NCBI GenBank assembly: GCA_902615855.1
Contig: CACMQN010000009.1
Coordinates: 1 to 53,052 of the forward strand
Source: an uncultured Candidatus Actinomarina sp.
Lineage (GTDB): Bacteria > Actinomycetota > Acidimicrobiia > Actinomarinales > Actinomarinaceae
Direction of reading: 5' to 3'
Length of the DNA stretch: 53,052 nt
The notes beneath the pieces are model-generated. The model was not told where the DNA came from, did no database searches, and worked only from the letters and a program-made list of their open reading frames with translations. Shown piece after piece: positions 1 through 53,052 of this stretch. The position numbers and the translations under genes were made by a program. Positions within the stretch are counted from its first letter, which is position 1. The number at the start of each line of letters is the position of its first letter.

Positions 1-1268
1 GAATGGTTCATCAAGAATTTCACTTAGTACCTTCATTTACTGCAGCTGAAAATATTGGTTTAGGCCAAGAACCAAGAAATTCAAATGGTTTAATTAATTG
101 GGAGAAGTTAAATCAAGATGTATCATCAATATCCGAGAAATATGGATTAGATGTTGACCCAAATCTTAGAATGATAGACGCTTCAGTAGGCATTCAACAA
201 AGAGCAGAAATATTGAAATCGCTATACAGAAGTGCTGATATTTTAATTTTAGATGAGCCTACTGCAGTTTTAACACCTCAGGAGACTGATGAATTATTTA
301 AGGTTATAAGGACATTAGTTGACGAAGGAAAAACAATCATCTTTATAACTCATAAGTTACGAGAAGTAATGGAGGTTTCAGACAGGGTTACAGTGATGAG
401 AGATGGAGAAGTTCAGGGAGTATCTAACACAAATGAGACATCAGTAAAAGAGCTAGCAAATCAAATGGTTGGTAGAGAAGTCTTTCTTCAAGTTGAAAAA
501 AAAGAAGCAAAACCAACTGATGTTGTACTTGAAATTAAAGATTTATGGGTTCATGATGCTAGAGGGCTAATTGCCGTCAAAGGAGTTAATTTTTCTGTTT
601 CCAAAGGAGAAATAGTAGGGATTGCAGGAGTTGAGGGCAATGGTCAATCAGAACTTGTCGAGGCTCTCACTGGACTAAGAGATACCAGCAGAGGCCAAAT
701 AATTTTTGAAGGTAAAAGTATTGAGAAACTTTCACCTAGAGAGCGAAGAAGAGCAGGCATTGCACATATACCAGAAGATCGTTCGAATACAGGTTTAAAT
801 AAACAACTGGACATTTGGGAAAATTTAATTGGTACATCATACTTCAGAAAACCATTATCAAGAGGTGGGATTGTAAGTATGAAGAATATTATTAAACATA
901 GCAACAATCTAAAAGATTCTTTCGATATAAGATCACCCGGAGTTACAGTTAAAGCAGGTTCATTATCTGGTGGTAATCAGCAAAAAATAGTTGTAGCTAG
1001 AGAACTATCTGAAGAGCCAGTTTTGACTATAGCTTCTCAGCCAACAAGAGGAGTAGATATTGGAAATATTGAAGCTATACATAAACAGATTGTTGACATA
1101 AGAGACTCTGATAAAGCCGTATTACTTGTTTCTGCAGAGTTGGATGAAGTTTTATCAGTTGCAGATAGAGTAGGCATTTTATATGAGGGTAATTTTGTTG
1201 AATGGGTAAATCCAAAAGAAGTTGATTATCAACAAATGGGTTTATATATGGCTGGAATTAAGGATTAG
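1..1268 (+). CDS. Nucleoside/simple-sugar ABC transporter ATP-binding protein (left end truncated)
   Basis: This is the energising subunit of an ABC importer of the BmpA/Nup (RbsA-like) type, with two nucleotide-binding domains in one chain. The window opens inside the first domain at its Q-loop (MVHQEFHLVP), so the first Walker A lies outside. The first domain keeps a signature (SVGIQQRAEI) and Walker B (ILILDEPTAVLTP). The second domain, from about residue 175, has a Walker A lacking the usual Lys (GVEGNGQSEL), signature LSGGNQQK, and a degenerate Walker B with SQPTRG in place of the DEP motif. A weakened second site is normal in this family. The reading frame is open at base 1, so there is no start codon here. 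Two permease genes follow after six bases. The substrate is inferred as purine nucleosides from the deaminases downstream. Confidence 0.93.
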   Translation, partial: MVHQEFHLVPSFTAAENIGLGQEPRNSNGLINWEKLNQDVSSISEKYGLDVDPNLRMIDASVGIQQRAEILKSLYRSADILILDEPTAVLTPQETDELFKVIRTLVDEGKTIIFITHKLREVMEVSDRVTVMRDGEVQGVSNTNETSVKELANQMVGREVFLQVEKKEAKPTDVVLEIKDLWVHDARGLIAVKGVNFSVSKGEIVGIAGVEGNGQSELVEALTGLRDTSRGQIIFEGKSIEKLSPRERRRAGIAHIPEDRSNTGLNKQLDIWENLIGTSYFRKPLSRGGIVSMKNIIKHSNNLKDSFDIRSPGVTVKAGSLSGGNQQKIVVARELSEEPVLTIASQPTRGVDIGNIEAIHKQIVDIRDSDKAVLLVSAELDEVLSVADRVGILYEGNFVEWVNPKEVDYQQMGLYMAGIKD

Positions 1269-1274
1269 ATAAAT

Positions 1275-2357
1275 ATGGAAAAATTCTCATTTAAAGATGT
1301 ATTGATACTTTTTGCAGGTTTATTTATTACTGCAGGCATTGCGTATGCAATATTGACCATAACAGGATTTATTCCATTAGATATTGCAAAACTTTTCTAT
1401 GAAGGTGCTTTTGTTGGTCAAAGGAATATTTTGAATACTTTAAATATTGCTACGCCATATATTTTAACATCTGTAGCTACGGTGATTTCATTTAGAGTAG
1501 GAATGTTCAATATTGGAATTAATGGGTCAATGTATGTTGGAGCTCTTTACGCAGCATGGGCTGGCTATCGGTTTACAACTCTTGGTGAGTACACTCATGT
1601 TGTAGTATGTATGCTTGTTGCCATGGCTGTTGGAAGTCTATGGATGTTACTTCCAGCACTATTAAGAGTATATGCTGGGGTAAGTGAAATTATATCGACG
1701 ATAATTTTAAATTTTGTTGCTGTACTTTTTGTATCATATATGTGTAATGGTCCATTTAGAGAAGCACCAATAGCACCTACGACTCCAAGAATTTTGGAAA
1801 CAGCAGAACTAACACAATATTTTCCAAATTCACAATTTAATACTGGATTCTTCATTGCTGTTTTTGTTGCATTCTTAACATATTTTGTCCTCAATAAAAC
1901 AACGTTTGGTTACGAGTTAAGATCTGGTGGAGATGGACTCGTAGGATTTTATCCATCAAGATATAGTACGTATTTAGGGATACCTTCAAATAGATCTGCA
2001 ATTACTGGAATGTTGATTTCAGGTGCAATAGGTGGACTAGCTGGTGGACTCGAAGTTCTGGGAAACACGAGAAACTTTTATCAAGAAATGAACTTTAATC
2101 AAGGTTTTGATGGAATATTAATAGCAATTATTGGAAAACTTGAACCATTGGGAGGACTTATTTCTTCATTATTCTTTGCAGCATTTAAAAATGGTGGCTT
2201 ATTTGTCGACTATAAAACAGAAGTATCAAGAGAAATTGTAGTGATTTTAATTGCTATCCTAATATTTTTTGTAAGTTCTCAAAAATTAGTCAATTCGTTA
2301 GAGAGATTTAAAATCATTCAAAAATTAGATAATTTTTTCTCTAGAAAGGTGAAATAA
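1275..2357 (+). CDS. Nucleoside ABC transporter permease (NupP/YufP-like)
   Basis: Membrane subunit of the importer whose ATPase precedes it. The 360 residues are mostly hydrophobic, with about nine to ten membrane segments, and carry the family pattern FNIGINGSMYVGA after the third segment and GVSEIISTIILN in the middle. The conserved glycine-rich loop near residues 245-262 (MLISGAIGGLAGG) is the likely ATPase-coupling region. It starts six bases after the ATPase stop and ends in a TAATG one-base overlap with the next permease, so all three are one operon. The family imports purine or pyrimidine nucleosides, or simple sugars. The neighbouring deaminases favour nucleosides (inference). Confidence 0.9.
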   Translation: MEKFSFKDVLILFAGLFITAGIAYAILTITGFIPLDIAKLFYEGAFVGQRNILNTLNIATPYILTSVATVISFRVGMFNIGINGSMYVGALYAAWAGYRFTTLGEYTHVVVCMLVAMAVGSLWMLLPALLRVYAGVSEIISTIILNFVAVLFVSYMCNGPFREAPIAPTTPRILETAELTQYFPNSQFNTGFFIAVFVAFLTYFVLNKTTFGYELRSGGDGLVGFYPSRYSTYLGIPSNRSAITGMLISGAIGGLAGGLEVLGNTRNFYQEMNFNQGFDGILIAIIGKLEPLGGLISSLFFAAFKNGGLFVDYKTEVSREIVVILIAILIFFVSSQKLVNSLERFKIIQKLDNFFSRKVK

Positions 2358-3286
2358 TGGAATGGTTTGAAATATTTGATATTTCATTATTTAGAAGCTT
2401 AATTAGAAGCGCTACCCCAATTGCATTAATTGGTTTTGGTGCGGCAATGTGCTCAGCTGCAGGGGTACTAAATATTGGTTTAGAGGGCAAGATGCTTAAT
2501 GCTGCTTTTATCGGCATCGCAGCTAGTTATTATTCTGGAAGTGCACTTACTGGATTTATATGTGGTGTTTTAGCAGGAGTTCTTACAGCTGTCTTGTTTG
2601 GAGTATTATCATACAACCTAGGTGCTGATGAGGTGTTGGCTGGTCTAGCTATAAATATTTTTGCAATTGCAGGTACACGATACTTGCTCGAAACATTATT
2701 TAAACGAAGAGGGTTTTTTTCTGACCCATCTATTCAAGGTATAGATCCTATAGAAATTGGATTTTTAAAAGATACAAGATTGGAACAATTTTTATCTGGT
2801 TACACCCCTTCTATTTATTTAGTATTCTTCTTAGCTGTGGTCTTGTATTTTGTATATTATCGTACAAGACTTGGTACAGCTATTAGAGCTACAGGTGAAA
2901 ATCCTGAAGCTGCAGAAGATGCAGGTATCAACACATTAAGAATGAAATGGTTAACGGTAATTTTTTCAGGGGTATTAGCAGGTATTGGTGGTACATTTTT
3001 ATCACTTGAAAACATGACTTTATTTACTGAAGGAATGTCAGCTGGAAAAGGATATATAGGTCTAGTTGCTTCTTCATTTGGGAACAATACACCTCTTGGA
3101 ACATTTGGTGCAAGTATATTTTTTGGATTAGGTGATGCAATTGGAATTAGATTACAAGGAGTTTACGAGCTCGATTCAAGACTGATATTAATGATTCCCT
3201 ATGCATTAACTGTAATTATATTGGTACTTATTGGGGTTCGTCAGATTTATAGAGTAAGAAAAGTACCTATTGAGAGCAAAGAATAA
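2357..3286 (+). CDS. Nucleoside ABC transporter permease (NupQ/YufQ-like)
   Basis: Second membrane subunit of the nucleoside-type importer, 309 residues with about eight to nine hydrophobic segments. The pattern VLNIGLEGKMLNAAF near residues 37-51 matches the paralogous motif in the preceding permease, and GADEVLAGLAINIF follows as is typical of the second permease in this family. The start codon overlaps the previous stop by one base (TAATG), indicating translational coupling. An amidohydrolase gene begins two bases after its stop. No substrate-binding lipoprotein (BmpA) is visible after the permeases, so it must lie upstream of the window or elsewhere. Confidence 0.9.
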   Translation: MEWFEIFDISLFRSLIRSATPIALIGFGAAMCSAAGVLNIGLEGKMLNAAFIGIAASYYSGSALTGFICGVLAGVLTAVLFGVLSYNLGADEVLAGLAINIFAIAGTRYLLETLFKRRGFFSDPSIQGIDPIEIGFLKDTRLEQFLSGYTPSIYLVFFLAVVLYFVYYRTRLGTAIRATGENPEAAEDAGINTLRMKWLTVIFSGVLAGIGGTFLSLENMTLFTEGMSAGKGYIGLVASSFGNNTPLGTFGASIFFGLGDAIGIRLQGVYELDSRLILMIPYALTVIILVLIGVRQIYRVRKVPIESKE

Positions 3287-3288
3287 AT

Positions 3289-4593
3289 TTGCAAAAAAAT
3301 TATAAGGCAAAATACGTAATTCAAAATAGTGAAACGATACTCGAAAATTTTTTTATTGAGATAACAGATAATATAATTACAAATTTAACCAACGAACCAG
3401 TTAATGATTCTGAGGTTATTGATCTTGGAAACGTTGCAATCATGCCAGGTTTTGTAAATGCTCATACACACGTTGGTTTAGTAAGTGTAAAAGGACTTGG
3501 GCATTCTACTGCTAGTGCCCTTTATGATGTTATGTGGGGGATCGAACCACATTTAAATGAAGATGATGTGATTAAATTATCAAAACTAGGAATTCTTGAT
3601 TGTTTATCCTCAGGTACAACATCAATTAATGATCATTATTTTTTTTCTGAAGGAGTAGCAACAGCAGCTATTGAAATGGGTATAAGAGGTTTTATAGGAC
3701 ATACCGTTATGACTGAATATGGTCCATGGCTTGGGGATGAACAAATATCTATGGCTGAGTCATTTATAAAAAATTTTATTCATGAACCCTTGATTCACCC
3801 GACGTTAGCTCCACACGCAACTGACACAACGAACCCAAAAATTCTGATGTATCTCAAGGACATTGCCGAGTCAAACAATTTACCGATACACATCCATCTT
3901 TCGCAGACAAAAATTGAATATGATTATACAAAGAAAAATTTTGGATTATCTCCAATTAAGCATGCAAAAAAAATAGGATTTTTAGACAAAAATGTAATAG
4001 CTGCTCATTGCAATGTTGTTGAAGATGGTGATATTGATATTTTAGTTCAGAGTGGTGCATATCCAATATTCTGTCCATCAACTCATGCACTTGGTGGAAA
4101 ATTAATGGATACAAATAAAATTATAAACTTAGATGGAGTTTGGGGAATTGGTACCGACTGCTCCGGTGGAAATGATGATTATGATATGATTGAAGAGTCT
4201 CGTATTGCACTGTACATAAATAATTCAAAAAATTTAGATACAAAGATGTCACCAAAACAAATCTTTGATATTTCGACAAATCAAAATTTTCAAAAACTTA
4301 ATTTAAATTCTGACATGTCACCTATGGAAGTTGGTTCTTATGCTGATTTTATTTCCATTGATTTATCGAATGAGAAAATGCAACCACTACATGACTTAGT
4401 AAATAACGTTGTATTGTCTGCTTCTGCAAGAGAAGTAAATGATGTAATAATTGATGGTAAAGAAATAATCAGAGATAAAGAATTTCTTAATGCTGACAAA
4501 TATAAAATTATTAATGAAGCAAATGAAGTACTTGATAGATTATTAATTAAAAGCAATTTTAGAGAAAGAATAAAAGACGGAGAATTTTCATAA
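3289..4593 (+). CDS. Amidohydrolase-family deaminase (SAH/MTA/guanine deaminase-like)
   Basis: Metal-dependent cytosolic deaminase of the amidohydrolase superfamily, 434 residues, a normal length. The metal-site motifs are present in order: NAHTH (about residues 58-62), HIHLSQT (about 203-209), AAHCN (about 241-245) and GTDCSGGNDD (about 284-293), with a composite beta domain formed by both ends. It most resembles the MtaD/SsnA/guanine-deaminase group, which removes an amino group from a purine base or nucleoside. The exact substrate cannot be read from the sequence. The start is TTG, two bases after the permease stop. With the transporter before it and adenosine deaminase after it, a role in purine or modified-purine salvage is likely. 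Confidence 0.82.
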   Translation: MQKNYKAKYVIQNSETILENFFIEITDNIITNLTNEPVNDSEVIDLGNVAIMPGFVNAHTHVGLVSVKGLGHSTASALYDVMWGIEPHLNEDDVIKLSKLGILDCLSSGTTSINDHYFFSEGVATAAIEMGIRGFIGHTVMTEYGPWLGDEQISMAESFIKNFIHEPLIHPTLAPHATDTTNPKILMYLKDIAESNNLPIHIHLSQTKIEYDYTKKNFGLSPIKHAKKIGFLDKNVIAAHCNVVEDGDIDILVQSGAYPIFCPSTHALGGKLMDTNKIINLDGVWGIGTDCSGGNDDYDMIEESRIALYINNSKNLDTKMSPKQIFDISTNQNFQKLNLNSDMSPMEVGSYADFISIDLSNEKMQPLHDLVNNVVLSASAREVNDVIIDGKEIIRDKEFLNADKYKIINEANEVLDRLLIKSNFRERIKDGEFS

Positions 4594-4607
4594 ATACTGA
4601 ATTCTCA

Positions 4608-5567
4608 TTGTTACATGATCACCTTGACGGAGGTTTAAGGCCTTCGACGATTATAGAACTGGCAAAAAAAGATGGAGTTAGTTTACCAGTTGATAATGAA
4701 CAAGAATTGAAAGACTGGTTTTTTGAAAATATCTCATCAAAGAATAATCAAGTGTTTAAAAAATTTGAACTTACAATCTCACTTATGCAAAATTTTGAAA
4801 ATATTGAACGTATAGCTTATGAGGCTGTAATGGATCTAAGAAGTGAAAATGTTATTTATGGGGAATTACGATTTGCACCTTTTCAACATCAAAATGACAA
4901 CTTGTCATTAAAAGATATAGTCAAAGCAGCAAGTAATGGCCTCATTCAAGGTGAGAAAGATTTCGGAGGTAAGTTTAATTTAATTCTTTGTGCGATGAGA
5001 CAGCATAATAATTCCTTAGATGTTGCAAAGCTAGCCATTGATTCGACAGACATTAAGGTTGTCGGGTTTGATTTAGCCGGTCCAGAATACAATTACCCTC
5101 CAAAATTACACTTAGATGCTTGCATGTTAATTAAAAAAGCAGGTCTTGGATTAACTATTCACGCAGGTGAAGCAGCGGATATATCATATATCGAGCAGGC
5201 AATTTTTGATTGTAAAGCAGATAGAGTTGGTCATGGATGGCAAATAATATACGGATGTAAGGAAATTAATGATAAATTTATTCCAAATGGAAGAATTGCG
5301 GAATATGTACTTGAAAATCAAATTCCGCTAGAAATATGTATTTCATCTAATATAAAATCTGGAGCAAGCGAAGTTACAATTGATAACCATCCGGCAATAA
5401 AATTATTAAATGGAGGATTTAAAGTAACTTTAAATACTGACAATCGACTGATGGCAAAAACCTCATTATTAAATGAGTTTAATATTGCAAGTGAAAAATT
5501 GAATATGGGTTCAAATGATAAAGCGAAATTAATTAAGAATAGTTTTGATGTAGTTTTTAGTAATTAA
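4608..5567 (+). CDS. add: Adenosine deaminase family protein
   Basis: Hydrolytically deaminates adenosine or deoxyadenosine to inosine, or a related purine, in the cytosol. The motifs are LHDHLDGG at the N-terminus (first zinc histidines), TIHAGEA (about residues 181-187), RVGHGWQI (about 205-212) and NTDNRLMA (about 281-288). The 319 residues are slightly short for the family. Position 4608 is a TTG and the only canonical start available. The frame is open back to 4563, and the residues encoded just before 4608 (EFS) continue the normal first strand of the fold. The true start may therefore be a non-standard codon such as ATA at 4590, about seven bases after a GGAG. It lies in the same run as the amidohydrolase and QueF. 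Confidence 0.87.
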   Translation: MLHDHLDGGLRPSTIIELAKKDGVSLPVDNEQELKDWFFENISSKNNQVFKKFELTISLMQNFENIERIAYEAVMDLRSENVIYGELRFAPFQHQNDNLSLKDIVKAASNGLIQGEKDFGGKFNLILCAMRQHNNSLDVAKLAIDSTDIKVVGFDLAGPEYNYPPKLHLDACMLIKKAGLGLTIHAGEAADISYIEQAIFDCKADRVGHGWQIIYGCKEINDKFIPNGRIAEYVLENQIPLEICISSNIKSGASEVTIDNHPAIKLLNGGFKVTLNTDNRLMAKTSLLNEFNIASEKLNMGSNDKAKLIKNSFDVVFSN

Positions 5568-5582
5568 ATTTATGAATTTTGA

Positions 5583-5588
5583 TAAAAT
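5583..5588 (+). promoter_or_regulatory. Candidate leaderless -10 element for queF
   Basis: TAAAAT lies exactly six bases before the ATG of queF, with no Shine-Dalgarno sequence between. TANNNT at this distance is the usual leaderless-promoter arrangement in Actinobacteria. The same spacing recurs at five other genes in the window. The call is inferred from position and motif only. Confidence 0.42.
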
Positions 5589-5594
5589 CATATA

Positions 5595-5990
5595 ATGAAA
5601 GAAAATCCAGAATATACAAAAAATCTATCAGCTCTAAGGACAAAAATTACAGAACCGGTAGATAATCTTGAAACGTTTCCTGCTCCCAAAAACATTACAA
5701 CGGTAAAGTTCTATACAGATGAATTAACAAGTCTATGCCCAATTACTGGTCAACCAGATTTTGGAAAGCTGACTATTGAGTACGAACCAAACAGTCTTTG
5801 TTTAGAGTCAAAATCTTTAAAGTTATACCTTTGGACTTTTAGAGAAGAGGGTCATTTCTGTGAAGCTTTAGCGAGTGAAATTGCTGAAAAAATATTTAAG
5901 ACTCTTCAACCAAAATGGGTAAAAGTTATAAATGAACAATCAAAAAGAGGAGGTATCGAGACAACTGCAATTGGTTATTTTGAGGAATAG
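5595..5990 (+). CDS. queF: NADPH-dependent 7-cyano-7-deazaguanine reductase (preQ0 reductase)
   Basis: Reduces the nitrile of preQ0 to the aminomethyl group of preQ1 in queuosine biosynthesis, using NADPH. The 131 residues match the short, unimodular QueF type. The catalytic cysteine lies in LTSLCPITGQPDFG (about residues 46-59) and the family signature is ESKSLK (about 74-79). FREEGHFCE (about 85-93) carries the conserved glutamate and histidine. It follows adenosine deaminase by 27 bases and is preceded by a leaderless-type -10 hexamer, so it may have its own promoter. No other queuosine gene is in the window. Its placement beside purine uptake and deaminases suggests deazapurine or purine salvage (inference). 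Confidence 0.93.
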   Translation: MKENPEYTKNLSALRTKITEPVDNLETFPAPKNITTVKFYTDELTSLCPITGQPDFGKLTIEYEPNSLCLESKSLKLYLWTFREEGHFCEALASEIAEKIFKTLQPKWVKVINEQSKRGGIETTAIGYFEE

Positions 5991-5993
5991 TAC

Positions 5994-7154
5994 TTAAAGA
6001 CTATCTAATTCCAAAACAGTTGAAGCCAATAAAACACTCCCATTTTTAATTGCCTCAATAGCAGCTGGTTTAATAGTAGCTTCTGTAAATTCTGGTTGGT
6101 GATTAACTATTTTCCCATCATCTGGCACAACAGCCAAAAAAGCATGCAGCGAAGGAATCTGTTTTGAAATATTACCAAAATCTGTAGATCCATTTTTTGA
6201 TTGGTCATAATATTCATTTGTTTTCATATCTATTGATAATTCTTCGGATTTTTTTATAAATATGTTTGCTAATTTTTTATCTGTAACAAGATTTTCGTAA
6301 GTTCCATTTCCTTCAATCATATTTATTTCACAACCCGTTGATTTGCCAGCACTTTCAAAACAGTTTATTACTTTTTTTTCTAACTTTTTTAATTCCGATG
6401 TCTTTTGTGCTCTAATCATCCAACTTGATCGTGTGTAATCAGGAATTATATTTGGTGAAACACCACCACTGGTAATTATTCCATGAATTTTTTCTGTAGA
6501 TTTTAATTGCTGTCTTAAAACGCTAATCGCATTATAAGAAAGGATCTGTGCATCTAACGCATTTCTACCTACGTATGGTGATCCTGATGCATGTGCAGAT
6601 TTACCAATGAATTCGATATCGATTTGTTTGACTGCAATCATCAAAGGGTCCACTTCGTTTCTTGTAGCAGGATGAATCATCATTGCAGCAATTGTGTCAT
6701 CAAAAACACCTTTCTTTAATAATTTTATTTTTCCTCCACCTCCTCCATTTTCAAATGTAAGAGGTATTATTTCCTCTGCTGGACAACCAACAATTAAAAT
6801 TTCTGAATTTAGCTTCTCTTTGAATTTAGAAAGAAGATACATTGCCCCGACTCCCATGGAAGTAATCAAATTGTGACCACAGGCATGTCCAATCTCTGGT
6901 AAAGCGTCGTACTCAATACAAATTGCTATATTTTTTCCTTTTTTATTATTTAAACTTCCGACAAATGCCGTTGGAATATCATTAAATTCTTTAAAATTAT
7001 TGACTATTTTGTGTTCTTTTAAAAAACTTTTAATTTTAGTACTTGATTTTATTTCCTCATATCCAAGTTCTGGATTGTCGTATAAATATTTATTTAGTTT
7101 AACTATTTCTTTTTCAATATTTTTGTAATCTGATAACAGGTCTGAAATCTTCAT
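5994..7154 (-). CDS. M20-family metallopeptidase/amidohydrolase (AbgB/PM20D2-like)
   Basis: Zinc-dependent amide hydrolase of peptidase family M20, acting on dipeptides or N-acyl/aminobenzoyl amino acids. The 386 residues contain the metal-site motif EIGHACGHN (about 86-94), the catalytic-glutamate motif PAEE, a GKSAHAS stretch at the start of the lid domain (about 185-191), and a C-terminal DQSKNGSTDFGNIS segment typical of the AbgB branch. It is convergent with queF, with a three-base gap, and lies four bases after the zinc-ribbon gene, so it is probably cotranscribed with that gene. There is no signal peptide, so it should act in the cytosol. The substrate is not determinable from sequence. 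Confidence 0.85.
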   Translation of the reverse strand: MKISDLLSDYKNIEKEIVKLNKYLYDNPELGYEEIKSSTKIKSFLKEHKIVNNFKEFNDIPTAFVGSLNNKKGKNIAICIEYDALPEIGHACGHNLITSMGVGAMYLLSKFKEKLNSEILIVGCPAEEIIPLTFENGGGGGKIKLLKKGVFDDTIAAMMIHPATRNEVDPLMIAVKQIDIEFIGKSAHASGSPYVGRNALDAQILSYNAISVLRQQLKSTEKIHGIITSGGVSPNIIPDYTRSSWMIRAQKTSELKKLEKKVINCFESAGKSTGCEINMIEGNGTYENLVTDKKLANIFIKKSEELSIDMKTNEYYDQSKNGSTDFGNISKQIPSLHAFLAVVPDDGKIVNHQPEFTEATIKPAAIEAIKNGSVLLASTVLELDSL

Positions 7155-7157
7155 TTT

Positions 7158-8033
7158 TTAATTTTTCCCAAAAAACTTGATTTCTTGTATTGCACACTCA
7201 TTAAATGCATTTTGCCCATTTGAATCTTCACCGGGGTAAGCACTTATTATCGATATATTTATTTGCGAAGCATTAGTATTTAAGTCAATCCATTGCTGAA
7301 AGTTGTCATTTTCTAACTCTTTTTCGACCATAAAATCATTGTTATTAGTTGTTATCCTTATATCCCTTGCCTTAAAGTTTCTAATAAATGAGGAACTTTT
7401 TTCTGCATTTTGAAAAACAATAAATTCGAAATAAATTTCATCACTAAATGTAAACTCTAATACGGCATCTTTACATTGAAGACTATTATCTTGCCACATT
7501 GCGTTTGAGTCATCATACAAATTTATACAAGTAAATGTGCTATCAAAACTACTAGATGAAGTACATGCAATTGGAACTTGTGGTTTGAGATTTGATAATG
7601 GTGTAGTAGTTGTTGTTAACAATGTTGTTTGTTCAATAATTTCTATTTCTTCTTGTACATCACTCGCAATTTGGTTGTTGTAGAAATAGCTAGCACCAGC
7701 AATTAAAGGTACTATTATCGCAAGAAAAAAAACAGCTCTAATTCCTGGCACCTCTTTCCTATTTGGCAAGCTTGTTGCTCCATAAGTAGATAATGGCTTA
7801 ACCAAAGGAGCATTACACTCTTTACAATTACGTATTGATGGCAGATTCAAGTTTCCACAATTAGCACATTTAATTTTTGGAACCCTAGTTCTTTTGGTTC
7901 CAGAGTTCTTTTCTTTAGGGGTTTCAGAACTAATATCCTCTAATTTAATACCCAACCATTCACCACAGCTTGAACAAAATTCAAGACTTCTATCAACAGT
8001 TGCTTGACAACCTCTACATGTAATATTTTCCAA
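7158..8033 (-). CDS. Double zinc-ribbon membrane protein with C-terminal discoidin/NADase-type binding domain
   Basis: The exact function is unrecognised, but the layout is clear. Two CxxC...CxxC zinc ribbons occupy the N-terminus (C6, C9, C20, C23 and C56, C59, C70, C73). One membrane segment follows at about 100-120, then a Thr-rich linker, then a C-terminal beta domain from about 155 to the end. The C-terminal domain shows AMWQD, FIRNFKARDI and AYPGED...AIQEIKFFG, patterns seen in NADase-type glycan-binding/discoidin-like domains. The ribbons would be cytosolic and the beta domain outside the cell. The start is TTG, with AAGGA eight to nine bases upstream on the minus strand. It is the first gene of a two-gene minus-strand unit with the M20 peptidase. 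Confidence 0.7.
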   Translation of the reverse strand: MENITCRGCQATVDRSLEFCSSCGEWLGIKLEDISSETPKEKNSGTKRTRVPKIKCANCGNLNLPSIRNCKECNAPLVKPLSTYGATSLPNRKEVPGIRAVFFLAIIVPLIAGASYFYNNQIASDVQEEIEIIEQTTLLTTTTTPLSNLKPQVPIACTSSSSFDSTFTCINLYDDSNAMWQDNSLQCKDAVLEFTFSDEIYFEFIVFQNAEKSSSFIRNFKARDIRITTNNNDFMVEKELENDNFQQWIDLNTNASQINISIISAYPGEDSNGQNAFNECAIQEIKFFGKN

Positions 8034-8125
8034 TGTGATCCTTGATTTAAGAATTAATAATAAAATAATACAGTAACATTCGAATAATTAAAATACTCAA
8101 ATAATAAAACAAAAAATAATAAATT

Positions 8126-9166
8126 ATGAAAAAAAATCAACTTATACCTGGAGAGCCATTAAGAGAAGGCGTAGATCTAATTGCTGATAAAAAAACAGGG
8201 GCTTTAATTGTTGTTGGAAATTCACCTCTTTTAGAAAAAATCTCTTCTGGTGGTATTAACTTGAATAATTGTAATTTTACTCCTGAAATGCTTTGTGAGC
8301 TAGCAAAAATGGACGGTGCAATAATTGTTGATGAAAATGTTGAAAAAATCTTGAAAGCAAATGTACATCTAAATCCTTCAGATACAATACAGACAAATCA
8401 AACTGGTACTAGACATAGAACTGCTAACCGTGTTTCTGTTCAAACTAATTTAAAAGTTTTAGCAGTATCAGATGAATCGGGAATTATAAAAGTATTTGAT
8501 GGAACAATTGTAAAAGAACTTGAGGAATCTTCAATTATCTTAGGAAGAGTAAATGAATCATTACAGTCAATAGATAGAACACGTAGAAGGTTTGATGATG
8601 CAGTGTTTGAGTTAGGAGAATTAGAAATTGAAAATTCCTTAACTAATCAACAAGTCCTTGAAGTAATTCAAAGAGGAGAGCTACTTGGTAGGTTATCTGA
8701 ACAAGTCAGAATTGAAGCAGTCAACTTAGGAGATGATTCTGGTTTGGTTATGATACAAATTGATTCACTAGAATCTGGAGTAAGACAGACACTTGATCTT
8801 GTTTTAAAAGATCACCTACCGACTAGAAAATTTAGAAACATTAATAAAGCAGTTGAAGAAATCTCAAATTTAACATACGAAGAGTTAAATTCAATCCAAA
8901 CATTAGGCAATTTATTATACATGCAGCCACTGGATGATATATCTACTCCTAAAGGCTACAGAGTTCTCGCAAGGTTTCCTGGACTTCCAGAAAATTTACA
9001 CGATTCTTTAGTTGTTAAATTCAAATCCCTGCCAAAACTTTTGTCGTCACCAACAGAAAAATTATTTGAAGTTGATGGAATTGGTAGAAATAGAGCTAAT
9101 CAATTGAGGGAATACTTTGACACATTACTTAAAAATGTTGGATTTAGCTATATTAATGGAAACTAA
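8126..9166 (+). CDS. disA: DNA integrity scanning diadenylate cyclase
   Basis: Makes cyclic di-AMP from two ATP and monitors DNA branch structures in the cytosol. The N-terminal DAC domain has the catalytic DGA motif (KMDGAIIVD, about residues 71-79) and the RHR motif in GTRHRTANRVSVQT (about 93-106). A helical spine follows, then a C-terminal helix-hairpin-helix DNA-binding region (EVDGIGRNRANQL). The 346 residues are normal for DisA. The gene is divergent from the zinc-ribbon gene and 32 bases ahead of carD. In many actinobacteria radA lies beside disA, but here there is no radA on either side. The start is ATG, with no good Shine-Dalgarno sequence. Confidence 0.95.
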   Translation: MKKNQLIPGEPLREGVDLIADKKTGALIVVGNSPLLEKISSGGINLNNCNFTPEMLCELAKMDGAIIVDENVEKILKANVHLNPSDTIQTNQTGTRHRTANRVSVQTNLKVLAVSDESGIIKVFDGTIVKELEESSIILGRVNESLQSIDRTRRRFDDAVFELGELEIENSLTNQQVLEVIQRGELLGRLSEQVRIEAVNLGDDSGLVMIQIDSLESGVRQTLDLVLKDHLPTRKFRNINKAVEEISNLTYEELNSIQTLGNLLYMQPLDDISTPKGYRVLARFPGLPENLHDSLVVKFKSLPKLLSSPTEKLFEVDGIGRNRANQLREYFDTLLKNVGFSYINGN

Positions 9167-9198
9167 ATAGTTTTAAATCTATACTATTGTTTTAAATA

Positions 9199-9753
9199 AT
9201 GGCAACTAAAGCAAAAAAATCTCAAGACAAATATAAGCCAAATCAGTTTGTTGTACACCCCCATCATGGTGCGGCAAAAGTGATAAGAAAAGTTAATAAA
9301 AATGTAGAAATATTTGTTGATGGTGAGCCTAAATCAAAAAGAATTCAGTATTTTGAAATTGAAGTATTAATTGATGGTTTAACGGTAATGGTTCCAGTTG
9401 AGTCAGTTGACGAGGTAATACGGCCAGTAATTTCAAAAAATGCAGTTTCTAGAAAAGTCTTTCCGATATTTAAGGAGAAGCCTGAAGAGGCAGGTACTAA
9501 TTGGAGTAGGTGGTACAAAGTTCTTACAGAAAAAATGACTTCAGGTGATGTAATTCAAGTAGCTGAAGTTGTAAGAGATTTGTCCTACGCTCAAATAAAT
9601 AAAGGTATATCTCCAGCTTTAAAAAGGATGCTTGCTAAAGCAAGGGTTACTTTAGCAAGCGAAATTGCATGTGCATTAGACATAGATGAAGAGGCTGCCA
9701 TTGATAAAATTAATCAGTATCTACCTGAAGAAGAACCTGACGACGGTCTTTAA
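9199..9753 (+). CDS. carD: CarD-family RNA polymerase-binding transcription regulator
   Basis: Binds the RNA polymerase beta subunit and stabilises open promoter complexes, especially at rRNA promoters, as known for mycobacterial CarD. The 184 residues start with a Tudor-like RNA polymerase-interaction domain (FVVHPHHGAAKVIRKV, about residues 18-33) and end in a helical DNA-binding domain containing the RDLSYAQINKGISPALKRML region. The short lysine-rich N-terminal tail is slightly extended. In actinobacteria carD usually leads an operon with ispD and ispF. Here ispF follows after 21 bases and ispD is absent. A TATTGT hexamer eight bases before the ATG is a possible leaderless promoter. Confidence 0.93.
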   Translation: MATKAKKSQDKYKPNQFVVHPHHGAAKVIRKVNKNVEIFVDGEPKSKRIQYFEIEVLIDGLTVMVPVESVDEVIRPVISKNAVSRKVFPIFKEKPEEAGTNWSRWYKVLTEKMTSGDVIQVAEVVRDLSYAQINKGISPALKRMLAKARVTLASEIACALDIDEEAAIDKINQYLPEEEPDDGL

Positions 9754-9774
9754 TAATCTCAATAACTTATTGAA

Positions 9775-10245
9775 ATGTTAATTGGTAATGGATGGGATTT
9801 ACACCAACACACAGAAAAAGAAATTTTATCTCTTGGAGGCGTTGAATTTAATGAGGATGGATTTTTAGGTCATTCTGATGGTGACATTCTTCTTCACGCA
9901 CTTTGTGATGCTTTTTTAGGAGCAGTTGGAAAGAAAGACATTGGTCATTATTTTCCATCAAATGAAAATACACCAGAAAACATATCTAGCACCATTATTT
10001 TAAACGAGATACTGCGTGTTATTGAATATGAAAAATTTACATTAACAAATGTAGATATAACAATTATTACTCAAAAATTTAATGTTAAAGATAAAGCTTT
10101 GAAGATTAAAGAAAATTTATCAAAATTACTTATGATCCCTATAGAAAAAATAAATATTAAAGGAAAGTCTGCAGATGATTACGGAATAATAGGGGACCAA
10201 AAAGCTTCGTTAGCAATAGTAAGCTTATTGTTAGACAATGCTTAA
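9775..10245 (+). CDS. ispF: 2-C-methyl-D-erythritol 2,4-cyclodiphosphate synthase
   Basis: Fifth step of the MEP isoprenoid pathway: cyclises CDP-methylerythritol 2-phosphate to MEcPP, releasing CMP. The 156 residues are the usual length. Visible motifs are the metal-binding GNGWDLHQH (about residues 4-12), GHSDGDILLHALCDAFLGA (about 32-50, with the third metal histidine) and DIGHYFPS. The C-terminal KSADDYGIIGDQ replaces the more common TTxxxLGFxGRxEG pattern, a mild divergence. Its end overlaps cysS by eight bases. The partner ispD, normally just upstream in actinobacteria, is missing here. Confidence 0.92.
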   Translation: MLIGNGWDLHQHTEKEILSLGGVEFNEDGFLGHSDGDILLHALCDAFLGAVGKKDIGHYFPSNENTPENISSTIILNEILRVIEYEKFTLTNVDITIITQKFNVKDKALKIKENLSKLLMIPIEKINIKGKSADDYGIIGDQKASLAIVSLLLDNA

Positions 10246-11635
10246 ATTATATAATTCACTCACAAAAAAATTAGAAGATGTAAAAGTAAATAAAAATGAC
10301 GTAAGGATTTATTTGTGTGGACCAACAGTACAATCATCTCCACACTTAGGTCACGGAAGGTCCGCTGTTGTCTTTGATTTTTTTGTAAGGTATTTGAAGT
10401 ATTTAAATTATTCGGTTTTATTTGTAAGAAATGTAACAGATATCGACGATAAAATAATAATAAAATCACAAGAAAAAAAGATAAGCTATCGTGAGCTAGG
10501 AAATAGTGTTTGGAATGAGTTTGTCTCAGCCCATGAAAATCTAAATTGTCTTGTTCCTGACATTGAACCAAGAGCAACTGCTTATATTCCAGAAATTATT
10601 AAATATATTCAACAATTAATTGATAATGGATTTGGTTATGTAACAACTTCTGGAGTTTATTACGATGTGTCAAAATTTGAAAATTACCTGAATTTATCAG
10701 GTAGAAGTATAGAAGAGGTAATAACTGGAACACGAGTTGAGACGGAAGATGATAAACACAGGGCAGAAGATTTTGCTTTATGGAAATTTTCAAAACTAGA
10801 TGAACCATCATGGAAATCACCATGGGGAGAGGGTCGACCAGGGTGGCATATTGAATGTTCAACAATGATTAGTGAAACTTTAGGTCAGACAATAGACTTT
10901 CATTGTGGAGGTATTGATCTAATTTTTCCACATCACGAAAATGAAATTGCTCAATCCAAAGGTGTAGATACAAATGAGAAATTTGTAAATCATTGGCTAC
11001 ACAACGGTATGTTAAATTTATCTGGAAAGAAAATGTCTAAATCTGATGGAAATATAAAGTTGCTTAACGAATATATTGATGAATATGGTGGTGAGGCAGT
11101 TCGATTCTTTTTTTTAAGAGCACACTACAGGAGCCCACAAGAATTTAACGAGCAACTTCTTGAGGAGTCTAGAAAAACTCTTAATAATTTAGCCGAATTT
11201 ACAAATGATGTAAATGCCAAATTAAGTGATGATAAAATTATTGATATTTTTAATAGCTGTATGAATGATGATATGAATACTCCAAAGCTTTTAGGAGAAA
11301 TTTTTCAAGTGATTAAAAACACAACAAGTTTAAATGAAGAACAAACAATAAAAATAAAACAAACAGTCAAATATGTCTTTGAAGTTCTTGGATTTCAACT
11401 TAAATCATCTAAAAAAGATATCATAGAGGATAAACTTTTATCCGAATTTTTTGAAAAATATGATATTGAATTTAGTGATATTGAATCTGCAATGACTGAA
11501 TTCATTAAAGTTAGAGAAGACTTGAGAAGTGAAAAGAAATATGCTGAAGCTGACATAATGAGAGAAGATTTGTTACAAATAGGATTAGTCATAAATGATG
11601 GTGAAAATGTCGGATGGTATTGGAAAAATAGTTGA
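10238..11635 (+). CDS. cysS: Cysteinyl-tRNA synthetase
   Basis: Class I aminoacyl-tRNA synthetase that charges tRNA-Cys. The 465 residues are full length. The HIGH motif appears as HLGHG within LCGPTVQSSPHLGHG (about residues 26-40), and KMSKS appears in KKMSKSDGNIK. The zinc-binding set is visible: Cys27 near the start, the Cys in GWHIECSTM, and the histidines in FPHHENEIAQS. The C-terminal helical anticodon-recognition region is present, so this is CysS and not the shorter mycothiol enzyme MshC. It overlaps ispF by eight bases at its start and rlmB by about 30-40 bases at its end, in the classic actinobacterial gene order. Confidence 0.96.
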   Translation: MLKLYNSLTKKLEDVKVNKNDVRIYLCGPTVQSSPHLGHGRSAVVFDFFVRYLKYLNYSVLFVRNVTDIDDKIIIKSQEKKISYRELGNSVWNEFVSAHENLNCLVPDIEPRATAYIPEIIKYIQQLIDNGFGYVTTSGVYYDVSKFENYLNLSGRSIEEVITGTRVETEDDKHRAEDFALWKFSKLDEPSWKSPWGEGRPGWHIECSTMISETLGQTIDFHCGGIDLIFPHHENEIAQSKGVDTNEKFVNHWLHNGMLNLSGKKMSKSDGNIKLLNEYIDEYGGEAVRFFFLRAHYRSPQEFNEQLLEESRKTLNNLAEFTNDVNAKLSDDKIIDIFNSCMNDDMNTPKLLGEIFQVIKNTTSLNEEQTIKIKQTVKYVFEVLGFQLKSSKKDIIEDKLLSEFFEKYDIEFSDIESAMTEFIKVREDLRSEKKYAEADIMREDLLQIGLVINDGENVGWYWKNS

Positions 11636-12326
11636 GGGTTACAATTCTGTAATCTCTGCACTTGAAAACAATAGAGTCACAGAACTTATAACTTTAGAAA
11701 AAAATCTAGAATCGAAAAAAGTCAAAAATCTATTAGATATCGCCAATCAAAAAAATATAAAGATTGTAAATGTCAAAACTAAAAATGATTGGAAATATAA
11801 TTCTTCAGAGTACGTTGCGGCGGTTTGTATACCAAAGAAAATATATAAAGAAACAGATCTAAATAACTTTAAAAGCACTAATTTTATTGTTTGCGATCAT
11901 ATTCAGGATACAAATAATTTAGGGGCAATTGCTCGATCAGCTGCATCATTTGAATTCAATGTTATGTGTATTCCAGAAAGAAGGTCAGCTCGACTGAGTG
12001 AAAGGACATTTAAGATTGCTTCTGGAGGATTAGAAAAAATACAAGTATTGGAATACAAATCAATTTATAGTCTGATAAAGAAATTTAAATTATTAAATGT
12101 CTGGACAATAGGTCTGGATATGAAAGGAAAAGACAAAATTGAGAATTTTGATTTAGGGAATCAAAATTTAGCTTTTTTTATAGGTTCTGAAGAAAAAGGA
12201 CTTAGTCATGGACTTATGGACAAGCTTGATAATGTACTAATAATCTCAATGTCAGATGACATAGAATCATTAAATGTATCAGTTGCTGCGGCCATAGCGA
12301 TGCAACATATATTTATAAAAAATTAA
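11595..12326 (+). CDS. rlmB: TrmH-family 23S rRNA (guanosine-2'-O-)-methyltransferase
   Basis: SPOUT-class methyltransferase that modifies the 2'-O of a conserved guanosine in 23S rRNA (G2251 in E. coli numbering) using S-adenosylmethionine. The N-terminal substrate-binding portion begins with IVEGYNSVISAL. The three knotted-fold motifs are DHIQDTNNLGAIARSA (about residues 104-119), FFIGSEEKGLSHG (about 193-205) and IISMSDDIESLNVSVAAAIAM (about 214-234). The ATG at 11595 has AGGA ten bases upstream. In-frame ATGs at 11598 and 11607 are alternatives that lose only one or four residues. It overlaps the end of cysS, and tRNA-Thr lies 38 bases downstream. Confidence 0.92.
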   Translation: MMVKMSDGIGKIVEGYNSVISALENNRVTELITLEKNLESKKVKNLLDIANQKNIKIVNVKTKNDWKYNSSEYVAAVCIPKKIYKETDLNNFKSTNFIVCDHIQDTNNLGAIARSAASFEFNVMCIPERRSARLSERTFKIASGGLEKIQVLEYKSIYSLIKKFKLLNVWTIGLDMKGKDKIENFDLGNQNLAFFIGSEEKGLSHGLMDKLDNVLIISMSDDIESLNVSVAAAIAMQHIFIKN

Positions 12327-12364
12327 TTTTATGATTTTTGATATTTGCTAATATTTAACTATTC

Positions 12365-12436
12365 GCCGGAGTAGCTCAGTGGTAGAGCAGCCGCCTTGTA
12401 AGCGGCAGGTCAGGGGTTCAACTCCCCTCTCCGGCT
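12365..12436 (+). tRNA. tRNA-Thr (anticodon TGT)
   Basis: A full cloverleaf can be folded by eye. The acceptor stem pairs GCCGGAG (12365-12371) with CTCCGGC (12429-12435), with T as discriminator. The D arm has GCTC/GAGC and the loop AGTGGTA. The anticodon stem is GCCGC/GCGGC around loop CTTGTAA, with anticodon TGT at 12397-12399. The T stem is AGGGG/CCCCT around TTCAACT. The CCA end is not encoded. It lies between rlmB and a membrane protein gene, and the next coding frame begins only four bases after it. Confidence 0.97.
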
Positions 12437-12440
12437 CAAA

Positions 12441-13286
12441 TTGAATTATTATCAAAATATAATTAAAATTACGCTGACATTACTTCTTTTATCTCAACTG
12501 ACTTTATATTTTTTAGGACTTTTGAGACCATCAATACTTTTGGATTATTTTGATTATTGGCCAATAACAATATTACCAATTCTAATGACCCTAATTCTAA
12601 GAAGGTCATATTTTTACGAGATTTTTAGAAATACTGTTATAACTTTTTTAATTATTATTGTGCTTATTTTTTCATTAGGACATTTATTCGATGCAAAGTT
12701 TTTATCTACATATCAGTTTGATGGATTTTTTGAAAACAAAGATTTAAGTGTTGATGAAATTTATAAACTGTATATTGATTTTGATGGCAAGCTAAATCTT
12801 AATACTCACAGTGGGCTTGGATATAAAGCCGACATAATTGATCTTCCGGGGAACATAGGCTATCCAGAAACAATCGAATCAGTTGTTGGTGAGCCAAAAG
12901 TTATAATATTTAGAGAAATGGCAACTAGTAACTTATTAAAAGTTAAGGGTTGGGATGTTTCATTAGGTGAAAAAAATATTTGGGAGTTAGATATTTTTTC
13001 TATAGATTCAACTATTAATTTGGATAATATCGAATTACAATCATCTAAATTGACTGGAACTGGTGATATATTTTTAGGAAAAAATCTCAACTTGAAAAAT
13101 TTAGTATTAAGTGGAAATTACGAAGTTACAGTTTCAAAGGAACTATCTATATTAGTCAAAGGTCAGTCAGAAATTCCAGAAAGCTGGCTCAAAGCTAGTG
13201 TTGGAAACTTAAACCAACCAGATAATCCTTATACTTTAATAATTGAAATTATTGATGGTTCACAAGTAATATTTAGTGATGGGTAA
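12441..13286 (+). CDS. Membrane protein with C-terminal beta-rich (toast-rack-like) domain, function unknown
   Basis: No confident family is recognised. Three hydrophobic helices (about residues 8-30, 40-54 and 62-82) are followed by about 180 residues of short alternating beta strands (GWDVSLGEKNIWELDIFSID...IELQSSKLTGTGDIFLGKN) resembling LiaF/DUF4097 toast-rack domains. That resemblance is an inference. The only canonical start near the first helix is TTG at 12441, four bases after the tRNA 3' end, so any ribosome-binding sequence would lie inside the tRNA. It ends seven bases before livH and may be cotranscribed with it, though no link to amino acid transport is evident. Confidence 0.68.
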   Translation: MNYYQNIIKITLTLLLLSQLTLYFLGLLRPSILLDYFDYWPITILPILMTLILRRSYFYEIFRNTVITFLIIIVLIFSLGHLFDAKFLSTYQFDGFFENKDLSVDEIYKLYIDFDGKLNLNTHSGLGYKADIIDLPGNIGYPETIESVVGEPKVIIFREMATSNLLKVKGWDVSLGEKNIWELDIFSIDSTINLDNIELQSSKLTGTGDIFLGKNLNLKNLVLSGNYEVTVSKELSILVKGQSEIPESWLKASVGNLNQPDNPYTLIIEIIDGSQVIFSDG

Positions 13287-13292
13287 AACTTT

Positions 13293-14210
13293 ATGATTGA
13301 ACAATTAGGAAATGGCTTACTTTTAGGTGTAATAATTGCACTAGGGTCAGTAGCTCTCTCCCTTCTTTATGGCGTTACTCGTATTGTAAACTTCGCACAT
13401 GGAGAAATAATTGCGCTTGGTGCGGTTATGACTTTATTTTTCTCATCATCTCCTGATTCAAGCCTCTTATTTTTCGATAGATATTCTCCTATAGGGATAA
13501 ATTTTTTTGGTTCTATAGTTATCAGTATTATTTTATGTGGAATTTTTGGAGCTTCATTAGAAATATTTTTATTTCGTCCATTGAGAAAAAATAATTTTGG
13601 TAATATTGCTGTTCTTGTGGTTACTATCGGTCTTTCAATTTTCTTGAGACATATATATCTTCTTTTTGCGTCCGCTAAACCATCATCTTTTATACTAGAA
13701 CTTCAAAGAAGAGAAGATTATTTTGGAATTCAACTTACACCCAGAAATGTTCAGGTGTTAGTTCTTGGATTTATTGTCATGATATTGGTTGGTCTGTTTT
13801 TGACTTATACAAAAACAGGGAAGGCAATGAGAGCGGTTCGTGACTCTTCAGATTTAGCAAGTGTTTCTGGAATCAATTCTGATAACATTATTTTAGTGAC
13901 ATGGATTTTCTCAAGCATGCTCGCAGGTTTCACTGGAATTATTCAAGGAGTGATAAATAATGTTAGATGGAATATGGGATTTTTAATCCTTCTCCTAATT
14001 TTTGCTGGCACTGTGCTTGGTGGTATTGGAACATCCTTTGGAGCAATGTTTGGAGGTTTTGTAATAGGAGTACTCGTTCAACTAAGTGTTGGTTTAGAGT
14101 TTATGGATGGCCATACTGAAGCAAAAAATGCACTAGCTTTAGGTTTAATGATACTTATATTGCTTATCAGGCCTCAGGGTATTTTTGGCACAAAGGATAG
14201 AATTTCATGA
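13293..14210 (+). CDS. livH: Branched-chain amino acid ABC transporter permease LivH
   Basis: First inner-membrane subunit of a LIV-type importer of leucine, isoleucine, valine or related amides. The 305 residues have about eight membrane segments. The family start GNGLLLGVIIALGSVALSLLYGVTRIVNFAHGE is recognisable in the first 45 residues, and the cytoplasmic coupling region GKAMRAVRDSSDLASVSGI lies at about 177-195. Its last four bases overlap livM (ATGA). The substrate cannot be fixed from sequence, since this family also includes urea and short-chain amide transporters. Confidence 0.92.
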   Translation: MIEQLGNGLLLGVIIALGSVALSLLYGVTRIVNFAHGEIIALGAVMTLFFSSSPDSSLLFFDRYSPIGINFFGSIVISIILCGIFGASLEIFLFRPLRKNNFGNIAVLVVTIGLSIFLRHIYLLFASAKPSSFILELQRREDYFGIQLTPRNVQVLVLGFIVMILVGLFLTYTKTGKAMRAVRDSSDLASVSGINSDNIILVTWIFSSMLAGFTGIIQGVINNVRWNMGFLILLLIFAGTVLGGIGTSFGAMFGGFVIGVLVQLSVGLEFMDGHTEAKNALALGLMILILLIRPQGIFGTKDRIS

Positions 14211-15253
14211 ACAAGTACATCACAGCTTCCCTACTTTTATTGGGCTGTATAGCTTATATATTTTCTTCCAACGACACTGGAAGTTCAAGAGTATTTGTAA
14301 ATTTAATTACATTCGCTGGAGTTTACGGATTAGCTGCAATTGGAATCAACGTTCATTTTGGATGGACTGGTTTGCTAAATTTTGGACATGCAGCATTTAT
14401 GGGAATAGGAGCATACACAACGGTTTTATTAATTCCTCACTCTCTTGGAAGAGAGGGTGTAGTAATAAGTACAGGTCTACCATTACCAATAGCAATAATT
14501 TTTGGATTGATTGCTTCGGCTCTATTAGGGTTGCTTCTTGGTTTGCCAACTTTAAGGTTAAGAGGAGATTATCTTGCAATAGTTACTATTGCAGCGGCAG
14601 AGATCTTTAGATTATTAGTCCGAGATTTTGAAAACTTAACGGGAGGCGTTTATGGAATAATACAATTTTCAGACTCCCTCCAGGTTTATAGACCAAATTT
14701 TGTTGATGTAATTAGTACAAGGTATGATGTTTCATCTGCACAACTTTGGGTTGCAATATTAACCTGGATATCAATAGTATTAGTCATAATAATTTTATCG
14801 AGACTTCAAAAATCACCTTGGGGTAGAGCTTTAAGAGCAGTTAGAGAAGATGAAGATGCTGTCCGTGCTCTCGGAAAAAATGCAGTTTGGTTAAAACTGC
14901 AAAGTTTTATGCTTGGGGCTGCAATAGGTGGACTTTCAGGCATATTTTTAGTTTTCAATTATGGAACTGTTCAAGCATCAACATTTGTTCCAGTTCTCAC
15001 ATTTTATATTTGGGCAGCTCTAATTTTAGGAGGGGTAGGAAGCTTAGGTGGTCCAGCATTAGGTGCTATTATATTTTGGGTAATTATTGCAGGAACAGAC
15101 AGCATTTCAAGGCTATTATTTGAATCTCCTGATGGACAACAATTAGCTGGTGTCAGGTTTGTTATTGTTGGTCTACTAATAATGTTATTTATGATATTTA
15201 GACCAAGCGGGATACTTGGAAAAAAAGAGGAACTTTTATTAGATGTCAAATAA
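14207..15253 (+). CDS. livM: Branched-chain amino acid ABC transporter permease LivM
   Basis: Second membrane subunit of the LIV importer, 348 residues with about nine to ten hydrophobic segments. Diagnostic stretches are YGLAAIGINVHFGWTGLLNFGHAAFMGIGAY (about residues 40-70) and the coupling loop WGRALRAVREDEDAVRALGKN (about 205-225). A periplasm-facing insert of about 50 residues lies before that loop. It overlaps livH by four bases and livG by eleven, so the four genes form one tight operon. Confidence 0.92.
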   Translation: MNKYITASLLLLGCIAYIFSSNDTGSSRVFVNLITFAGVYGLAAIGINVHFGWTGLLNFGHAAFMGIGAYTTVLLIPHSLGREGVVISTGLPLPIAIIFGLIASALLGLLLGLPTLRLRGDYLAIVTIAAAEIFRLLVRDFENLTGGVYGIIQFSDSLQVYRPNFVDVISTRYDVSSAQLWVAILTWISIVLVIIILSRLQKSPWGRALRAVREDEDAVRALGKNAVWLKLQSFMLGAAIGGLSGIFLVFNYGTVQASTFVPVLTFYIWAALILGGVGSLGGPALGAIIFWVIIAGTDSISRLLFESPDGQQLAGVRFVIVGLLIMLFMIFRPSGILGKKEELLLDVK

Positions 15254-16013
15254 TATATTATCTGTAAACTCCCTTACTAAAAGCTTTGGTGGTCTAGAAG
15301 CTGTAAATGTTGAAAATTTTCAAATAAATTCAAACGAGATAACTAGTTTAATTGGACCAAATGGAGCAGGAAAAACAACCTTTTTTGATTTAATTACAAG
15401 ATTTCAAGATGCTGACTCAGGGTCTATATTTTTTAAAAACAAAAATGTTTCAAAAACAAACTCTTATGTGCTTGCCAGACTAGGAATGGTTAGAACATTC
15501 CAATTAACAAGAGTTTTTGATCGTATGACAGTTTATGAAAATATGCAATTTGCTGGAAGTTCGATAAAAAATGAGGGTTTTTTGAATTCTTTGGTTAATA
15601 AAACTTCATTAAGAAAAGATGAAGAAAACTTAATTGAAAAAATTGATGACATTTTGAAAATGCTAAATTTATATGAAATGAGAAATGCTTATGCAAGAGA
15701 ACTTTCAGGTGGTCAAAAAAAATTATTAGAATTAGGAAGGTCACTGATGAAAGATCCAGAAATACTACTTCTCGATGAACCATTAGCTGGTGTAAATCCA
15801 AAATTGGCTGATAATATTCTTGAAATAATTTCTAATTTAAACGCTAAAGGTATAAACATATTAATGGTTGAACACAATATAAATGCAGTGATGAAAATAT
15901 CAGACAGAGTTGTTGTTATGGCTGAAGGTAAAATAATTTCTGATGGGAAACCAGATTTTGTTAGATCTGATAAAAAAGTTATTGAAGCATATTTAGGAAG
16001 TTCAGATGAATAA
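15243..16013 (+). CDS. livG: Branched-chain amino acid ABC transporter ATP-binding protein LivG
   Basis: One of two ATPases powering the LIV importer at the cytoplasmic face. The 256 residues hold Walker A GPNGAGKTT (about 38-46), Q-loop VRTFQLTRVF, signature LSGGQKKLLELGRSL, Walker B ILLLDEPLAGVNP, and the switch histidine in MVEHNINAV. The GVNP after Walker B is characteristic of LivG. It overlaps livM by eleven bases and livF by eight. The length is typical. Confidence 0.93.
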   Translation: MSNNILSVNSLTKSFGGLEAVNVENFQINSNEITSLIGPNGAGKTTFFDLITRFQDADSGSIFFKNKNVSKTNSYVLARLGMVRTFQLTRVFDRMTVYENMQFAGSSIKNEGFLNSLVNKTSLRKDEENLIEKIDDILKMLNLYEMRNAYARELSGGQKKLLELGRSLMKDPEILLLDEPLAGVNPKLADNILEIISNLNAKGINILMVEHNINAVMKISDRVVVMAEGKIISDGKPDFVRSDKKVIEAYLGSSDE

Positions 16014-16722
16014 CCCAATAATTGAAGTAAACGGCCTAGCTTCAGGATATGTCAAAGGTCTTAACATACTTCAAGGTGTTGATCTCGTATTAAAAGACAA
16101 GGAGATTGTTTCAATAATTGGCCCTAATGGAGCAGGTAAATCAACTTTGCTTAAAGCAATCGTTGGACTTATACCTATTTTTGGTGGAAAAATTTATTTT
16201 AATGGAGCAGAGCTTAAGGAAATAAAAAGTTATAAATTAGCACAAATGGGAATTGGCTATGTACCACAAGTGCAAAATGTTTTTCCGAGCCTAACAATTG
16301 AGGAAAATTTGGAAATGGGAAACTGGGCAGCAAAAGAGAGGCACAAAGATTCTTTTAATGAAATTTATGATATGTTCAATATTTTATTTGATAAAAAAAA
16401 AGAAAGAGCAGGCAACTTGTCAGGTGGTCAAAGACAGCTTTTAGCATTAGGAAGAGCACTAATTTCCAAACCTAATGTAATTTTACTTGATGAACCATCA
16501 GCAGGTTTGTCGCCGAAGGCGATAGATGAGGTTTTTGAATATATAAATTTAATAAACCAAAATGGTGTATCAATTCTCCTGGTTGAACAAAATGCAAAAA
16601 GAGCTTTGAAGTTTTGTGATAGGGGTTATGTCCTTGATCAGGGTAGAAACGCCTACACAGGGTCTGGTGAAGATTTACTCAATGATGATAAAGTAGTTGA
16701 ATTATACTTAGGGAAGTTATAA
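16006..16722 (+). CDS. livF: Branched-chain amino acid ABC transporter ATP-binding protein LivF
   Basis: Second ATPase of the LIV importer, 238 residues. Walker A is GPNGAGKST (about residues 39-47), followed by a Q-loop in GYVPQVQNVFPSLT, signature LSGGQRQLLALGRAL, Walker B VILLDEPSAGLSP and LVEQNAKRAL at the switch region. The GLSP after Walker B distinguishes LivF from LivG. It is the last gene of livHMGF. Its stop codon runs into a strong hairpin terminator shared with the convergent livK. Confidence 0.93.
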   Translation: MNNPIIEVNGLASGYVKGLNILQGVDLVLKDKEIVSIIGPNGAGKSTLLKAIVGLIPIFGGKIYFNGAELKEIKSYKLAQMGIGYVPQVQNVFPSLTIEENLEMGNWAAKERHKDSFNEIYDMFNILFDKKKERAGNLSGGQRQLLALGRALISKPNVILLDEPSAGLSPKAIDEVFEYINLINQNGVSILLVEQNAKRALKFCDRGYVLDQGRNAYTGSGEDLLNDDKVVELYLGKL

Positions 16723-16752
16723 AAAAGGCCCGATTTGCATCGAGCCTTTTTT
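16721..16752. terminator. Bidirectional intrinsic terminator between livF and livK
   Basis: The arms 16721-16734 (six A then GGCCCGAT) and 16739-16752 (ATCGAGCC then six T) pair with a single mismatch around a four-base TTGC loop. The stem carries a T run on the 3' side in both orientations. It can therefore stop livHMGF transcripts and the convergent livK transcript. Confidence 0.85.
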
Positions 16753-16769
16753 AAATTTAATAGCTTGAA

Positions 16770-18056
16770 TTAAGATCCAAAGTCTATTGACTTAATAACC
16801 TCTTCTTCATCACCACTAGTGATTTGCCATACATCATAAGTGCTAGCTGTAGGATCACCTTGTTCATCAAGATTTATATCTCCTGATGCACCTTTGTAAT
16901 CGATATCTACACCTGCAGCTGCGTCTGCTAGACAAGCAACTCCAATACACGGCGTACCACCACCAGATGCCTCAACAAGTCCTGATGCTATATCAGCACC
17001 TGTTACTCCATTTGCGGCAGCAGATAATGCCATAATCATAATTGCATCATAAGCTTGAGCTGAATATGGAGCTGGATCTTCACCAAATTCTGCTTGATAA
17101 GCAGCTGTAAATGCATCTAATGCATCTCCGGCAGTTGATCCTGGAGCTGTACCCTTGTAACCATCAAGTGCATTACCTAATCCACATTCTGAACTTAGAT
17201 TTGCACCACGAACACCATCAGTAAAATACCATGGAGTTTCGATAGTTCCTTGTTCAAAAGCAGCTTGTAATACTCCACAACCTGTTGATGGGAATAAGAT
17301 TCCAACTATAGCATCGGAACTATTCTTACCAACCTGTGTTACTTCAGAAGAGAATTCTGTAGCATTTTGGTCGTGATAAACGATTGTGTTAACAACTCCG
17401 CCAGCATCTTCAAATGCAGCAGCAGTAGCTTCTGCCAATCCTCTACCATATGAGTCTGCTCTTGAAATTATTGAGAGAGTTTCCACTCCGTCATCAATAA
17501 GTACTTGAGCTAAAACTGCACCTTGTAAAAGGTCAGAAGGAGCTGTTCTTGCGTAAAACCCACCATTTTTTACTTTTGTAAATTGTGGTGATGTATTTGA
17601 AGGAGAAACCATTACTACACCTGCATCAATAGCAGTTTGCATAATAGCTAAAGAGATACCACTAGCAGCGGCACCCATTACTCCTGCAACACCTTCACTA
17701 ATAAGCGTAGCTAAACTAGCGGATGCAACATCTGGAGCTGTTCCTGAGTCACCTTGTACCCAGACAACATCTTGTCCGTTGATTCCACCAGCAGCATTGA
17801 TTTGCTTAACAGCAAGAATTGCACCTGATTCAATACCAGGCCCTAAGAAGCCGAGATCACCTGTTAATGGCATAAGAGTACCAAGAACTAAAGGATCTGA
17901 GGCAACAGGAGCAGCTGTAGTTGTTGGAGCTTCGGTAGTCGCTGGAGCTTCAGTTGTTGTAACTTCCGCTTCATCACTACCTCCATCACTACCACCACAG
18001 GCAGTTGCAATTAGTGCTAAAATCGCAATCAAAGCTAAAGCTTTGCGATTCTTCAT
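16770..18056 (-). CDS. livK: Branched-chain amino acid ABC transporter substrate-binding lipoprotein
   Basis: Cell-surface binding protein that should deliver ligand to LivHM. The 428 residues begin with a lipoprotein signal peptide ending in the lipobox IATAC (Cys20). A Thr/Pro/Ala-rich linker (about 30-52) follows, then a two-lobed periplasmic-binding-protein type 1 domain opening with LVLGTLMPLTGDLGFLGPGIESGA. It is encoded alone, convergent to livHMGF. Third-position G/C and alanine use are visibly higher than in neighbouring genes, as expected for a very abundant protein. GAAAGGAAA lies a few bases before the ATG, and two perfect palindromes sit just upstream. The exact ligand is unknown. 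Confidence 0.92.
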   Translation of the reverse strand: MKNRKALALIAILALIATACGGSDGGSDEAEVTTTEAPATTEAPTTTAAPVASDPLVLGTLMPLTGDLGFLGPGIESGAILAVKQINAAGGINGQDVVWVQGDSGTAPDVASASLATLISEGVAGVMGAAASGISLAIMQTAIDAGVVMVSPSNTSPQFTKVKNGGFYARTAPSDLLQGAVLAQVLIDDGVETLSIISRADSYGRGLAEATAAAFEDAGGVVNTIVYHDQNATEFSSEVTQVGKNSSDAIVGILFPSTGCGVLQAAFEQGTIETPWYFTDGVRGANLSSECGLGNALDGYKGTAPGSTAGDALDAFTAAYQAEFGEDPAPYSAQAYDAIMIMALSAAANGVTGADIASGLVEASGGGTPCIGVACLADAAAGVDIDYKGASGDINLDEQGDPTASTYDVWQITSGDEEEVIKSIDFGS

Positions 18057-18069
18057 ATATATAATTTCC

Positions 18070-18113
18070 TTTCAGTCACTGAAATTAAAAAATTCCTACA
18101 TATTTGTAGGAAT
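18070..18113 (-). promoter_or_regulatory. Two palindromes in the livK leader
   Basis: Nearest the gene is TTTCAGTCACTGAAA (18070-18084), a perfect dyad whose proximal arm runs into the ribosome-binding GAAAGGAAA of livK. Just upstream (18092-18113), ATTCCTACA and TGTAGGAAT pair perfectly around a four-base loop and, on the livK strand, are followed by TTTTT. They could be repressor sites or RNA hairpins that control transcript extension and translation. Which one is not decidable from sequence. Confidence 0.5.
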
Positions 18114-18174
18114 GTATTACAACAATAGCGTAATTTGTGTACTCTTCAATAGCAGAAGCAAAAAATTTTAAAAA

Positions 18175-19188
18175 ATGGTTGAAAATATTGAAAATACATT
18201 AATTTTTCTAAACAATTTAGACTACTTAGACATTTTCATATATATTTTCATAATATATCTTCTCTATTTTGGATGGAAAAAAGGAGGAGTATTATTAATT
18301 TATTACTTAATTATCTTTTTAATTTCAATATATCTGAGTTTTTCATATTCTTTTGAAATAGGAATTTATATAAGTAGTTGGCTAAATTCAAACCAACAAA
18401 CTTCTCAAATTTTTGCTGGAGTAATTATCTTTATTAGTATATTGACTGTCGGCTCATTTTTTCAAACTTTAATTTTTCGTGAGAATACAAAAAAAGATTT
18501 TGGTAGCAAACTACTTGGAAGTTTAACCTCCATAATTTTGAGTAATATAGTTCTTGCTTTTTTCTTTACTCTTCTATCTTTAATTTCACTTCCAAAATAT
18601 TTATCAGAAAATATTAATGAATCAAATTTAGTTTCTTTTTATTTAGATGCTGATGGTGTTCCACAACAAACGCTAGAAGTTATTACAGGTACAGATTTAC
18701 TAAAAATAACATCAAGAATTAAAGAGCTAACTGGAAGTACTTCAATCTCTTTGGAAGATACCGGTTGTTTGGAGATTCCTCCAACTGAAAATATTAAGGT
18801 AATTTCTAAATCAAATGAAGTTGATGAACTTTTTAATTTGGTAAACATTGAGAGAATAAATGCTAATCTCGATCCTTTAGAATTTTCACAAACTCTATCA
18901 GACATTGCAGACAAATATGCGCAAAATATGTACTTGAATGGATTCTGGTGCCATAAAGATCCAAACAATGGTTACCTGATAACAGATAGATTATTGGAAG
19001 TCGGCTATCCACCTCCAAAATTAATCGGTGAAAACTTAGCAATGTCTTCGACTATCTACTCTGGTCACTTAAGTTTAATGAATTCAATTTCTCATAAACA
19101 AACCATTTTGGATAATGAATTTAACCGCATAGGAATAGGGATTGTTTCAGGACCAATTGGATTAATTATTGTTCAGATATTTTCATAA
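18175..19188 (+). CDS. CvpA-like membrane protein fused to an extracellular CAP (SCP/PR-1) domain
   Basis: The N-terminal half has four hydrophobic helices (about residues 17-35, 39-60, 78-96 and 114-137) with the FGWKKGG loop typical of CvpA-family proteins. A short linker leads to a C-terminal CAP domain (about 218-337) with LFNLVNIERINANLDPLEFS, FWCHKDPNNG, IGENLA and HKQTILDNEFNRIGIGIV, the last two motifs carrying the conserved Glu and His. CAP domains are secreted and of varied or unknown activity, so the protein probably acts at the outer face of the membrane. It is divergent from livK and overlaps the next gene by one base. Confidence 0.82.
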   Translation: MVENIENTLIFLNNLDYLDIFIYIFIIYLLYFGWKKGGVLLIYYLIIFLISIYLSFSYSFEIGIYISSWLNSNQQTSQIFAGVIIFISILTVGSFFQTLIFRENTKKDFGSKLLGSLTSIILSNIVLAFFFTLLSLISLPKYLSENINESNLVSFYLDADGVPQQTLEVITGTDLLKITSRIKELTGSTSISLEDTGCLEIPPTENIKVISKSNEVDELFNLVNIERINANLDPLEFSQTLSDIADKYAQNMYLNGFWCHKDPNNGYLITDRLLEVGYPPPKLIGENLAMSSTIYSGHLSLMNSISHKQTILDNEFNRIGIGIVSGPIGLIIVQIFS

Positions 19189-19487
19189 TGTCAAATACTC
19201 AAGATTTTGTTAATGCATTAGTTGTTGGAACAATAAAATACCTAAACAAATTAAATCTTAAATTAACTCCTGATGAAGAAGCAAATTTAAGAAAAGATTT
19301 GTTTGATGAGTTTGAAAAAGAATTTAAACTACAAACAAAGACTCCTACTCAGCTAATAACTATCTTTATTGACAAAAAATTCAATATAAATACAATTCTC
19401 ACTCCAATTGATTTGGGTGAAGAGGCCAGAAATCAAATTATCTTGTGGGGACTTTCAAAAGCAAAAGAAATTGAAAAAAATAAATAA
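19188..19487 (+). CDS. Small hypothetical protein
   Basis: No family is recognised. The 99 residues are charged, with no membrane segment or signal peptide. The N-terminal two thirds are predicted helical (FVNALVVGTIKYLNKLNL, then a Lys/Glu/Phe-rich helix). The start overlaps the stop of the CvpA-CAP gene by one base (TAATG), so it is probably translated with it. It is convergent with rex, with a two-base gap. The frame is supported by tight coupling and lack of conflict with neighbours. Confidence 0.62.
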   Translation: MSNTQDFVNALVVGTIKYLNKLNLKLTPDEEANLRKDLFDEFEKEFKLQTKTPTQLITIFIDKKFNINTILTPIDLGEEARNQIILWGLSKAKEIEKNK

Positions 19488-19489
19488 AA

Positions 19490-20134
19490 TTACTTTACAG
19501 CTTTCAGAACCGGTCTGTCGAGATAATAGCTTAATATTTGTAATTCTTGAGAAAGGTCAACAGACCTAATTTGAACATCTGGAGTATTTTTTAATAGTAC
19601 TGGTGCAAAATTTAGAATAGATTTTATATTACATTGAATTAGTTGATCTGCTATGTCTTGGGCTACTTTGCCAGGAGTAGCAATGATACCAATTGCAACA
19701 TTGTATTTTTCGCAAACACTTTTCATTTCTGATATTGGTTTTACGACAAGGCCAGCTATTTGTTTATTTATTTTTTTTGGATCGTCATCAAATAGGCCTA
19801 CAACTCCAAACCCTCTATCTTGAAAACCTCCATAATGTGCAAGAGCAGATCCAAGGTTACCAACCCCTATAATAATGGCGCTCCAGCCCTCAACTAGACC
19901 AAGTTCTAATTGAAGTTGATTTCTCAAAGTAGAAATATCGTACCCAACCCCTCTCGTTCCAAGGGTTCCTAAGTATGATAAGTCTCTTCGCACTTGCGCA
20001 TCGTTTACTTTTGCAATTTCAGCAAGTTTTTTTGATGAAATGCCACTAGTCTCATTATCTATTTGTTCTAAACATTGAAGATAAAGAGGAAGCCTCTTAA
20101 CTGTTGCTGGTGGTATATTGCTATTTTCTTTCAC
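19490..20134 (-). CDS. rex: Redox-sensing transcriptional repressor Rex
   Basis: Represses respiratory genes when NAD+ is high and releases DNA when NADH binds. An N-terminal winged helix (IPPATVKRLPLYLQ, then KLAEIAKVNDAQVRRDLSYLG with the recognition helix and FGTRG-like LGTRGVGY) precedes a Rossmann domain with GVGNLGSALAHYGGF and the acidic FDDDP. A GTG at 20134 places the family-typical start just before IPPATVKRL. An in-frame TTG at 20155 would add seven residues. A TAGATT eight bases before the GTG fits a leaderless start. A perfect Rex operator precedes nuoA at 21573, so complex I is the likely target. Confidence 0.93.
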   Translation of the reverse strand: MKENSNIPPATVKRLPLYLQCLEQIDNETSGISSKKLAEIAKVNDAQVRRDLSYLGTLGTRGVGYDISTLRNQLQLELGLVEGWSAIIIGVGNLGSALAHYGGFQDRGFGVVGLFDDDPKKINKQIAGLVVKPISEMKSVCEKYNVAIGIIATPGKVAQDIADQLIQCNIKSILNFAPVLLKNTPDVQIRSVDLSQELQILSYYLDRPVLKAVK

Positions 20135-20246
20135 TAATGCACAATCTAATAACAATATAAAAATAAGCTAAATTACATACAAAATAATTTATATTTACTT
20201 AAATTTATCTTTTGTAAGCAAATAGGGTAATTTAAAGTCATAAGTC

Positions 20247-21536
20247 ATGAAAAAAAACGAAATTTTTGATGTTTTAATTGTAGGAGCAGGCCCGTCTGGG
20301 TCAAATACTGCAATTTCTTTTAAAAATTTAAATCCCGATCTAAAAATTGGGATAATCGACAAAGCTATTTTCCCAAGAGATAAATCGTGTGGTGATGCGA
20401 TTGGGCCAGGGGTAATTAATGCTTTAAAAAGATTTAACAATGAACATATTCTTGATGGTGAACCTGAAGTTATCTCAACATCTTTATTTGGTCCTGATAA
20501 TATTGGAATCCAAAACTATATTCCAAAAGTTAAAAACAAAGATGATTCTGTTGTTTACGTTATCCCAAGATATGAACTCGATAATAGAATTTTTGAAATT
20601 GCAAAAAATCTCAATGTACATTCATATGAGGGTGTTAGGTATATAGATTATGAACAAACTGAAAATGAAGATATTTTAAAAGTAGAGATCGAAAATAGTG
20701 ATAAAGAAAAAAACTTCTTATTCACAAAATTGTTGGTTGGTGCAGATGGTGCAAATTCTAGAGTTAGAAAAAGTTTAGATTTAAAGCAAAATAGTGACAT
20801 ACACAAAGCAATTGCTATAAGAGCCTATATTGACAGTCCAAATTATTTAGAAATATTTAAAGAAAGAACACTTATGTTTGAAATCAATGTTTCAGCATTA
20901 AAAGGTTATGCTTGGGCGTTCCCTAGTAAGGGTAATTTAATAAATATTGGTATTGGTATGCCATTAAATTTATTTAAAAAAGACAAAATGGATATTAATG
21001 AAATGCTTGATAGCTTTATACGTACATTGGAATCCAAAGGAGTAATTGTTGATAACTTAAGGATGGAAAAAAGTTATATGCTTCCATTTGCATCCTCTAG
21101 ACCAAAGCTTGCGCATGATAAAGTAGCTCTTGTCGGAGATGCCGGTTCAATGATCAACCCCATGAGTGGAGAAGGTATTTTTTACGGCATGGAAGCAGGA
21201 TATTTACTTGCAAAAGAAACATTCGGTTCATTAAATTCCAACAAAGAAAATAATTTAAATAATAAATTAAAAAAATATGAAAGAGCCTTAAATAAAAGAT
21301 TTGGAATGCATTTTCTGAGCTGTACGGTTGCTCGACTAGTTTTGCAAAGTCCATTTATGACAAAGAGATTACTTAAAATTGCATCAGTTGATAAAAACAC
21401 TATTAATTTTGTTGTTGAGCTCTTGTTTGATGAGGCAAGATTGACGATTAAAGAGACTTTTTCGCTAGCTTTTAAATTCATTTTACCCTTTAGAACAGTA
21501 AGGTTTTTCACTAAATCTCCAGCCTTTTCCCTATAA
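20247..21536 (+). CDS. Geranylgeranyl reductase family FAD-dependent oxidoreductase
   Basis: Flavoprotein that saturates double bonds of isoprenoid chains. The 429 residues begin with an FAD-binding Rossmann motif VGAGPSGSNTA (about residues 12-22), then DKSCGDAIGPG (about 45-55), the DG motif VGADGANSRVRKSL, and ALVGDAGSMINPMSGEGIFYGMEAG, which is diagnostic of the GGR/PHBH fold. Actinobacterial members include MenJ, which partly saturates the menaquinone side chain. Since the gene lies just ahead of the quinone-reducing complex I genes and beside rex, a quinone role is a reasonable inference. Lipid or carotenoid side-chain reduction is possible too. Confidence 0.85.
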   Translation: MKKNEIFDVLIVGAGPSGSNTAISFKNLNPDLKIGIIDKAIFPRDKSCGDAIGPGVINALKRFNNEHILDGEPEVISTSLFGPDNIGIQNYIPKVKNKDDSVVYVIPRYELDNRIFEIAKNLNVHSYEGVRYIDYEQTENEDILKVEIENSDKEKNFLFTKLLVGADGANSRVRKSLDLKQNSDIHKAIAIRAYIDSPNYLEIFKERTLMFEINVSALKGYAWAFPSKGNLINIGIGMPLNLFKKDKMDINEMLDSFIRTLESKGVIVDNLRMEKSYMLPFASSRPKLAHDKVALVGDAGSMINPMSGEGIFYGMEAGYLLAKETFGSLNSNKENNLNNKLKKYERALNKRFGMHFLSCTVARLVLQSPFMTKRLLKIASVDKNTINFVVELLFDEARLTIKETFSLAFKFILPFRTVRFFTKSPAFSL

Positions 21537-21572
21537 CAAAAAGCAAAATCAGTACTAAAATAAGATGATACA

Positions 21573-21590
21573 TTGTGAAATATTTCACAA
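21573..21590. promoter_or_regulatory. Rex operator upstream of nuoA
   Basis: TTGTGAAATATTTCACAA is an uninterrupted 18-base palindrome identical to the ideal Rex-binding consensus (TTGTGAAnnnnTTCACAA). It ends 13 bases before the GTG of nuoA and three bases before its Shine-Dalgarno GGGAGGG. A TAAGAT at 21561-21566 is a possible -10 box, so bound Rex would sit on the transcription start. Rex is encoded 1.4 kb away. Confidence 0.92.
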
Positions 21591-21603
21591 ATAGGGAGGG
21601 AAT

Positions 21604-22014
21604 GTGATTAATTGGTTACCAATTTTGGTAATGCTTTTTATTGGTATTGGTTTTGCAATTGCTTCACTTGGTGTCAGCTATCTTTTATCACCAAAAAATC
21701 CTACACCTGAAAAATTAACACCTTATGAGTCTGGTATTTTCCCCGAAGAAGAGCCCTCACAGAGATTCCCAGTCAAATTTTATATGGTCGCTATGTTGTA
21801 TATTGTTTTTGATATTGAAATAATATTTCTTTTAGCCTGGGCAACCCGATTTGAGCAACTTGGCTGGTACGGAATAGTTGTTATTTTCATATTCACATTC
21901 TTTGTACTTGAGACACTTTATTATGTCTGGAAAAGAAATGTTCTTGATTGGAATGTTCCAAGAAGGCAAAGATATCATGATCCAGTTTCTAACTATGAAG
22001 GAGCTAATGAATAA
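21604..22014 (+). CDS. nuoA: NADH-quinone oxidoreductase subunit A (complex I, copy 1)
   Basis: Membrane subunit at the junction of the two arms of complex I. The 136 residues have three helices and the family core [16 protein letters not shown] (about residues 29-44) plus [15 protein letters not shown]. The loop position that is Cys in many NuoA/ND3 proteins is Ser43 here, unlike in the second copy. The start is GTG with a strong GGGAGGG four bases upstream. The nearby ATG at 21602 is followed at once by a stop. It is the first of 14 contiguous nuo genes and is directly under the Rex operator. Confidence 0.95.
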
Positions 22015-22475
22015 TGTTTTCTCCTGATAATATTTTCACAACAACTATTGATAAAGCGGTCCGTTGGTCAAGAACGCAATCCATGTGGCCTGTTACTTTT
22101 GGACTTGCATGCTGCGCTATTGAAATGATGGCTGCAGGATCTGCAAAATACGACTTGGCAAGATATGGAATGGAGGTATTCAGGGCATCACCAAGACAGG
22201 CTGATTTGATGATAGTTGCTGGTAGAGTTTCTCAAAAAATGGCACCAGTATTGAGACAAGTTTATGACCAAATGGCAGAGCCAAAATGGGTAATAGCAAT
22301 GGGTGCTTGCTCTTCAACTGGTGGGATGTTTAATAACTATGCTCTTGTACAAGGTGTTGACCACATAGTTCCTGTAGACATATATGTGCCTGGATGTCCA
22401 CCCGGACCCCAATCATTAATGCACGGAATCTTAACACTTCATCAAAAAATTATGGATAGAGAGATAAATAGATAA
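22014..22475 (+). CDS. nuoB: NADH-quinone oxidoreductase subunit B (copy 1)
   Basis: Holds the terminal [4Fe-4S] cluster N2, which passes electrons to the quinone. The 153 residues contain the cluster ligands in [12 protein letters not shown] (about residues 34-45), GACSSTGG (about 98-105) and VPGCPPGPQ (about 127-135). It overlaps nuoA and nuoC by one base each (TAATG), so translation is coupled along the operon. Confidence 0.97.
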
Positions 22476-22882
22476 TGAAAGAAAATCTAGATATATCAAT
22501 TGAAGATTATTTTCAAAAAGTTGAAGAGTTGAAAAATGATGGATATGAAATGATGGTTGATTTAACTGCTATAGATTGGTTTAGAAAAAAAGAACCTAGG
22601 TTTGAAGTAGTTGTAAACTTTCTCTCTGTTTCAAAAAACAAAAGAATTTCTATCAAAGTCAAATTAAATGATGAGTTAACAATTCCTTCAATTACAAGTC
22701 TTTATCCAAGTGCAAACTTTTATGAAAGAGAAGTATTTGATATGTTTGGAATTAATTTTGAAAACCATCCTGATTTAACAAGAATTCTTATGCCTGATGA
22801 TTGGGTTGGACACCCTTTGAGAAAAGACTATGGAACAGGAAGAATACCAGTTCAATTCAAAAATGCACCAAAGGTTGATTAA
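22475..22882 (+). CDS. nuoC: NADH-quinone oxidoreductase subunit C (copy 1)
   Basis: Peripheral-arm scaffold subunit of complex I (30-kDa type). The 135 residues are short for NuoC but include the conserved core LTAIDWF, the [31 protein letters not shown] block (about residues 85-115), and a C-terminal HPLRKDY. It is fused to nothing and is a separate gene from nuoD, to which it is coupled by a one-base overlap. It is clearly shorter than the 186-residue NuoC of the second cluster, mostly at the N-terminus. Confidence 0.93.
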
Positions 22883-24240
22883 TGATGGAAGAAAATAAAG
22901 ATACTGTAAAAGATGTAGACTTCTGGGCTACAAATTCAGAAGAGGGTGGATGGAACATTTCTTCAACTGATGAAGGATCACAAAAAATGTTGGATCAAGA
23001 AGACGAAGTAACTACAAAAATTCAAATGGGTTCAGAAGTTATCGATGACTATTTTATTGATGATGATATTTCTGATGATGAAAGAATGATTTTAAATATG
23101 GGACCTCAGCATCCATCAACACATGGTGTCTTAAGGTTACAAGTAGAACTTGAAGGTGAAGTCGTAAGAAGAGTACAGCCTGTAATTGGGTATCTTCATA
23201 CCGGAATGGAGAAGACGGGAGAAGAGTTAAATTACTTTCAAGGACCTACTAACACTACAAGGATGGATTATCTCTCGCCTTTTTTCAATGAACTTGTTTT
23301 TTCATTAGCGACTGAAAAACTATTAGATATTGAAGTCCCTGATAGAGCATCAACAATAAGAATATTAATGACAGAACTAAATCGAATCTCCTCACACCTT
23401 GTGGCACTAGCAACTGGTGGAATGGATATTGGAGCATTATCAATGATGATTTTTGGGTTTAGAGAAAGAGAATTAATTCTTGATTTTTTCGAAAAGACAA
23501 CAGGTCTTAGAATGAATCACAACTTTATAAGACCAGGTGGTGTCGCAGCAGATTTACCAGATAATTGGCAAAAAGATATTGAAAAGATATTGAAAGTTAT
23601 ACCTGAAAAACTAAAAGACTATGATGAAATGCTTTTAGACAATCCTATTTGGCAAGGAAGACTTAAGAATGTTGGAATATTAACGACTGAAGAATGTTTG
23701 GCATACGGCATAACTGGTCCAAGTCTTAGAGCTAGCGGATATGCATGGGATTTAAGAAAAATGCAACCTTATTCAGGTATAGAAAAATATGAGTTTGATA
23801 TTCCGGTTTTTGAAGAAGGTGATGTCTTTGCAAGGTGGAGAATCAAAGTTTTAGAAATTTTTGAAAGTTTAAAGATTGTTGAACAAGCTATGGGAAATAT
23901 GCCTAAAGGCCCATTCAAAATTCAAGATAAAAAAATAACCCCTCCGCCAAGAAAAAGACTTGATGAGTCAATGGAAGCTTTGATCCACCATTTTAAAATA
24001 TACACAGAAGGCTTTAAAGTTCCAGAAGGAGAAGTATATACAACAGTTGAATCTCCTAGAGGAGAGTTGGGCTGTTTTATTGTTTCAGACGGATCATCAA
24101 AACCTTATAGAATGCACGTAAGAGGACCTTCCTTCTGTAATCTTCAAGCTTTACCAGTAGTAATGTCAGACAGTCCAATTGCAGACGCAGTTGCAGCAAT
24201 AGCCTCTTTAGATCCAGTTTTAGGAGATGTTGACAGATGA
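22882..24240 (+). CDS. nuoD: NADH-quinone oxidoreductase subunit D (copy 1)
   Basis: 49-kDa subunit that forms the quinone pocket with NuoB. The family core begins at NMGPQHPSTHGVLRL (about residue 72) and runs to the C-terminal LDPVLGDVDR. The quinone-site histidine and tyrosine regions (GPQHPSTHG and YLHTGMEK) are intact. The 452 residues include an N-terminal extension of about 67 residues before the core, with roughly 22 Asp/Glu, which copy 2 lacks. Two tandem ATGs (22882, 22885) mark the start. It overlaps nuoE by four bases. Confidence 0.96.
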   Translation: MMEENKDTVKDVDFWATNSEEGGWNISSTDEGSQKMLDQEDEVTTKIQMGSEVIDDYFIDDDISDDERMILNMGPQHPSTHGVLRLQVELEGEVVRRVQPVIGYLHTGMEKTGEELNYFQGPTNTTRMDYLSPFFNELVFSLATEKLLDIEVPDRASTIRILMTELNRISSHLVALATGGMDIGALSMMIFGFRERELILDFFEKTTGLRMNHNFIRPGGVAADLPDNWQKDIEKILKVIPEKLKDYDEMLLDNPIWQGRLKNVGILTTEECLAYGITGPSLRASGYAWDLRKMQPYSGIEKYEFDIPVFEEGDVFARWRIKVLEIFESLKIVEQAMGNMPKGPFKIQDKKITPPPRKRLDESMEALIHHFKIYTEGFKVPEGEVYTTVESPRGELGCFIVSDGSSKPYRMHVRGPSFCNLQALPVVMSDSPIADAVAAIASLDPVLGDVDR

Positions 24241-24851
24241 GTTGGGAAAAAGCATTGATTGATAAAGCAAAAGAAATTATTGATATGTACCCTCAAAAAA
24301 GATCTGCATTAGGGCCACTTTTATATCTAGCACAAGAAAAAGACGGCTATATATCAAATGATTCAATTGTAGAGATTAGTAATCTTATTGGCATTACTGA
24401 AGTTCAAGTAAAGTCAGTTGCATCCTTTTACTCTATGTACAAAGAAGAGCAAACTGGAAAGTATTTATTAAGTGTATGTAAGTCAATCTCTTGCGAAATA
24501 AATGACTCAAGAAGCGTGATAGATTCTGTCAAAAACTTTACAGGCTTAGAAAATTATGAAACAGATACTGAGAAGGTTTTTACTTTTGAGGAAGTTGAGT
24601 GCATTGGTGCTTGCGGAGGAGCACCAGCTGTTCAAGTTAATTACGAAACAGTTGAAGGATTGACACCTGAAAAGTCACTCCAAATGTGTGAATGGCTCAA
24701 AGAAGAACGACCAGAAATAATTGTAGCTGAAGAACTTCAAGAGAAATTTGGAGGTGTAAAGTCATTTGACTGGGCAATTAAAGACAATACAGGTTCATCT
24801 TATTCTGTTCCGGGATTTCAAAATATCGGTACTGCTAAGGAAAAAAGCTAA
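24237..24851 (+). CDS. nuoE: NADH-quinone oxidoreductase subunit E
   Basis: Thioredoxin-like subunit of the NADH-input module carrying [2Fe-2S] cluster N1a. The four cysteine ligands are in SVCKSISCE (CxxxxC, about residues 79-87) and ECIGACGGAP (CxxxC, about 120-129). The N-terminal helical bundle starts with MYPQKRSALGPLLYLAQE. The 204 residues include a C-terminal tail of about 40 residues beyond the usual core. It overlaps nuoD by four bases and nuoF by one. There is only one nuoE in the window, since the second cluster lacks it. Confidence 0.95.
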   Translation: MSWEKALIDKAKEIIDMYPQKRSALGPLLYLAQEKDGYISNDSIVEISNLIGITEVQVKSVASFYSMYKEEQTGKYLLSVCKSISCEINDSRSVIDSVKNFTGLENYETDTEKVFTFEEVECIGACGGAPAVQVNYETVEGLTPEKSLQMCEWLKEERPEIIVAEELQEKFGGVKSFDWAIKDNTGSSYSVPGFQNIGTAKEKS

Positions 24852-26146
24852 TGAAAGAAACTTTATTACTTACAAAGCATATGCGTGAATTTCCTGAAGA
24901 TAGCCATCAGATTGAAATTTATGAGAAAAATAATGGTTATAGTGCACTCAAAAAAGTTTTAAAAGAAGACAATCCCGAGAATGTTATTAATGAGATTAAG
25001 GATTCAAACATAAGGGGTCGTGGAGGAGCAGGCTTTCCAACAGGAGTAAAGTGGGGTTTTTTAGCAGAAAATGAGGACAGGTATCTTGTAATTAATGGTG
25101 ATGAATCCGAACCCGGTACATTCAAAGATAGAATTTTACTTGAGAGAGATCCACACCAACTAATTGAAGGTGTAATAATTACATGCTTTGCTTCAAACAT
25201 CAAAAAAGCATTTATCTACATAAGAGGTGAGTATGCGAAGCCAGCAAGAAGAGTGCAGGATGCAGTTGAGCAAGCATATGAAAAAGGATATTTGGGAAAT
25301 AATATATTAGGAACAAATTTTTCCTTGGATGTAGTAGTTCATCTTGGAGCAGGAGCGTATATATGTGGTGAAGAAACAGCTCTTTTGAATTCACTTGAAG
25401 GAAAAAGAGGAGAGCCAAGACTTAAACCACCTTATTTTCCCGCAGTAATGGGACTATACAACAAACCAACACTAGTAAATAATGTAGAAACAATATCTTC
25501 AGTTCCTTGGATAATTCAAAATTCGGGGAAAGAGTATTCAAAACTTGGTGTTGAAGGATCAACTGGAACTAGAATTTTTAGCTTGTCAGGCCACGTAAAT
25601 AATCCTGGAAATTTTGAAATTGAAATGGGTCAAAGCTTTGGTGAATTTATAGATACATTTGGAAAAGGAATCAAAAATAACAAAAATGTCAAAGCTTATA
25701 TTCCCGGAGGTGCTTCTGCGCCATGGTTCACCGGTGATCAGTTAGATATAAAAATGACAATTGATGATGTTGCAAATGCAGGATCTATGTTGGGTTCTGG
25801 TGCGGTAGTTGTGATGGATGAAGATACTAATTTAGTTTATGCTGCTAAGAGTATCGTAAGTTTTTTTGCTCATGAATCATGTGGTCAATGTACTCCCTGC
25901 AGAGAAGGGACAACTTGGCTAGAGATGATTTTAGAAAGAATTGCGAGCGGCAGAGGTAGACTTTCTGATATTAGTTTGTTGATTGATATTTGCGACAATA
26001 TTTCACCTGGATTAGATTGGCCACCAAAAATGACAACAATATGTCCACTTGGTCCTTCAGCTGTATCTCCAATAACATCATTGCTAAATAACTTTTCTGA
26101 GGAGATAACAAATATGCTTCCAACAAAAATTCCAATTACACAATGA
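24851..26146 (+). CDS. nuoF: NADH-quinone oxidoreductase subunit F (NADH/FMN-binding)
   Basis: Oxidises NADH, holds FMN and [4Fe-4S] cluster N3, and feeds electrons into complex I. The 431 residues show the FMN/NADH site GRGGAGFPTGVKWGF (about residues 54-68), NGDESEPGTFKDR, AGAYICGEETALLNSLEG, and the cluster motif SCGQCTPCREGTTWL near the C-terminus. It overlaps nuoG by four bases. Its presence marks this cluster as the NADH-using complex and agrees with control by the NADH sensor Rex. Confidence 0.97.
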   Translation: MKETLLLTKHMREFPEDSHQIEIYEKNNGYSALKKVLKEDNPENVINEIKDSNIRGRGGAGFPTGVKWGFLAENEDRYLVINGDESEPGTFKDRILLERDPHQLIEGVIITCFASNIKKAFIYIRGEYAKPARRVQDAVEQAYEKGYLGNNILGTNFSLDVVVHLGAGAYICGEETALLNSLEGKRGEPRLKPPYFPAVMGLYNKPTLVNNVETISSVPWIIQNSGKEYSKLGVEGSTGTRIFSLSGHVNNPGNFEIEMGQSFGEFIDTFGKGIKNNKNVKAYIPGGASAPWFTGDQLDIKMTIDDVANAGSMLGSGAVVVMDEDTNLVYAAKSIVSFFAHESCGQCTPCREGTTWLEMILERIASGRGRLSDISLLIDICDNISPGLDWPPKMTTICPLGPSAVSPITSLLNNFSEEITNMLPTKIPITQ

Positions 26147-28479
26147 CGGATCAAATAAAGATAAATGTTAATGGTTCTGAAATAAGTTCAAAACCCGACC
26201 AGCTAATAATTGAAGCTTGTGAAGATTCTGGTATTCACATACCAAGGTTCTGCTGGCATAAACGTATGGATCCTGTTGGGATGTGTCGTATGTGCTTGGT
26301 TGAGGTTGAAACTCCAAGAGGTAAAGCTCTTGTTCCATCATGTACAACCAAAGTTTCAGAAGATTTAGTCGTAGACACTGAATCTGATGTTGTAAAAAAA
26401 GCTCAAGAAGGAGTTTTAGAGTTTTTATTGATTAATCATCCTTTAGACTGCCCGGTTTGTGATAAAGCTGGAGAATGTCCTTTACAAGATCAAACAATGG
26501 CATATGGTCCAGGAGAATCTAGATTTGTAGAAGACAAAAGACATTTTGAAAAACCTATTCCAATTTCAGAAATAATTTTACTTGATAGGGAGAGGTGTAT
26601 TTTATGTGCTCGTTGTACTCGATTTTCTGATGAAATATCTGGAGATCCACTTATTGAATTTATACAAAGAGGAAATAAGACCCAAGTAAATACATTTCCT
26701 GACGAGCCGTTTAGATCATACTTCTCAGGCAATACAGTACAAATTTGTCCAGTTGGCGCTTTAACATCATCTTCCTACAGATTCAAAGCTCGTCCTTGGG
26801 ATTTAAAGAAAGTTTCATCAACCTCTAATTGTTCTTCAGTAGGTGACTCGGTTGAATTAAATGTCTCACAGAACAAGATGCTTAGGATTTTAGGTGAGGA
26901 CAATGAATTTACAAATCAAGGATGGCTTTCTGACAAAGGGCGATACAACTTTGAATATTTACATTCGGATAAGAGAATCGAAACACCAATACTTGTTAAA
27001 AATTCAAACAAGGAATTAACCATTAACGAAACTATGGAGTTAATTAGTAATGAAATACTTACAAGCGAAAATCCTAACATAAGCTTTATAGTTGGACACA
27101 ACTCTACTAATGAAGAATATTATGCATTAAATAAATTTGTAGAAAATCTTAATAAAGTTGAAAATGAAAACACAGTTAGCACTACAAATTTTTATCTGAG
27201 TGATGATTATTTATACAATGGTTTTTTCAATGATGATTACTCACTTGGAGAAATTAAAGATTTAGATTCTGCTGACACCATAATTTTGTGGGCACAAGAT
27301 ATAAAAGACAATCTTCCAACTCTTTATCTAAGAATTAAACAGGCTGTCAAAAATGGAAAAAAATTATTAATATTTGGCCACACAAATACTGCAATTAAAG
27401 AACTTTCGGAAGAATATTATGGTGAAAATATTGTCACAAATAATTTTGAATTCAATGTCGATTTATCAGATATACCAAATTTATCCAAGTATATTGATGG
27501 AAAAGATGTTTTAGCTATTATAGGAAAAGCCTCTCCACTTCAAAATGTAAATCCAATTTTCCAATTGGTTAAACATTTAGATCAAAATTCCAATTTAAAA
27601 ATACTAAATTGTTTTTCAAAAGGCAACACACTTGGAGCATTACAAAATTTAGATATTGTGAAAGGTCTAAATGAGTTTGTAACAGAATTTGATAGTAGTA
27701 AAAAAAATATTGTATTCACAGTAGGCTCCAACCCCGTAAATAATTCAATTTATAGCCATAAAATAAAGGAAGCATTAATTGATTCGGATTTTGTAGTTTC
27801 TCTTGATTTGTTTAAAAATGAAACAACCGAACTATCAGATATTATTCTTCCGACAACAACATTTGGTGAAAAGGAAGGTACATTCACAAATCTTGAAATG
27901 AGAACGCTAATGCAAAATAAAATATTACCTACTCCGGGATCTGCATTAAATGAATGGGAATATTGGTTGATTCTATCGAATAAAATGAATTTATTAGAAT
28001 CTTATGGAACTGAAGCAGAGTTAAACTCCATGTTGTGTAAAGACTACATTGATAATGGTAACATTCCATCTTTTGATAATTTGAATAAACCATCTAATCT
28101 TGATGGAATTTTAAACTCAAAGACAATCAATATTGAAGTAAAAAATATTGATTCGACAAATCTTGAAATATTATTTGTTCATAGACTTTATGGAGATTCT
28201 TCATCACAAATCAATTCTCCCTCAATTTCTATGCTAGGTTCTGAAAGATTCATTGAAATGAATTCAGCAACTTACTTTGGATCCTATATGCTTCATAGCG
28301 ACGTAGTAACTTTAATACAGGAAAATAACTCGATTCAAGTTAACGTCAATATTAATGAAAATCTTCCTGATAACCTTTTAGTAATTCCAATAAACAGAAG
28401 GGGATTCCAAGATCTTAATCCTGAGAAAAAAGTGGAATTAGAGGCAGCAAAAAGTAGGGAGCAATTAAGTGTCACCTGA
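26143..28479 (+). CDS. nuoG: NADH-quinone oxidoreductase subunit G
   Basis: Largest peripheral subunit, carrying Fe-S clusters N1b, N4 and N5. The 778 residues start with a ferredoxin-like domain (CWHKRMDPVGMCRMCLVEVE, with a further Cys near 66), then the HxxxC-type N5 motif in NHPLDCPVCDKAGECPLQD (about 108-126) and the N4 motif CILCARCTRFSDE. The remaining 500 residues are a molybdopterin-oxidoreductase-like domain without cofactor ligands. The Cys set for the extra N7 cluster seen in some bacteria is not present; only one Cys occurs in the matching region. It overlaps nuoF by four bases and nuoH by eleven. Confidence 0.94.
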   Translation: MTDQIKINVNGSEISSKPDQLIIEACEDSGIHIPRFCWHKRMDPVGMCRMCLVEVETPRGKALVPSCTTKVSEDLVVDTESDVVKKAQEGVLEFLLINHPLDCPVCDKAGECPLQDQTMAYGPGESRFVEDKRHFEKPIPISEIILLDRERCILCARCTRFSDEISGDPLIEFIQRGNKTQVNTFPDEPFRSYFSGNTVQICPVGALTSSSYRFKARPWDLKKVSSTSNCSSVGDSVELNVSQNKMLRILGEDNEFTNQGWLSDKGRYNFEYLHSDKRIETPILVKNSNKELTINETMELISNEILTSENPNISFIVGHNSTNEEYYALNKFVENLNKVENENTVSTTNFYLSDDYLYNGFFNDDYSLGEIKDLDSADTIILWAQDIKDNLPTLYLRIKQAVKNGKKLLIFGHTNTAIKELSEEYYGENIVTNNFEFNVDLSDIPNLSKYIDGKDVLAIIGKASPLQNVNPIFQLVKHLDQNSNLKILNCFSKGNTLGALQNLDIVKGLNEFVTEFDSSKKNIVFTVGSNPVNNSIYSHKIKEALIDSDFVVSLDLFKNETTELSDIILPTTTFGEKEGTFTNLEMRTLMQNKILPTPGSALNEWEYWLILSNKMNLLESYGTEAELNSMLCKDYIDNGNIPSFDNLNKPSNLDGILNSKTINIEVKNIDSTNLEILFVHRLYGDSSSQINSPSISMLGSERFIEMNSATYFGSYMLHSDVVTLIQENNSIQVNVNINENLPDNLLVIPINRRGFQDLNPEKKVELEAAKSREQLSVT

Positions 28480-29566
28480 AATTATTCTTGCATTAATTAA
28501 ACCACTTCTAGTTTTAGGACTTTTACTAACCAATACAATTATTCTTATTTGGTTAGAAAGAAAAGTTGTTGCGGGGATGCAATCAAGAGTTGGTCCTGAT
28601 AGAGCTGGTCCATTTGGAATATTACAAACTTTGGCAGATGCGATAAAACTTTTGTTAAAAGAGCAAATCTTACCAATGAAAGCTGATAAAGCAATGTATC
28701 TATTAGCTCCTATTATTGCGTTGGTTCCATCTTTTTTAATATTTATGATAATTCCATTGGGACCAGGTTTTGAGCTAACAATTGGTCAGGAATCTCAATT
28801 TATTAATATGGTGGGAGCAGATATTAATGTCGGCGTTTTATTTTTTCTTGCAGTTAGTTCATTGGCAGTTTACAGCGTAGTTTTAGCAGGATGGTCTTCC
28901 GGATCAAAATATCCGTTGCTAGGTGGTGTAAGAGCTTCTGCCCAAATGATTTCATATGAAGCTGCGATGGGTCTTTCATTAGTACCAGTTATTTTGTATT
29001 CAGGATCTATGTCAATGTCGAAAATTGTTGAGAGTCAATCAGGATATTTATCTAGCCCCATTCCCATAGTTGATTCAATAATTGGATTCATTCCGAACTG
29101 GAACATTTTTCCACAATTTTTAGCTTTTGGAATATTTTTCATAGCCTCGATTGCTGAAGTAAACCGAGCTCCTTTTGATCTTGTAGAAGCAGAGCAAGAA
29201 TTAGTTGGTGGGTTTCATACAGAATATTCAGGTTTCAGATTTGCAATGTTTTTTTTAGCTGAATATATAAATATGTTTAATATGTGTGCAATAACAGCAA
29301 CTTTCTTCTTGGGCGGATGGTTAGGGCCAACTTTCGCTGGAGTTTTACCACCGTTTCTATCAGCAATAATGCCAACAATATGGTTGGGTGTTAAAACTTT
29401 CGGTCTATTATTTGTTTACTTCTGGATTAGAGCAACACTCCCAAGACTAAGATATGACCAACTAATGGAGTTAGGATGGAAGAGACTTATACCCCTATCA
29501 ATAATATGGCTAATGATTTCATCAATTGTGCTTGGTATTAGAGAGTTTGGGCTACCTTGGAGTTAG
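28469..29566 (+). CDS. nuoH: NADH-quinone oxidoreductase subunit H (copy 1)
   Basis: Eight-helix membrane subunit that closes the quinone chamber. The 365 residues contain WLERKVVAGMQSRVGPDRAGPFG (about residues 28-50), the cytosolic loop AEVNRAPFDLVEAEQELVGGFHTEYSG (about 228-254), and LPRLRYDQLMELGWK at the C-terminus. The acidic residues of the connecting channel lie in these loops. The start is GTG, inside the end of nuoG. NuoI follows after seven bases. Confidence 0.95.
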   Translation: MSPEIILALIKPLLVLGLLLTNTIILIWLERKVVAGMQSRVGPDRAGPFGILQTLADAIKLLLKEQILPMKADKAMYLLAPIIALVPSFLIFMIIPLGPGFELTIGQESQFINMVGADINVGVLFFLAVSSLAVYSVVLAGWSSGSKYPLLGGVRASAQMISYEAAMGLSLVPVILYSGSMSMSKIVESQSGYLSSPIPIVDSIIGFIPNWNIFPQFLAFGIFFIASIAEVNRAPFDLVEAEQELVGGFHTEYSGFRFAMFFLAEYINMFNMCAITATFFLGGWLGPTFAGVLPPFLSAIMPTIWLGVKTFGLLFVYFWIRATLPRLRYDQLMELGWKRLIPLSIIWLMISSIVLGIREFGLPWS

Positions 29567-29573
29567 GAAAATT

Positions 29574-30188
29574 ATGAGTGCAGGTTATGACTTAGTTAAA
29601 GGATTGAAGGTAACTTTTAAAGAGCTATTCAAAAAATCTGTAACAGACAAATATCCTAAAGAGTTTAGAAACAAACCACAAAGATTTCATGGAAGGCATG
29701 TTTTAAATAAATATGAAGATGGAATGGAAAAATGTATAGGGTGTGAACTATGTGCTGGAGTATGTCCTGCCCAGTGTATTTACGTTAGGGGTGAAGATAA
29801 TCCTGAAGAACAACCAGTAAGCCCAGGTGAGAGATACGGTTTTATCTATGAAATAAATATGCTTAGATGTATTTATTGTGGTTTGTGCGTTGAAGCATGT
29901 CCTACTGAAGCTATAACTATGACATCTTTATTTGAGATGAGTGTTGGTTCTAGAGATGAAGCAGTATTTGATAAAGAGGTTTTATTGGTAGGAGATGATG
30001 GAAATCCAAATGTTCATGAGGAGCAAACAAAATTAACAAATTTTAATGAATTAAAAACAGCTGATGGATGGATGAGAGCAACATCATCGAATGGTAATCC
30101 GGACTATCAAAATATTATAAGCTGGACAGGGTCCCTTGGAGTTGGAAAAAGAGATCCTGAAAAGGGTCAATTTTTAGAAGAAGAATAG
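29574..30188 (+). CDS. nuoI: NADH-quinone oxidoreductase subunit I (copy 1)
   Basis: Carries the two [4Fe-4S] clusters N6a and N6b on the way to NuoB. Two ferredoxin motifs are visible: CIGCELCAGVCPAQC (about residues 54-68) and CIYCGLCVEACPTEA (about 99-113). The start at ATG 29574 is chosen because AGGA sits five bases upstream. The open frame continues back into nuoH without a better start. The 204 residues include a C-terminal tail of about 60 residues after the second cluster, longer than in copy 2. Confidence 0.95.
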   Translation: MSAGYDLVKGLKVTFKELFKKSVTDKYPKEFRNKPQRFHGRHVLNKYEDGMEKCIGCELCAGVCPAQCIYVRGEDNPEEQPVSPGERYGFIYEINMLRCIYCGLCVEACPTEAITMTSLFEMSVGSRDEAVFDKEVLLVGDDGNPNVHEEQTKLTNFNELKTADGWMRATSSNGNPDYQNIISWTGSLGVGKRDPEKGQFLEEE

Positions 30189-30189
30189 T

Positions 30190-30717
30190 GTGACAGATTT
30201 ACTGCTATTTGCGATTCCTGGACTGTTTATAATTCTAGGAGCGCTTATAGTAATTTTTGCCAAAAATCCAGTTCACAATGCAATGGGACTAGTCCTAACA
30301 CTTACATCGCTAGCTATTTTATATATCTCTCTTAATGCAACTTTCGTTGCTATGGTTCAAATGTTAGTTTATGCAGGCGCTGTAATGACATTATTTTTGT
30401 TTGTCATAATGATGATTGGTGTTGACAAACCAGAACAAACCAAAGAGGAAATAAAAGGTCAAAAATTACTAATATCTGGAACTTTAATTTTATTAGTTTC
30501 GGTTGTTGTCTTTATTGGTTTAGAAAATGGATTAAATTGGAATTTGCTATTTCCTCAATCTCAAGATACGTTTGAAGGCACACCGTCACTTTTAGCATCT
30601 GCAATGTTTACATCATGGGTCTTTCCCTTTGAGGTCATATCAATACTTCTGATCGTAGCGACTACCGCAGCATTAGCTTTAGCTTATGAGTTTAGGAAAA
30701 GAGAGACCAATGATTGA
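30190..30717 (+). CDS. nuoJ: NADH-quinone oxidoreductase subunit J (copy 1)
   Basis: Membrane subunit with five helices, 175 residues. The conserved third helix is [22 protein letters not shown] (about residues 55-76), which contains the pi-bulge region in other species, followed by a long loop and the final helix ending [10 protein letters not shown]. The start is GTG one base after the nuoI stop. The end overlaps nuoK by eight bases. Confidence 0.94.
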
Positions 30718-31018
30718 AGTAACTACTGATTGGTATCTAACTCTGTCAGCCATACTTTTTTCAATTGGCTTCCTCGGTATGATGATTCGTAAAAATGCAT
30801 TGATTATGTTTATGTGTATTGAGCTTATGCTTAACGCTGTTAATTTAACATTTATTACTGCTTCGAATCATTTGGGATTAGTTGATGGACAAATTGCAGT
30901 CTTTTTTGTACTAGTTGTTGCTGCCGCAGAAGTTGTAGTTGGTCTAGCAATAATTGTCTCAATATTTAAAAAACAAGAATCAGCGTCTGTTGATATGTTA
31001 AGTTCTTCGAAGGGATAA
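30710..31018 (+). CDS. nuoK: NADH-quinone oxidoreductase subunit K (copy 1)
   Basis: Three-helix antiporter-like subunit of the membrane arm. From ATG 30710 ([20 protein letters not shown]) it encodes 102 residues, the normal NuoK length. The conserved glutamates lie in [14 protein letters not shown] and in [11 protein letters not shown]. The open frame extends back into nuoJ, but the internal ATG at 30686 would give a non-family N-terminus. TAGGAAAAG lies upstream as a ribosome-binding sequence. Confidence 0.94.
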
Positions 31019-31020
31019 CT

Positions 31021-32910
31021 TTGGAAATTTTAATTTTAGGAGTATTACTGATTCCGTTTCTTACATCGTTGCTTTTAAAAGTTGCTGGAAAATACATGAA
31101 TGAGTTACTTACAAATTTTGTAACTTTGAATGCCTCCCTTTTGTCTGTTGCAATATCTTTTTTCTTATTTGGATATATTTTTTTGGATAAATTCAAACCA
31201 CTTAAGTTCGAGCTCTTTGAGTGGTTTCCTGATCCACAAATAGTATTTGAATTTTATTTAGATGGACTATCTGGAGTAATGATGGTTTTAATTTGTACTT
31301 TAAGTCTTGTAATTCAACTTTTTTCGACCTCATATATGAGCAAAGATGAAAAATACACAAAATACTTTGAATATTTTAATTTTTTTGTTTTTTCAATGTT
31401 ACTGCTTGTGTTGTCTGGAAATTTTTTGGTAATGTTTTTTGGATGGGAACTTGTTGGATTAAGCTCTTATCTCTTAATATCTTTTTGGTCAGAAAAGAAA
31501 GCAGCATCAAAAGCAGGAAACAAAGCTTTTATTTTAAATAGGATAGGAGACTTCGGATTTCTTATTGGTCTCATGATGATTTTAAATTATTTTGAAACCT
31601 TTAACTTTTTGAGTATATTTGAAAACACTCTAAAAACACGACCTGAAAATTTAGATCTCATGATTTTGTTTTTACTTTTAGGTGCTTTTGGAAAATCTGC
31701 TCAGTTTCCTTTATTTAGTTGGTTACCAGATGCAATGGAAGGACCAACACCTGCAAGTGCATTGATTCATGCTGCAACAATGGTTACTGCTGGTGTGTTT
31801 ATGTTGGTTAGAATTTCACCACTTTTGCAATTTTCAGAAATAGGAAGTATCACAATTATTAGTCTTGGACTTTTAACAGCTCTAATTTCTGCTTTCGCTG
31901 CGATAAATCAAGAGGACATAAAAAAAGTTTTAGCTTACTCAACTATTTCACAACTTGGATTTATGTTCATAGCTATTGGAGCAGGAGCTTATGTTGCAGC
32001 AATATTTCATCTCGTAACACATGCGTTTTTTAAAGCATTGCTATTTCTCGGAGCAGGGGCTGTAATTCATGAAATGCATCACGAACAAAATATTTATAAA
32101 ATGGGCGGTCTTAGAAAAAAAATGCCAGTAACTGCTGCAATGATGGGAATTGGAACTTTAGCAATATCTGGTATTCCACCGTTGGCAGGATTTTGGTCAA
32201 AGGATGAAATACTAGCCTCGGTATTTTCAAGAGGAGGAATTTATTATGGCTTTTGGGCTTTGTCTCTTTTAGCTGCATTAATGACTGCTTTTTACATGGG
32301 GAGGCACTGGTTATTAATTTTTGTTAAAGAGCCATCCAATGAATTAGACAGTGTAAATGAAGCACCAAAAAATATGACAAGGCCTTTGATTCTACTTGGC
32401 CTTTTTTCTATTTTTATTGGATTTATAAACACACCTTTTTTTCATGGTTTAGAAAAAGTATTACACGAAACTCTTTATGACGTAGAAGTTACGCACCTTC
32501 CAAAAGGTATAACTCTCGCTGTCTTGGCATTTCTATCAATTGGTGCAGGTTTTACAGGCCTTGCACTTGCATACTTGATTTATATCTTTGATATTTTTGG
32601 CTATTTTAAAATAAAAATTCCTTTTTTAAAACAAATCAAAAAGCTTTCAAAAGATGTTCTTAATTTAAATAAAATAGGAAATCTAATTTTTGTAAAAGGT
32701 ATGAAATCATTATCGAGAAAAGTCGCTGTAAGTGTTGATGGTATGACTATTGATGGATTTATAAATGGAGTAGCAAGGTCATTTTTAAAATCATCCCAAC
32801 AAATTTCCTATTCACAAACTGGTCTTGTTAGAAGCTATGTTGTATATTTTGGACTTTTCATGTTGGTACTAATTCTTGTATTTTTATTTTCACCTGGAGT
32901 CTTATTATGA
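31021..32910 (+). CDS. nuoL: NADH-quinone oxidoreductase subunit L
   Basis: Distal proton-pumping subunit of the Mrp-antiporter type. The 629 residues have about 15-16 helices plus the long lateral helix near the C-terminus. Key proton-path motifs are GWELVGLSSYLLI (about residues 141-153), SQFPLFSWLPDAMEGPTPASALIHAATMV and HLVTHAFFKALLFLGAGAVIHEMHHEQN. The start is TTG two bases after the nuoK stop. It overlaps nuoM by four bases. Confidence 0.96.
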   Translation: MEILILGVLLIPFLTSLLLKVAGKYMNELLTNFVTLNASLLSVAISFFLFGYIFLDKFKPLKFELFEWFPDPQIVFEFYLDGLSGVMMVLICTLSLVIQLFSTSYMSKDEKYTKYFEYFNFFVFSMLLLVLSGNFLVMFFGWELVGLSSYLLISFWSEKKAASKAGNKAFILNRIGDFGFLIGLMMILNYFETFNFLSIFENTLKTRPENLDLMILFLLLGAFGKSAQFPLFSWLPDAMEGPTPASALIHAATMVTAGVFMLVRISPLLQFSEIGSITIISLGLLTALISAFAAINQEDIKKVLAYSTISQLGFMFIAIGAGAYVAAIFHLVTHAFFKALLFLGAGAVIHEMHHEQNIYKMGGLRKKMPVTAAMMGIGTLAISGIPPLAGFWSKDEILASVFSRGGIYYGFWALSLLAALMTAFYMGRHWLLIFVKEPSNELDSVNEAPKNMTRPLILLGLFSIFIGFINTPFFHGLEKVLHETLYDVEVTHLPKGITLAVLAFLSIGAGFTGLALAYLIYIFDIFGYFKIKIPFLKQIKKLSKDVLNLNKIGNLIFVKGMKSLSRKVAVSVDGMTIDGFINGVARSFLKSSQQISYSQTGLVRSYVVYFGLFMLVLILVFLFSPGVLL

Positions 32911-34397
32911 CAGGTTTGATTTATAGCTTTATATTGCTTCCAGTAATTAACTCAATATTAGTTTTTCTTATTCCAAACAGAAGGAAAGAACTCTTCAGAC
33001 CTTTAACAGTTTATTTAAGCTTGATCCCATTAGGTCTCTGTTTGTATATGTTTGTAAACCAAAATTTAAAAACAAGCTTTTTAGAAGTTGATTCAATACC
33101 TTGGATTACAGCATATGGAATAGATTTGATTGTTGGATTTTCTGGAATGTCATTTTTATTAATTACATTAAATTGTTTGCTTGTATTATTGTCAATTCTT
33201 TCAGTAAATCAAGAATATGCAGAAAGTAAAGGATTTCTTGGGTCAATCATGCTCTTACAAGCTTCTGTAAATGGAGTATTCTTGGCAGGTGACTTAGTTT
33301 CACTATTCATATTTTTTGAAGCCTTGCTAATTCCAATGTATTTCTTAATGGGAATCTGGGGTGGAAGTAATAGAAGATATGCAACAATTAAATTTATTTT
33401 ATATACAGTCTTTGGTTCAATTTTTATACTCGCTGGAACAATATATACAGGAGTTTTAAGCTACATTTCATCTGGAAAATTTGCGTTAGATTTTGAATCA
33501 ATAGCATCTATGTCAATTACAACCAGCCAGTCAGAAATATTATTTTTACTATTCACATTTGGTTTCCTTGTAAAAGTGCCTTTATTTCCACTTCACACCT
33601 GGTTACCAGATGCTCACGTGGAAGCACCAACCGCGGGAAGTATTTTGTTGGCTGGAGTTCTTTTAAAAGTTGGAGCCTATGGAATATTAAGAGTATCAAT
33701 TCCTTTTTTTACAGAAGGATTTCTTAGGTACCAATTCATAATTGCATTTCTATCTGTTGTAGGGATAATTTATGGTGCAATCGTAGCAATTGTTCAAATA
33801 GACATTAAAAAACTAATTGCATATTCTTCAATAAGCCACATGGGATTTGTAATGCTTGGTATTTCAGCAGGAAGATACTTAAGTCTTGAAGGTGCTGTAA
33901 TTCAAATGATAAATCACGGCATAACTTCTGGTGCATTATTTATGCTTGTTGGATTTATATATGACCGAAGACACACAAGGAGAATATCAGATTTTGGGGG
34001 TTTGAGAAAATCAATGCCAATATATGCATCGATATTCTTATTTACCTCATTTGCTTCGATAGGACTACCGGGACTTAATGGATTTGTTGGTGAGTTTATG
34101 ATTTTAATGGGAAGTTATCCGACTTTCAAAGTTCTTACCTCTGTTGCAGCATTTGGTGTTGTCCTTGCAGCAATTTATATGCTTTGGGCTTATCAAAGGA
34201 TGTTTAATGGACAATTAGATAATGATGAAAATGCTGTGTTAACAGATTTAAATTCAAAAGAACTGGTAGCAGTAGGTCCATTGCTTGTTTTAATGTTGTT
34301 CATTGGCATATATCCAAGTTTTATAGAAAGCTATGTTGTTCAAGATGTATCAGCTATCTATGAATCAATTAGTAATCTCATAGGAGTTTCACAATGA
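32907..34397 (+). CDS. nuoM: NADH-quinone oxidoreductase subunit M
   Basis: Middle antiporter-like, proton-pumping subunit, 496 residues with about 14 helices. Diagnostic stretches are DLVSLFIFFEALLIPMYFLMGIWGG (about residues 129-153), VPLFPLHTWLPDAHVEAPTAGSILLAGVLLKVGAYG, and SSISHMGFVMLGI, followed by MINHGITSGALFMLVG. The key Glu and Lys residues of the antiporter fold are retained. It overlaps nuoL by four bases and nuoN by four. Confidence 0.96.
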   Translation: MTGLIYSFILLPVINSILVFLIPNRRKELFRPLTVYLSLIPLGLCLYMFVNQNLKTSFLEVDSIPWITAYGIDLIVGFSGMSFLLITLNCLLVLLSILSVNQEYAESKGFLGSIMLLQASVNGVFLAGDLVSLFIFFEALLIPMYFLMGIWGGSNRRYATIKFILYTVFGSIFILAGTIYTGVLSYISSGKFALDFESIASMSITTSQSEILFLLFTFGFLVKVPLFPLHTWLPDAHVEAPTAGSILLAGVLLKVGAYGILRVSIPFFTEGFLRYQFIIAFLSVVGIIYGAIVAIVQIDIKKLIAYSSISHMGFVMLGISAGRYLSLEGAVIQMINHGITSGALFMLVGFIYDRRHTRRISDFGGLRKSMPIYASIFLFTSFASIGLPGLNGFVGEFMILMGSYPTFKVLTSVAAFGVVLAAIYMLWAYQRMFNGQLDNDENAVLTDLNSKELVAVGPLLVLMLFIGIYPSFIESYVVQDVSAIYESISNLIGVSQ

Positions 34398-35866
34398 GTG
34401 AAATTAGCGCAGCAATAGGTTTCAATTTAATAGTGATTTCTCCAACCATAGCTTTAGTTGGTACAGCTTTGGTTCTTCTATTTTTTACAATCACGATTGA
34501 ATCTAATGAAACTGTAAAAAAATCAATTACATTGATAGGAATACTTATTACTTCTTTTTGTGTATTTTTAAAATTTGGATTGTTTTTCCAGAATGGAATT
34601 AGTTCGTACTTTACTCAAAAAATATTATTAGATGAATTTTCTCTTTTTGGAAATGTTTTAATTTCGCTTATTTTATTATTTAATTTTTTACCAATTTGGG
34701 ATTCATCAAAACAATTAAAAGAAAAAACAACTGAGGCGATAATTTTAACTCTGATGAGTGCTTCTGGCTTCATGTTAATGGTTGACTCTGAAAATTTAAT
34801 AATGTTATTTATTGGTTTGGAGATTGGTTCTATCAGTTTGTATGCTCTCGCTGGTTTAAATAGAGGTGATAAGCTTAGTAATGAGGCTTCCCTAAAGTAT
34901 TTTCTATTAGGATCACTCGCATCTTGTATTTTAATTTATGGTGTCTCGTTAGTATTTGTATCTTTTTCAGTTTTTAGTGTATACAACTTCGCCCTAGGTA
35001 TCGCGTATGTTGGACCTGATTCTGTACCACTTACAACGTCAATAGGTGTTTTACTTATTTTTATTGGTTTACTATTTAAAATTGCTGCTGCGCCTTTTCA
35101 ATCCTGGGCTCCTGATGTTTATCAAGGTTCACCAACGGGATATGTTGGATTTATGTCTTCAATAGCTAAAGTTTCATCATTTATTGTTATTGCAAGACTT
35201 TGTTTGGTGTCAATAAACATTATTATTGAAGATTTCAATATCTTCTTTTTAATAGTTATTATTTCTTCTGCTCTCATTGGTTCTTTATTTGCATCTATAC
35301 AAGAAGATCTAAAGAGGCTTTTAGCTTATAGTGGTGTAGTCCAGTCTGGATTTATTTTATCTGGAATTGTATCAGGTATAAATGGAACAAGTGCATCTAT
35401 GTTTTATCTATTTACTTACATACTCCAATTAATTGGAATATTTATAATTTTTTCAATTATAAATGGAAAACTATCATCAGAATTTAACATTCAAAGTATT
35501 CAGGGATTATTTATAAATAATCGGTTTCTTGCAGCTTCATTTTGTATATTTATGTTTGGTTTAGCAGGAATTCCTTTAACAAGCGGATTCGTCTCAAAAT
35601 TTATTTTGTTAACAAACTTATGGGCTTATGAAAAATATCTCCTTGTCTCCATTCTTTTATTGTCAACAGTTGCAGGATTTTATTTTTATTTGAGACCAAT
35701 TTGGATAGCAACGATTGAAAAGACAGAAACACCAATAGAGACATTAAAATTAAAAAAATCAGAATATTTTGTAATTACAACTTTAGCGACACTAACTATA
35801 TTTTTTGGCCTTGTTCCTAGCTCATTGATAAATATTTCAAGATGGATAGTACAGAGTTATCTATGA
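34394..35866 (+). CDS. nuoN: NADH-quinone oxidoreductase subunit N
   Basis: Proximal antiporter-like subunit, 490 residues with about 14 helices. The family core includes NLIMLFIGLEIGSISLYALAGLNRG (about residues 135-159), APFQSWAPDVYQGSPTGYVGFMSS, and EDLKRLLAYSGVVQSGFILSGI. It is the last of the 14 canonical genes. Its stop codon lies inside the start of a further small ORF (ATGA overlap at 35863-35866), so the operon may continue. Confidence 0.95.
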   Translation: MSEISAAIGFNLIVISPTIALVGTALVLLFFTITIESNETVKKSITLIGILITSFCVFLKFGLFFQNGISSYFTQKILLDEFSLFGNVLISLILLFNFLPIWDSSKQLKEKTTEAIILTLMSASGFMLMVDSENLIMLFIGLEIGSISLYALAGLNRGDKLSNEASLKYFLLGSLASCILIYGVSLVFVSFSVFSVYNFALGIAYVGPDSVPLTTSIGVLLIFIGLLFKIAAAPFQSWAPDVYQGSPTGYVGFMSSIAKVSSFIVIARLCLVSINIIIEDFNIFFLIVIISSALIGSLFASIQEDLKRLLAYSGVVQSGFILSGIVSGINGTSASMFYLFTYILQLIGIFIIFSIINGKLSSEFNIQSIQGLFINNRFLAASFCIFMFGLAGIPLTSGFVSKFILLTNLWAYEKYLLVSILLLSTVAGFYFYLRPIWIATIEKTETPIETLKLKKSEYFVITTLATLTIFFGLVPSSLINISRWIVQSYL

Positions 35867-36003
35867 ACTTAATTTTTACAAATAGTCCACCAGTTTTTCA
35901 TCACCAAGGCGGATGGGACGAAATGCTAATGTTTTTAATTCCAGCTCTTTTACTTACATGGCTAAGAAAAAAACAAAATTCCGACGGTATTGAAAATGAC
36001 TAA
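35863..36003 (+). CDS. 46-residue single-span membrane protein coupled to nuoN
   Basis: No family can be named. The frame begins at ATG 35863, overlapping the nuoN TGA in an ATGA, and ends at TAA 36001-36003. It encodes a short N-terminus with PPVFHHQGGWDE, one strongly hydrophobic helix (MLMFLIPALLLTWL), then a positive RKK and a polar tail. The positive-inside rule puts the His/Trp-rich end outside. Translational coupling to nuoN and the exact fit to the intergenic space make it a credible small complex I accessory or neighbour protein. The amino acid pattern looks like a real membrane protein and not a shadow frame. Confidence 0.66.
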   Translation: MNLIFTNSPPVFHHQGGWDEMLMFLIPALLLTWLRKKQNSDGIEND

Positions 36004-36020
36004 GATAAAATATAGGTAAT

Positions 36021-36740
36021 ATGATTGAAATTAAAAACCTTACAATGAAATACAAAAACGGTAAAGGTGTTTCAGATATTAGTATTTCTGTTGATAATGG
36101 TGAAGTAAAAGGCTTACTTGGTCCTAATGGTGCAGGGAAATCAACGACGATGAGAAGCTTAATGGGTTTTTTGAAACCCTCAGAAGGCTTGCTTTCAGTA
36201 GAGGGAATTGACACAATCGAAAATCCTGTTGAAGCAAAAAAAATAATTGGATATTTACCTGGAGATCCCCAACTTCCACAAAATCTTAGTCCTAAATCAT
36301 TGTTTAAACTTGGTGCTGACATGAGAGGTCAAACTACTGAATATGCTATGGAATTAGCAGAGAAGTTCGAACTTGAAGTAGATCAATCTTTAAAAGAATT
36401 ATCTAAAGGAAACAGACAAAAAGTTGCGATAATATTGGCTGTTCAGCATAAACCGAAGGCTTTAATTTTGGATGAGCCAACTTCTGGTTTAGACCCATTT
36501 CACCAAAGGTCATTTTTTGAAATAATTGAAGAATTTTCTGATAATGGCGCATCCATACTTTTGTCATCTCATATAATCTCTGAAGTTGAAAAAGTTGCTA
36601 AGTCAATGGCGGTTTTGAGAGATGGAGCCAAAGTTTATGATGAAACGTATGAAACATTTTTAAATAAGGCTCAAGAAGATGGAAAAGATTTAGAAGATGC
36701 TTTCTTTTCTTTTTATGACAGAAAGGAATCAAATGATTAA
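36021..36740 (+). CDS. ABC-2 type exporter ATP-binding protein
   Basis: ATPase of a two-gene DrrA-like ABC transporter, 239 residues, working at the cytoplasmic face. Walker A is LLGPNGAGKSTTM (about residues 32-44), the Q-loop region GYLPGDPQLPQNLSP, the signature a variant LSKGNRQKVAI, Walker B ALILDEPTSGLDP, and the switch histidine in LLSSHIISEVE. LSKGN in place of LSGGQ is seen in several exporter ATPases. It overlaps the permease gene by eight bases. The substrate is unknown; such pairs export drugs, lipids or peptides. TAGGTAAT before the ATG may serve as a weak ribosome site. Confidence 0.88.
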   Translation: MIEIKNLTMKYKNGKGVSDISISVDNGEVKGLLGPNGAGKSTTMRSLMGFLKPSEGLLSVEGIDTIENPVEAKKIIGYLPGDPQLPQNLSPKSLFKLGADMRGQTTEYAMELAEKFELEVDQSLKELSKGNRQKVAIILAVQHKPKALILDEPTSGLDPFHQRSFFEIIEEFSDNGASILLSSHIISEVEKVAKSMAVLRDGAKVYDETYETFLNKAQEDGKDLEDAFFSFYDRKESND

Positions 36741-37557
36741 TTATCTTAAATACATGATCACTGTACCAAGAAAATTCATCTTAAATTGGTCAATATCAGG
36801 AGGTGTTTATCTATTAATACTTCCATTAGCTTTTGCAAATTCAAGCGTAGAGAGCCTCCTTATAGATACACAAAGAGAAGCATTTAGAGGCATGTCTGAG
36901 AATGAAACAGTTATGAATTTGCTGGGAATACAAGATTGGGATAATGTTTTTACGCTAGAAGGAATGGTAACAACTTACTTCCTAGTTCCATTCGTACCAC
37001 TTTTAATTGGTACAGCTACGATCATACTTTTAAATAAACTAGGTTCAAAAGCTGAAGAAGATGGAACGTTTGAATTTGTTGCAGCGTTACCAATGACAAG
37101 ATCAACTGTTTATTTATCACAAGCAATTCTTACAGTCCTCTTTGGTTTATTTGTTACTTTTGCATGGACAAACATAATGTTTATTCCAATAGCAACCATG
37201 GAACTTAGCCAGACACTTGATTACGCACCTTTAATGAAAGCAACATTACAAGCTGCACTAGCTGGTGTTAGTTTTGGAGCATTAGGATTTGCTCTTGGAA
37301 CTTTCACAGGCAAGTCCTCAATGGCATGGGCTTTTGGAGGCGGCTTAATGGCATTTGAATATTTAACAAACTCATTAGCTGGGACGAATGATTTCTTTCA
37401 ATGGTTTGATGATAATCTCTCATCGTTTGGAGCATACGGAAATCCTTATCAAGATGGTTTAATTGGTGAAGACATATTTCTTGTAGTTGGAAAAACTTTA
37501 ATATTTTTGGCAATTGGATTTATTGGGTTTAGAAACAGGTCGTTAAATCTTCGATAA
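36733..37557 (+). CDS. ABC-2 type exporter permease
   Basis: Membrane partner of the ATPase it overlaps. From ATG 36733 (AAAGGA five to six bases upstream) it encodes 274 residues with about six hydrophobic segments. These include a first one after MITVPRKFILNW and a large extracellular loop between segments one and two (about residues 30-75). LGSKAEEDGTFEFVAALPMTRSTVYLSQ (about 105-130) is the coupling-type cytoplasmic stretch of ABC-2 permeases. Upstream in-frame ATGs at 36697 and 36715 are possible but poorly placed. The substrate is not evident. Confidence 0.83.
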   Translation: MINYLKYMITVPRKFILNWSISGGVYLLILPLAFANSSVESLLIDTQREAFRGMSENETVMNLLGIQDWDNVFTLEGMVTTYFLVPFVPLLIGTATIILLNKLGSKAEEDGTFEFVAALPMTRSTVYLSQAILTVLFGLFVTFAWTNIMFIPIATMELSQTLDYAPLMKATLQAALAGVSFGALGFALGTFTGKSSMAWAFGGGLMAFEYLTNSLAGTNDFFQWFDDNLSSFGAYGNPYQDGLIGEDIFLVVGKTLIFLAIGFIGFRNRSLNLR

Positions 37558-37585
37558 ATTTTTACATACTAAACTTTCAATAGCT

Positions 37586-37591
37586 TAAAAT
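37586..37591 (+). promoter_or_regulatory. Candidate leaderless -10 element for the SRPBCC gene
   Basis: TAAAAT stands exactly six bases before the ATG at 37598 and there is no purine-rich ribosome site. This matches the TANNNT-N6-ATG arrangement seen at other genes here. Confidence 0.42.
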
Positions 37592-37597
37592 AAAAAT

Positions 37598-38029
37598 ATG
37601 CCGATTTATTCACGAACAATTACTGTAAAAGGAGATATTGAGTCTGCTTTCAATTTTGTTGCTGATTTTAGAAATCTTGATCAATGGGATACAGCTAGTA
37701 CAGCTGAGCTAATTACTAATGAACCAATTAGAGAAGGATCCATATTCAAAGCAAAAACATCTTTTAATGATAGAGAAATGATTATTAATTATGAGGTAAT
37801 TGAATGGGGTGCTCCATTGAGAGCCTCATTAAAAGCAGATACTAAAAACTTTACATTAATCGATACAATATTTTTATCTGCAAACTCAAGAGGTACTGAA
37901 CTTACTTATACTGTGAACGTTAAATATAAAGGGATTTTTATGATAGTTGGATTATTTTTTGGTCCTATATGGACAAAGTTAATGAATACACAAATCAAAA
38001 ACCTTGAGGCAGTTCTTGGTCCGGCCTAA
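37598..38029 (+). CDS. SRPBCC (START/polyketide cyclase-like) family protein
   Basis: Small single-domain protein of the helix-grip (SRPBCC) superfamily, 143 residues. It opens with the family pattern of a first strand and helix (YSRTITVKGDIESAFNFVADFRNLDQWDT), continues through six strands, and ends in the long C-terminal helix FGPIWTKLMNTQIKNLEAVL. Such proteins bind hydrophobic ligands or act as cyclases. No catalytic residue can be assigned. Its end overlaps the start of a lipoprotein gene by 14-26 bases, suggesting a two-gene unit. Confidence 0.8.
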   Translation: MPIYSRTITVKGDIESAFNFVADFRNLDQWDTASTAELITNEPIREGSIFKAKTSFNDREMIINYEVIEWGAPLRASLKADTKNFTLIDTIFLSANSRGTELTYTVNVKYKGIFMIVGLFFGPIWTKLMNTQIKNLEAVLGPA

Positions 38030-38546
38030 ATTACTTTTTTTATTAGTATTTCTTCTTACAATAAGCTGTCAACCAAGCGAGAATATGTATATGAGTGGAG
38101 AAACTAATGAATTTCCTTCAATTGAAGGAAACAACTTAAATAAAGAGAAAAAAGTTGTTCCAGATGATTTTGTGGATAAAGATCTAATCATTATTGTTGC
38201 CTTTCAACAATGGCATCAGGGCTTAGTTGATCAATCAATAAATCTTCTTGAAAATAATGAAATGGATTTAACTCACAATATTATTGAAGTTCCAACAATT
38301 AGAAAAACAAATAAGTTAAACGAAATATATTTAGATGGTGTAATGAGAGCTGGGATTAGAGACGATAGAATTAGAAATCGCACGATAACTGCTTATTTAA
38401 ACAAAAAAGAATTTAAGGAAGATCTAGATATACCAAATGAAGAAACAATTTATTGGTTTTTAATAGAAGAGGGGACTAGTAAAATTTTGATCCAAGGTGA
38501 AGGGATTATCACTGAGAAAGAATTAGAACTAATTCGATCTTATTAA
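38004..38546 (+). CDS. Small lipoprotein, function unknown
   Basis: A lipoprotein signal peptide is clear: a basic N-terminus, hydrophobic LLFLLVFLL, and lipobox LTISC with the lipid-bearing Cys at residue 22. The mature part (about 160 residues) has no certain family. A fold ending FLIEEGTSKILIQGEGIITEKEL resembles the last strands of thioredoxin-like DUF4174/YtfJ proteins, but no CxxC is present. The starts available are TTG at 38004 or TTG at 38016, both inside the SRPBCC gene. It should be anchored on the outer face of the membrane. It ends four bases into the convergent membrane protein gene. Confidence 0.62.
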   Translation: MRQFLVRPKLLFLLVFLLTISCQPSENMYMSGETNEFPSIEGNNLNKEKKVVPDDFVDKDLIIIVAFQQWHQGLVDQSINLLENNEMDLTHNIIEVPTIRKTNKLNEIYLDGVMRAGIRDDRIRNRTITAYLNKKEFKEDLDIPNEETIYWFLIEEGTSKILIQGEGIITEKELELIRSY

Positions 38547-38923
38547 ATATTAATTGTTGCCAAATAAACAACTACTAAAGCACTTAATAACATTACCCCA
38601 TTCAACATACCTCTTAATGCAGAACTTAACTTTGAAGCAAAGCTGTGTAGCCCTATAACTATTCCTGCAAAAATAAGAACTAATAATTCAGTTCCCCACG
38701 TTGACATATCATTGTCAATGATTAGAAAAATTCCTACACCACTTAATAAAGATAAAGAATAAGAGCTCCAAGAAAGAGTGCTAAATGTTTTTCTTAAGGT
38801 ATTAGTTGTATTTTTTGTTGGATCGATTTTGTATAATTTTGGTGCAAACATTGCCCACATTACCATTGACCCCAACCATATTGAGAGTCCAAGCATGTGA
38901 GAAAATTTTAAAATATTTTCCAT
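38543..38923 (-). CDS. Four-helix membrane protein (DUF4149/TMEM205-like)
   Basis: 126 residues with four membrane helices. The first opens with MENILKFSHMLGLSIWLGSMVMW, whose His and Trp resemble the DUF4149/CopD-related family. Members have been linked to copper or heme handling, but no function is firm. It is divergent from thymidine kinase across 52 bases and overlaps the preceding lipoprotein's end by four bases tail to tail. A TAAGAT six bases before its ATG suggests a leaderless transcript. Confidence 0.7.
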   Translation of the reverse strand: MENILKFSHMLGLSIWLGSMVMWAMFAPKLYKIDPTKNTTNTLRKTFSTLSWSSYSLSLLSGVGIFLIIDNDMSTWGTELLVLIFAGIVIGLHSFASKLSSALRGMLNGVMLLSALVVVYLATINI

Positions 38924-38929
38924 ATTTAT

Positions 38930-38935
38930 ATCTTA
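38930..38935 (-). promoter_or_regulatory. Candidate leaderless -10 element for the DUF4149-like gene
   Basis: Read on the minus strand, TAAGAT lies six bases before the ATG at 38923. It faces away from a similar element for tdk only 28 bases away, giving a compact divergent promoter region. Confidence 0.42.
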
Positions 38936-38963
38936 CAAAAGGATAAAGATAAAAATAAAAAGG

Positions 38964-38969
38964 TAATAT
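38964..38969 (+). promoter_or_regulatory. Candidate leaderless -10 element for tdk
   Basis: TAATAT lies exactly six bases (AAAAAT) before the tdk ATG at 38976, with no ribosome-binding sequence in between. Confidence 0.42.
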
Positions 38970-38975
38970 AAAAAT

Positions 38976-39578
38976 ATGGCAAAACTTTATTTTTATTACG
39001 CAGCAATGAATGCTGGAAAAAGTACAAACCTTCTTCAATCAGCTCATAACTACGAAGAAAGAAATATGAAAACATTAATTTTTACACCTAAATTAGATGA
39101 TCGATTCGGAGAAGGCAAAGTTACATCAAGAATTGGTTTAGAAAGAGATGTAGAGAGATTCGAGGGTGAGGACGATTTATATGTCTGGACAGCACATGAA
39201 CATCAGAGAGAAAAAGTTTCATGCATTTTAGTTGATGAAGCCCAGTTTTTAACACCTAAACAAGTATTACAGTTGTCTCTTGTAGTTGATAAATTGAAAA
39301 TACCCGTTCTTTGCTATGGTTTAAGAACTGACTTTAGGGGAGAGCCATTTCCCGGTAGTATCTATCTTCTTGGGTGGGCCGATGAGTTAATCGAACTCAA
39401 AACTATATGTAAATCAGGAAAGAAAGCAACTTTTAACGCTCGTCTTGATGAAAATGGAAATAGAGTAACTGAAGGTGATCAAATTTCTATTGGTTTGAAT
39501 TATGAGGCACAGGCAAGAGATGTTTTTGAACTAGATAAAGTTTCACCAATAGATTATCAAATTCCAGAAGCTAATTAG
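38976..39578 (+). CDS. tdk: Thymidine kinase (type II, TK1-like)
   Basis: Phosphorylates thymidine to dTMP for salvage, in the cytosol. The 200 residues hold the P-loop AMNAGKST (about 10-17), the catalytic glutamate in LVDEAQFL (Glu88), [15 protein letters not shown] (about 114-128) and the thymidine-lasso region. The zinc site is eroded. Of the usual four Cys/His ligands only Cys145 (TICKSG) remains; the second is Ser147 and none is found near residue 180, where [10 protein letters not shown] replaces the usual C-terminal Cys/His pair. The gene ends one base before the convergent DUF454 gene. Confidence 0.9.
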
Positions 39579-39579
39579 T

Positions 39580-40059
39580 TTAATTTTGTTCTAGTGGGGG
39601 TTCAGGTCTCGTTGCCAACCATACACAAAGAGCAATTCCAAAAGATCCAAATATTAAGTCTCCAACAAGTGAAAACACCAAGAATATAGTTAGAACAAAA
39701 GTAGGAATTATCATCAAAATAGCAAGCTTTTTAGCTCTTCTAGATAGCCCTCTATAAGTTTTCCAATTTAATATCATTGGACCAAAAAGTCTGTGATTTT
39801 CAAGCCAAGCAGTAAATCTATCAGAACATTTTGAGAACGCCCATGCAGCAATAAGAATAAAAACGGTTGTTGGAAGGCCAGGTATTAAAATCCCTACATA
39901 TCCTAAAGATAAAGACAGAATTCCTAAAGTGAAAAAGAAAGGTTTGTGAATTTTCAAGAATACATTTGGAAAGAACCTATATGTCATAATTAATGCAAAG
40001 ATACCGGCACCAATATAGAGAAATAAATTTCTTGGTAATTGCTGTAAAAAATCTTCCAT
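39580..40059 (-). CDS. DUF454 (YbaN-like) membrane protein
   Basis: 159 residues with three to four hydrophobic segments. The DUF454 signature is clear: LGYVGILIPGLPTTVFILIAAWAFSKCS, then WLENHRLFGPMI and YRGLSRRAKKLAIL (about residues 52-113). An extra N-terminal helix precedes the domain. The family is widespread but its function is not established; in some genomes it neighbours iron or heme genes, which is also true here of dtxR and hemH downstream on the map. It is convergent with tdk. Confidence 0.82.
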   Translation of the reverse strand: MEDFLQQLPRNLFLYIGAGIFALIMTYRFFPNVFLKIHKPFFFTLGILSLSLGYVGILIPGLPTTVFILIAAWAFSKCSDRFTAWLENHRLFGPMILNWKTYRGLSRRAKKLAILMIIPTFVLTIFLVFSLVGDLIFGSFGIALCVWLATRPEPPLEQN

Positions 40060-40099
40060 ATTTAATTATTCAATATATTTGAGATAATCATAAATTATT

Positions 40100-40813
40100 T
40101 CAGCTGACAAAAACTCTTTTTGCAATAAATTGATCAATACCAAAGTAATCGCTCTTATTTGTACTGATTGTAATTGAATAATCTCCTGCATCTGCAACTA
40201 TAATCTCTGTACCGGGCAACATTTCATGTGTTTGAAGGAAGTCAATCATTGAAGCATCTTTTTTTAATTCCTCAGTGATTTTTTCAATCGAATATTTTTT
40301 ATTTGATTCAACGTTTAATAAATTATACATTTTTTTCTCTTGATAATTTGAATATGGAATAGGATTGCCAAACGGACCAGTATTTGGATATCCTAAAAGT
40401 TTAAGCATAGCTTTTTCAGTAACTGGACTAAGAACATTTTCCCAACGCGATGTCTCTTCATAAACTTGATCCCAGGGTAGGTTAAGAATCTCAGAAAGGA
40501 ATCTTTCAGTAATCCTGTGTCTTCTAGATATGCATTTTGCTAGACACAAACCAGTTTCTGTGAGTGTTAAGTCATCATTCATTTCTATAAGACCACTGTT
40601 TTGCATACGTCCAACTACCTGTGAAACATTTGCTCTGCTGACGCCAATCCATTCTGCAACACGTGTTTGCTTAATTTCAATACCAACTTCTTGTAAATGA
40701 AATATTGCCTCTGCATGGGTATAAAAAGATTTTGGGAATTTTTCTATCTCATCATGTGTCAATATAAGATCTTCACTTAAAGTATTTGGAGAATTTAATT
40801 CATCTATCTGCAT
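40100..40813 (-). CDS. DtxR/IdeR-family metal-dependent transcriptional regulator
   Basis: Probable iron-sensing repressor. The 237 residues comprise an N-terminal winged helix (about 30-95, with QTRVAEWIGVSRANVSQVVGRMQNSGLI), a metal-binding and dimer domain (GLCLAKCISRRHRITERFLSEILNLPWDQVYEETSRWENVLSP, which retains the Cys, Glu and His ligand positions of DtxR), and a C-terminal SH3-like domain (about 160-237). The first 25 residues are longer than usual. An 18-base dyad ends 11 bases before its ATG and is nearly repeated upstream of the Fe(III) binding-protein gene, which suggests autoregulation and control of iron uptake. Confidence 0.88.
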   Translation of the reverse strand: MQIDELNSPNTLSEDLILTHDEIEKFPKSFYTHAEAIFHLQEVGIEIKQTRVAEWIGVSRANVSQVVGRMQNSGLIEMNDDLTLTETGLCLAKCISRRHRITERFLSEILNLPWDQVYEETSRWENVLSPVTEKAMLKLLGYPNTGPFGNPIPYSNYQEKKMYNLLNVESNKKYSIEKITEELKKDASMIDFLQTHEMLPGTEIIVADAGDYSITISTNKSDYFGIDQFIAKRVFVS

Positions 40814-40823
40814 TATATTGTTA

Positions 40824-40841
40824 TGTTAACAGGTATTAACA
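40824..40841. promoter_or_regulatory. Putative metal-regulator operator upstream of the DtxR-like gene
   Basis: TGTTAACAGGTATTAACA consists of inverted half-sites TGTTAAC and ATTAACA around four bases. The same half-sites with the same four-base spacer occur at 42237-42254 upstream of the Fe(III) binding protein. It overlaps the expected promoter of the regulator gene. Assignment to this regulator is inferred from position and repetition. Confidence 0.6.
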
Positions 40842-40863
40842 ATTTAGCTATTTTGATTGTTTT

Positions 40864-40980
40864 TTAAAATATTGGACAACCGACTACAGCAGTTAAAGCA
40901 ATAAATGCTAGCCATATTAGGGGTTCAAACTTTGTTATAATTTTTGGGTTATCTTCAAGTTCTTTTATATTGTTATCCAT
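40864..40980 (-). CDS. 38-residue putative membrane peptide
   Basis: A short frame on the minus strand from ATG at 40980 to TAA at 40864-40866. It encodes a charged N-terminus (MDNNIKELEDNPK) and one hydrophobic helix (LIWLAFIALTAVVG) ending in CPIF. No family is recognised and no strong ribosome site is present. It lies between the dtxR-like gene and hemH in an otherwise empty stretch (40814-41097), in the same direction as both. It may be a genuine small protein. The rest of that stretch shows the operator dyad and little else. Confidence 0.35.
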   Translation of the reverse strand: MDNNIKELEDNPKIITKFEPLIWLAFIALTAVVGCPIF

Positions 40981-41097
40981 TTCTTTTATATTAACATTCC
41001 TGTAAAATAAATATTATGGCATGTCCATTTGCATATTTGTTAGTAGCTTTCATGTGGGTAGTCCGCAATGGTGGAAAAATATTCCCACGTGCATTAG

Positions 41098-42144
41098 TTA
41101 AGCAGTTTTCAAAGCTTTAATCTCAAACTTTTTTGCATCTTCAACAATTGAGATCAGTAGTTCAACAGTCTCATTCGACTCGTTTAAGCATGGAATGTAA
41201 GTCATTTTTTCTCCTCCTGCATCCATAAATGTTTTCCTTCCCCTGATATCAATTTCCTCTAATGTTTCTAAACAGTCTGAAATGAATGATGGACATAAAA
41301 TACCTATTGATTTTGCCCCCTCATTAGGTAGTCGCTCAAGTCTCTTATCTGTAAAAGGGGTTAACCATCCTGGACCAATTCTGGATTGATAGGCTATTTC
41401 CCATTCAGAAGATTTTAATCCTAATTCTTTTGCAATCAAGATTGATGATTGAACTGTATGTGCTTTATAACAATCAGTTGAACCAAGACTTTCAACTTCG
41501 CAACAATCATTATTTTCAAAACAGTGTGCTCCCGTTATATCTGTTTTTTTTGCTTGCCGTTTAGGTATTCCGTGATAACTAAAGATTAATTTATCAAAAT
41601 TATGTTCTAATATATATTTTCGAACACCTTTAGATATAGCTTTTATATATTTTTCATCTTTGTAAAACGGTTTAATAAATTTTAGTTCTACTTCTGGATG
41701 AATTTCTTTAGCAAGCCTTTCTACCTCAACTTTTGTTGTTATTGTAGTTGCCATAGCGTTGTGTGGATATAATGGCACAACATAAACCTTGTTAAATCCT
41801 TTTAATTTCAGATTATTAAGTGCTAACTCAATACCTGGATCTTCATATCGCATAGCAATTTCCACATGCCACCCAGTTTTCTTTATTAGTTTATCCTTAA
41901 TGTTCAAAGTTGAAATAATTAAAGGAGACCCTGATTTTGTCCAAATTTGTTCATAAGCATGAAGAGTTTGTTTTGGTCTAAATGGAAGAATAAATAACTT
42001 TAAAATTAATTGTTGTAAAAATTTCGGAATGTCAACAACATAATCATCAGAAAGAAAGACATTTAAATACTCTTTAACGCTTTTTTTATCAAGACTTTTA
42101 GGAGATCCTAAATTTACAAGTAATATTGCTTCATTTGATTTCAT
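41098..42144 (-). CDS. hemH: Ferrochelatase
   Basis: Inserts Fe2+ into a porphyrin at a late step of heme synthesis. The 348 residues include LVNLGSPKSLDKKSVKEYLNVFLSD (start), YEQIWTKSGSPL, the active-site block YVVPLYPHNAMATT, FSYHGIPKRQ with the catalytic histidine, and SRIGPGWLTPFTD followed by CPSFISDCLETLEEI. A cysteine-rich insert (HCFENNDCCEVESLGSTDC, about residues 217-235) precedes the YKAH segment, as in some bacterial ferrochelatases. It sits between the iron regulator and the iron importer and is divergent from the latter, matching iron-linked heme supply. Confidence 0.93.
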   Translation of the reverse strand: MKSNEAILLVNLGSPKSLDKKSVKEYLNVFLSDDYVVDIPKFLQQLILKLFILPFRPKQTLHAYEQIWTKSGSPLIISTLNIKDKLIKKTGWHVEIAMRYEDPGIELALNNLKLKGFNKVYVVPLYPHNAMATTITTKVEVERLAKEIHPEVELKFIKPFYKDEKYIKAISKGVRKYILEHNFDKLIFSYHGIPKRQAKKTDITGAHCFENNDCCEVESLGSTDCYKAHTVQSSILIAKELGLKSSEWEIAYQSRIGPGWLTPFTDKRLERLPNEGAKSIGILCPSFISDCLETLEEIDIRGRKTFMDAGGEKMTYIPCLNESNETVELLISIVEDAKKFEIKALKTA

Positions 42145-42236
42145 ATTTAACTATTTAATTGTAACTTTTAATTAGGAAAACCAATAATTGAGGATGCAAA
42201 AAAAAATTTATAAAAATAATTAACGTTAACTTAAAG

Positions 42237-42254
42237 TGTTAACTACTATTAACA
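42237..42254. promoter_or_regulatory. Putative metal-regulator operator upstream of the Fe(III) binding protein
   Basis: TGTTAACTACTATTAACA repeats both half-sites and the spacer length of the dyad upstream of the DtxR-like gene. A further palindrome, TTAACGTTAA, lies at 42220-42229. The site is followed by an AT-rich candidate -10 region and AAAGG six bases before the ATG, so it would cover the promoter. Confidence 0.6.
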
Positions 42255-42281
42255 ATATATATAAGCTATAAAAGGTAAAAA

Positions 42282-43397
42282 ATGAACAAAAAATTTATTG
42301 CTTTGATTTCTGTAATGCTTATGGTTTTTGCGGCATGTGCTTCCCAAGGTGAGCAAGGCGCACAAGGACCAGCAGGTGAAGCAGGTCCAGCAGGTCCTGC
42401 AGGTGAAGTTTCACAAGAAGCTATTGATGCTGCTGTTGAAGCAGCCTTAGCTGAGCCTGAAGCAGAAGTTGGAGGAACGCTTGTTATTTATAGTGGAAGA
42501 AAAGAAAGTCTAGTTGCAGATGTAATTGCAGCTTTCGAAGCTTCTTCTGGTGTAGATGTTGAGGTCAGATATGCTAAAAGTGCTGCCTTAGCAGGAACAC
42601 TAGAGCTTGAAGGTGCAATTAGCCCAGCTGACGTATTTTTCTCACAAGATCCAGTAAGTCTTGGCGTAGTAGCTAAAGCAGGTTTATTTGATAGATTACC
42701 AGCTGACTTACTTGACAATGTTCCATCATGGGCTGTTGATAGAAATGGTTTTTGGGTTGGTACATCAGGAAGGTCACGATCATTGGTCATTGACACAAGA
42801 GATGTAACTGAAGCAGAATTACCAGGTGATATCTATGGTCTAGCAGATGAAAAGTTTAGAAATAGATTAGGACTTGCACCAACTAACTCATCATTCATTG
42901 CAATGATTGCTTGCATGATTGAGTCTGATGGTGAAGAAAAAGTTCTAGAGTGGTTAACTGCTATCAATGGTCTTGGATACGGAGAGTATCCAAAGAACTC
43001 CCCACAAGTTGCTGCGGCAGATGCTGGCGAGTTAGACATTGGAATGATTAATCACTATTACACATTAAGAGTACTTGCCGAGAATGGCGATAGTCCTGTT
43101 AAAAATGTGTATTTAGATGGTGGTTGTGGCGCTATGGTTATGCCAGCTGGTGCAGGTGTTTTGTCAACTAGTCAAAATAAACCAGCTGCTCTAGCATTTA
43201 TTGAATTTTTACATTCTACGAGTGCCCAAGAGCATTTTACTAATACTGTTTATGAGTTCCCTCTCGTTGCCGGTATAACACCAAACGCATTACTTCCAGA
43301 CATTAATAGTTTGAATTCTCCATCGAATTTGAACTGGTCTGCGTTAGCACTTTGGCAGGAAAAAGCTGTTGAATTGATTGCGCAAGCAGGTTTCTAG
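42282..43397 (+). CDS. Fe(III) ABC transporter substrate-binding lipoprotein with collagen-like linker
   Basis: Captures ferric iron outside the membrane. The 371 residues start with a lipoprotein signal peptide (lipobox FAAC, Cys19). An unusual collagen-like run of about six Gly-X-Y triplets follows at residues 23-42, then an alanine/glutamate helix and the FbpA-type domain from GGTLVIYSGRKESL. The iron-binding tyrosine pair is visible in MINHYYTLRVL. Codon and alanine use are richer in G/C than in neighbours, as for the other abundant binding protein. It is preceded by AAAGG and a putative iron operator, and followed by a strong terminator before the permease gene. Confidence 0.92.
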   Translation: MNKKFIALISVMLMVFAACASQGEQGAQGPAGEAGPAGPAGEVSQEAIDAAVEAALAEPEAEVGGTLVIYSGRKESLVADVIAAFEASSGVDVEVRYAKSAALAGTLELEGAISPADVFFSQDPVSLGVVAKAGLFDRLPADLLDNVPSWAVDRNGFWVGTSGRSRSLVIDTRDVTEAELPGDIYGLADEKFRNRLGLAPTNSSFIAMIACMIESDGEEKVLEWLTAINGLGYGEYPKNSPQVAAADAGELDIGMINHYYTLRVLAENGDSPVKNVYLDGGCGAMVMPAGAGVLSTSQNKPAALAFIEFLHSTSAQEHFTNTVYEFPLVAGITPNALLPDINSLNSPSNLNWSALALWQEKAVELIAQAGF

Positions 43398-43436
43398 TCA
43401 GTCATTAAATTAACTAGTAAGCTCGAAACCGAATAG

Positions 43437-43476
43437 AATTCTGGCCAGGGGTTTCTCTGGCCAGAATTTTTCTTTT
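43437..43476 (+). terminator. Strong intrinsic terminator/attenuator between the binding protein and permease genes
   Basis: AATTCTGGCCAG (43437-43448) and CTGGCCAGAATT (43457-43468) form a perfect 12-bp stem with an eight-base loop, followed by TTTTCTTTT. It should end most transcripts after the binding-protein gene. Read-through would supply lower levels of permease and ATPase. Confidence 0.88.
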
Positions 43477-43508
43477 AATAAGTCAAAATCAAATATATCC
43501 TTAGTATT

Positions 43509-45065
43509 GTGAAGATCCCAAAAAGTTTAATTTCGATAAATTCATTTATATTAATTACTTTTCTAATGCCTGTTATTTATATGCTTTGGCGATTTGTTAA
43601 TTTTTCAAGATCACTATCAAGTTTCTTTCAATCATGGGATGTTTTTGGATTACTATTTAATACAATTGCAGTATTTATTGCAGTTGTAATTTCAAGTCTC
43701 ATTGTTGGTTTATTGATATCGATTGTGACAGTTAGGTTCGATTTTGCAGGGTCAAAAATTTTATTTACTCTATGTGCCTTACCATTAGTAATTCCCTCAT
43801 ATATAGGTGCATTAACTTATATCTCTGCATTCTCTCCAAAAGGGTTATTTGTACAACTTTTTAATAGTCTCGGATTAGAAGAAATTGCAGGTATTGATGG
43901 ATTTTTAGGTAGTTGGCTAGTTCTAACTTTATTCACATATCCATATGTTCAACTAATTTGTAGTAGCGCACTTAGAAATCTTGACTCAACAGTTGAAGAT
44001 GCTGCTAGATCACTGGGAGTGAGTCAGCTTAAAGTCTATACAAATGTTGTAATACCTAGGTTAAAGAAACCGATAATATATTCAGGTCTGTTAGTAGGCC
44101 TCTATGTCATATCTGATTTTGGCGCTGTTTCTTTGATGAGATATTCAACAGTAACAAAAGCAATATATGCATATTACGAATTTAGTATTCTAGGAGATCC
44201 TGTTATTTTTTACTCAAGTCTTCTCATTGTGTTGGCCTTGATTATAAGTTTTGTTCAAAGAGGTTCAGCAACCTCTAGATCTGCGAAAGTATCAGGAACT
44301 CCAAGAGTTCCAAAAAAAATAAAATTAGAGCGCAGTGGAAAAATGCTTACATATAGTTTTCTTGGCTTTGTAATTTTTCTTGGGCTAGTTATTCCAATAT
44401 CTGTATTAAGTTTTTGGTTATTGCGTGGAATTTATTACGGAAATGACGTCAGCTCATCATTGCCTGGAATATTTGGTTCATTTTCTGCGGCGATAGTAAC
44501 TTCCATATTTGCCATCATTATCTCAATGCCAATCGTGATATTGATTTCTCAATATAAATCAAAATTTGGTGACATTCTTGAAAAGTTAATGTTATCACTT
44601 TATGGGTTACCACATATTGCTGTTGGTGTTTCAATACTGTTTATTTCTGTAAAAATATTTCCAAGTATATATCAAAGTTTTTTTGCACTGGTTGTTTCGT
44701 ATTTAATTGTATTTCTTCCACAAGCGATAGGAGGTGGCCAAGCTTCAATGGAACAAGTAAAGTCGACATATATTGAGGCAAGTCTTGGCCTTGGTTTGTC
44801 TAAAGTTGAAACTTTTCAAAAGATTACATTTCCATTAATTTATAGAGGATTATTTGCTGGTGGCGCACTTGTATTTCTTTCTACAATGAAAGAGCTTCCA
44901 CAAACCTTGTTATTAAGACCAACAGAATTTAGTACAATGGCTGTTGACGTATGGTCTTTTGCTTCAGAAGCACTCTTTACACAAGCTGCATTTTCTGCCT
45001 TTATATTGTTGGCAATAAGCGCAATCCCTACTTATATATTAAGTACAAGGAATTTGACGGTTTAA
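43509..45065 (+). CDS. Fe(III) ABC transporter permease (FbpB-like, double length)
   Basis: Membrane channel of the ferric iron importer. The 518 residues form two homologous halves with about 12 helices in total. Each half carries an EAA coupling loop: EDAARSLGVSQLKVYTNVVIP (about residues 158-178) and IEASLGLGLSKVETFQKITFP (about 421-441). A basic linker joins the halves at about 255-280. The start is GTG at 43509, 32 bases after the terminator. The ATPase gene begins two bases after its stop. Confidence 0.92.
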   Translation: MKIPKSLISINSFILITFLMPVIYMLWRFVNFSRSLSSFFQSWDVFGLLFNTIAVFIAVVISSLIVGLLISIVTVRFDFAGSKILFTLCALPLVIPSYIGALTYISAFSPKGLFVQLFNSLGLEEIAGIDGFLGSWLVLTLFTYPYVQLICSSALRNLDSTVEDAARSLGVSQLKVYTNVVIPRLKKPIIYSGLLVGLYVISDFGAVSLMRYSTVTKAIYAYYEFSILGDPVIFYSSLLIVLALIISFVQRGSATSRSAKVSGTPRVPKKIKLERSGKMLTYSFLGFVIFLGLVIPISVLSFWLLRGIYYGNDVSSSLPGIFGSFSAAIVTSIFAIIISMPIVILISQYKSKFGDILEKLMLSLYGLPHIAVGVSILFISVKIFPSIYQSFFALVVSYLIVFLPQAIGGGQASMEQVKSTYIEASLGLGLSKVETFQKITFPLIYRGLFAGGALVFLSTMKELPQTLLLRPTEFSTMAVDVWSFASEALFTQAAFSAFILLAISAIPTYILSTRNLTV

Positions 45066-45067
45066 AT

Positions 45068-46093
45068 ATGGTATTCGATAATTTAATTATAAGAGCAAGG
45101 TCACTTTCAAAATCTTATGGCAGTGAAAATGTTTTGACAGACTTCAATATTGACATTTGGTACGGTTCAATATTTGGAATTTTAGGTGTCTCTGGTTCTG
45201 GTAAAACAACAGCATTAAGGCTTCTAGCTGGTTTTGAAAACCCAGATCAAGGAACAATCGAAATGCATAACAAAGTCATATTTGATGAGAAAACTAATTT
45301 ACCACCTGAAAAAAGAAAAATTGGTATGGTATTTCAAGATTATGCACTATTCCCTCATTTAACAGTTGAAAAAAATATTGCTTTTGGGTTAAGTAAAGAA
45401 GAAATTAAAAATGGAAGACTCGAAGAGGTAATAGGTATGACAAACTTAAGTTCGTACAGAAAAAAATTTCCACAAGATATTTCAGGAGGTCAACAACAAA
45501 GAGTAGCGCTTGCAAGAGCATTGGCTCCAAAGCCAGAAGTGGTTTTGCTAGACGAACCTTTCACAAGTTTAGATGCACAGATGGCAAGAGATTTAAGAGA
45601 AGAAGTAGTTTCATTATTAAGATCCACAAAAACAACTGGAATCATAGTTACTCATGATCAGGAAGAGGCACTATCAGTTTGTGATATTGTCAGTGTTCTT
45701 GAAAATGGCAAAGTGATCCAAAGTGCTACTCCTCAGGAAATATATCTAAATCCAATAAGCCAAACTGTTGCAAACTCTGTTGGAGACCCGAATATCATAA
45801 AAGGAATATCAACAAACGGAAGAGTTAAAACATCATTAGGAACATTCAATTCTGCTTATGATGGAGAATTAGATGTTTCGATAAGACCAGAATGTATTGA
45901 AGTAAACCTAGATTCCAATGGGGATTATGTCGTTAAAGAATGTATTTTTTATGGGCATGATCAAGTAATTTCATTTGAAAATAAAAACGGTGAGATATTT
46001 AGAGCAAGATCTTTGCCATCTATGATTTTTGAACCAGGTGATATAGTTTGTATAGATGTGACTGAAGTCACTACCTTTCCTTCAAAGGACTGA
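45068..46093 (+). CDS. Fe(III) ABC transporter ATP-binding protein (FbpC-like)
   Basis: ATPase of the ferric iron importer. From ATG 45068, two bases after the permease stop, it encodes 341 residues. Walker A is GVSGSGKTT (about 39-47), then FQDYALFPHLTV, signature ISGGQQQRVALARAL, Walker B VVLLDEPFTSLD and the switch THDQEEAL. A C-terminal TOBE-like regulatory domain (about 240-341) contains VSIRPECIEV. The reading frame is open upstream into fbpB, but those residues do not fit the family. Its last 12 bases overlap a convergent small ORF. Confidence 0.93.
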   Translation: MVFDNLIIRARSLSKSYGSENVLTDFNIDIWYGSIFGILGVSGSGKTTALRLLAGFENPDQGTIEMHNKVIFDEKTNLPPEKRKIGMVFQDYALFPHLTVEKNIAFGLSKEEIKNGRLEEVIGMTNLSSYRKKFPQDISGGQQQRVALARALAPKPEVVLLDEPFTSLDAQMARDLREEVVSLLRSTKTTGIIVTHDQEEALSVCDIVSVLENGKVIQSATPQEIYLNPISQTVANSVGDPNIIKGISTNGRVKTSLGTFNSAYDGELDVSIRPECIEVNLDSNGDYVVKECIFYGHDQVISFENKNGEIFRARSLPSMIFEPGDIVCIDVTEVTTFPSKD

Positions 46094-46276
46094 ATTAATT
46101 TTTGCTATTCTTCCAGCAATAGTTTGCAAGTCACTCTCGATCTCTGCCAATCTTACTTGAGCTCTTTTATTTGAATCTTCAGATATAAACTCTCTTGAAG
46201 AAGATAAAGACTTTGAAATATCGTTAATTTCATGAAGAATTTTTTGAATTTCTTGATAAATTTCTTGTTTATTCAT
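46082..46276 (-). CDS. 64-residue coiled-coil protein, function unknown
   Basis: An unrecognised, highly charged, fully helical peptide with heptad-like spacing (IYQEIQKILHEINDISKSL and RLAEIESDLQTIAGRIAKI). It contains no cysteine and no membrane segment. It faces the iron ATPase gene tail to tail with a 12-base overlap and is divergent from the heliorhodopsin gene, 56 bases away. Its frame is longer and more regular than the shadow frames nearby. No good ribosome-binding site precedes the ATG, so a chance ORF remains possible. Confidence 0.5.
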   Translation of the reverse strand: MNKQEIYQEIQKILHEINDISKSLSSSREFISEDSNKRAQVRLAEIESDLQTIAGRIAKINSVL

Positions 46277-46332
46277 TTTTGGTAGATGTTTGTAAATTCC
46301 ATATTAATATATGAGTGTCAAAGGGGGGAAAT

Positions 46333-47139
46333 TTGATATCTGAAAAAATCCGAAAATTAAGGCGTTTTAATATCATTATGGGCTTTATGCACCTTGTACA
46401 AGGATCAGCATTATTTTGGTTAGGAACTGTAGTAAATTCCGATTTTGTAGTCCCAATAACTCTTACACAATTGGTCGGAGAGGGCAGTCCAAATGATCCA
46501 TCATCATTTGCTTTAGTACCAAAACTAGAAATATGGAGAGAAGTAACAAACTTTGGACCTGCTGTTGCAACATTCTTGTTAGCATCTGCAGTTGCACATT
46601 TTTTGATATCGGGTCCATTTTACGAAAAATACCAAGAAGACCTTGGAAAAGGAATCAATAAAGTTCGTTGGATTGAATACTCCATAAGTGCTTCTGTCAT
46701 GATAGTTTTAATTGCCTTACTAGTTGGAATTTATGATATCTGGGCATTACTTGGTATATTTTTTATGAATGCTGCAATGTGTTGGTTCGGGTGGATGATG
46801 GAAGTCAACAATCAATATACTGAAAAAGTCGATTGGACAAGTTACATTATGGGTTGTCTTGTAGGTGTTGCACCATGGATTTTCATATTTATTAATTTAA
46901 TTGGGGATGGTGTTGCAACAGATTCAAACCCACAAGGTGTACCTCAGTTTGTTGTCTGGATTTTTGTAAGTATATTTTTATTCTTTAACACTTTTTCAAT
47001 AAACATGGTTCTTCAATATAAAGGTGTAGGCAAATGGAAAGATTATCTTTACGGTGAGAGGGCATATATATGGCTTAGCTTATTAGCAAAGACTGCTCTT
47101 GCCTGGCAAGTCTTCTTTGGGACTTACCAACCAAACTAA
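46333..47139 (+). CDS. Heliorhodopsin
   Basis: Seven-helix retinal protein of the heliorhodopsin family, which has an inverted orientation relative to type-1 rhodopsins and a slow photocycle consistent with signalling. The 268 residues carry the retinal lysine in LLAKTALAWQVF (Lys253), the counterion glutamate in RWIEYSISASVMIVLIA (Glu115), and histidines at His20 (FMHLVQG) and His89 (VAHFLISG) that match the conserved pair of the reference protein 48C12. The conserved QYKGVGKWKDYLYGERAYI precedes helix 7. TTG 46333 is chosen because AAGGGGGG lies four bases upstream; GTG 46315 would add six residues. No retinal-forming dioxygenase is in the window. Confidence 0.95.
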   Translation: MISEKIRKLRRFNIIMGFMHLVQGSALFWLGTVVNSDFVVPITLTQLVGEGSPNDPSSFALVPKLEIWREVTNFGPAVATFLLASAVAHFLISGPFYEKYQEDLGKGINKVRWIEYSISASVMIVLIALLVGIYDIWALLGIFFMNAAMCWFGWMMEVNNQYTEKVDWTSYIMGCLVGVAPWIFIFINLIGDGVATDSNPQGVPQFVVWIFVSIFLFFNTFSINMVLQYKGVGKWKDYLYGERAYIWLSLLAKTALAWQVFFGTYQPN

Positions 47140-47211
47140 TTACTTTATTTTTCTAAATAGAAAAATCATCATAATTAAAACCAATACCATACCTATATAA
47201 GACAAGACCAT
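47140..47211 (-). other. Possible 23-residue membrane peptide ORF / AT-rich hairpin
   Basis: The gap between heliorhodopsin and the convergent phosphodiesterase gene holds one exact-fit minus-strand frame (ATG 47211 to TAA 47140-47142), encoding a hydrophobic peptide ending FLFRKIK. It starts two bases after the phosphodiesterase stop. The same region contains a perfect AT-rich inverted repeat (47147-47155 with 47158-47166) that could act as a weak terminator for either side. Neither reading is secure. Confidence 0.25.
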
Positions 47212-47213
47212 AA

Positions 47214-48299
47214 TTAATTTACTATTTCAATCAAAGGTATAGAGACCTCTGTCTTAGAAATTCCTCCGTGATAGCCTTTTAAGTTTGCACTTAAATGATT
47301 TGGAAAAATTATGTTTATATCATCAAGAAGAAAAATTTGCTCTGGATAAAAATTCTCTATATCTTCATTATTTGGTGTACCTAATAAAGAGATTATTTCT
47401 TCTTTTTTTAAAAAATACCCTGGAACGTTCTTGAATACTTTTTCAATTTTTTCAACCTCCCCATTTATATACACTGCTCTTTGGTCGCCATAAATTTTTA
47501 CAGATTCATCATATTCAAGTCTAAATTTGTTTTGGTCTTCAATATTAACCACTCCATGGTCAGCAGTTATACACGTATATCTATTTGAATCTATTTTTAT
47601 CATTCTTGATAAAAATTCTGAAAAGATATTTACTTCATTTTGCCATTCGTCACTATTTGTTCCATATACGTGTGCCGCAACATCAATTACTGGATAATAT
47701 ATGTAATTAAAGTGATTATCTAATATTTCGGGTAAAGATAAAATATTTTCAAGTTCATTTAAATTTTCATAGCCTATTTGATTCGCACCCATATATATGT
47801 GATCAGATAAAGGGCTACCAATCAAATTTTTTGGTTGAATAACATTGAAATTAATTTTATTTTGACTCAATATATTCCAAATAGTTTTTTGGGAAGAAAA
47901 AAAGTCATTATTTTTTAAGTAAGTTTCAGAACCTTTCCAATTTAAGGTATTGATTAATTTATTTTCCTTTTTAGCAAAATGAAAATAGCCAATCAAACCA
48001 TTATCTATCGGTTTAGAAGCAAAATTAATTGAACTTAAGGCAACACTTGTAGAACTAGGAAATGTAGAGACTATCTCATCGGTTTGGTTATTGGTAAATA
48101 AATTATCTAAATTCTCGATATTTTTGCTACCTAAGCCATCAACTAAAATAAAGTTTATTTTTTTGATTGATTGATCGTACTTTTTTAGAACTAATTTTTG
48201 GTTAACATTGAATAACTTTTCTGAACAAATGTTATTAATTAATACCTGAACAAGATCTGTTAAATTTGGAGAATCTAGAAAAAAATTATTTTTATCCAT
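47214..48299 (-). CDS. Type I phosphodiesterase/nucleotide pyrophosphatase (alkaline phosphatase superfamily)
   Basis: Metal-dependent phosphohydrolase related to nucleotide pyrophosphatases, 361 residues. The two-metal site is recognisable: Asp in NFILVDGLG (about residues 50-58), the nucleophile in FPSSTSVALSS (Thr or Ser, about 81-91), the PVIDVAAHVYG pair (Asp and His), TADHGV (Asp and His), and a final His in KGYHGGIS. There is no signal peptide, so a cytosolic or membrane-face role is likely. Actinobacteria commonly carry such single proteins of unknown substrate. It is convergent with heliorhodopsin and divergent from the second nuo cluster. Confidence 0.82.
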   Translation of the reverse strand: MDKNNFFLDSPNLTDLVQVLINNICSEKLFNVNQKLVLKKYDQSIKKINFILVDGLGSKNIENLDNLFTNNQTDEIVSTFPSSTSVALSSINFASKPIDNGLIGYFHFAKKENKLINTLNWKGSETYLKNNDFFSSQKTIWNILSQNKINFNVIQPKNLIGSPLSDHIYMGANQIGYENLNELENILSLPEILDNHFNYIYYPVIDVAAHVYGTNSDEWQNEVNIFSEFLSRMIKIDSNRYTCITADHGVVNIEDQNKFRLEYDESVKIYGDQRAVYINGEVEKIEKVFKNVPGYFLKKEEIISLLGTPNNEDIENFYPEQIFLLDDINIIFPNHLSANLKGYHGGISKTEVSIPLIEIVN

Positions 48300-48305
48300 A
48301 AAAAA

Positions 48306-48311
48306 ATATTA
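48306..48311 (-). promoter_or_regulatory. Candidate leaderless -10 element for the phosphodiesterase gene
   Basis: On the minus strand TAATAT lies six bases (all T) before the ATG at 48299. This matches the TANNNT-N6-ATG spacing seen elsewhere in the window. Confidence 0.42.
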
Positions 48312-48363
48312 CAAAAGAATTCCTCTGAAGTTTGAAATAAAACTAAACTTTTTAAGAGCATAC

Positions 48364-48369
48364 TAAAGT
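48364..48369 (+). promoter_or_regulatory. Candidate leaderless -10 element for the second nuo cluster
   Basis: TAAAGT lies exactly six bases before the ATG of nuoA copy 2, and no Shine-Dalgarno sequence is present. No Rex-type palindrome occurs in the 76-base gap, unlike in front of the first nuo operon. Confidence 0.45.
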
Positions 48370-48375
48370 TATTAT

Positions 48376-48741
48376 ATGATTTCTTATTTTCAGGATTACG
48401 TTACTGTTGGGGCAATGATAGGTCTCGGACTTGTCTTGTTTCTAGTGTTTATTTCTGTATCTGCATTACTTAGTCCCAAAAAACCAACTCCAGAAAAAGT
48501 TAAAACATATGAGTGCGGAGTAGATCCAGTAGGTGGTGGATGGAGCCAAACTTATGTTAGATACTATATATTTGGTTTATTATTTGTAATTTTTGATGTT
48601 GAGGCAGTATTTATTTTTCCATGGGCACTTAATCTAGAAAATCTTGGATACTTTGGCTTGGTTGAAATGTTTATCTTTATTTTTATTCTCTTACTTGGTT
48701 TGATATATGCCATTAGAAAGGATGTCCTCAAATGGGAGTAA
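48376..48741 (+). CDS. nuoA: NADH-quinone oxidoreductase-like subunit A (copy 2)
   Basis: Three-helix junction subunit of the second complex I-like enzyme, 121 residues. The core [19 protein letters not shown] (about residues 33-51) retains Cys47, the position of the redox-sensitive loop cysteine of mitochondrial ND3, whereas copy 1 has Ser. [22 protein letters not shown] is the conserved third segment. It leads a cluster with the order A, B, C, D, H, I, J, K and probably starts as a leaderless message. It overlaps nuoB by ten bases. Confidence 0.95.
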
Positions 48742-49229
48742 TTGAAAAGTTTGGTATCCCCAAGCCTATTTCTAAAATATTGAATTGGGCAAGAGCATAT
48801 GATATGTGGTATTTCCAATTTGGTTTAGCATGCTGTGCAATTGAAGTTATGGCAGCAAGTGGACCAAGACACGATTTTATGAGATTAGGTATAATTCCAC
48901 TTCCTGCATCGCCAAGGCAAGCTGACCTAATGGTAGTTGCAGGTACCGTAACCGATAAAATGGCCCCAGCAGTCAAAAGATTATATGATCAAATGCCGGA
49001 ACCAAAGTATGTAATTTCAATGGGTTCATGTTCAAACAGTGGGGGACCGTATTGGGATTCTTACTCTGTTACAAAAGGAGTAGATCAATTAATTCCAGTA
49101 GATGTTTATGTTCCTGGATGTCCACCAAGACCGGAAGCTTTGCAAGAAGGAATAGTTTTATTACAGAAAAAAATAAAAGGTGAAGATATGAAAGAAAAGT
49201 GGAGAGAAAAAGACATTGAACCAGTCTGA
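48732..49229 (+). CDS. nuoB: NADH-quinone oxidoreductase-like subunit B (copy 2)
   Basis: Holds the terminal [4Fe-4S] cluster N2 of the second complex. The 165 residues show [12 protein letters not shown] (about 33-44), [11 protein letters not shown] (about 97-107) and [11 protein letters not shown] (about 126-136). It is clearly homologous to but distinct from copy 1, for example in GGPYWDSY where copy 1 has GGMFNNY. Its end overlaps nuoC by 14 bases. Confidence 0.96.
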
Positions 49230-49776
49230 TCAAAACGAATTCGTAAATTCAATTCAAAGTAAATTTCAAAATTCATCAGTTGAATTTGATACATTAAAAA
49301 TTGAAGTAGACTCTCAGTCTTGGGTTGATACGCATAAAACATTGAAAGCAGAATTTGATTTAAAATTTTTTAATTGGCTATCTGCTGTTGACTGGGATAA
49401 CGATGTAAAAATTGGTGACGCACCAAAAGAACCAGTAACCCCAAGTTTTGAAATAATAAGTTGTTTATCAAAAACAAATTCTGACGACTTAGTTATATCA
49501 TCTACAAAGATTTCAAAAGAGGATCCGCAAATTGATTCATTAGTTGAAGTTTTTGGTGGAGCGAACTGGCATGAAAGAGAAGCTTATGAAATGTTTGGTA
49601 TAAATTTCTTAAACCATCCAAATTTAAAGAAACTTTATCTTCCTGATGCTTATGAAGGGAATCCTCTACTCAAATCATTTGAGTTGATAAGTAGAGAAGT
49701 TAAACCTTGGCCAGGTGAAGTTGACGTAGAAGGTATGCCAGAAGATAACATCGTAGTCTCAGAAGAGGGTAGCTAA
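49216..49776 (+). CDS. nuoC: NADH-quinone oxidoreductase-like subunit C (copy 2)
   Basis: 30-kDa-type scaffold subunit, 186 residues, longer than copy 1 because the N-terminal domain is complete. The conserved block is [43 protein letters not shown] (about residues 114-156). The start is TTG at 49216 within the end of nuoB; there is no ATG that keeps the family N-terminus. It overlaps nuoD by one base (TAATG). Confidence 0.94.
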
Positions 49777-50972
49777 TGGCTCAAACAATGGATCCAAATA
49801 ATATGCCAATTTTATCTGAAGCATCAGTTTCTGTTGAAATAGAAACAGAAGATATGACTTTAAATATTGGCCCTCAACATCCATCGACTCACGGTGTTTT
49901 GAGGTTAGTAGCTAAAATTAATGGAGAAAAAATATCCAGTGTTGAACCTGTACTTGGATATATGCACAGAGGATATGAGAAACTTGCAGAGGTCAGAACT
50001 TATCCACAAGTAACAACGTTAGTAAATAGAATTGACTGGGTTTCAGGGTTTGCGAATGAGATTCCATTTATCGCTGGTGCAGAAAAATTAATGGAAATCG
50101 AAGTACCTGAAAGAGCACAATACATCAGACTGATTTTGACTGAAATGGCAAGAATAAGTTCACACTTTGTTTTTAATGGTGCTTTCCCGCTAGAAATTGG
50201 GGCACTTACACCTATATTTTTAGCCATGGAAGATCGAGAAAGGGTACTTGATTTGCTTGAATCAGTTACTGGTGGAAGATTTCATCCAAACTTTAATCGA
50301 ATCGGTGGGGTAAAACCTGCCGCAGGTGCTGGGCCAACAACAAAAAAAGACATACAGGATCTACCTGCAGGTTTTTATCACGATACCAAAGTTGCAATGC
50401 AAAAAGTTCTTGAAGCTGTTGATAGATTTGAAGATTTAATAGGTGGAAATGAAGTATTTCAAATTAGAACAAAGAATGTTGGTGTATTACCAAAAGAAGT
50501 TGCCGAAGAGTACGGAGTATCTGGTCCAATATTGAGAGCATCAGGTGTTGAGTTTGATTTGAGAAAACAATCAAATTACTTACCATATGACAAATTTGAT
50601 TTTGAAATACCAATTGGTGAAAATGGTGACTGTTTTGACAGATGGTCTGTAAGAACATCCGAAATGAGAGAATCTGCAAAAATTATTTTACAAGCAATTG
50701 AAGACATGCCTTCTGGACCAATCCAAGCAAAGGTACCAAAAGTTATAAAAGTTCCTAAAGGACAAACATATGTAAGAGCAGAAAACCCAAAGGGTGAAAT
50801 GGGATATTATATTATTTCTGAAGGTGGTTTAGGACCTTATAGGTTAAAAATAAGAACAGCTTCATTTAGTAACATTTCAATTTTGCCAATCATGCTTGAG
50901 GGGGCCTTGCTTCCTGACTTGATAGCAATAATGGGTAGTTTAGATTTTGTTCTTGGAGATGTAGACAGATGA
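49776..50972 (+). CDS. nuoD: NADH-quinone oxidoreductase-like subunit D (copy 2)
   Basis: 49-kDa quinone-pocket subunit, 398 residues. The core starts at NIGPQHPSTHGVLRLVAKI (about residue 31) and ends LDFVLGDVDR. The quinone-site histidine loop (GPQHPSTHG) and YMHRGYEKLAEVRTYPQ are intact, so quinone reduction is expected. Unlike copy 1, it has only a short N-terminal tail before the core. Directly after it comes nuoH with a four-base overlap; the genes for the NADH module (nuoE, nuoF, nuoG) that occupy this place in copy 1 are absent. Confidence 0.96.
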   Translation: MAQTMDPNNMPILSEASVSVEIETEDMTLNIGPQHPSTHGVLRLVAKINGEKISSVEPVLGYMHRGYEKLAEVRTYPQVTTLVNRIDWVSGFANEIPFIAGAEKLMEIEVPERAQYIRLILTEMARISSHFVFNGAFPLEIGALTPIFLAMEDRERVLDLLESVTGGRFHPNFNRIGGVKPAAGAGPTTKKDIQDLPAGFYHDTKVAMQKVLEAVDRFEDLIGGNEVFQIRTKNVGVLPKEVAEEYGVSGPILRASGVEFDLRKQSNYLPYDKFDFEIPIGENGDCFDRWSVRTSEMRESAKIILQAIEDMPSGPIQAKVPKVIKVPKGQTYVRAENPKGEMGYYIISEGGLGPYRLKIRTASFSNISILPIMLEGALLPDLIAIMGSLDFVLGDVDR

Positions 50973-51949
50973 GTTTTAGTACCGAGTTACTTATCAAAGT
51001 TTTGGTTGTTTTAGCTACAGCTCCAGTTATGGCTTTAGGACTTACATTGCTAGAGGTTAAAGGTTCTGCCTGGATGCAAAGAAGACCAGGTCCTCTTCAT
51101 GTTGGTTTAAGAGGTTTTATATTTCCACTTGCAACAGCTGCAAAATATTTACAAAAGGAAACAATCATTCCAAATGATGTTGACGAGCCCGTATTTAAGT
51201 GGGCGCCCGCTTGGGTTATAGCTGCTGTTGTGGGCTTATTCACAATTATTCCATTAAGTCCCACATTAATTGTTCGTGATCTGGAACTGGGTGTTTTCTT
51301 TTTACTTGCAATTAGCTCCATTTCCACTATTGGAGTCCTTACCGCTGGATGGTCCTCTGCAAACAAATTTTCTCTAATGGGTGGCTTAAGAGCAGCAGGC
51401 CAACTTATTGCTTATGAATTGCCACTTATTTTATCTGTAGTTGGTGTCGTTATACAAGCTGAAACAATGTCAACAGTTGGAATAGTTGAAAAACAGATTG
51501 AATTTGGCTTTCCGTTTGTAATAGCAGGACAGGGTATTGCTTTTATTATTTTTATGATTGCTGCAACTGCTGAAATGATGAGAACACCATTTGATATGCC
51601 AATTGGCGAATCTGAATTAACTATGGGCTTTTTTACAGAATATTCTGGGATTAGATTTCTTATTTTTTATATTTCTGAATATATAAATTTATTTGTAATG
51701 TGTGCGATTGCCTCAACTCTTTTTTTAGGGGGTTATCATGTCCCACTTTTACCGACAGAATGGGTTAATTTTTATGGTCCATTGGTTCTAATTGGAAAGA
51801 CATTTTTACTAGCATTTATCCTAATTGCTATTAGATGGTCTTTTCCACGATTCAGGGAGGATCAGCTTCAGACTCTTGCTTGGAAAGTCCTTATACCTCT
51901 ATCTCTTTTGAATATAATGGCTACAGCAATCATGAAAGTTGTTTTTTAA
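50969..51949 (+). CDS. nuoH: NADH-quinone oxidoreductase-like subunit H (copy 2)
   Basis: Eight-helix subunit of the second complex, 326 residues. It has LLEVKGSAWMQRRPGPLHVGLRG (about residues 27-49), where copy 1 reads WLERKVVAGMQSRVGP, and the loop AEMMRTPFDMPIGESELTMGFFTEYSG (about 200-226). The divergence in these loops shows the two complexes are old paralogues and not a recent duplication. It overlaps nuoD by four bases and nuoI by one. Confidence 0.95.
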   Translation: MSFSTELLIKVLVVLATAPVMALGLTLLEVKGSAWMQRRPGPLHVGLRGFIFPLATAAKYLQKETIIPNDVDEPVFKWAPAWVIAAVVGLFTIIPLSPTLIVRDLELGVFFLLAISSISTIGVLTAGWSSANKFSLMGGLRAAGQLIAYELPLILSVVGVVIQAETMSTVGIVEKQIEFGFPFVIAGQGIAFIIFMIAATAEMMRTPFDMPIGESELTMGFFTEYSGIRFLIFYISEYINLFVMCAIASTLFLGGYHVPLLPTEWVNFYGPLVLIGKTFLLAFILIAIRWSFPRFREDQLQTLAWKVLIPLSLLNIMATAIMKVVF

Positions 51950-52434
51950 TGCAAAAATTCAAACCAAAGATTCCTGGATTTTTAACAGGACTAAAAATTG
52001 TAATTGGCAATATGTTTAAAACCCTTCTTCCTTTTTTTGAAAATCCTAACGTTAATTATCCTTTTGAAAAAGAAATACTCGCACCGAGAACTAGGGGTGT
52101 CATTGCTTTAGATTCTGAAGCATGTACAAGTTGCATGTTGTGTGCAAGATCTTGTCCCGACTGGTGTATTTACATAGAGGGTCACAAAGAACTACAACCT
52201 CCCTCAAAACCAGGAGGACGTCAGAGAAGTAGAGCAGTACTCGATCGGTTTGATATTGATTATGCACTTTGTATGTATTGTGGGATATGCGTTGAAGTAT
52301 GTCCATTTGATGCATTGTTCTGGTCACCGGAATACGAATATTCAGAATTTTCTATGGGCGATATGCTCCATGATAAAGACAGGCTTGACGAATGGTTAAA
52401 GACAGTTCCTGAAGGTCCAGGTTTAGAGAGCTAA
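51949..52434 (+). CDS. nuoI: NADH-quinone oxidoreductase-like subunit I (copy 2)
   Basis: Two-[4Fe-4S] ferredoxin-like subunit, 161 residues from ATG 51949, which overlaps the nuoH stop by one base. The cluster motifs are CTSCMLCARSCPDWC (about residues 59-73) and CMYCGICVEVCPFDA (about 107-121), both complete. With no nuoEFG in the cluster, this subunit could be the docking point for an external donor such as ferredoxin or a flavoprotein (inference). The open frame upstream lies within nuoH and is not used. Confidence 0.94.
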   Translation: MQKFKPKIPGFLTGLKIVIGNMFKTLLPFFENPNVNYPFEKEILAPRTRGVIALDSEACTSCMLCARSCPDWCIYIEGHKELQPPSKPGGRQRSRAVLDRFDIDYALCMYCGICVEVCPFDALFWSPEYEYSEFSMGDMLHDKDRLDEWLKTVPEGPGLES

Positions 52435-52952
52435 TGGAAGCAATAGACATATTTTCATATTTTCTTTTGCTGTTGCTATTACTAAGTGGAGTAAAAGTTG
52501 TCACCACATCAAATGTTATACACGCTGCAATATTTTTAGTTTTTACTCTTGCTACTACTGCTGTTTTATTCATATTATTATCTGCTGAATTTGTAGCTTT
52601 AGTCTTAATACTTGTATATATAGGAGCAGTCATTGTTCTATTTTTATTTGGTGTGATGATCACAAGAGCTCCTTTAGGTCCAAACGCTGAACTAGATAAT
52701 GATCAAAATAAATTAATGGCTGCTGTAATATCATTATCAATTTTTGGAATATTTACATATATTCTTCTACAAACATTTGACTCAACAGTTGTTATTAGTG
52801 AAGGAACGTCAACTAAATTATTAGGAGAAATTTTGTTGAGTAGATTTGTCTTTCCTTTTGAGCTTGTTTCATTTGTTTTGTTGGGAGCTTTAATTGGTGG
52901 CATTACACTAGCAAGAAAAGATAATGCGTTAATGGACGAAGACCAAATATGA
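52434..52952 (+). CDS. nuoJ: NADH-quinone oxidoreductase-like subunit J (copy 2)
   Basis: Five-helix membrane subunit, 172 residues. The conserved third helix reads FVALVLILVYIGAVIVLFLFGVMI (about residues 62-85), followed by a loop and a last helix ending ALIGGITLARKD. It overlaps the nuoI stop by one base and nuoK by four. Confidence 0.93.
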   Translation: MEAIDIFSYFLLLLLLLSGVKVVTTSNVIHAAIFLVFTLATTAVLFILLSAEFVALVLILVYIGAVIVLFLFGVMITRAPLGPNAELDNDQNKLMAAVISLSIFGIFTYILLQTFDSTVVISEGTSTKLLGEILLSRFVFPFELVSFVLLGALIGGITLARKDNALMDEDQI

Positions 52953-53052
52953 GCATTCAACCATTGCTAATTGCAGCAGCAGCTTTGTTCTCGATAGGTA
53001 TTTATGGAATTCTTGTCCGAAGAAACGCAGTAATGGTTTTACTTTCAATTGA
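52949..53052 (+). CDS. nuoK: NADH-quinone oxidoreductase-like subunit K (copy 2, right end truncated)
   Basis: Begins with ATG at 52949 inside the nuoJ stop (ATGA) and runs off the window. The 34 visible complete codons (MSIQPLLIAAAALFSIGIYGILVRRNAVMVLLSI) match the first helix and the start of the second helix of NuoK. The conserved glutamate codon is cut by the edge. The cluster probably continues with nuoL, nuoM and nuoN. Confidence 0.88.
   Translation, partial: MSIQPLLIAAAALFSIGIYGILVRRNAVMVLLSI

Follow-up and report, generated by a model that had tools for sequence, protein, structure and literature searches.

A probable Rex operator before nuoA and its candidate regulon in Candidatus Actinomarina

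A perfect 18-base palindrome stands directly before the first gene of a complex I (nuo) operon in an uncultured Candidatus Actinomarina sp., and it is very probably the operator of the neighbouring Rex, through which nuo would be repressed at low NADH and relieved by NADH, a negative feedback. Rex control of nuo is already known in S. avermitilis; the nuoA operator adds another case, and would show that an established redox feedback also reaches a marine, highly streamlined actinobacterium. Candidatus Actinomarina is the best named match of the NuoB encoded in this stretch (97%). The analysis covered the whole stretch of 53,052 nucleotides (the window), the source genome assembly (1.065 Mb, 82.8% complete), 42 genomes of the genus and 79 named loci outside it, mostly from actinobacteria, two of them titled as Anaerolineae relatives. 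The features of the window are listed below.

19490..20155, minus strand: rex, NADH/NAD+-sensing repressor (NCBIfam equivalog; PF06971 and PF02629)
20247..21536, plus strand: geranylgeranyl-reductase-family gene (GGR), between rex and nuoA (TIGR02032 over cut-off)
21556..21561, plus strand: TAAAAT, likely -10 hexamer for nuoA (TANAAT in 36/36 rows, 10-11 nt ahead of the operator)
21573..21590, no strand: predicted Rex operator (ROP), perfect palindrome TTGTGAAATATTTCACAA (from sequence; arms exact in 30/30 genus loci)
21594..21600, plus strand: likely ribosome-binding site GGGAGGG of nuoA (read from sequence)
21604..22014, plus strand: nuoA, first gene of the predicted Rex-regulated nuo operon (PF00507, 1.8e-31)
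21604..35866, plus strand: nuo cluster 1, nuoA to nuoN (head-to-tail packed ORFs; nuoA, B, L, M and N named by search)
48376..48741, plus strand: nuoA2, at the head of nuo cluster 2, control without Rex site (PF00507)

The site before nuoA and the neighbouring Rex

The initial annotation had described a complete palindrome equal to the ideal Rex site, and both points were confirmed: TTGTGAAATATTTCACAA is its own reverse complement over 18 bases and fits the published Rex consensus TTGTGAANNNNTTCACAA with 0 mismatches. Rex had also been placed 1.4 kb away, which agrees with the 1421 nt measured from the rex start to the site. The Rex ORF scored 274 bits against the NCBIfam Rex equivalog model NF003992 (cut-off 226), and its N-terminal DNA-binding domain (PF06971) and Rossmann-type nucleotide-binding domain (PF02629) both exceeded their cut-offs. 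Among the 12 DNA-contact residues given for T. maritima Rex in the available part of PMC8836258, nine are identical in the aligned Actinomarina Rex, and the base-reading Lys49 is replaced by Arg.

The operator is intergenic, in the 67 nt between the end of the GGR gene and the start of nuoA, and ends 13 nt before the GTG start codon at 21604. The proposed position between a candidate -10 box and the ribosome site was likewise borne out, with TAAAAT ending 11 nt upstream and GGGAGGG downstream. The hexamer is conserved as TANAAT, 11 nt from the operator in 32 and 10 nt in 4 of the 36 nuoA rows, two of which (L042 and L040) represent one genome; no clear -35 element was seen upstream of TAAAAT.

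No second match to the operator was found in the window at up to three mismatches, and the exact 18-mer is single-copy in the 1.065-Mb genome. The consensus TTGTGAANNNNTTCACAA occurs there in three exact copies, against about 0.014 expected from base composition, and its reversed pattern has no exact match. Many copies in non-promoter positions had been named at the outset as evidence against the reading; all three copies are intergenic, each ending 13 nt before an ORF, namely nuoA, a gene of the WhiB family (L002) and, ahead of copZ and copA, a 64-aa ORF (L005). The second of the one-mismatch sites, C7:5767, lies inside an ABC-transporter-like ORF. Twelve sites carry two mismatches. Of the 11 examined together, nine are within ORFs 120 aa or longer; the twelfth, C9:51228, falls in the ORF 50969-51949. 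These two-mismatch sites, mostly in ORFs, were rejected as operators and treated as chance matches, because the reversed pattern gives a similar number of matches at up to two mismatches (13 versus 17 for the true pattern).

Conservation and alternative explanations

The 14 arm bases before nuoA are exact in 30/30 genus loci, with a variable centre, and five further genomes carry exact arms before nuoA (L177, L193, L203, L206 and L153, the last having an N in its centre). Within 150 bp upstream of other genes of the genus, no site at up to two mismatches was found before nuoA2 (0/20 loci; best 3-6 mismatches), rex (0/30) or GGR (0/30), where shuffling predicted 0.02-0.07 sites per set. In the source genome there is no match before 48376 at up to three mismatches, so that the claimed absence from the second nuo cluster holds for this genome and for its relatives. 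This cluster occupies 48376-52952, cut by the window's end, and has been proposed to use F420 in the consulted portion of PMC7771536; the sensor site thus stands only at the NADH-type cluster. A heliorhodopsin gene, already described for this group in PMC7771536, lies at 46315-47139 between the two nuo clusters.

Across the 42 genus genomes, 117 exact sites were detected, at least one in every genome, and the reversed pattern gave no exact match. Leaving out the nuoA places already analysed, 54 further exact-site loci among the sites listed were distributed before whiB (20), the 64-aa ORF (23), nuoA (5), rhodopsin (4, three of them with two sites) and a lipoprotein-like ORF (2); none of these 54 fell outside the five gene contexts. 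Rex was found in 38 of the 42 genomes. A full nuoA1 match was present in 31, and in 30 of these rex lies no more than 1.5 kb away on the same contig; the exception is G002, whose nuoA sits 1.5 kb from the end of its contig. The four genomes in which Rex was not found (G002, G015, G017 and G028) carry exact sites; as no nuoA1 was detected either in three of the four, these absences are probably assembly gaps, and loss of rex may be the alternative.

Binding by a CRP/FNR/GlxR-type regulator responding to cAMP or another signal, which would recognise TGTGA-N6-TCACA in place of Rex, is very unlikely. The site word fits the CRP/GlxR consensus, and HTH_Crp_2 matches were obtained in 33 of the 42 genus genomes (15 over cut-off), but the one in the window belongs to a DtxR-type iron repressor, and the cNMP-binding domain PF00027 was found in none of the 42 genomes, all of them incomplete, with a control matching in 10/14. 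The inner AA/TT and outer TT/AA flanking TGTGA are also invariant, like the Rex consensus. A CRP/GlxR binder was rejected on the missing PF00027 and the DtxR-type match.

It is just as improbable that the inverted repeat works at the mRNA level by forming a hairpin upstream of the ribosome-binding site. The 5' region can form a 7-bp stem, and the distance from the operator is near constant in the genus loci (13-16 nt to nuoA, 13 nt to whiB); against this, the region folds no better than its shuffles (z 0.05), the arm letters are fixed before unrelated genes and no compensating changes were seen. A functional RNA hairpin is therefore not supported. Chance or neutral similarity, for which one could cite the 33% G+C DNA that favours such words and the 12 two-mismatch matches, about the yield of the reversed pattern, has a practically negligible probability and is excluded by the conservation, the arms being kept in all 30 genus loci before nuoA, and the three exact copies, each 13 nt before an ORF, exceed the expected number by far. 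Operator function for Rex remains the reading with which the sequence-testable points agree, that is, the Rex neighbour, the consensus, the conservation, the absence at nuoA2, the -10-like hexamer and the lack of a CRP-family protein among the 42 genus genomes.

Outside the genus, 37 of the 79 loci carry a site (up to two mismatches): in 18 it lies upstream of nuoA, at most 300 bp away, and in 19 it precedes a GGR gene that runs on into nuo; the other 42 loci have no such site at this threshold. Control windows outside the genus, mostly coding, gave 0/1014. On this count of predicted sites, the link between the Rex site and nuo is older than the genus.

Candidate regulon members and rhodopsin sites

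The Rex of Ca. Actinomarina probably also controls the menA-like gene, whiB and the 64-aa ORF before copZ-copA, as judged from their upstream sites. Neither these further members nor the rhodopsin sites of relatives had been noticed in the initial annotation. The MenA-like prenyltransferase is fused to a PNPOx-like domain and scores below the curated MenA cut-offs; in 30/30 genus loci its gene is preceded, at -36 to -38, by a site with a single mismatch that mostly reads TTGTGCATTATTTCACAA. The same TTGTGCA arm occurs in the S. avermitilis rex operator given in the excerpted text of PMC5355995. In the source genome, this one-mismatch site (L003:1501-1518; G000:C2:125411) lies between the MenA-like gene and a divergent ABC exporter. 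Among solved structures, WhiB1 was the best match of the WhiB protein, and wblE, a whiB-family gene of S. avermitilis, is a proven Rex target according to the same text (PMC5355995). The 64-aa ORF (L005:1532-1726), directly behind its exact site, has a Cys/His pattern and is strongly conserved in the genus, with no Pfam or NCBIfam match over cut-off. An exact site also occurs about 100 bp before the lipoprotein-like ORF (L173:752-769 in G025; L183:777-794 in G002), for which no Pfam match was obtained.

A type-1 rhodopsin was found in 33 of the 42 genus genomes, of which 31 had an upstream region and two were truncated at the end of a contig. In the 150 bp upstream, 4/31 carried an exact site, 14/31 a site at up to one mismatch and 21/31 at up to two, against shuffle expectations of 0, 0.01 and 0.14, counts drawn from related genomes that are not independent; L226, counted among the 21, belongs to the window's clade and matches by a half-site. 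In the rhodopsin tree, the two-site genomes form one well-supported clade and the genomes with a 3-base centre another. The former carry two perfect sites 41 bp apart (L160:803-861 in G013, L167 in G060 and L171 in G014) between divergent rhodopsin and photolyase-like genes, the latter with a weak Pfam match. In the available text of PMC7771536, the gene beside these rhodopsins is called a photolyase, the rhodopsins are called proton pumps and a second location is noted. Rhodopsin and the menA-like gene lie on different contigs in all three two-site genomes, and in 25 of the 28 remaining rhodopsin genomes the menA-like gene is within 10 kb of rhodopsin. One perfect or one-mismatch operator precedes rhodopsin in G022, G002, G025 and G061, and near-operators with one or two mismatches were found in 13 more genomes; G001 has no site.

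In the window's clade, all 10 rhodopsin loci carry a repeat with a shorter, 3-base centre, TGTGAA-CGT-TTCACA, one base short. Each of the 10 clade genomes has the pattern TGTGAANNNTTCACA once, always 26-28 nt upstream of rhodopsin, and it is absent from the other 32 of the 42 genus genomes; its reversed pattern has three occurrences in the 42. The source genome has TGTGAACGTTTCACA at G000:C2:121255-121269 (L347), 27 nt before its rhodopsin. Binding of Rex at this 3-base-centre repeat is doubtful. Outside the genus, where 28 rhodopsin genomes were found and 19 upstream stretches taken, one stretch carried a two-mismatch site (L305) and none the 3-base-centre form, so far as these sequences go a negative result for a Rex-rhodopsin link beyond the genus.

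From the distribution of the sites, we slightly favour the view that complex I, menaquinone synthesis and the light-driven proton pump of Ca. Actinomarina are all linked by Rex to NADH/NAD+, in which case one repressor would balance respiratory and light-driven proton pumping. Repression of the pump at low NADH has no obvious energy logic, and this counts against the simplest reading of the rhodopsin sites. In titles and the starts of abstracts of the records listed, with most subscription journals outside the coverage, no Rex-rhodopsin link was found, and two co-occurrences of 'Rex' with rhodopsin were rejected as a resin name or an author name. A Rex site before a proton-pump rhodopsin gene would be new, and if the rhodopsin sites are real, the control of a marine proton-pump rhodopsin could be tested with one purified protein.

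Predicted control and comparison with known Rex systems

Judging from the position of TANAAT, transcription would start a few bases upstream of the operator. When NADH/NAD+ is low, a dimer of Rex would sit on the operator, just downstream of this likely start. In this position it would stop nuo transcription at initiation or in early elongation, as at cydA1 of S. avermitilis, where the excerpted text of PMC5355995 gives Rex protection from -3 to +25. As NADH accumulates, it would bind Rex, Rex would leave the operator and complex I would be made, lowering NADH again as negative feedback. We infer Rex binding, the response to NADH, the start point and the direction of control from sequence; NADH-triggered release from DNA is known for the Rex family (PMC5355995 and PMC8836258, in the parts available).

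The closest described system is the Rex regulon of S. avermitilis, with which the consensus TTGTGAANNNNTTCACAA is shared and in which, by the excerpted text of PMC5355995, sites before nuoA1-N1 and wblE were established by gel shift, ChIP and footprint. The same text lists atp, cyd, rex-hem, hppA, ndh2 and others as members of that regulon, whereas in Actinomarina no site precedes rex, and the menA-like gene, the copZ-copA-linked ORF and the rhodopsin of relatives appear instead. The operators also differ in position, lying between -35 and -10 of nuoA1 in S. avermitilis and after the likely -10 in Actinomarina. The S. aureus Rex site TTGTGAAW4TTCACAA, as given in the consulted part of PMC2883068, is fitted letter for letter by the Actinomarina nuoA site; the targets listed there are anaerobically induced genes, in contrast to the aerobic energy metabolism genes of the predicted Actinomarina regulon. 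The complex of T. maritima Rex with NAD+ and operator DNA (7WB3; available part of PMC8836258) represents the same protein family, sharing the nine contact residues mentioned above, but its operator is less symmetric than the nuoA site, and Glu34, Lys43 and Lys49 of the T. maritima protein correspond to Lys, Asn and Arg in Actinomarina Rex.
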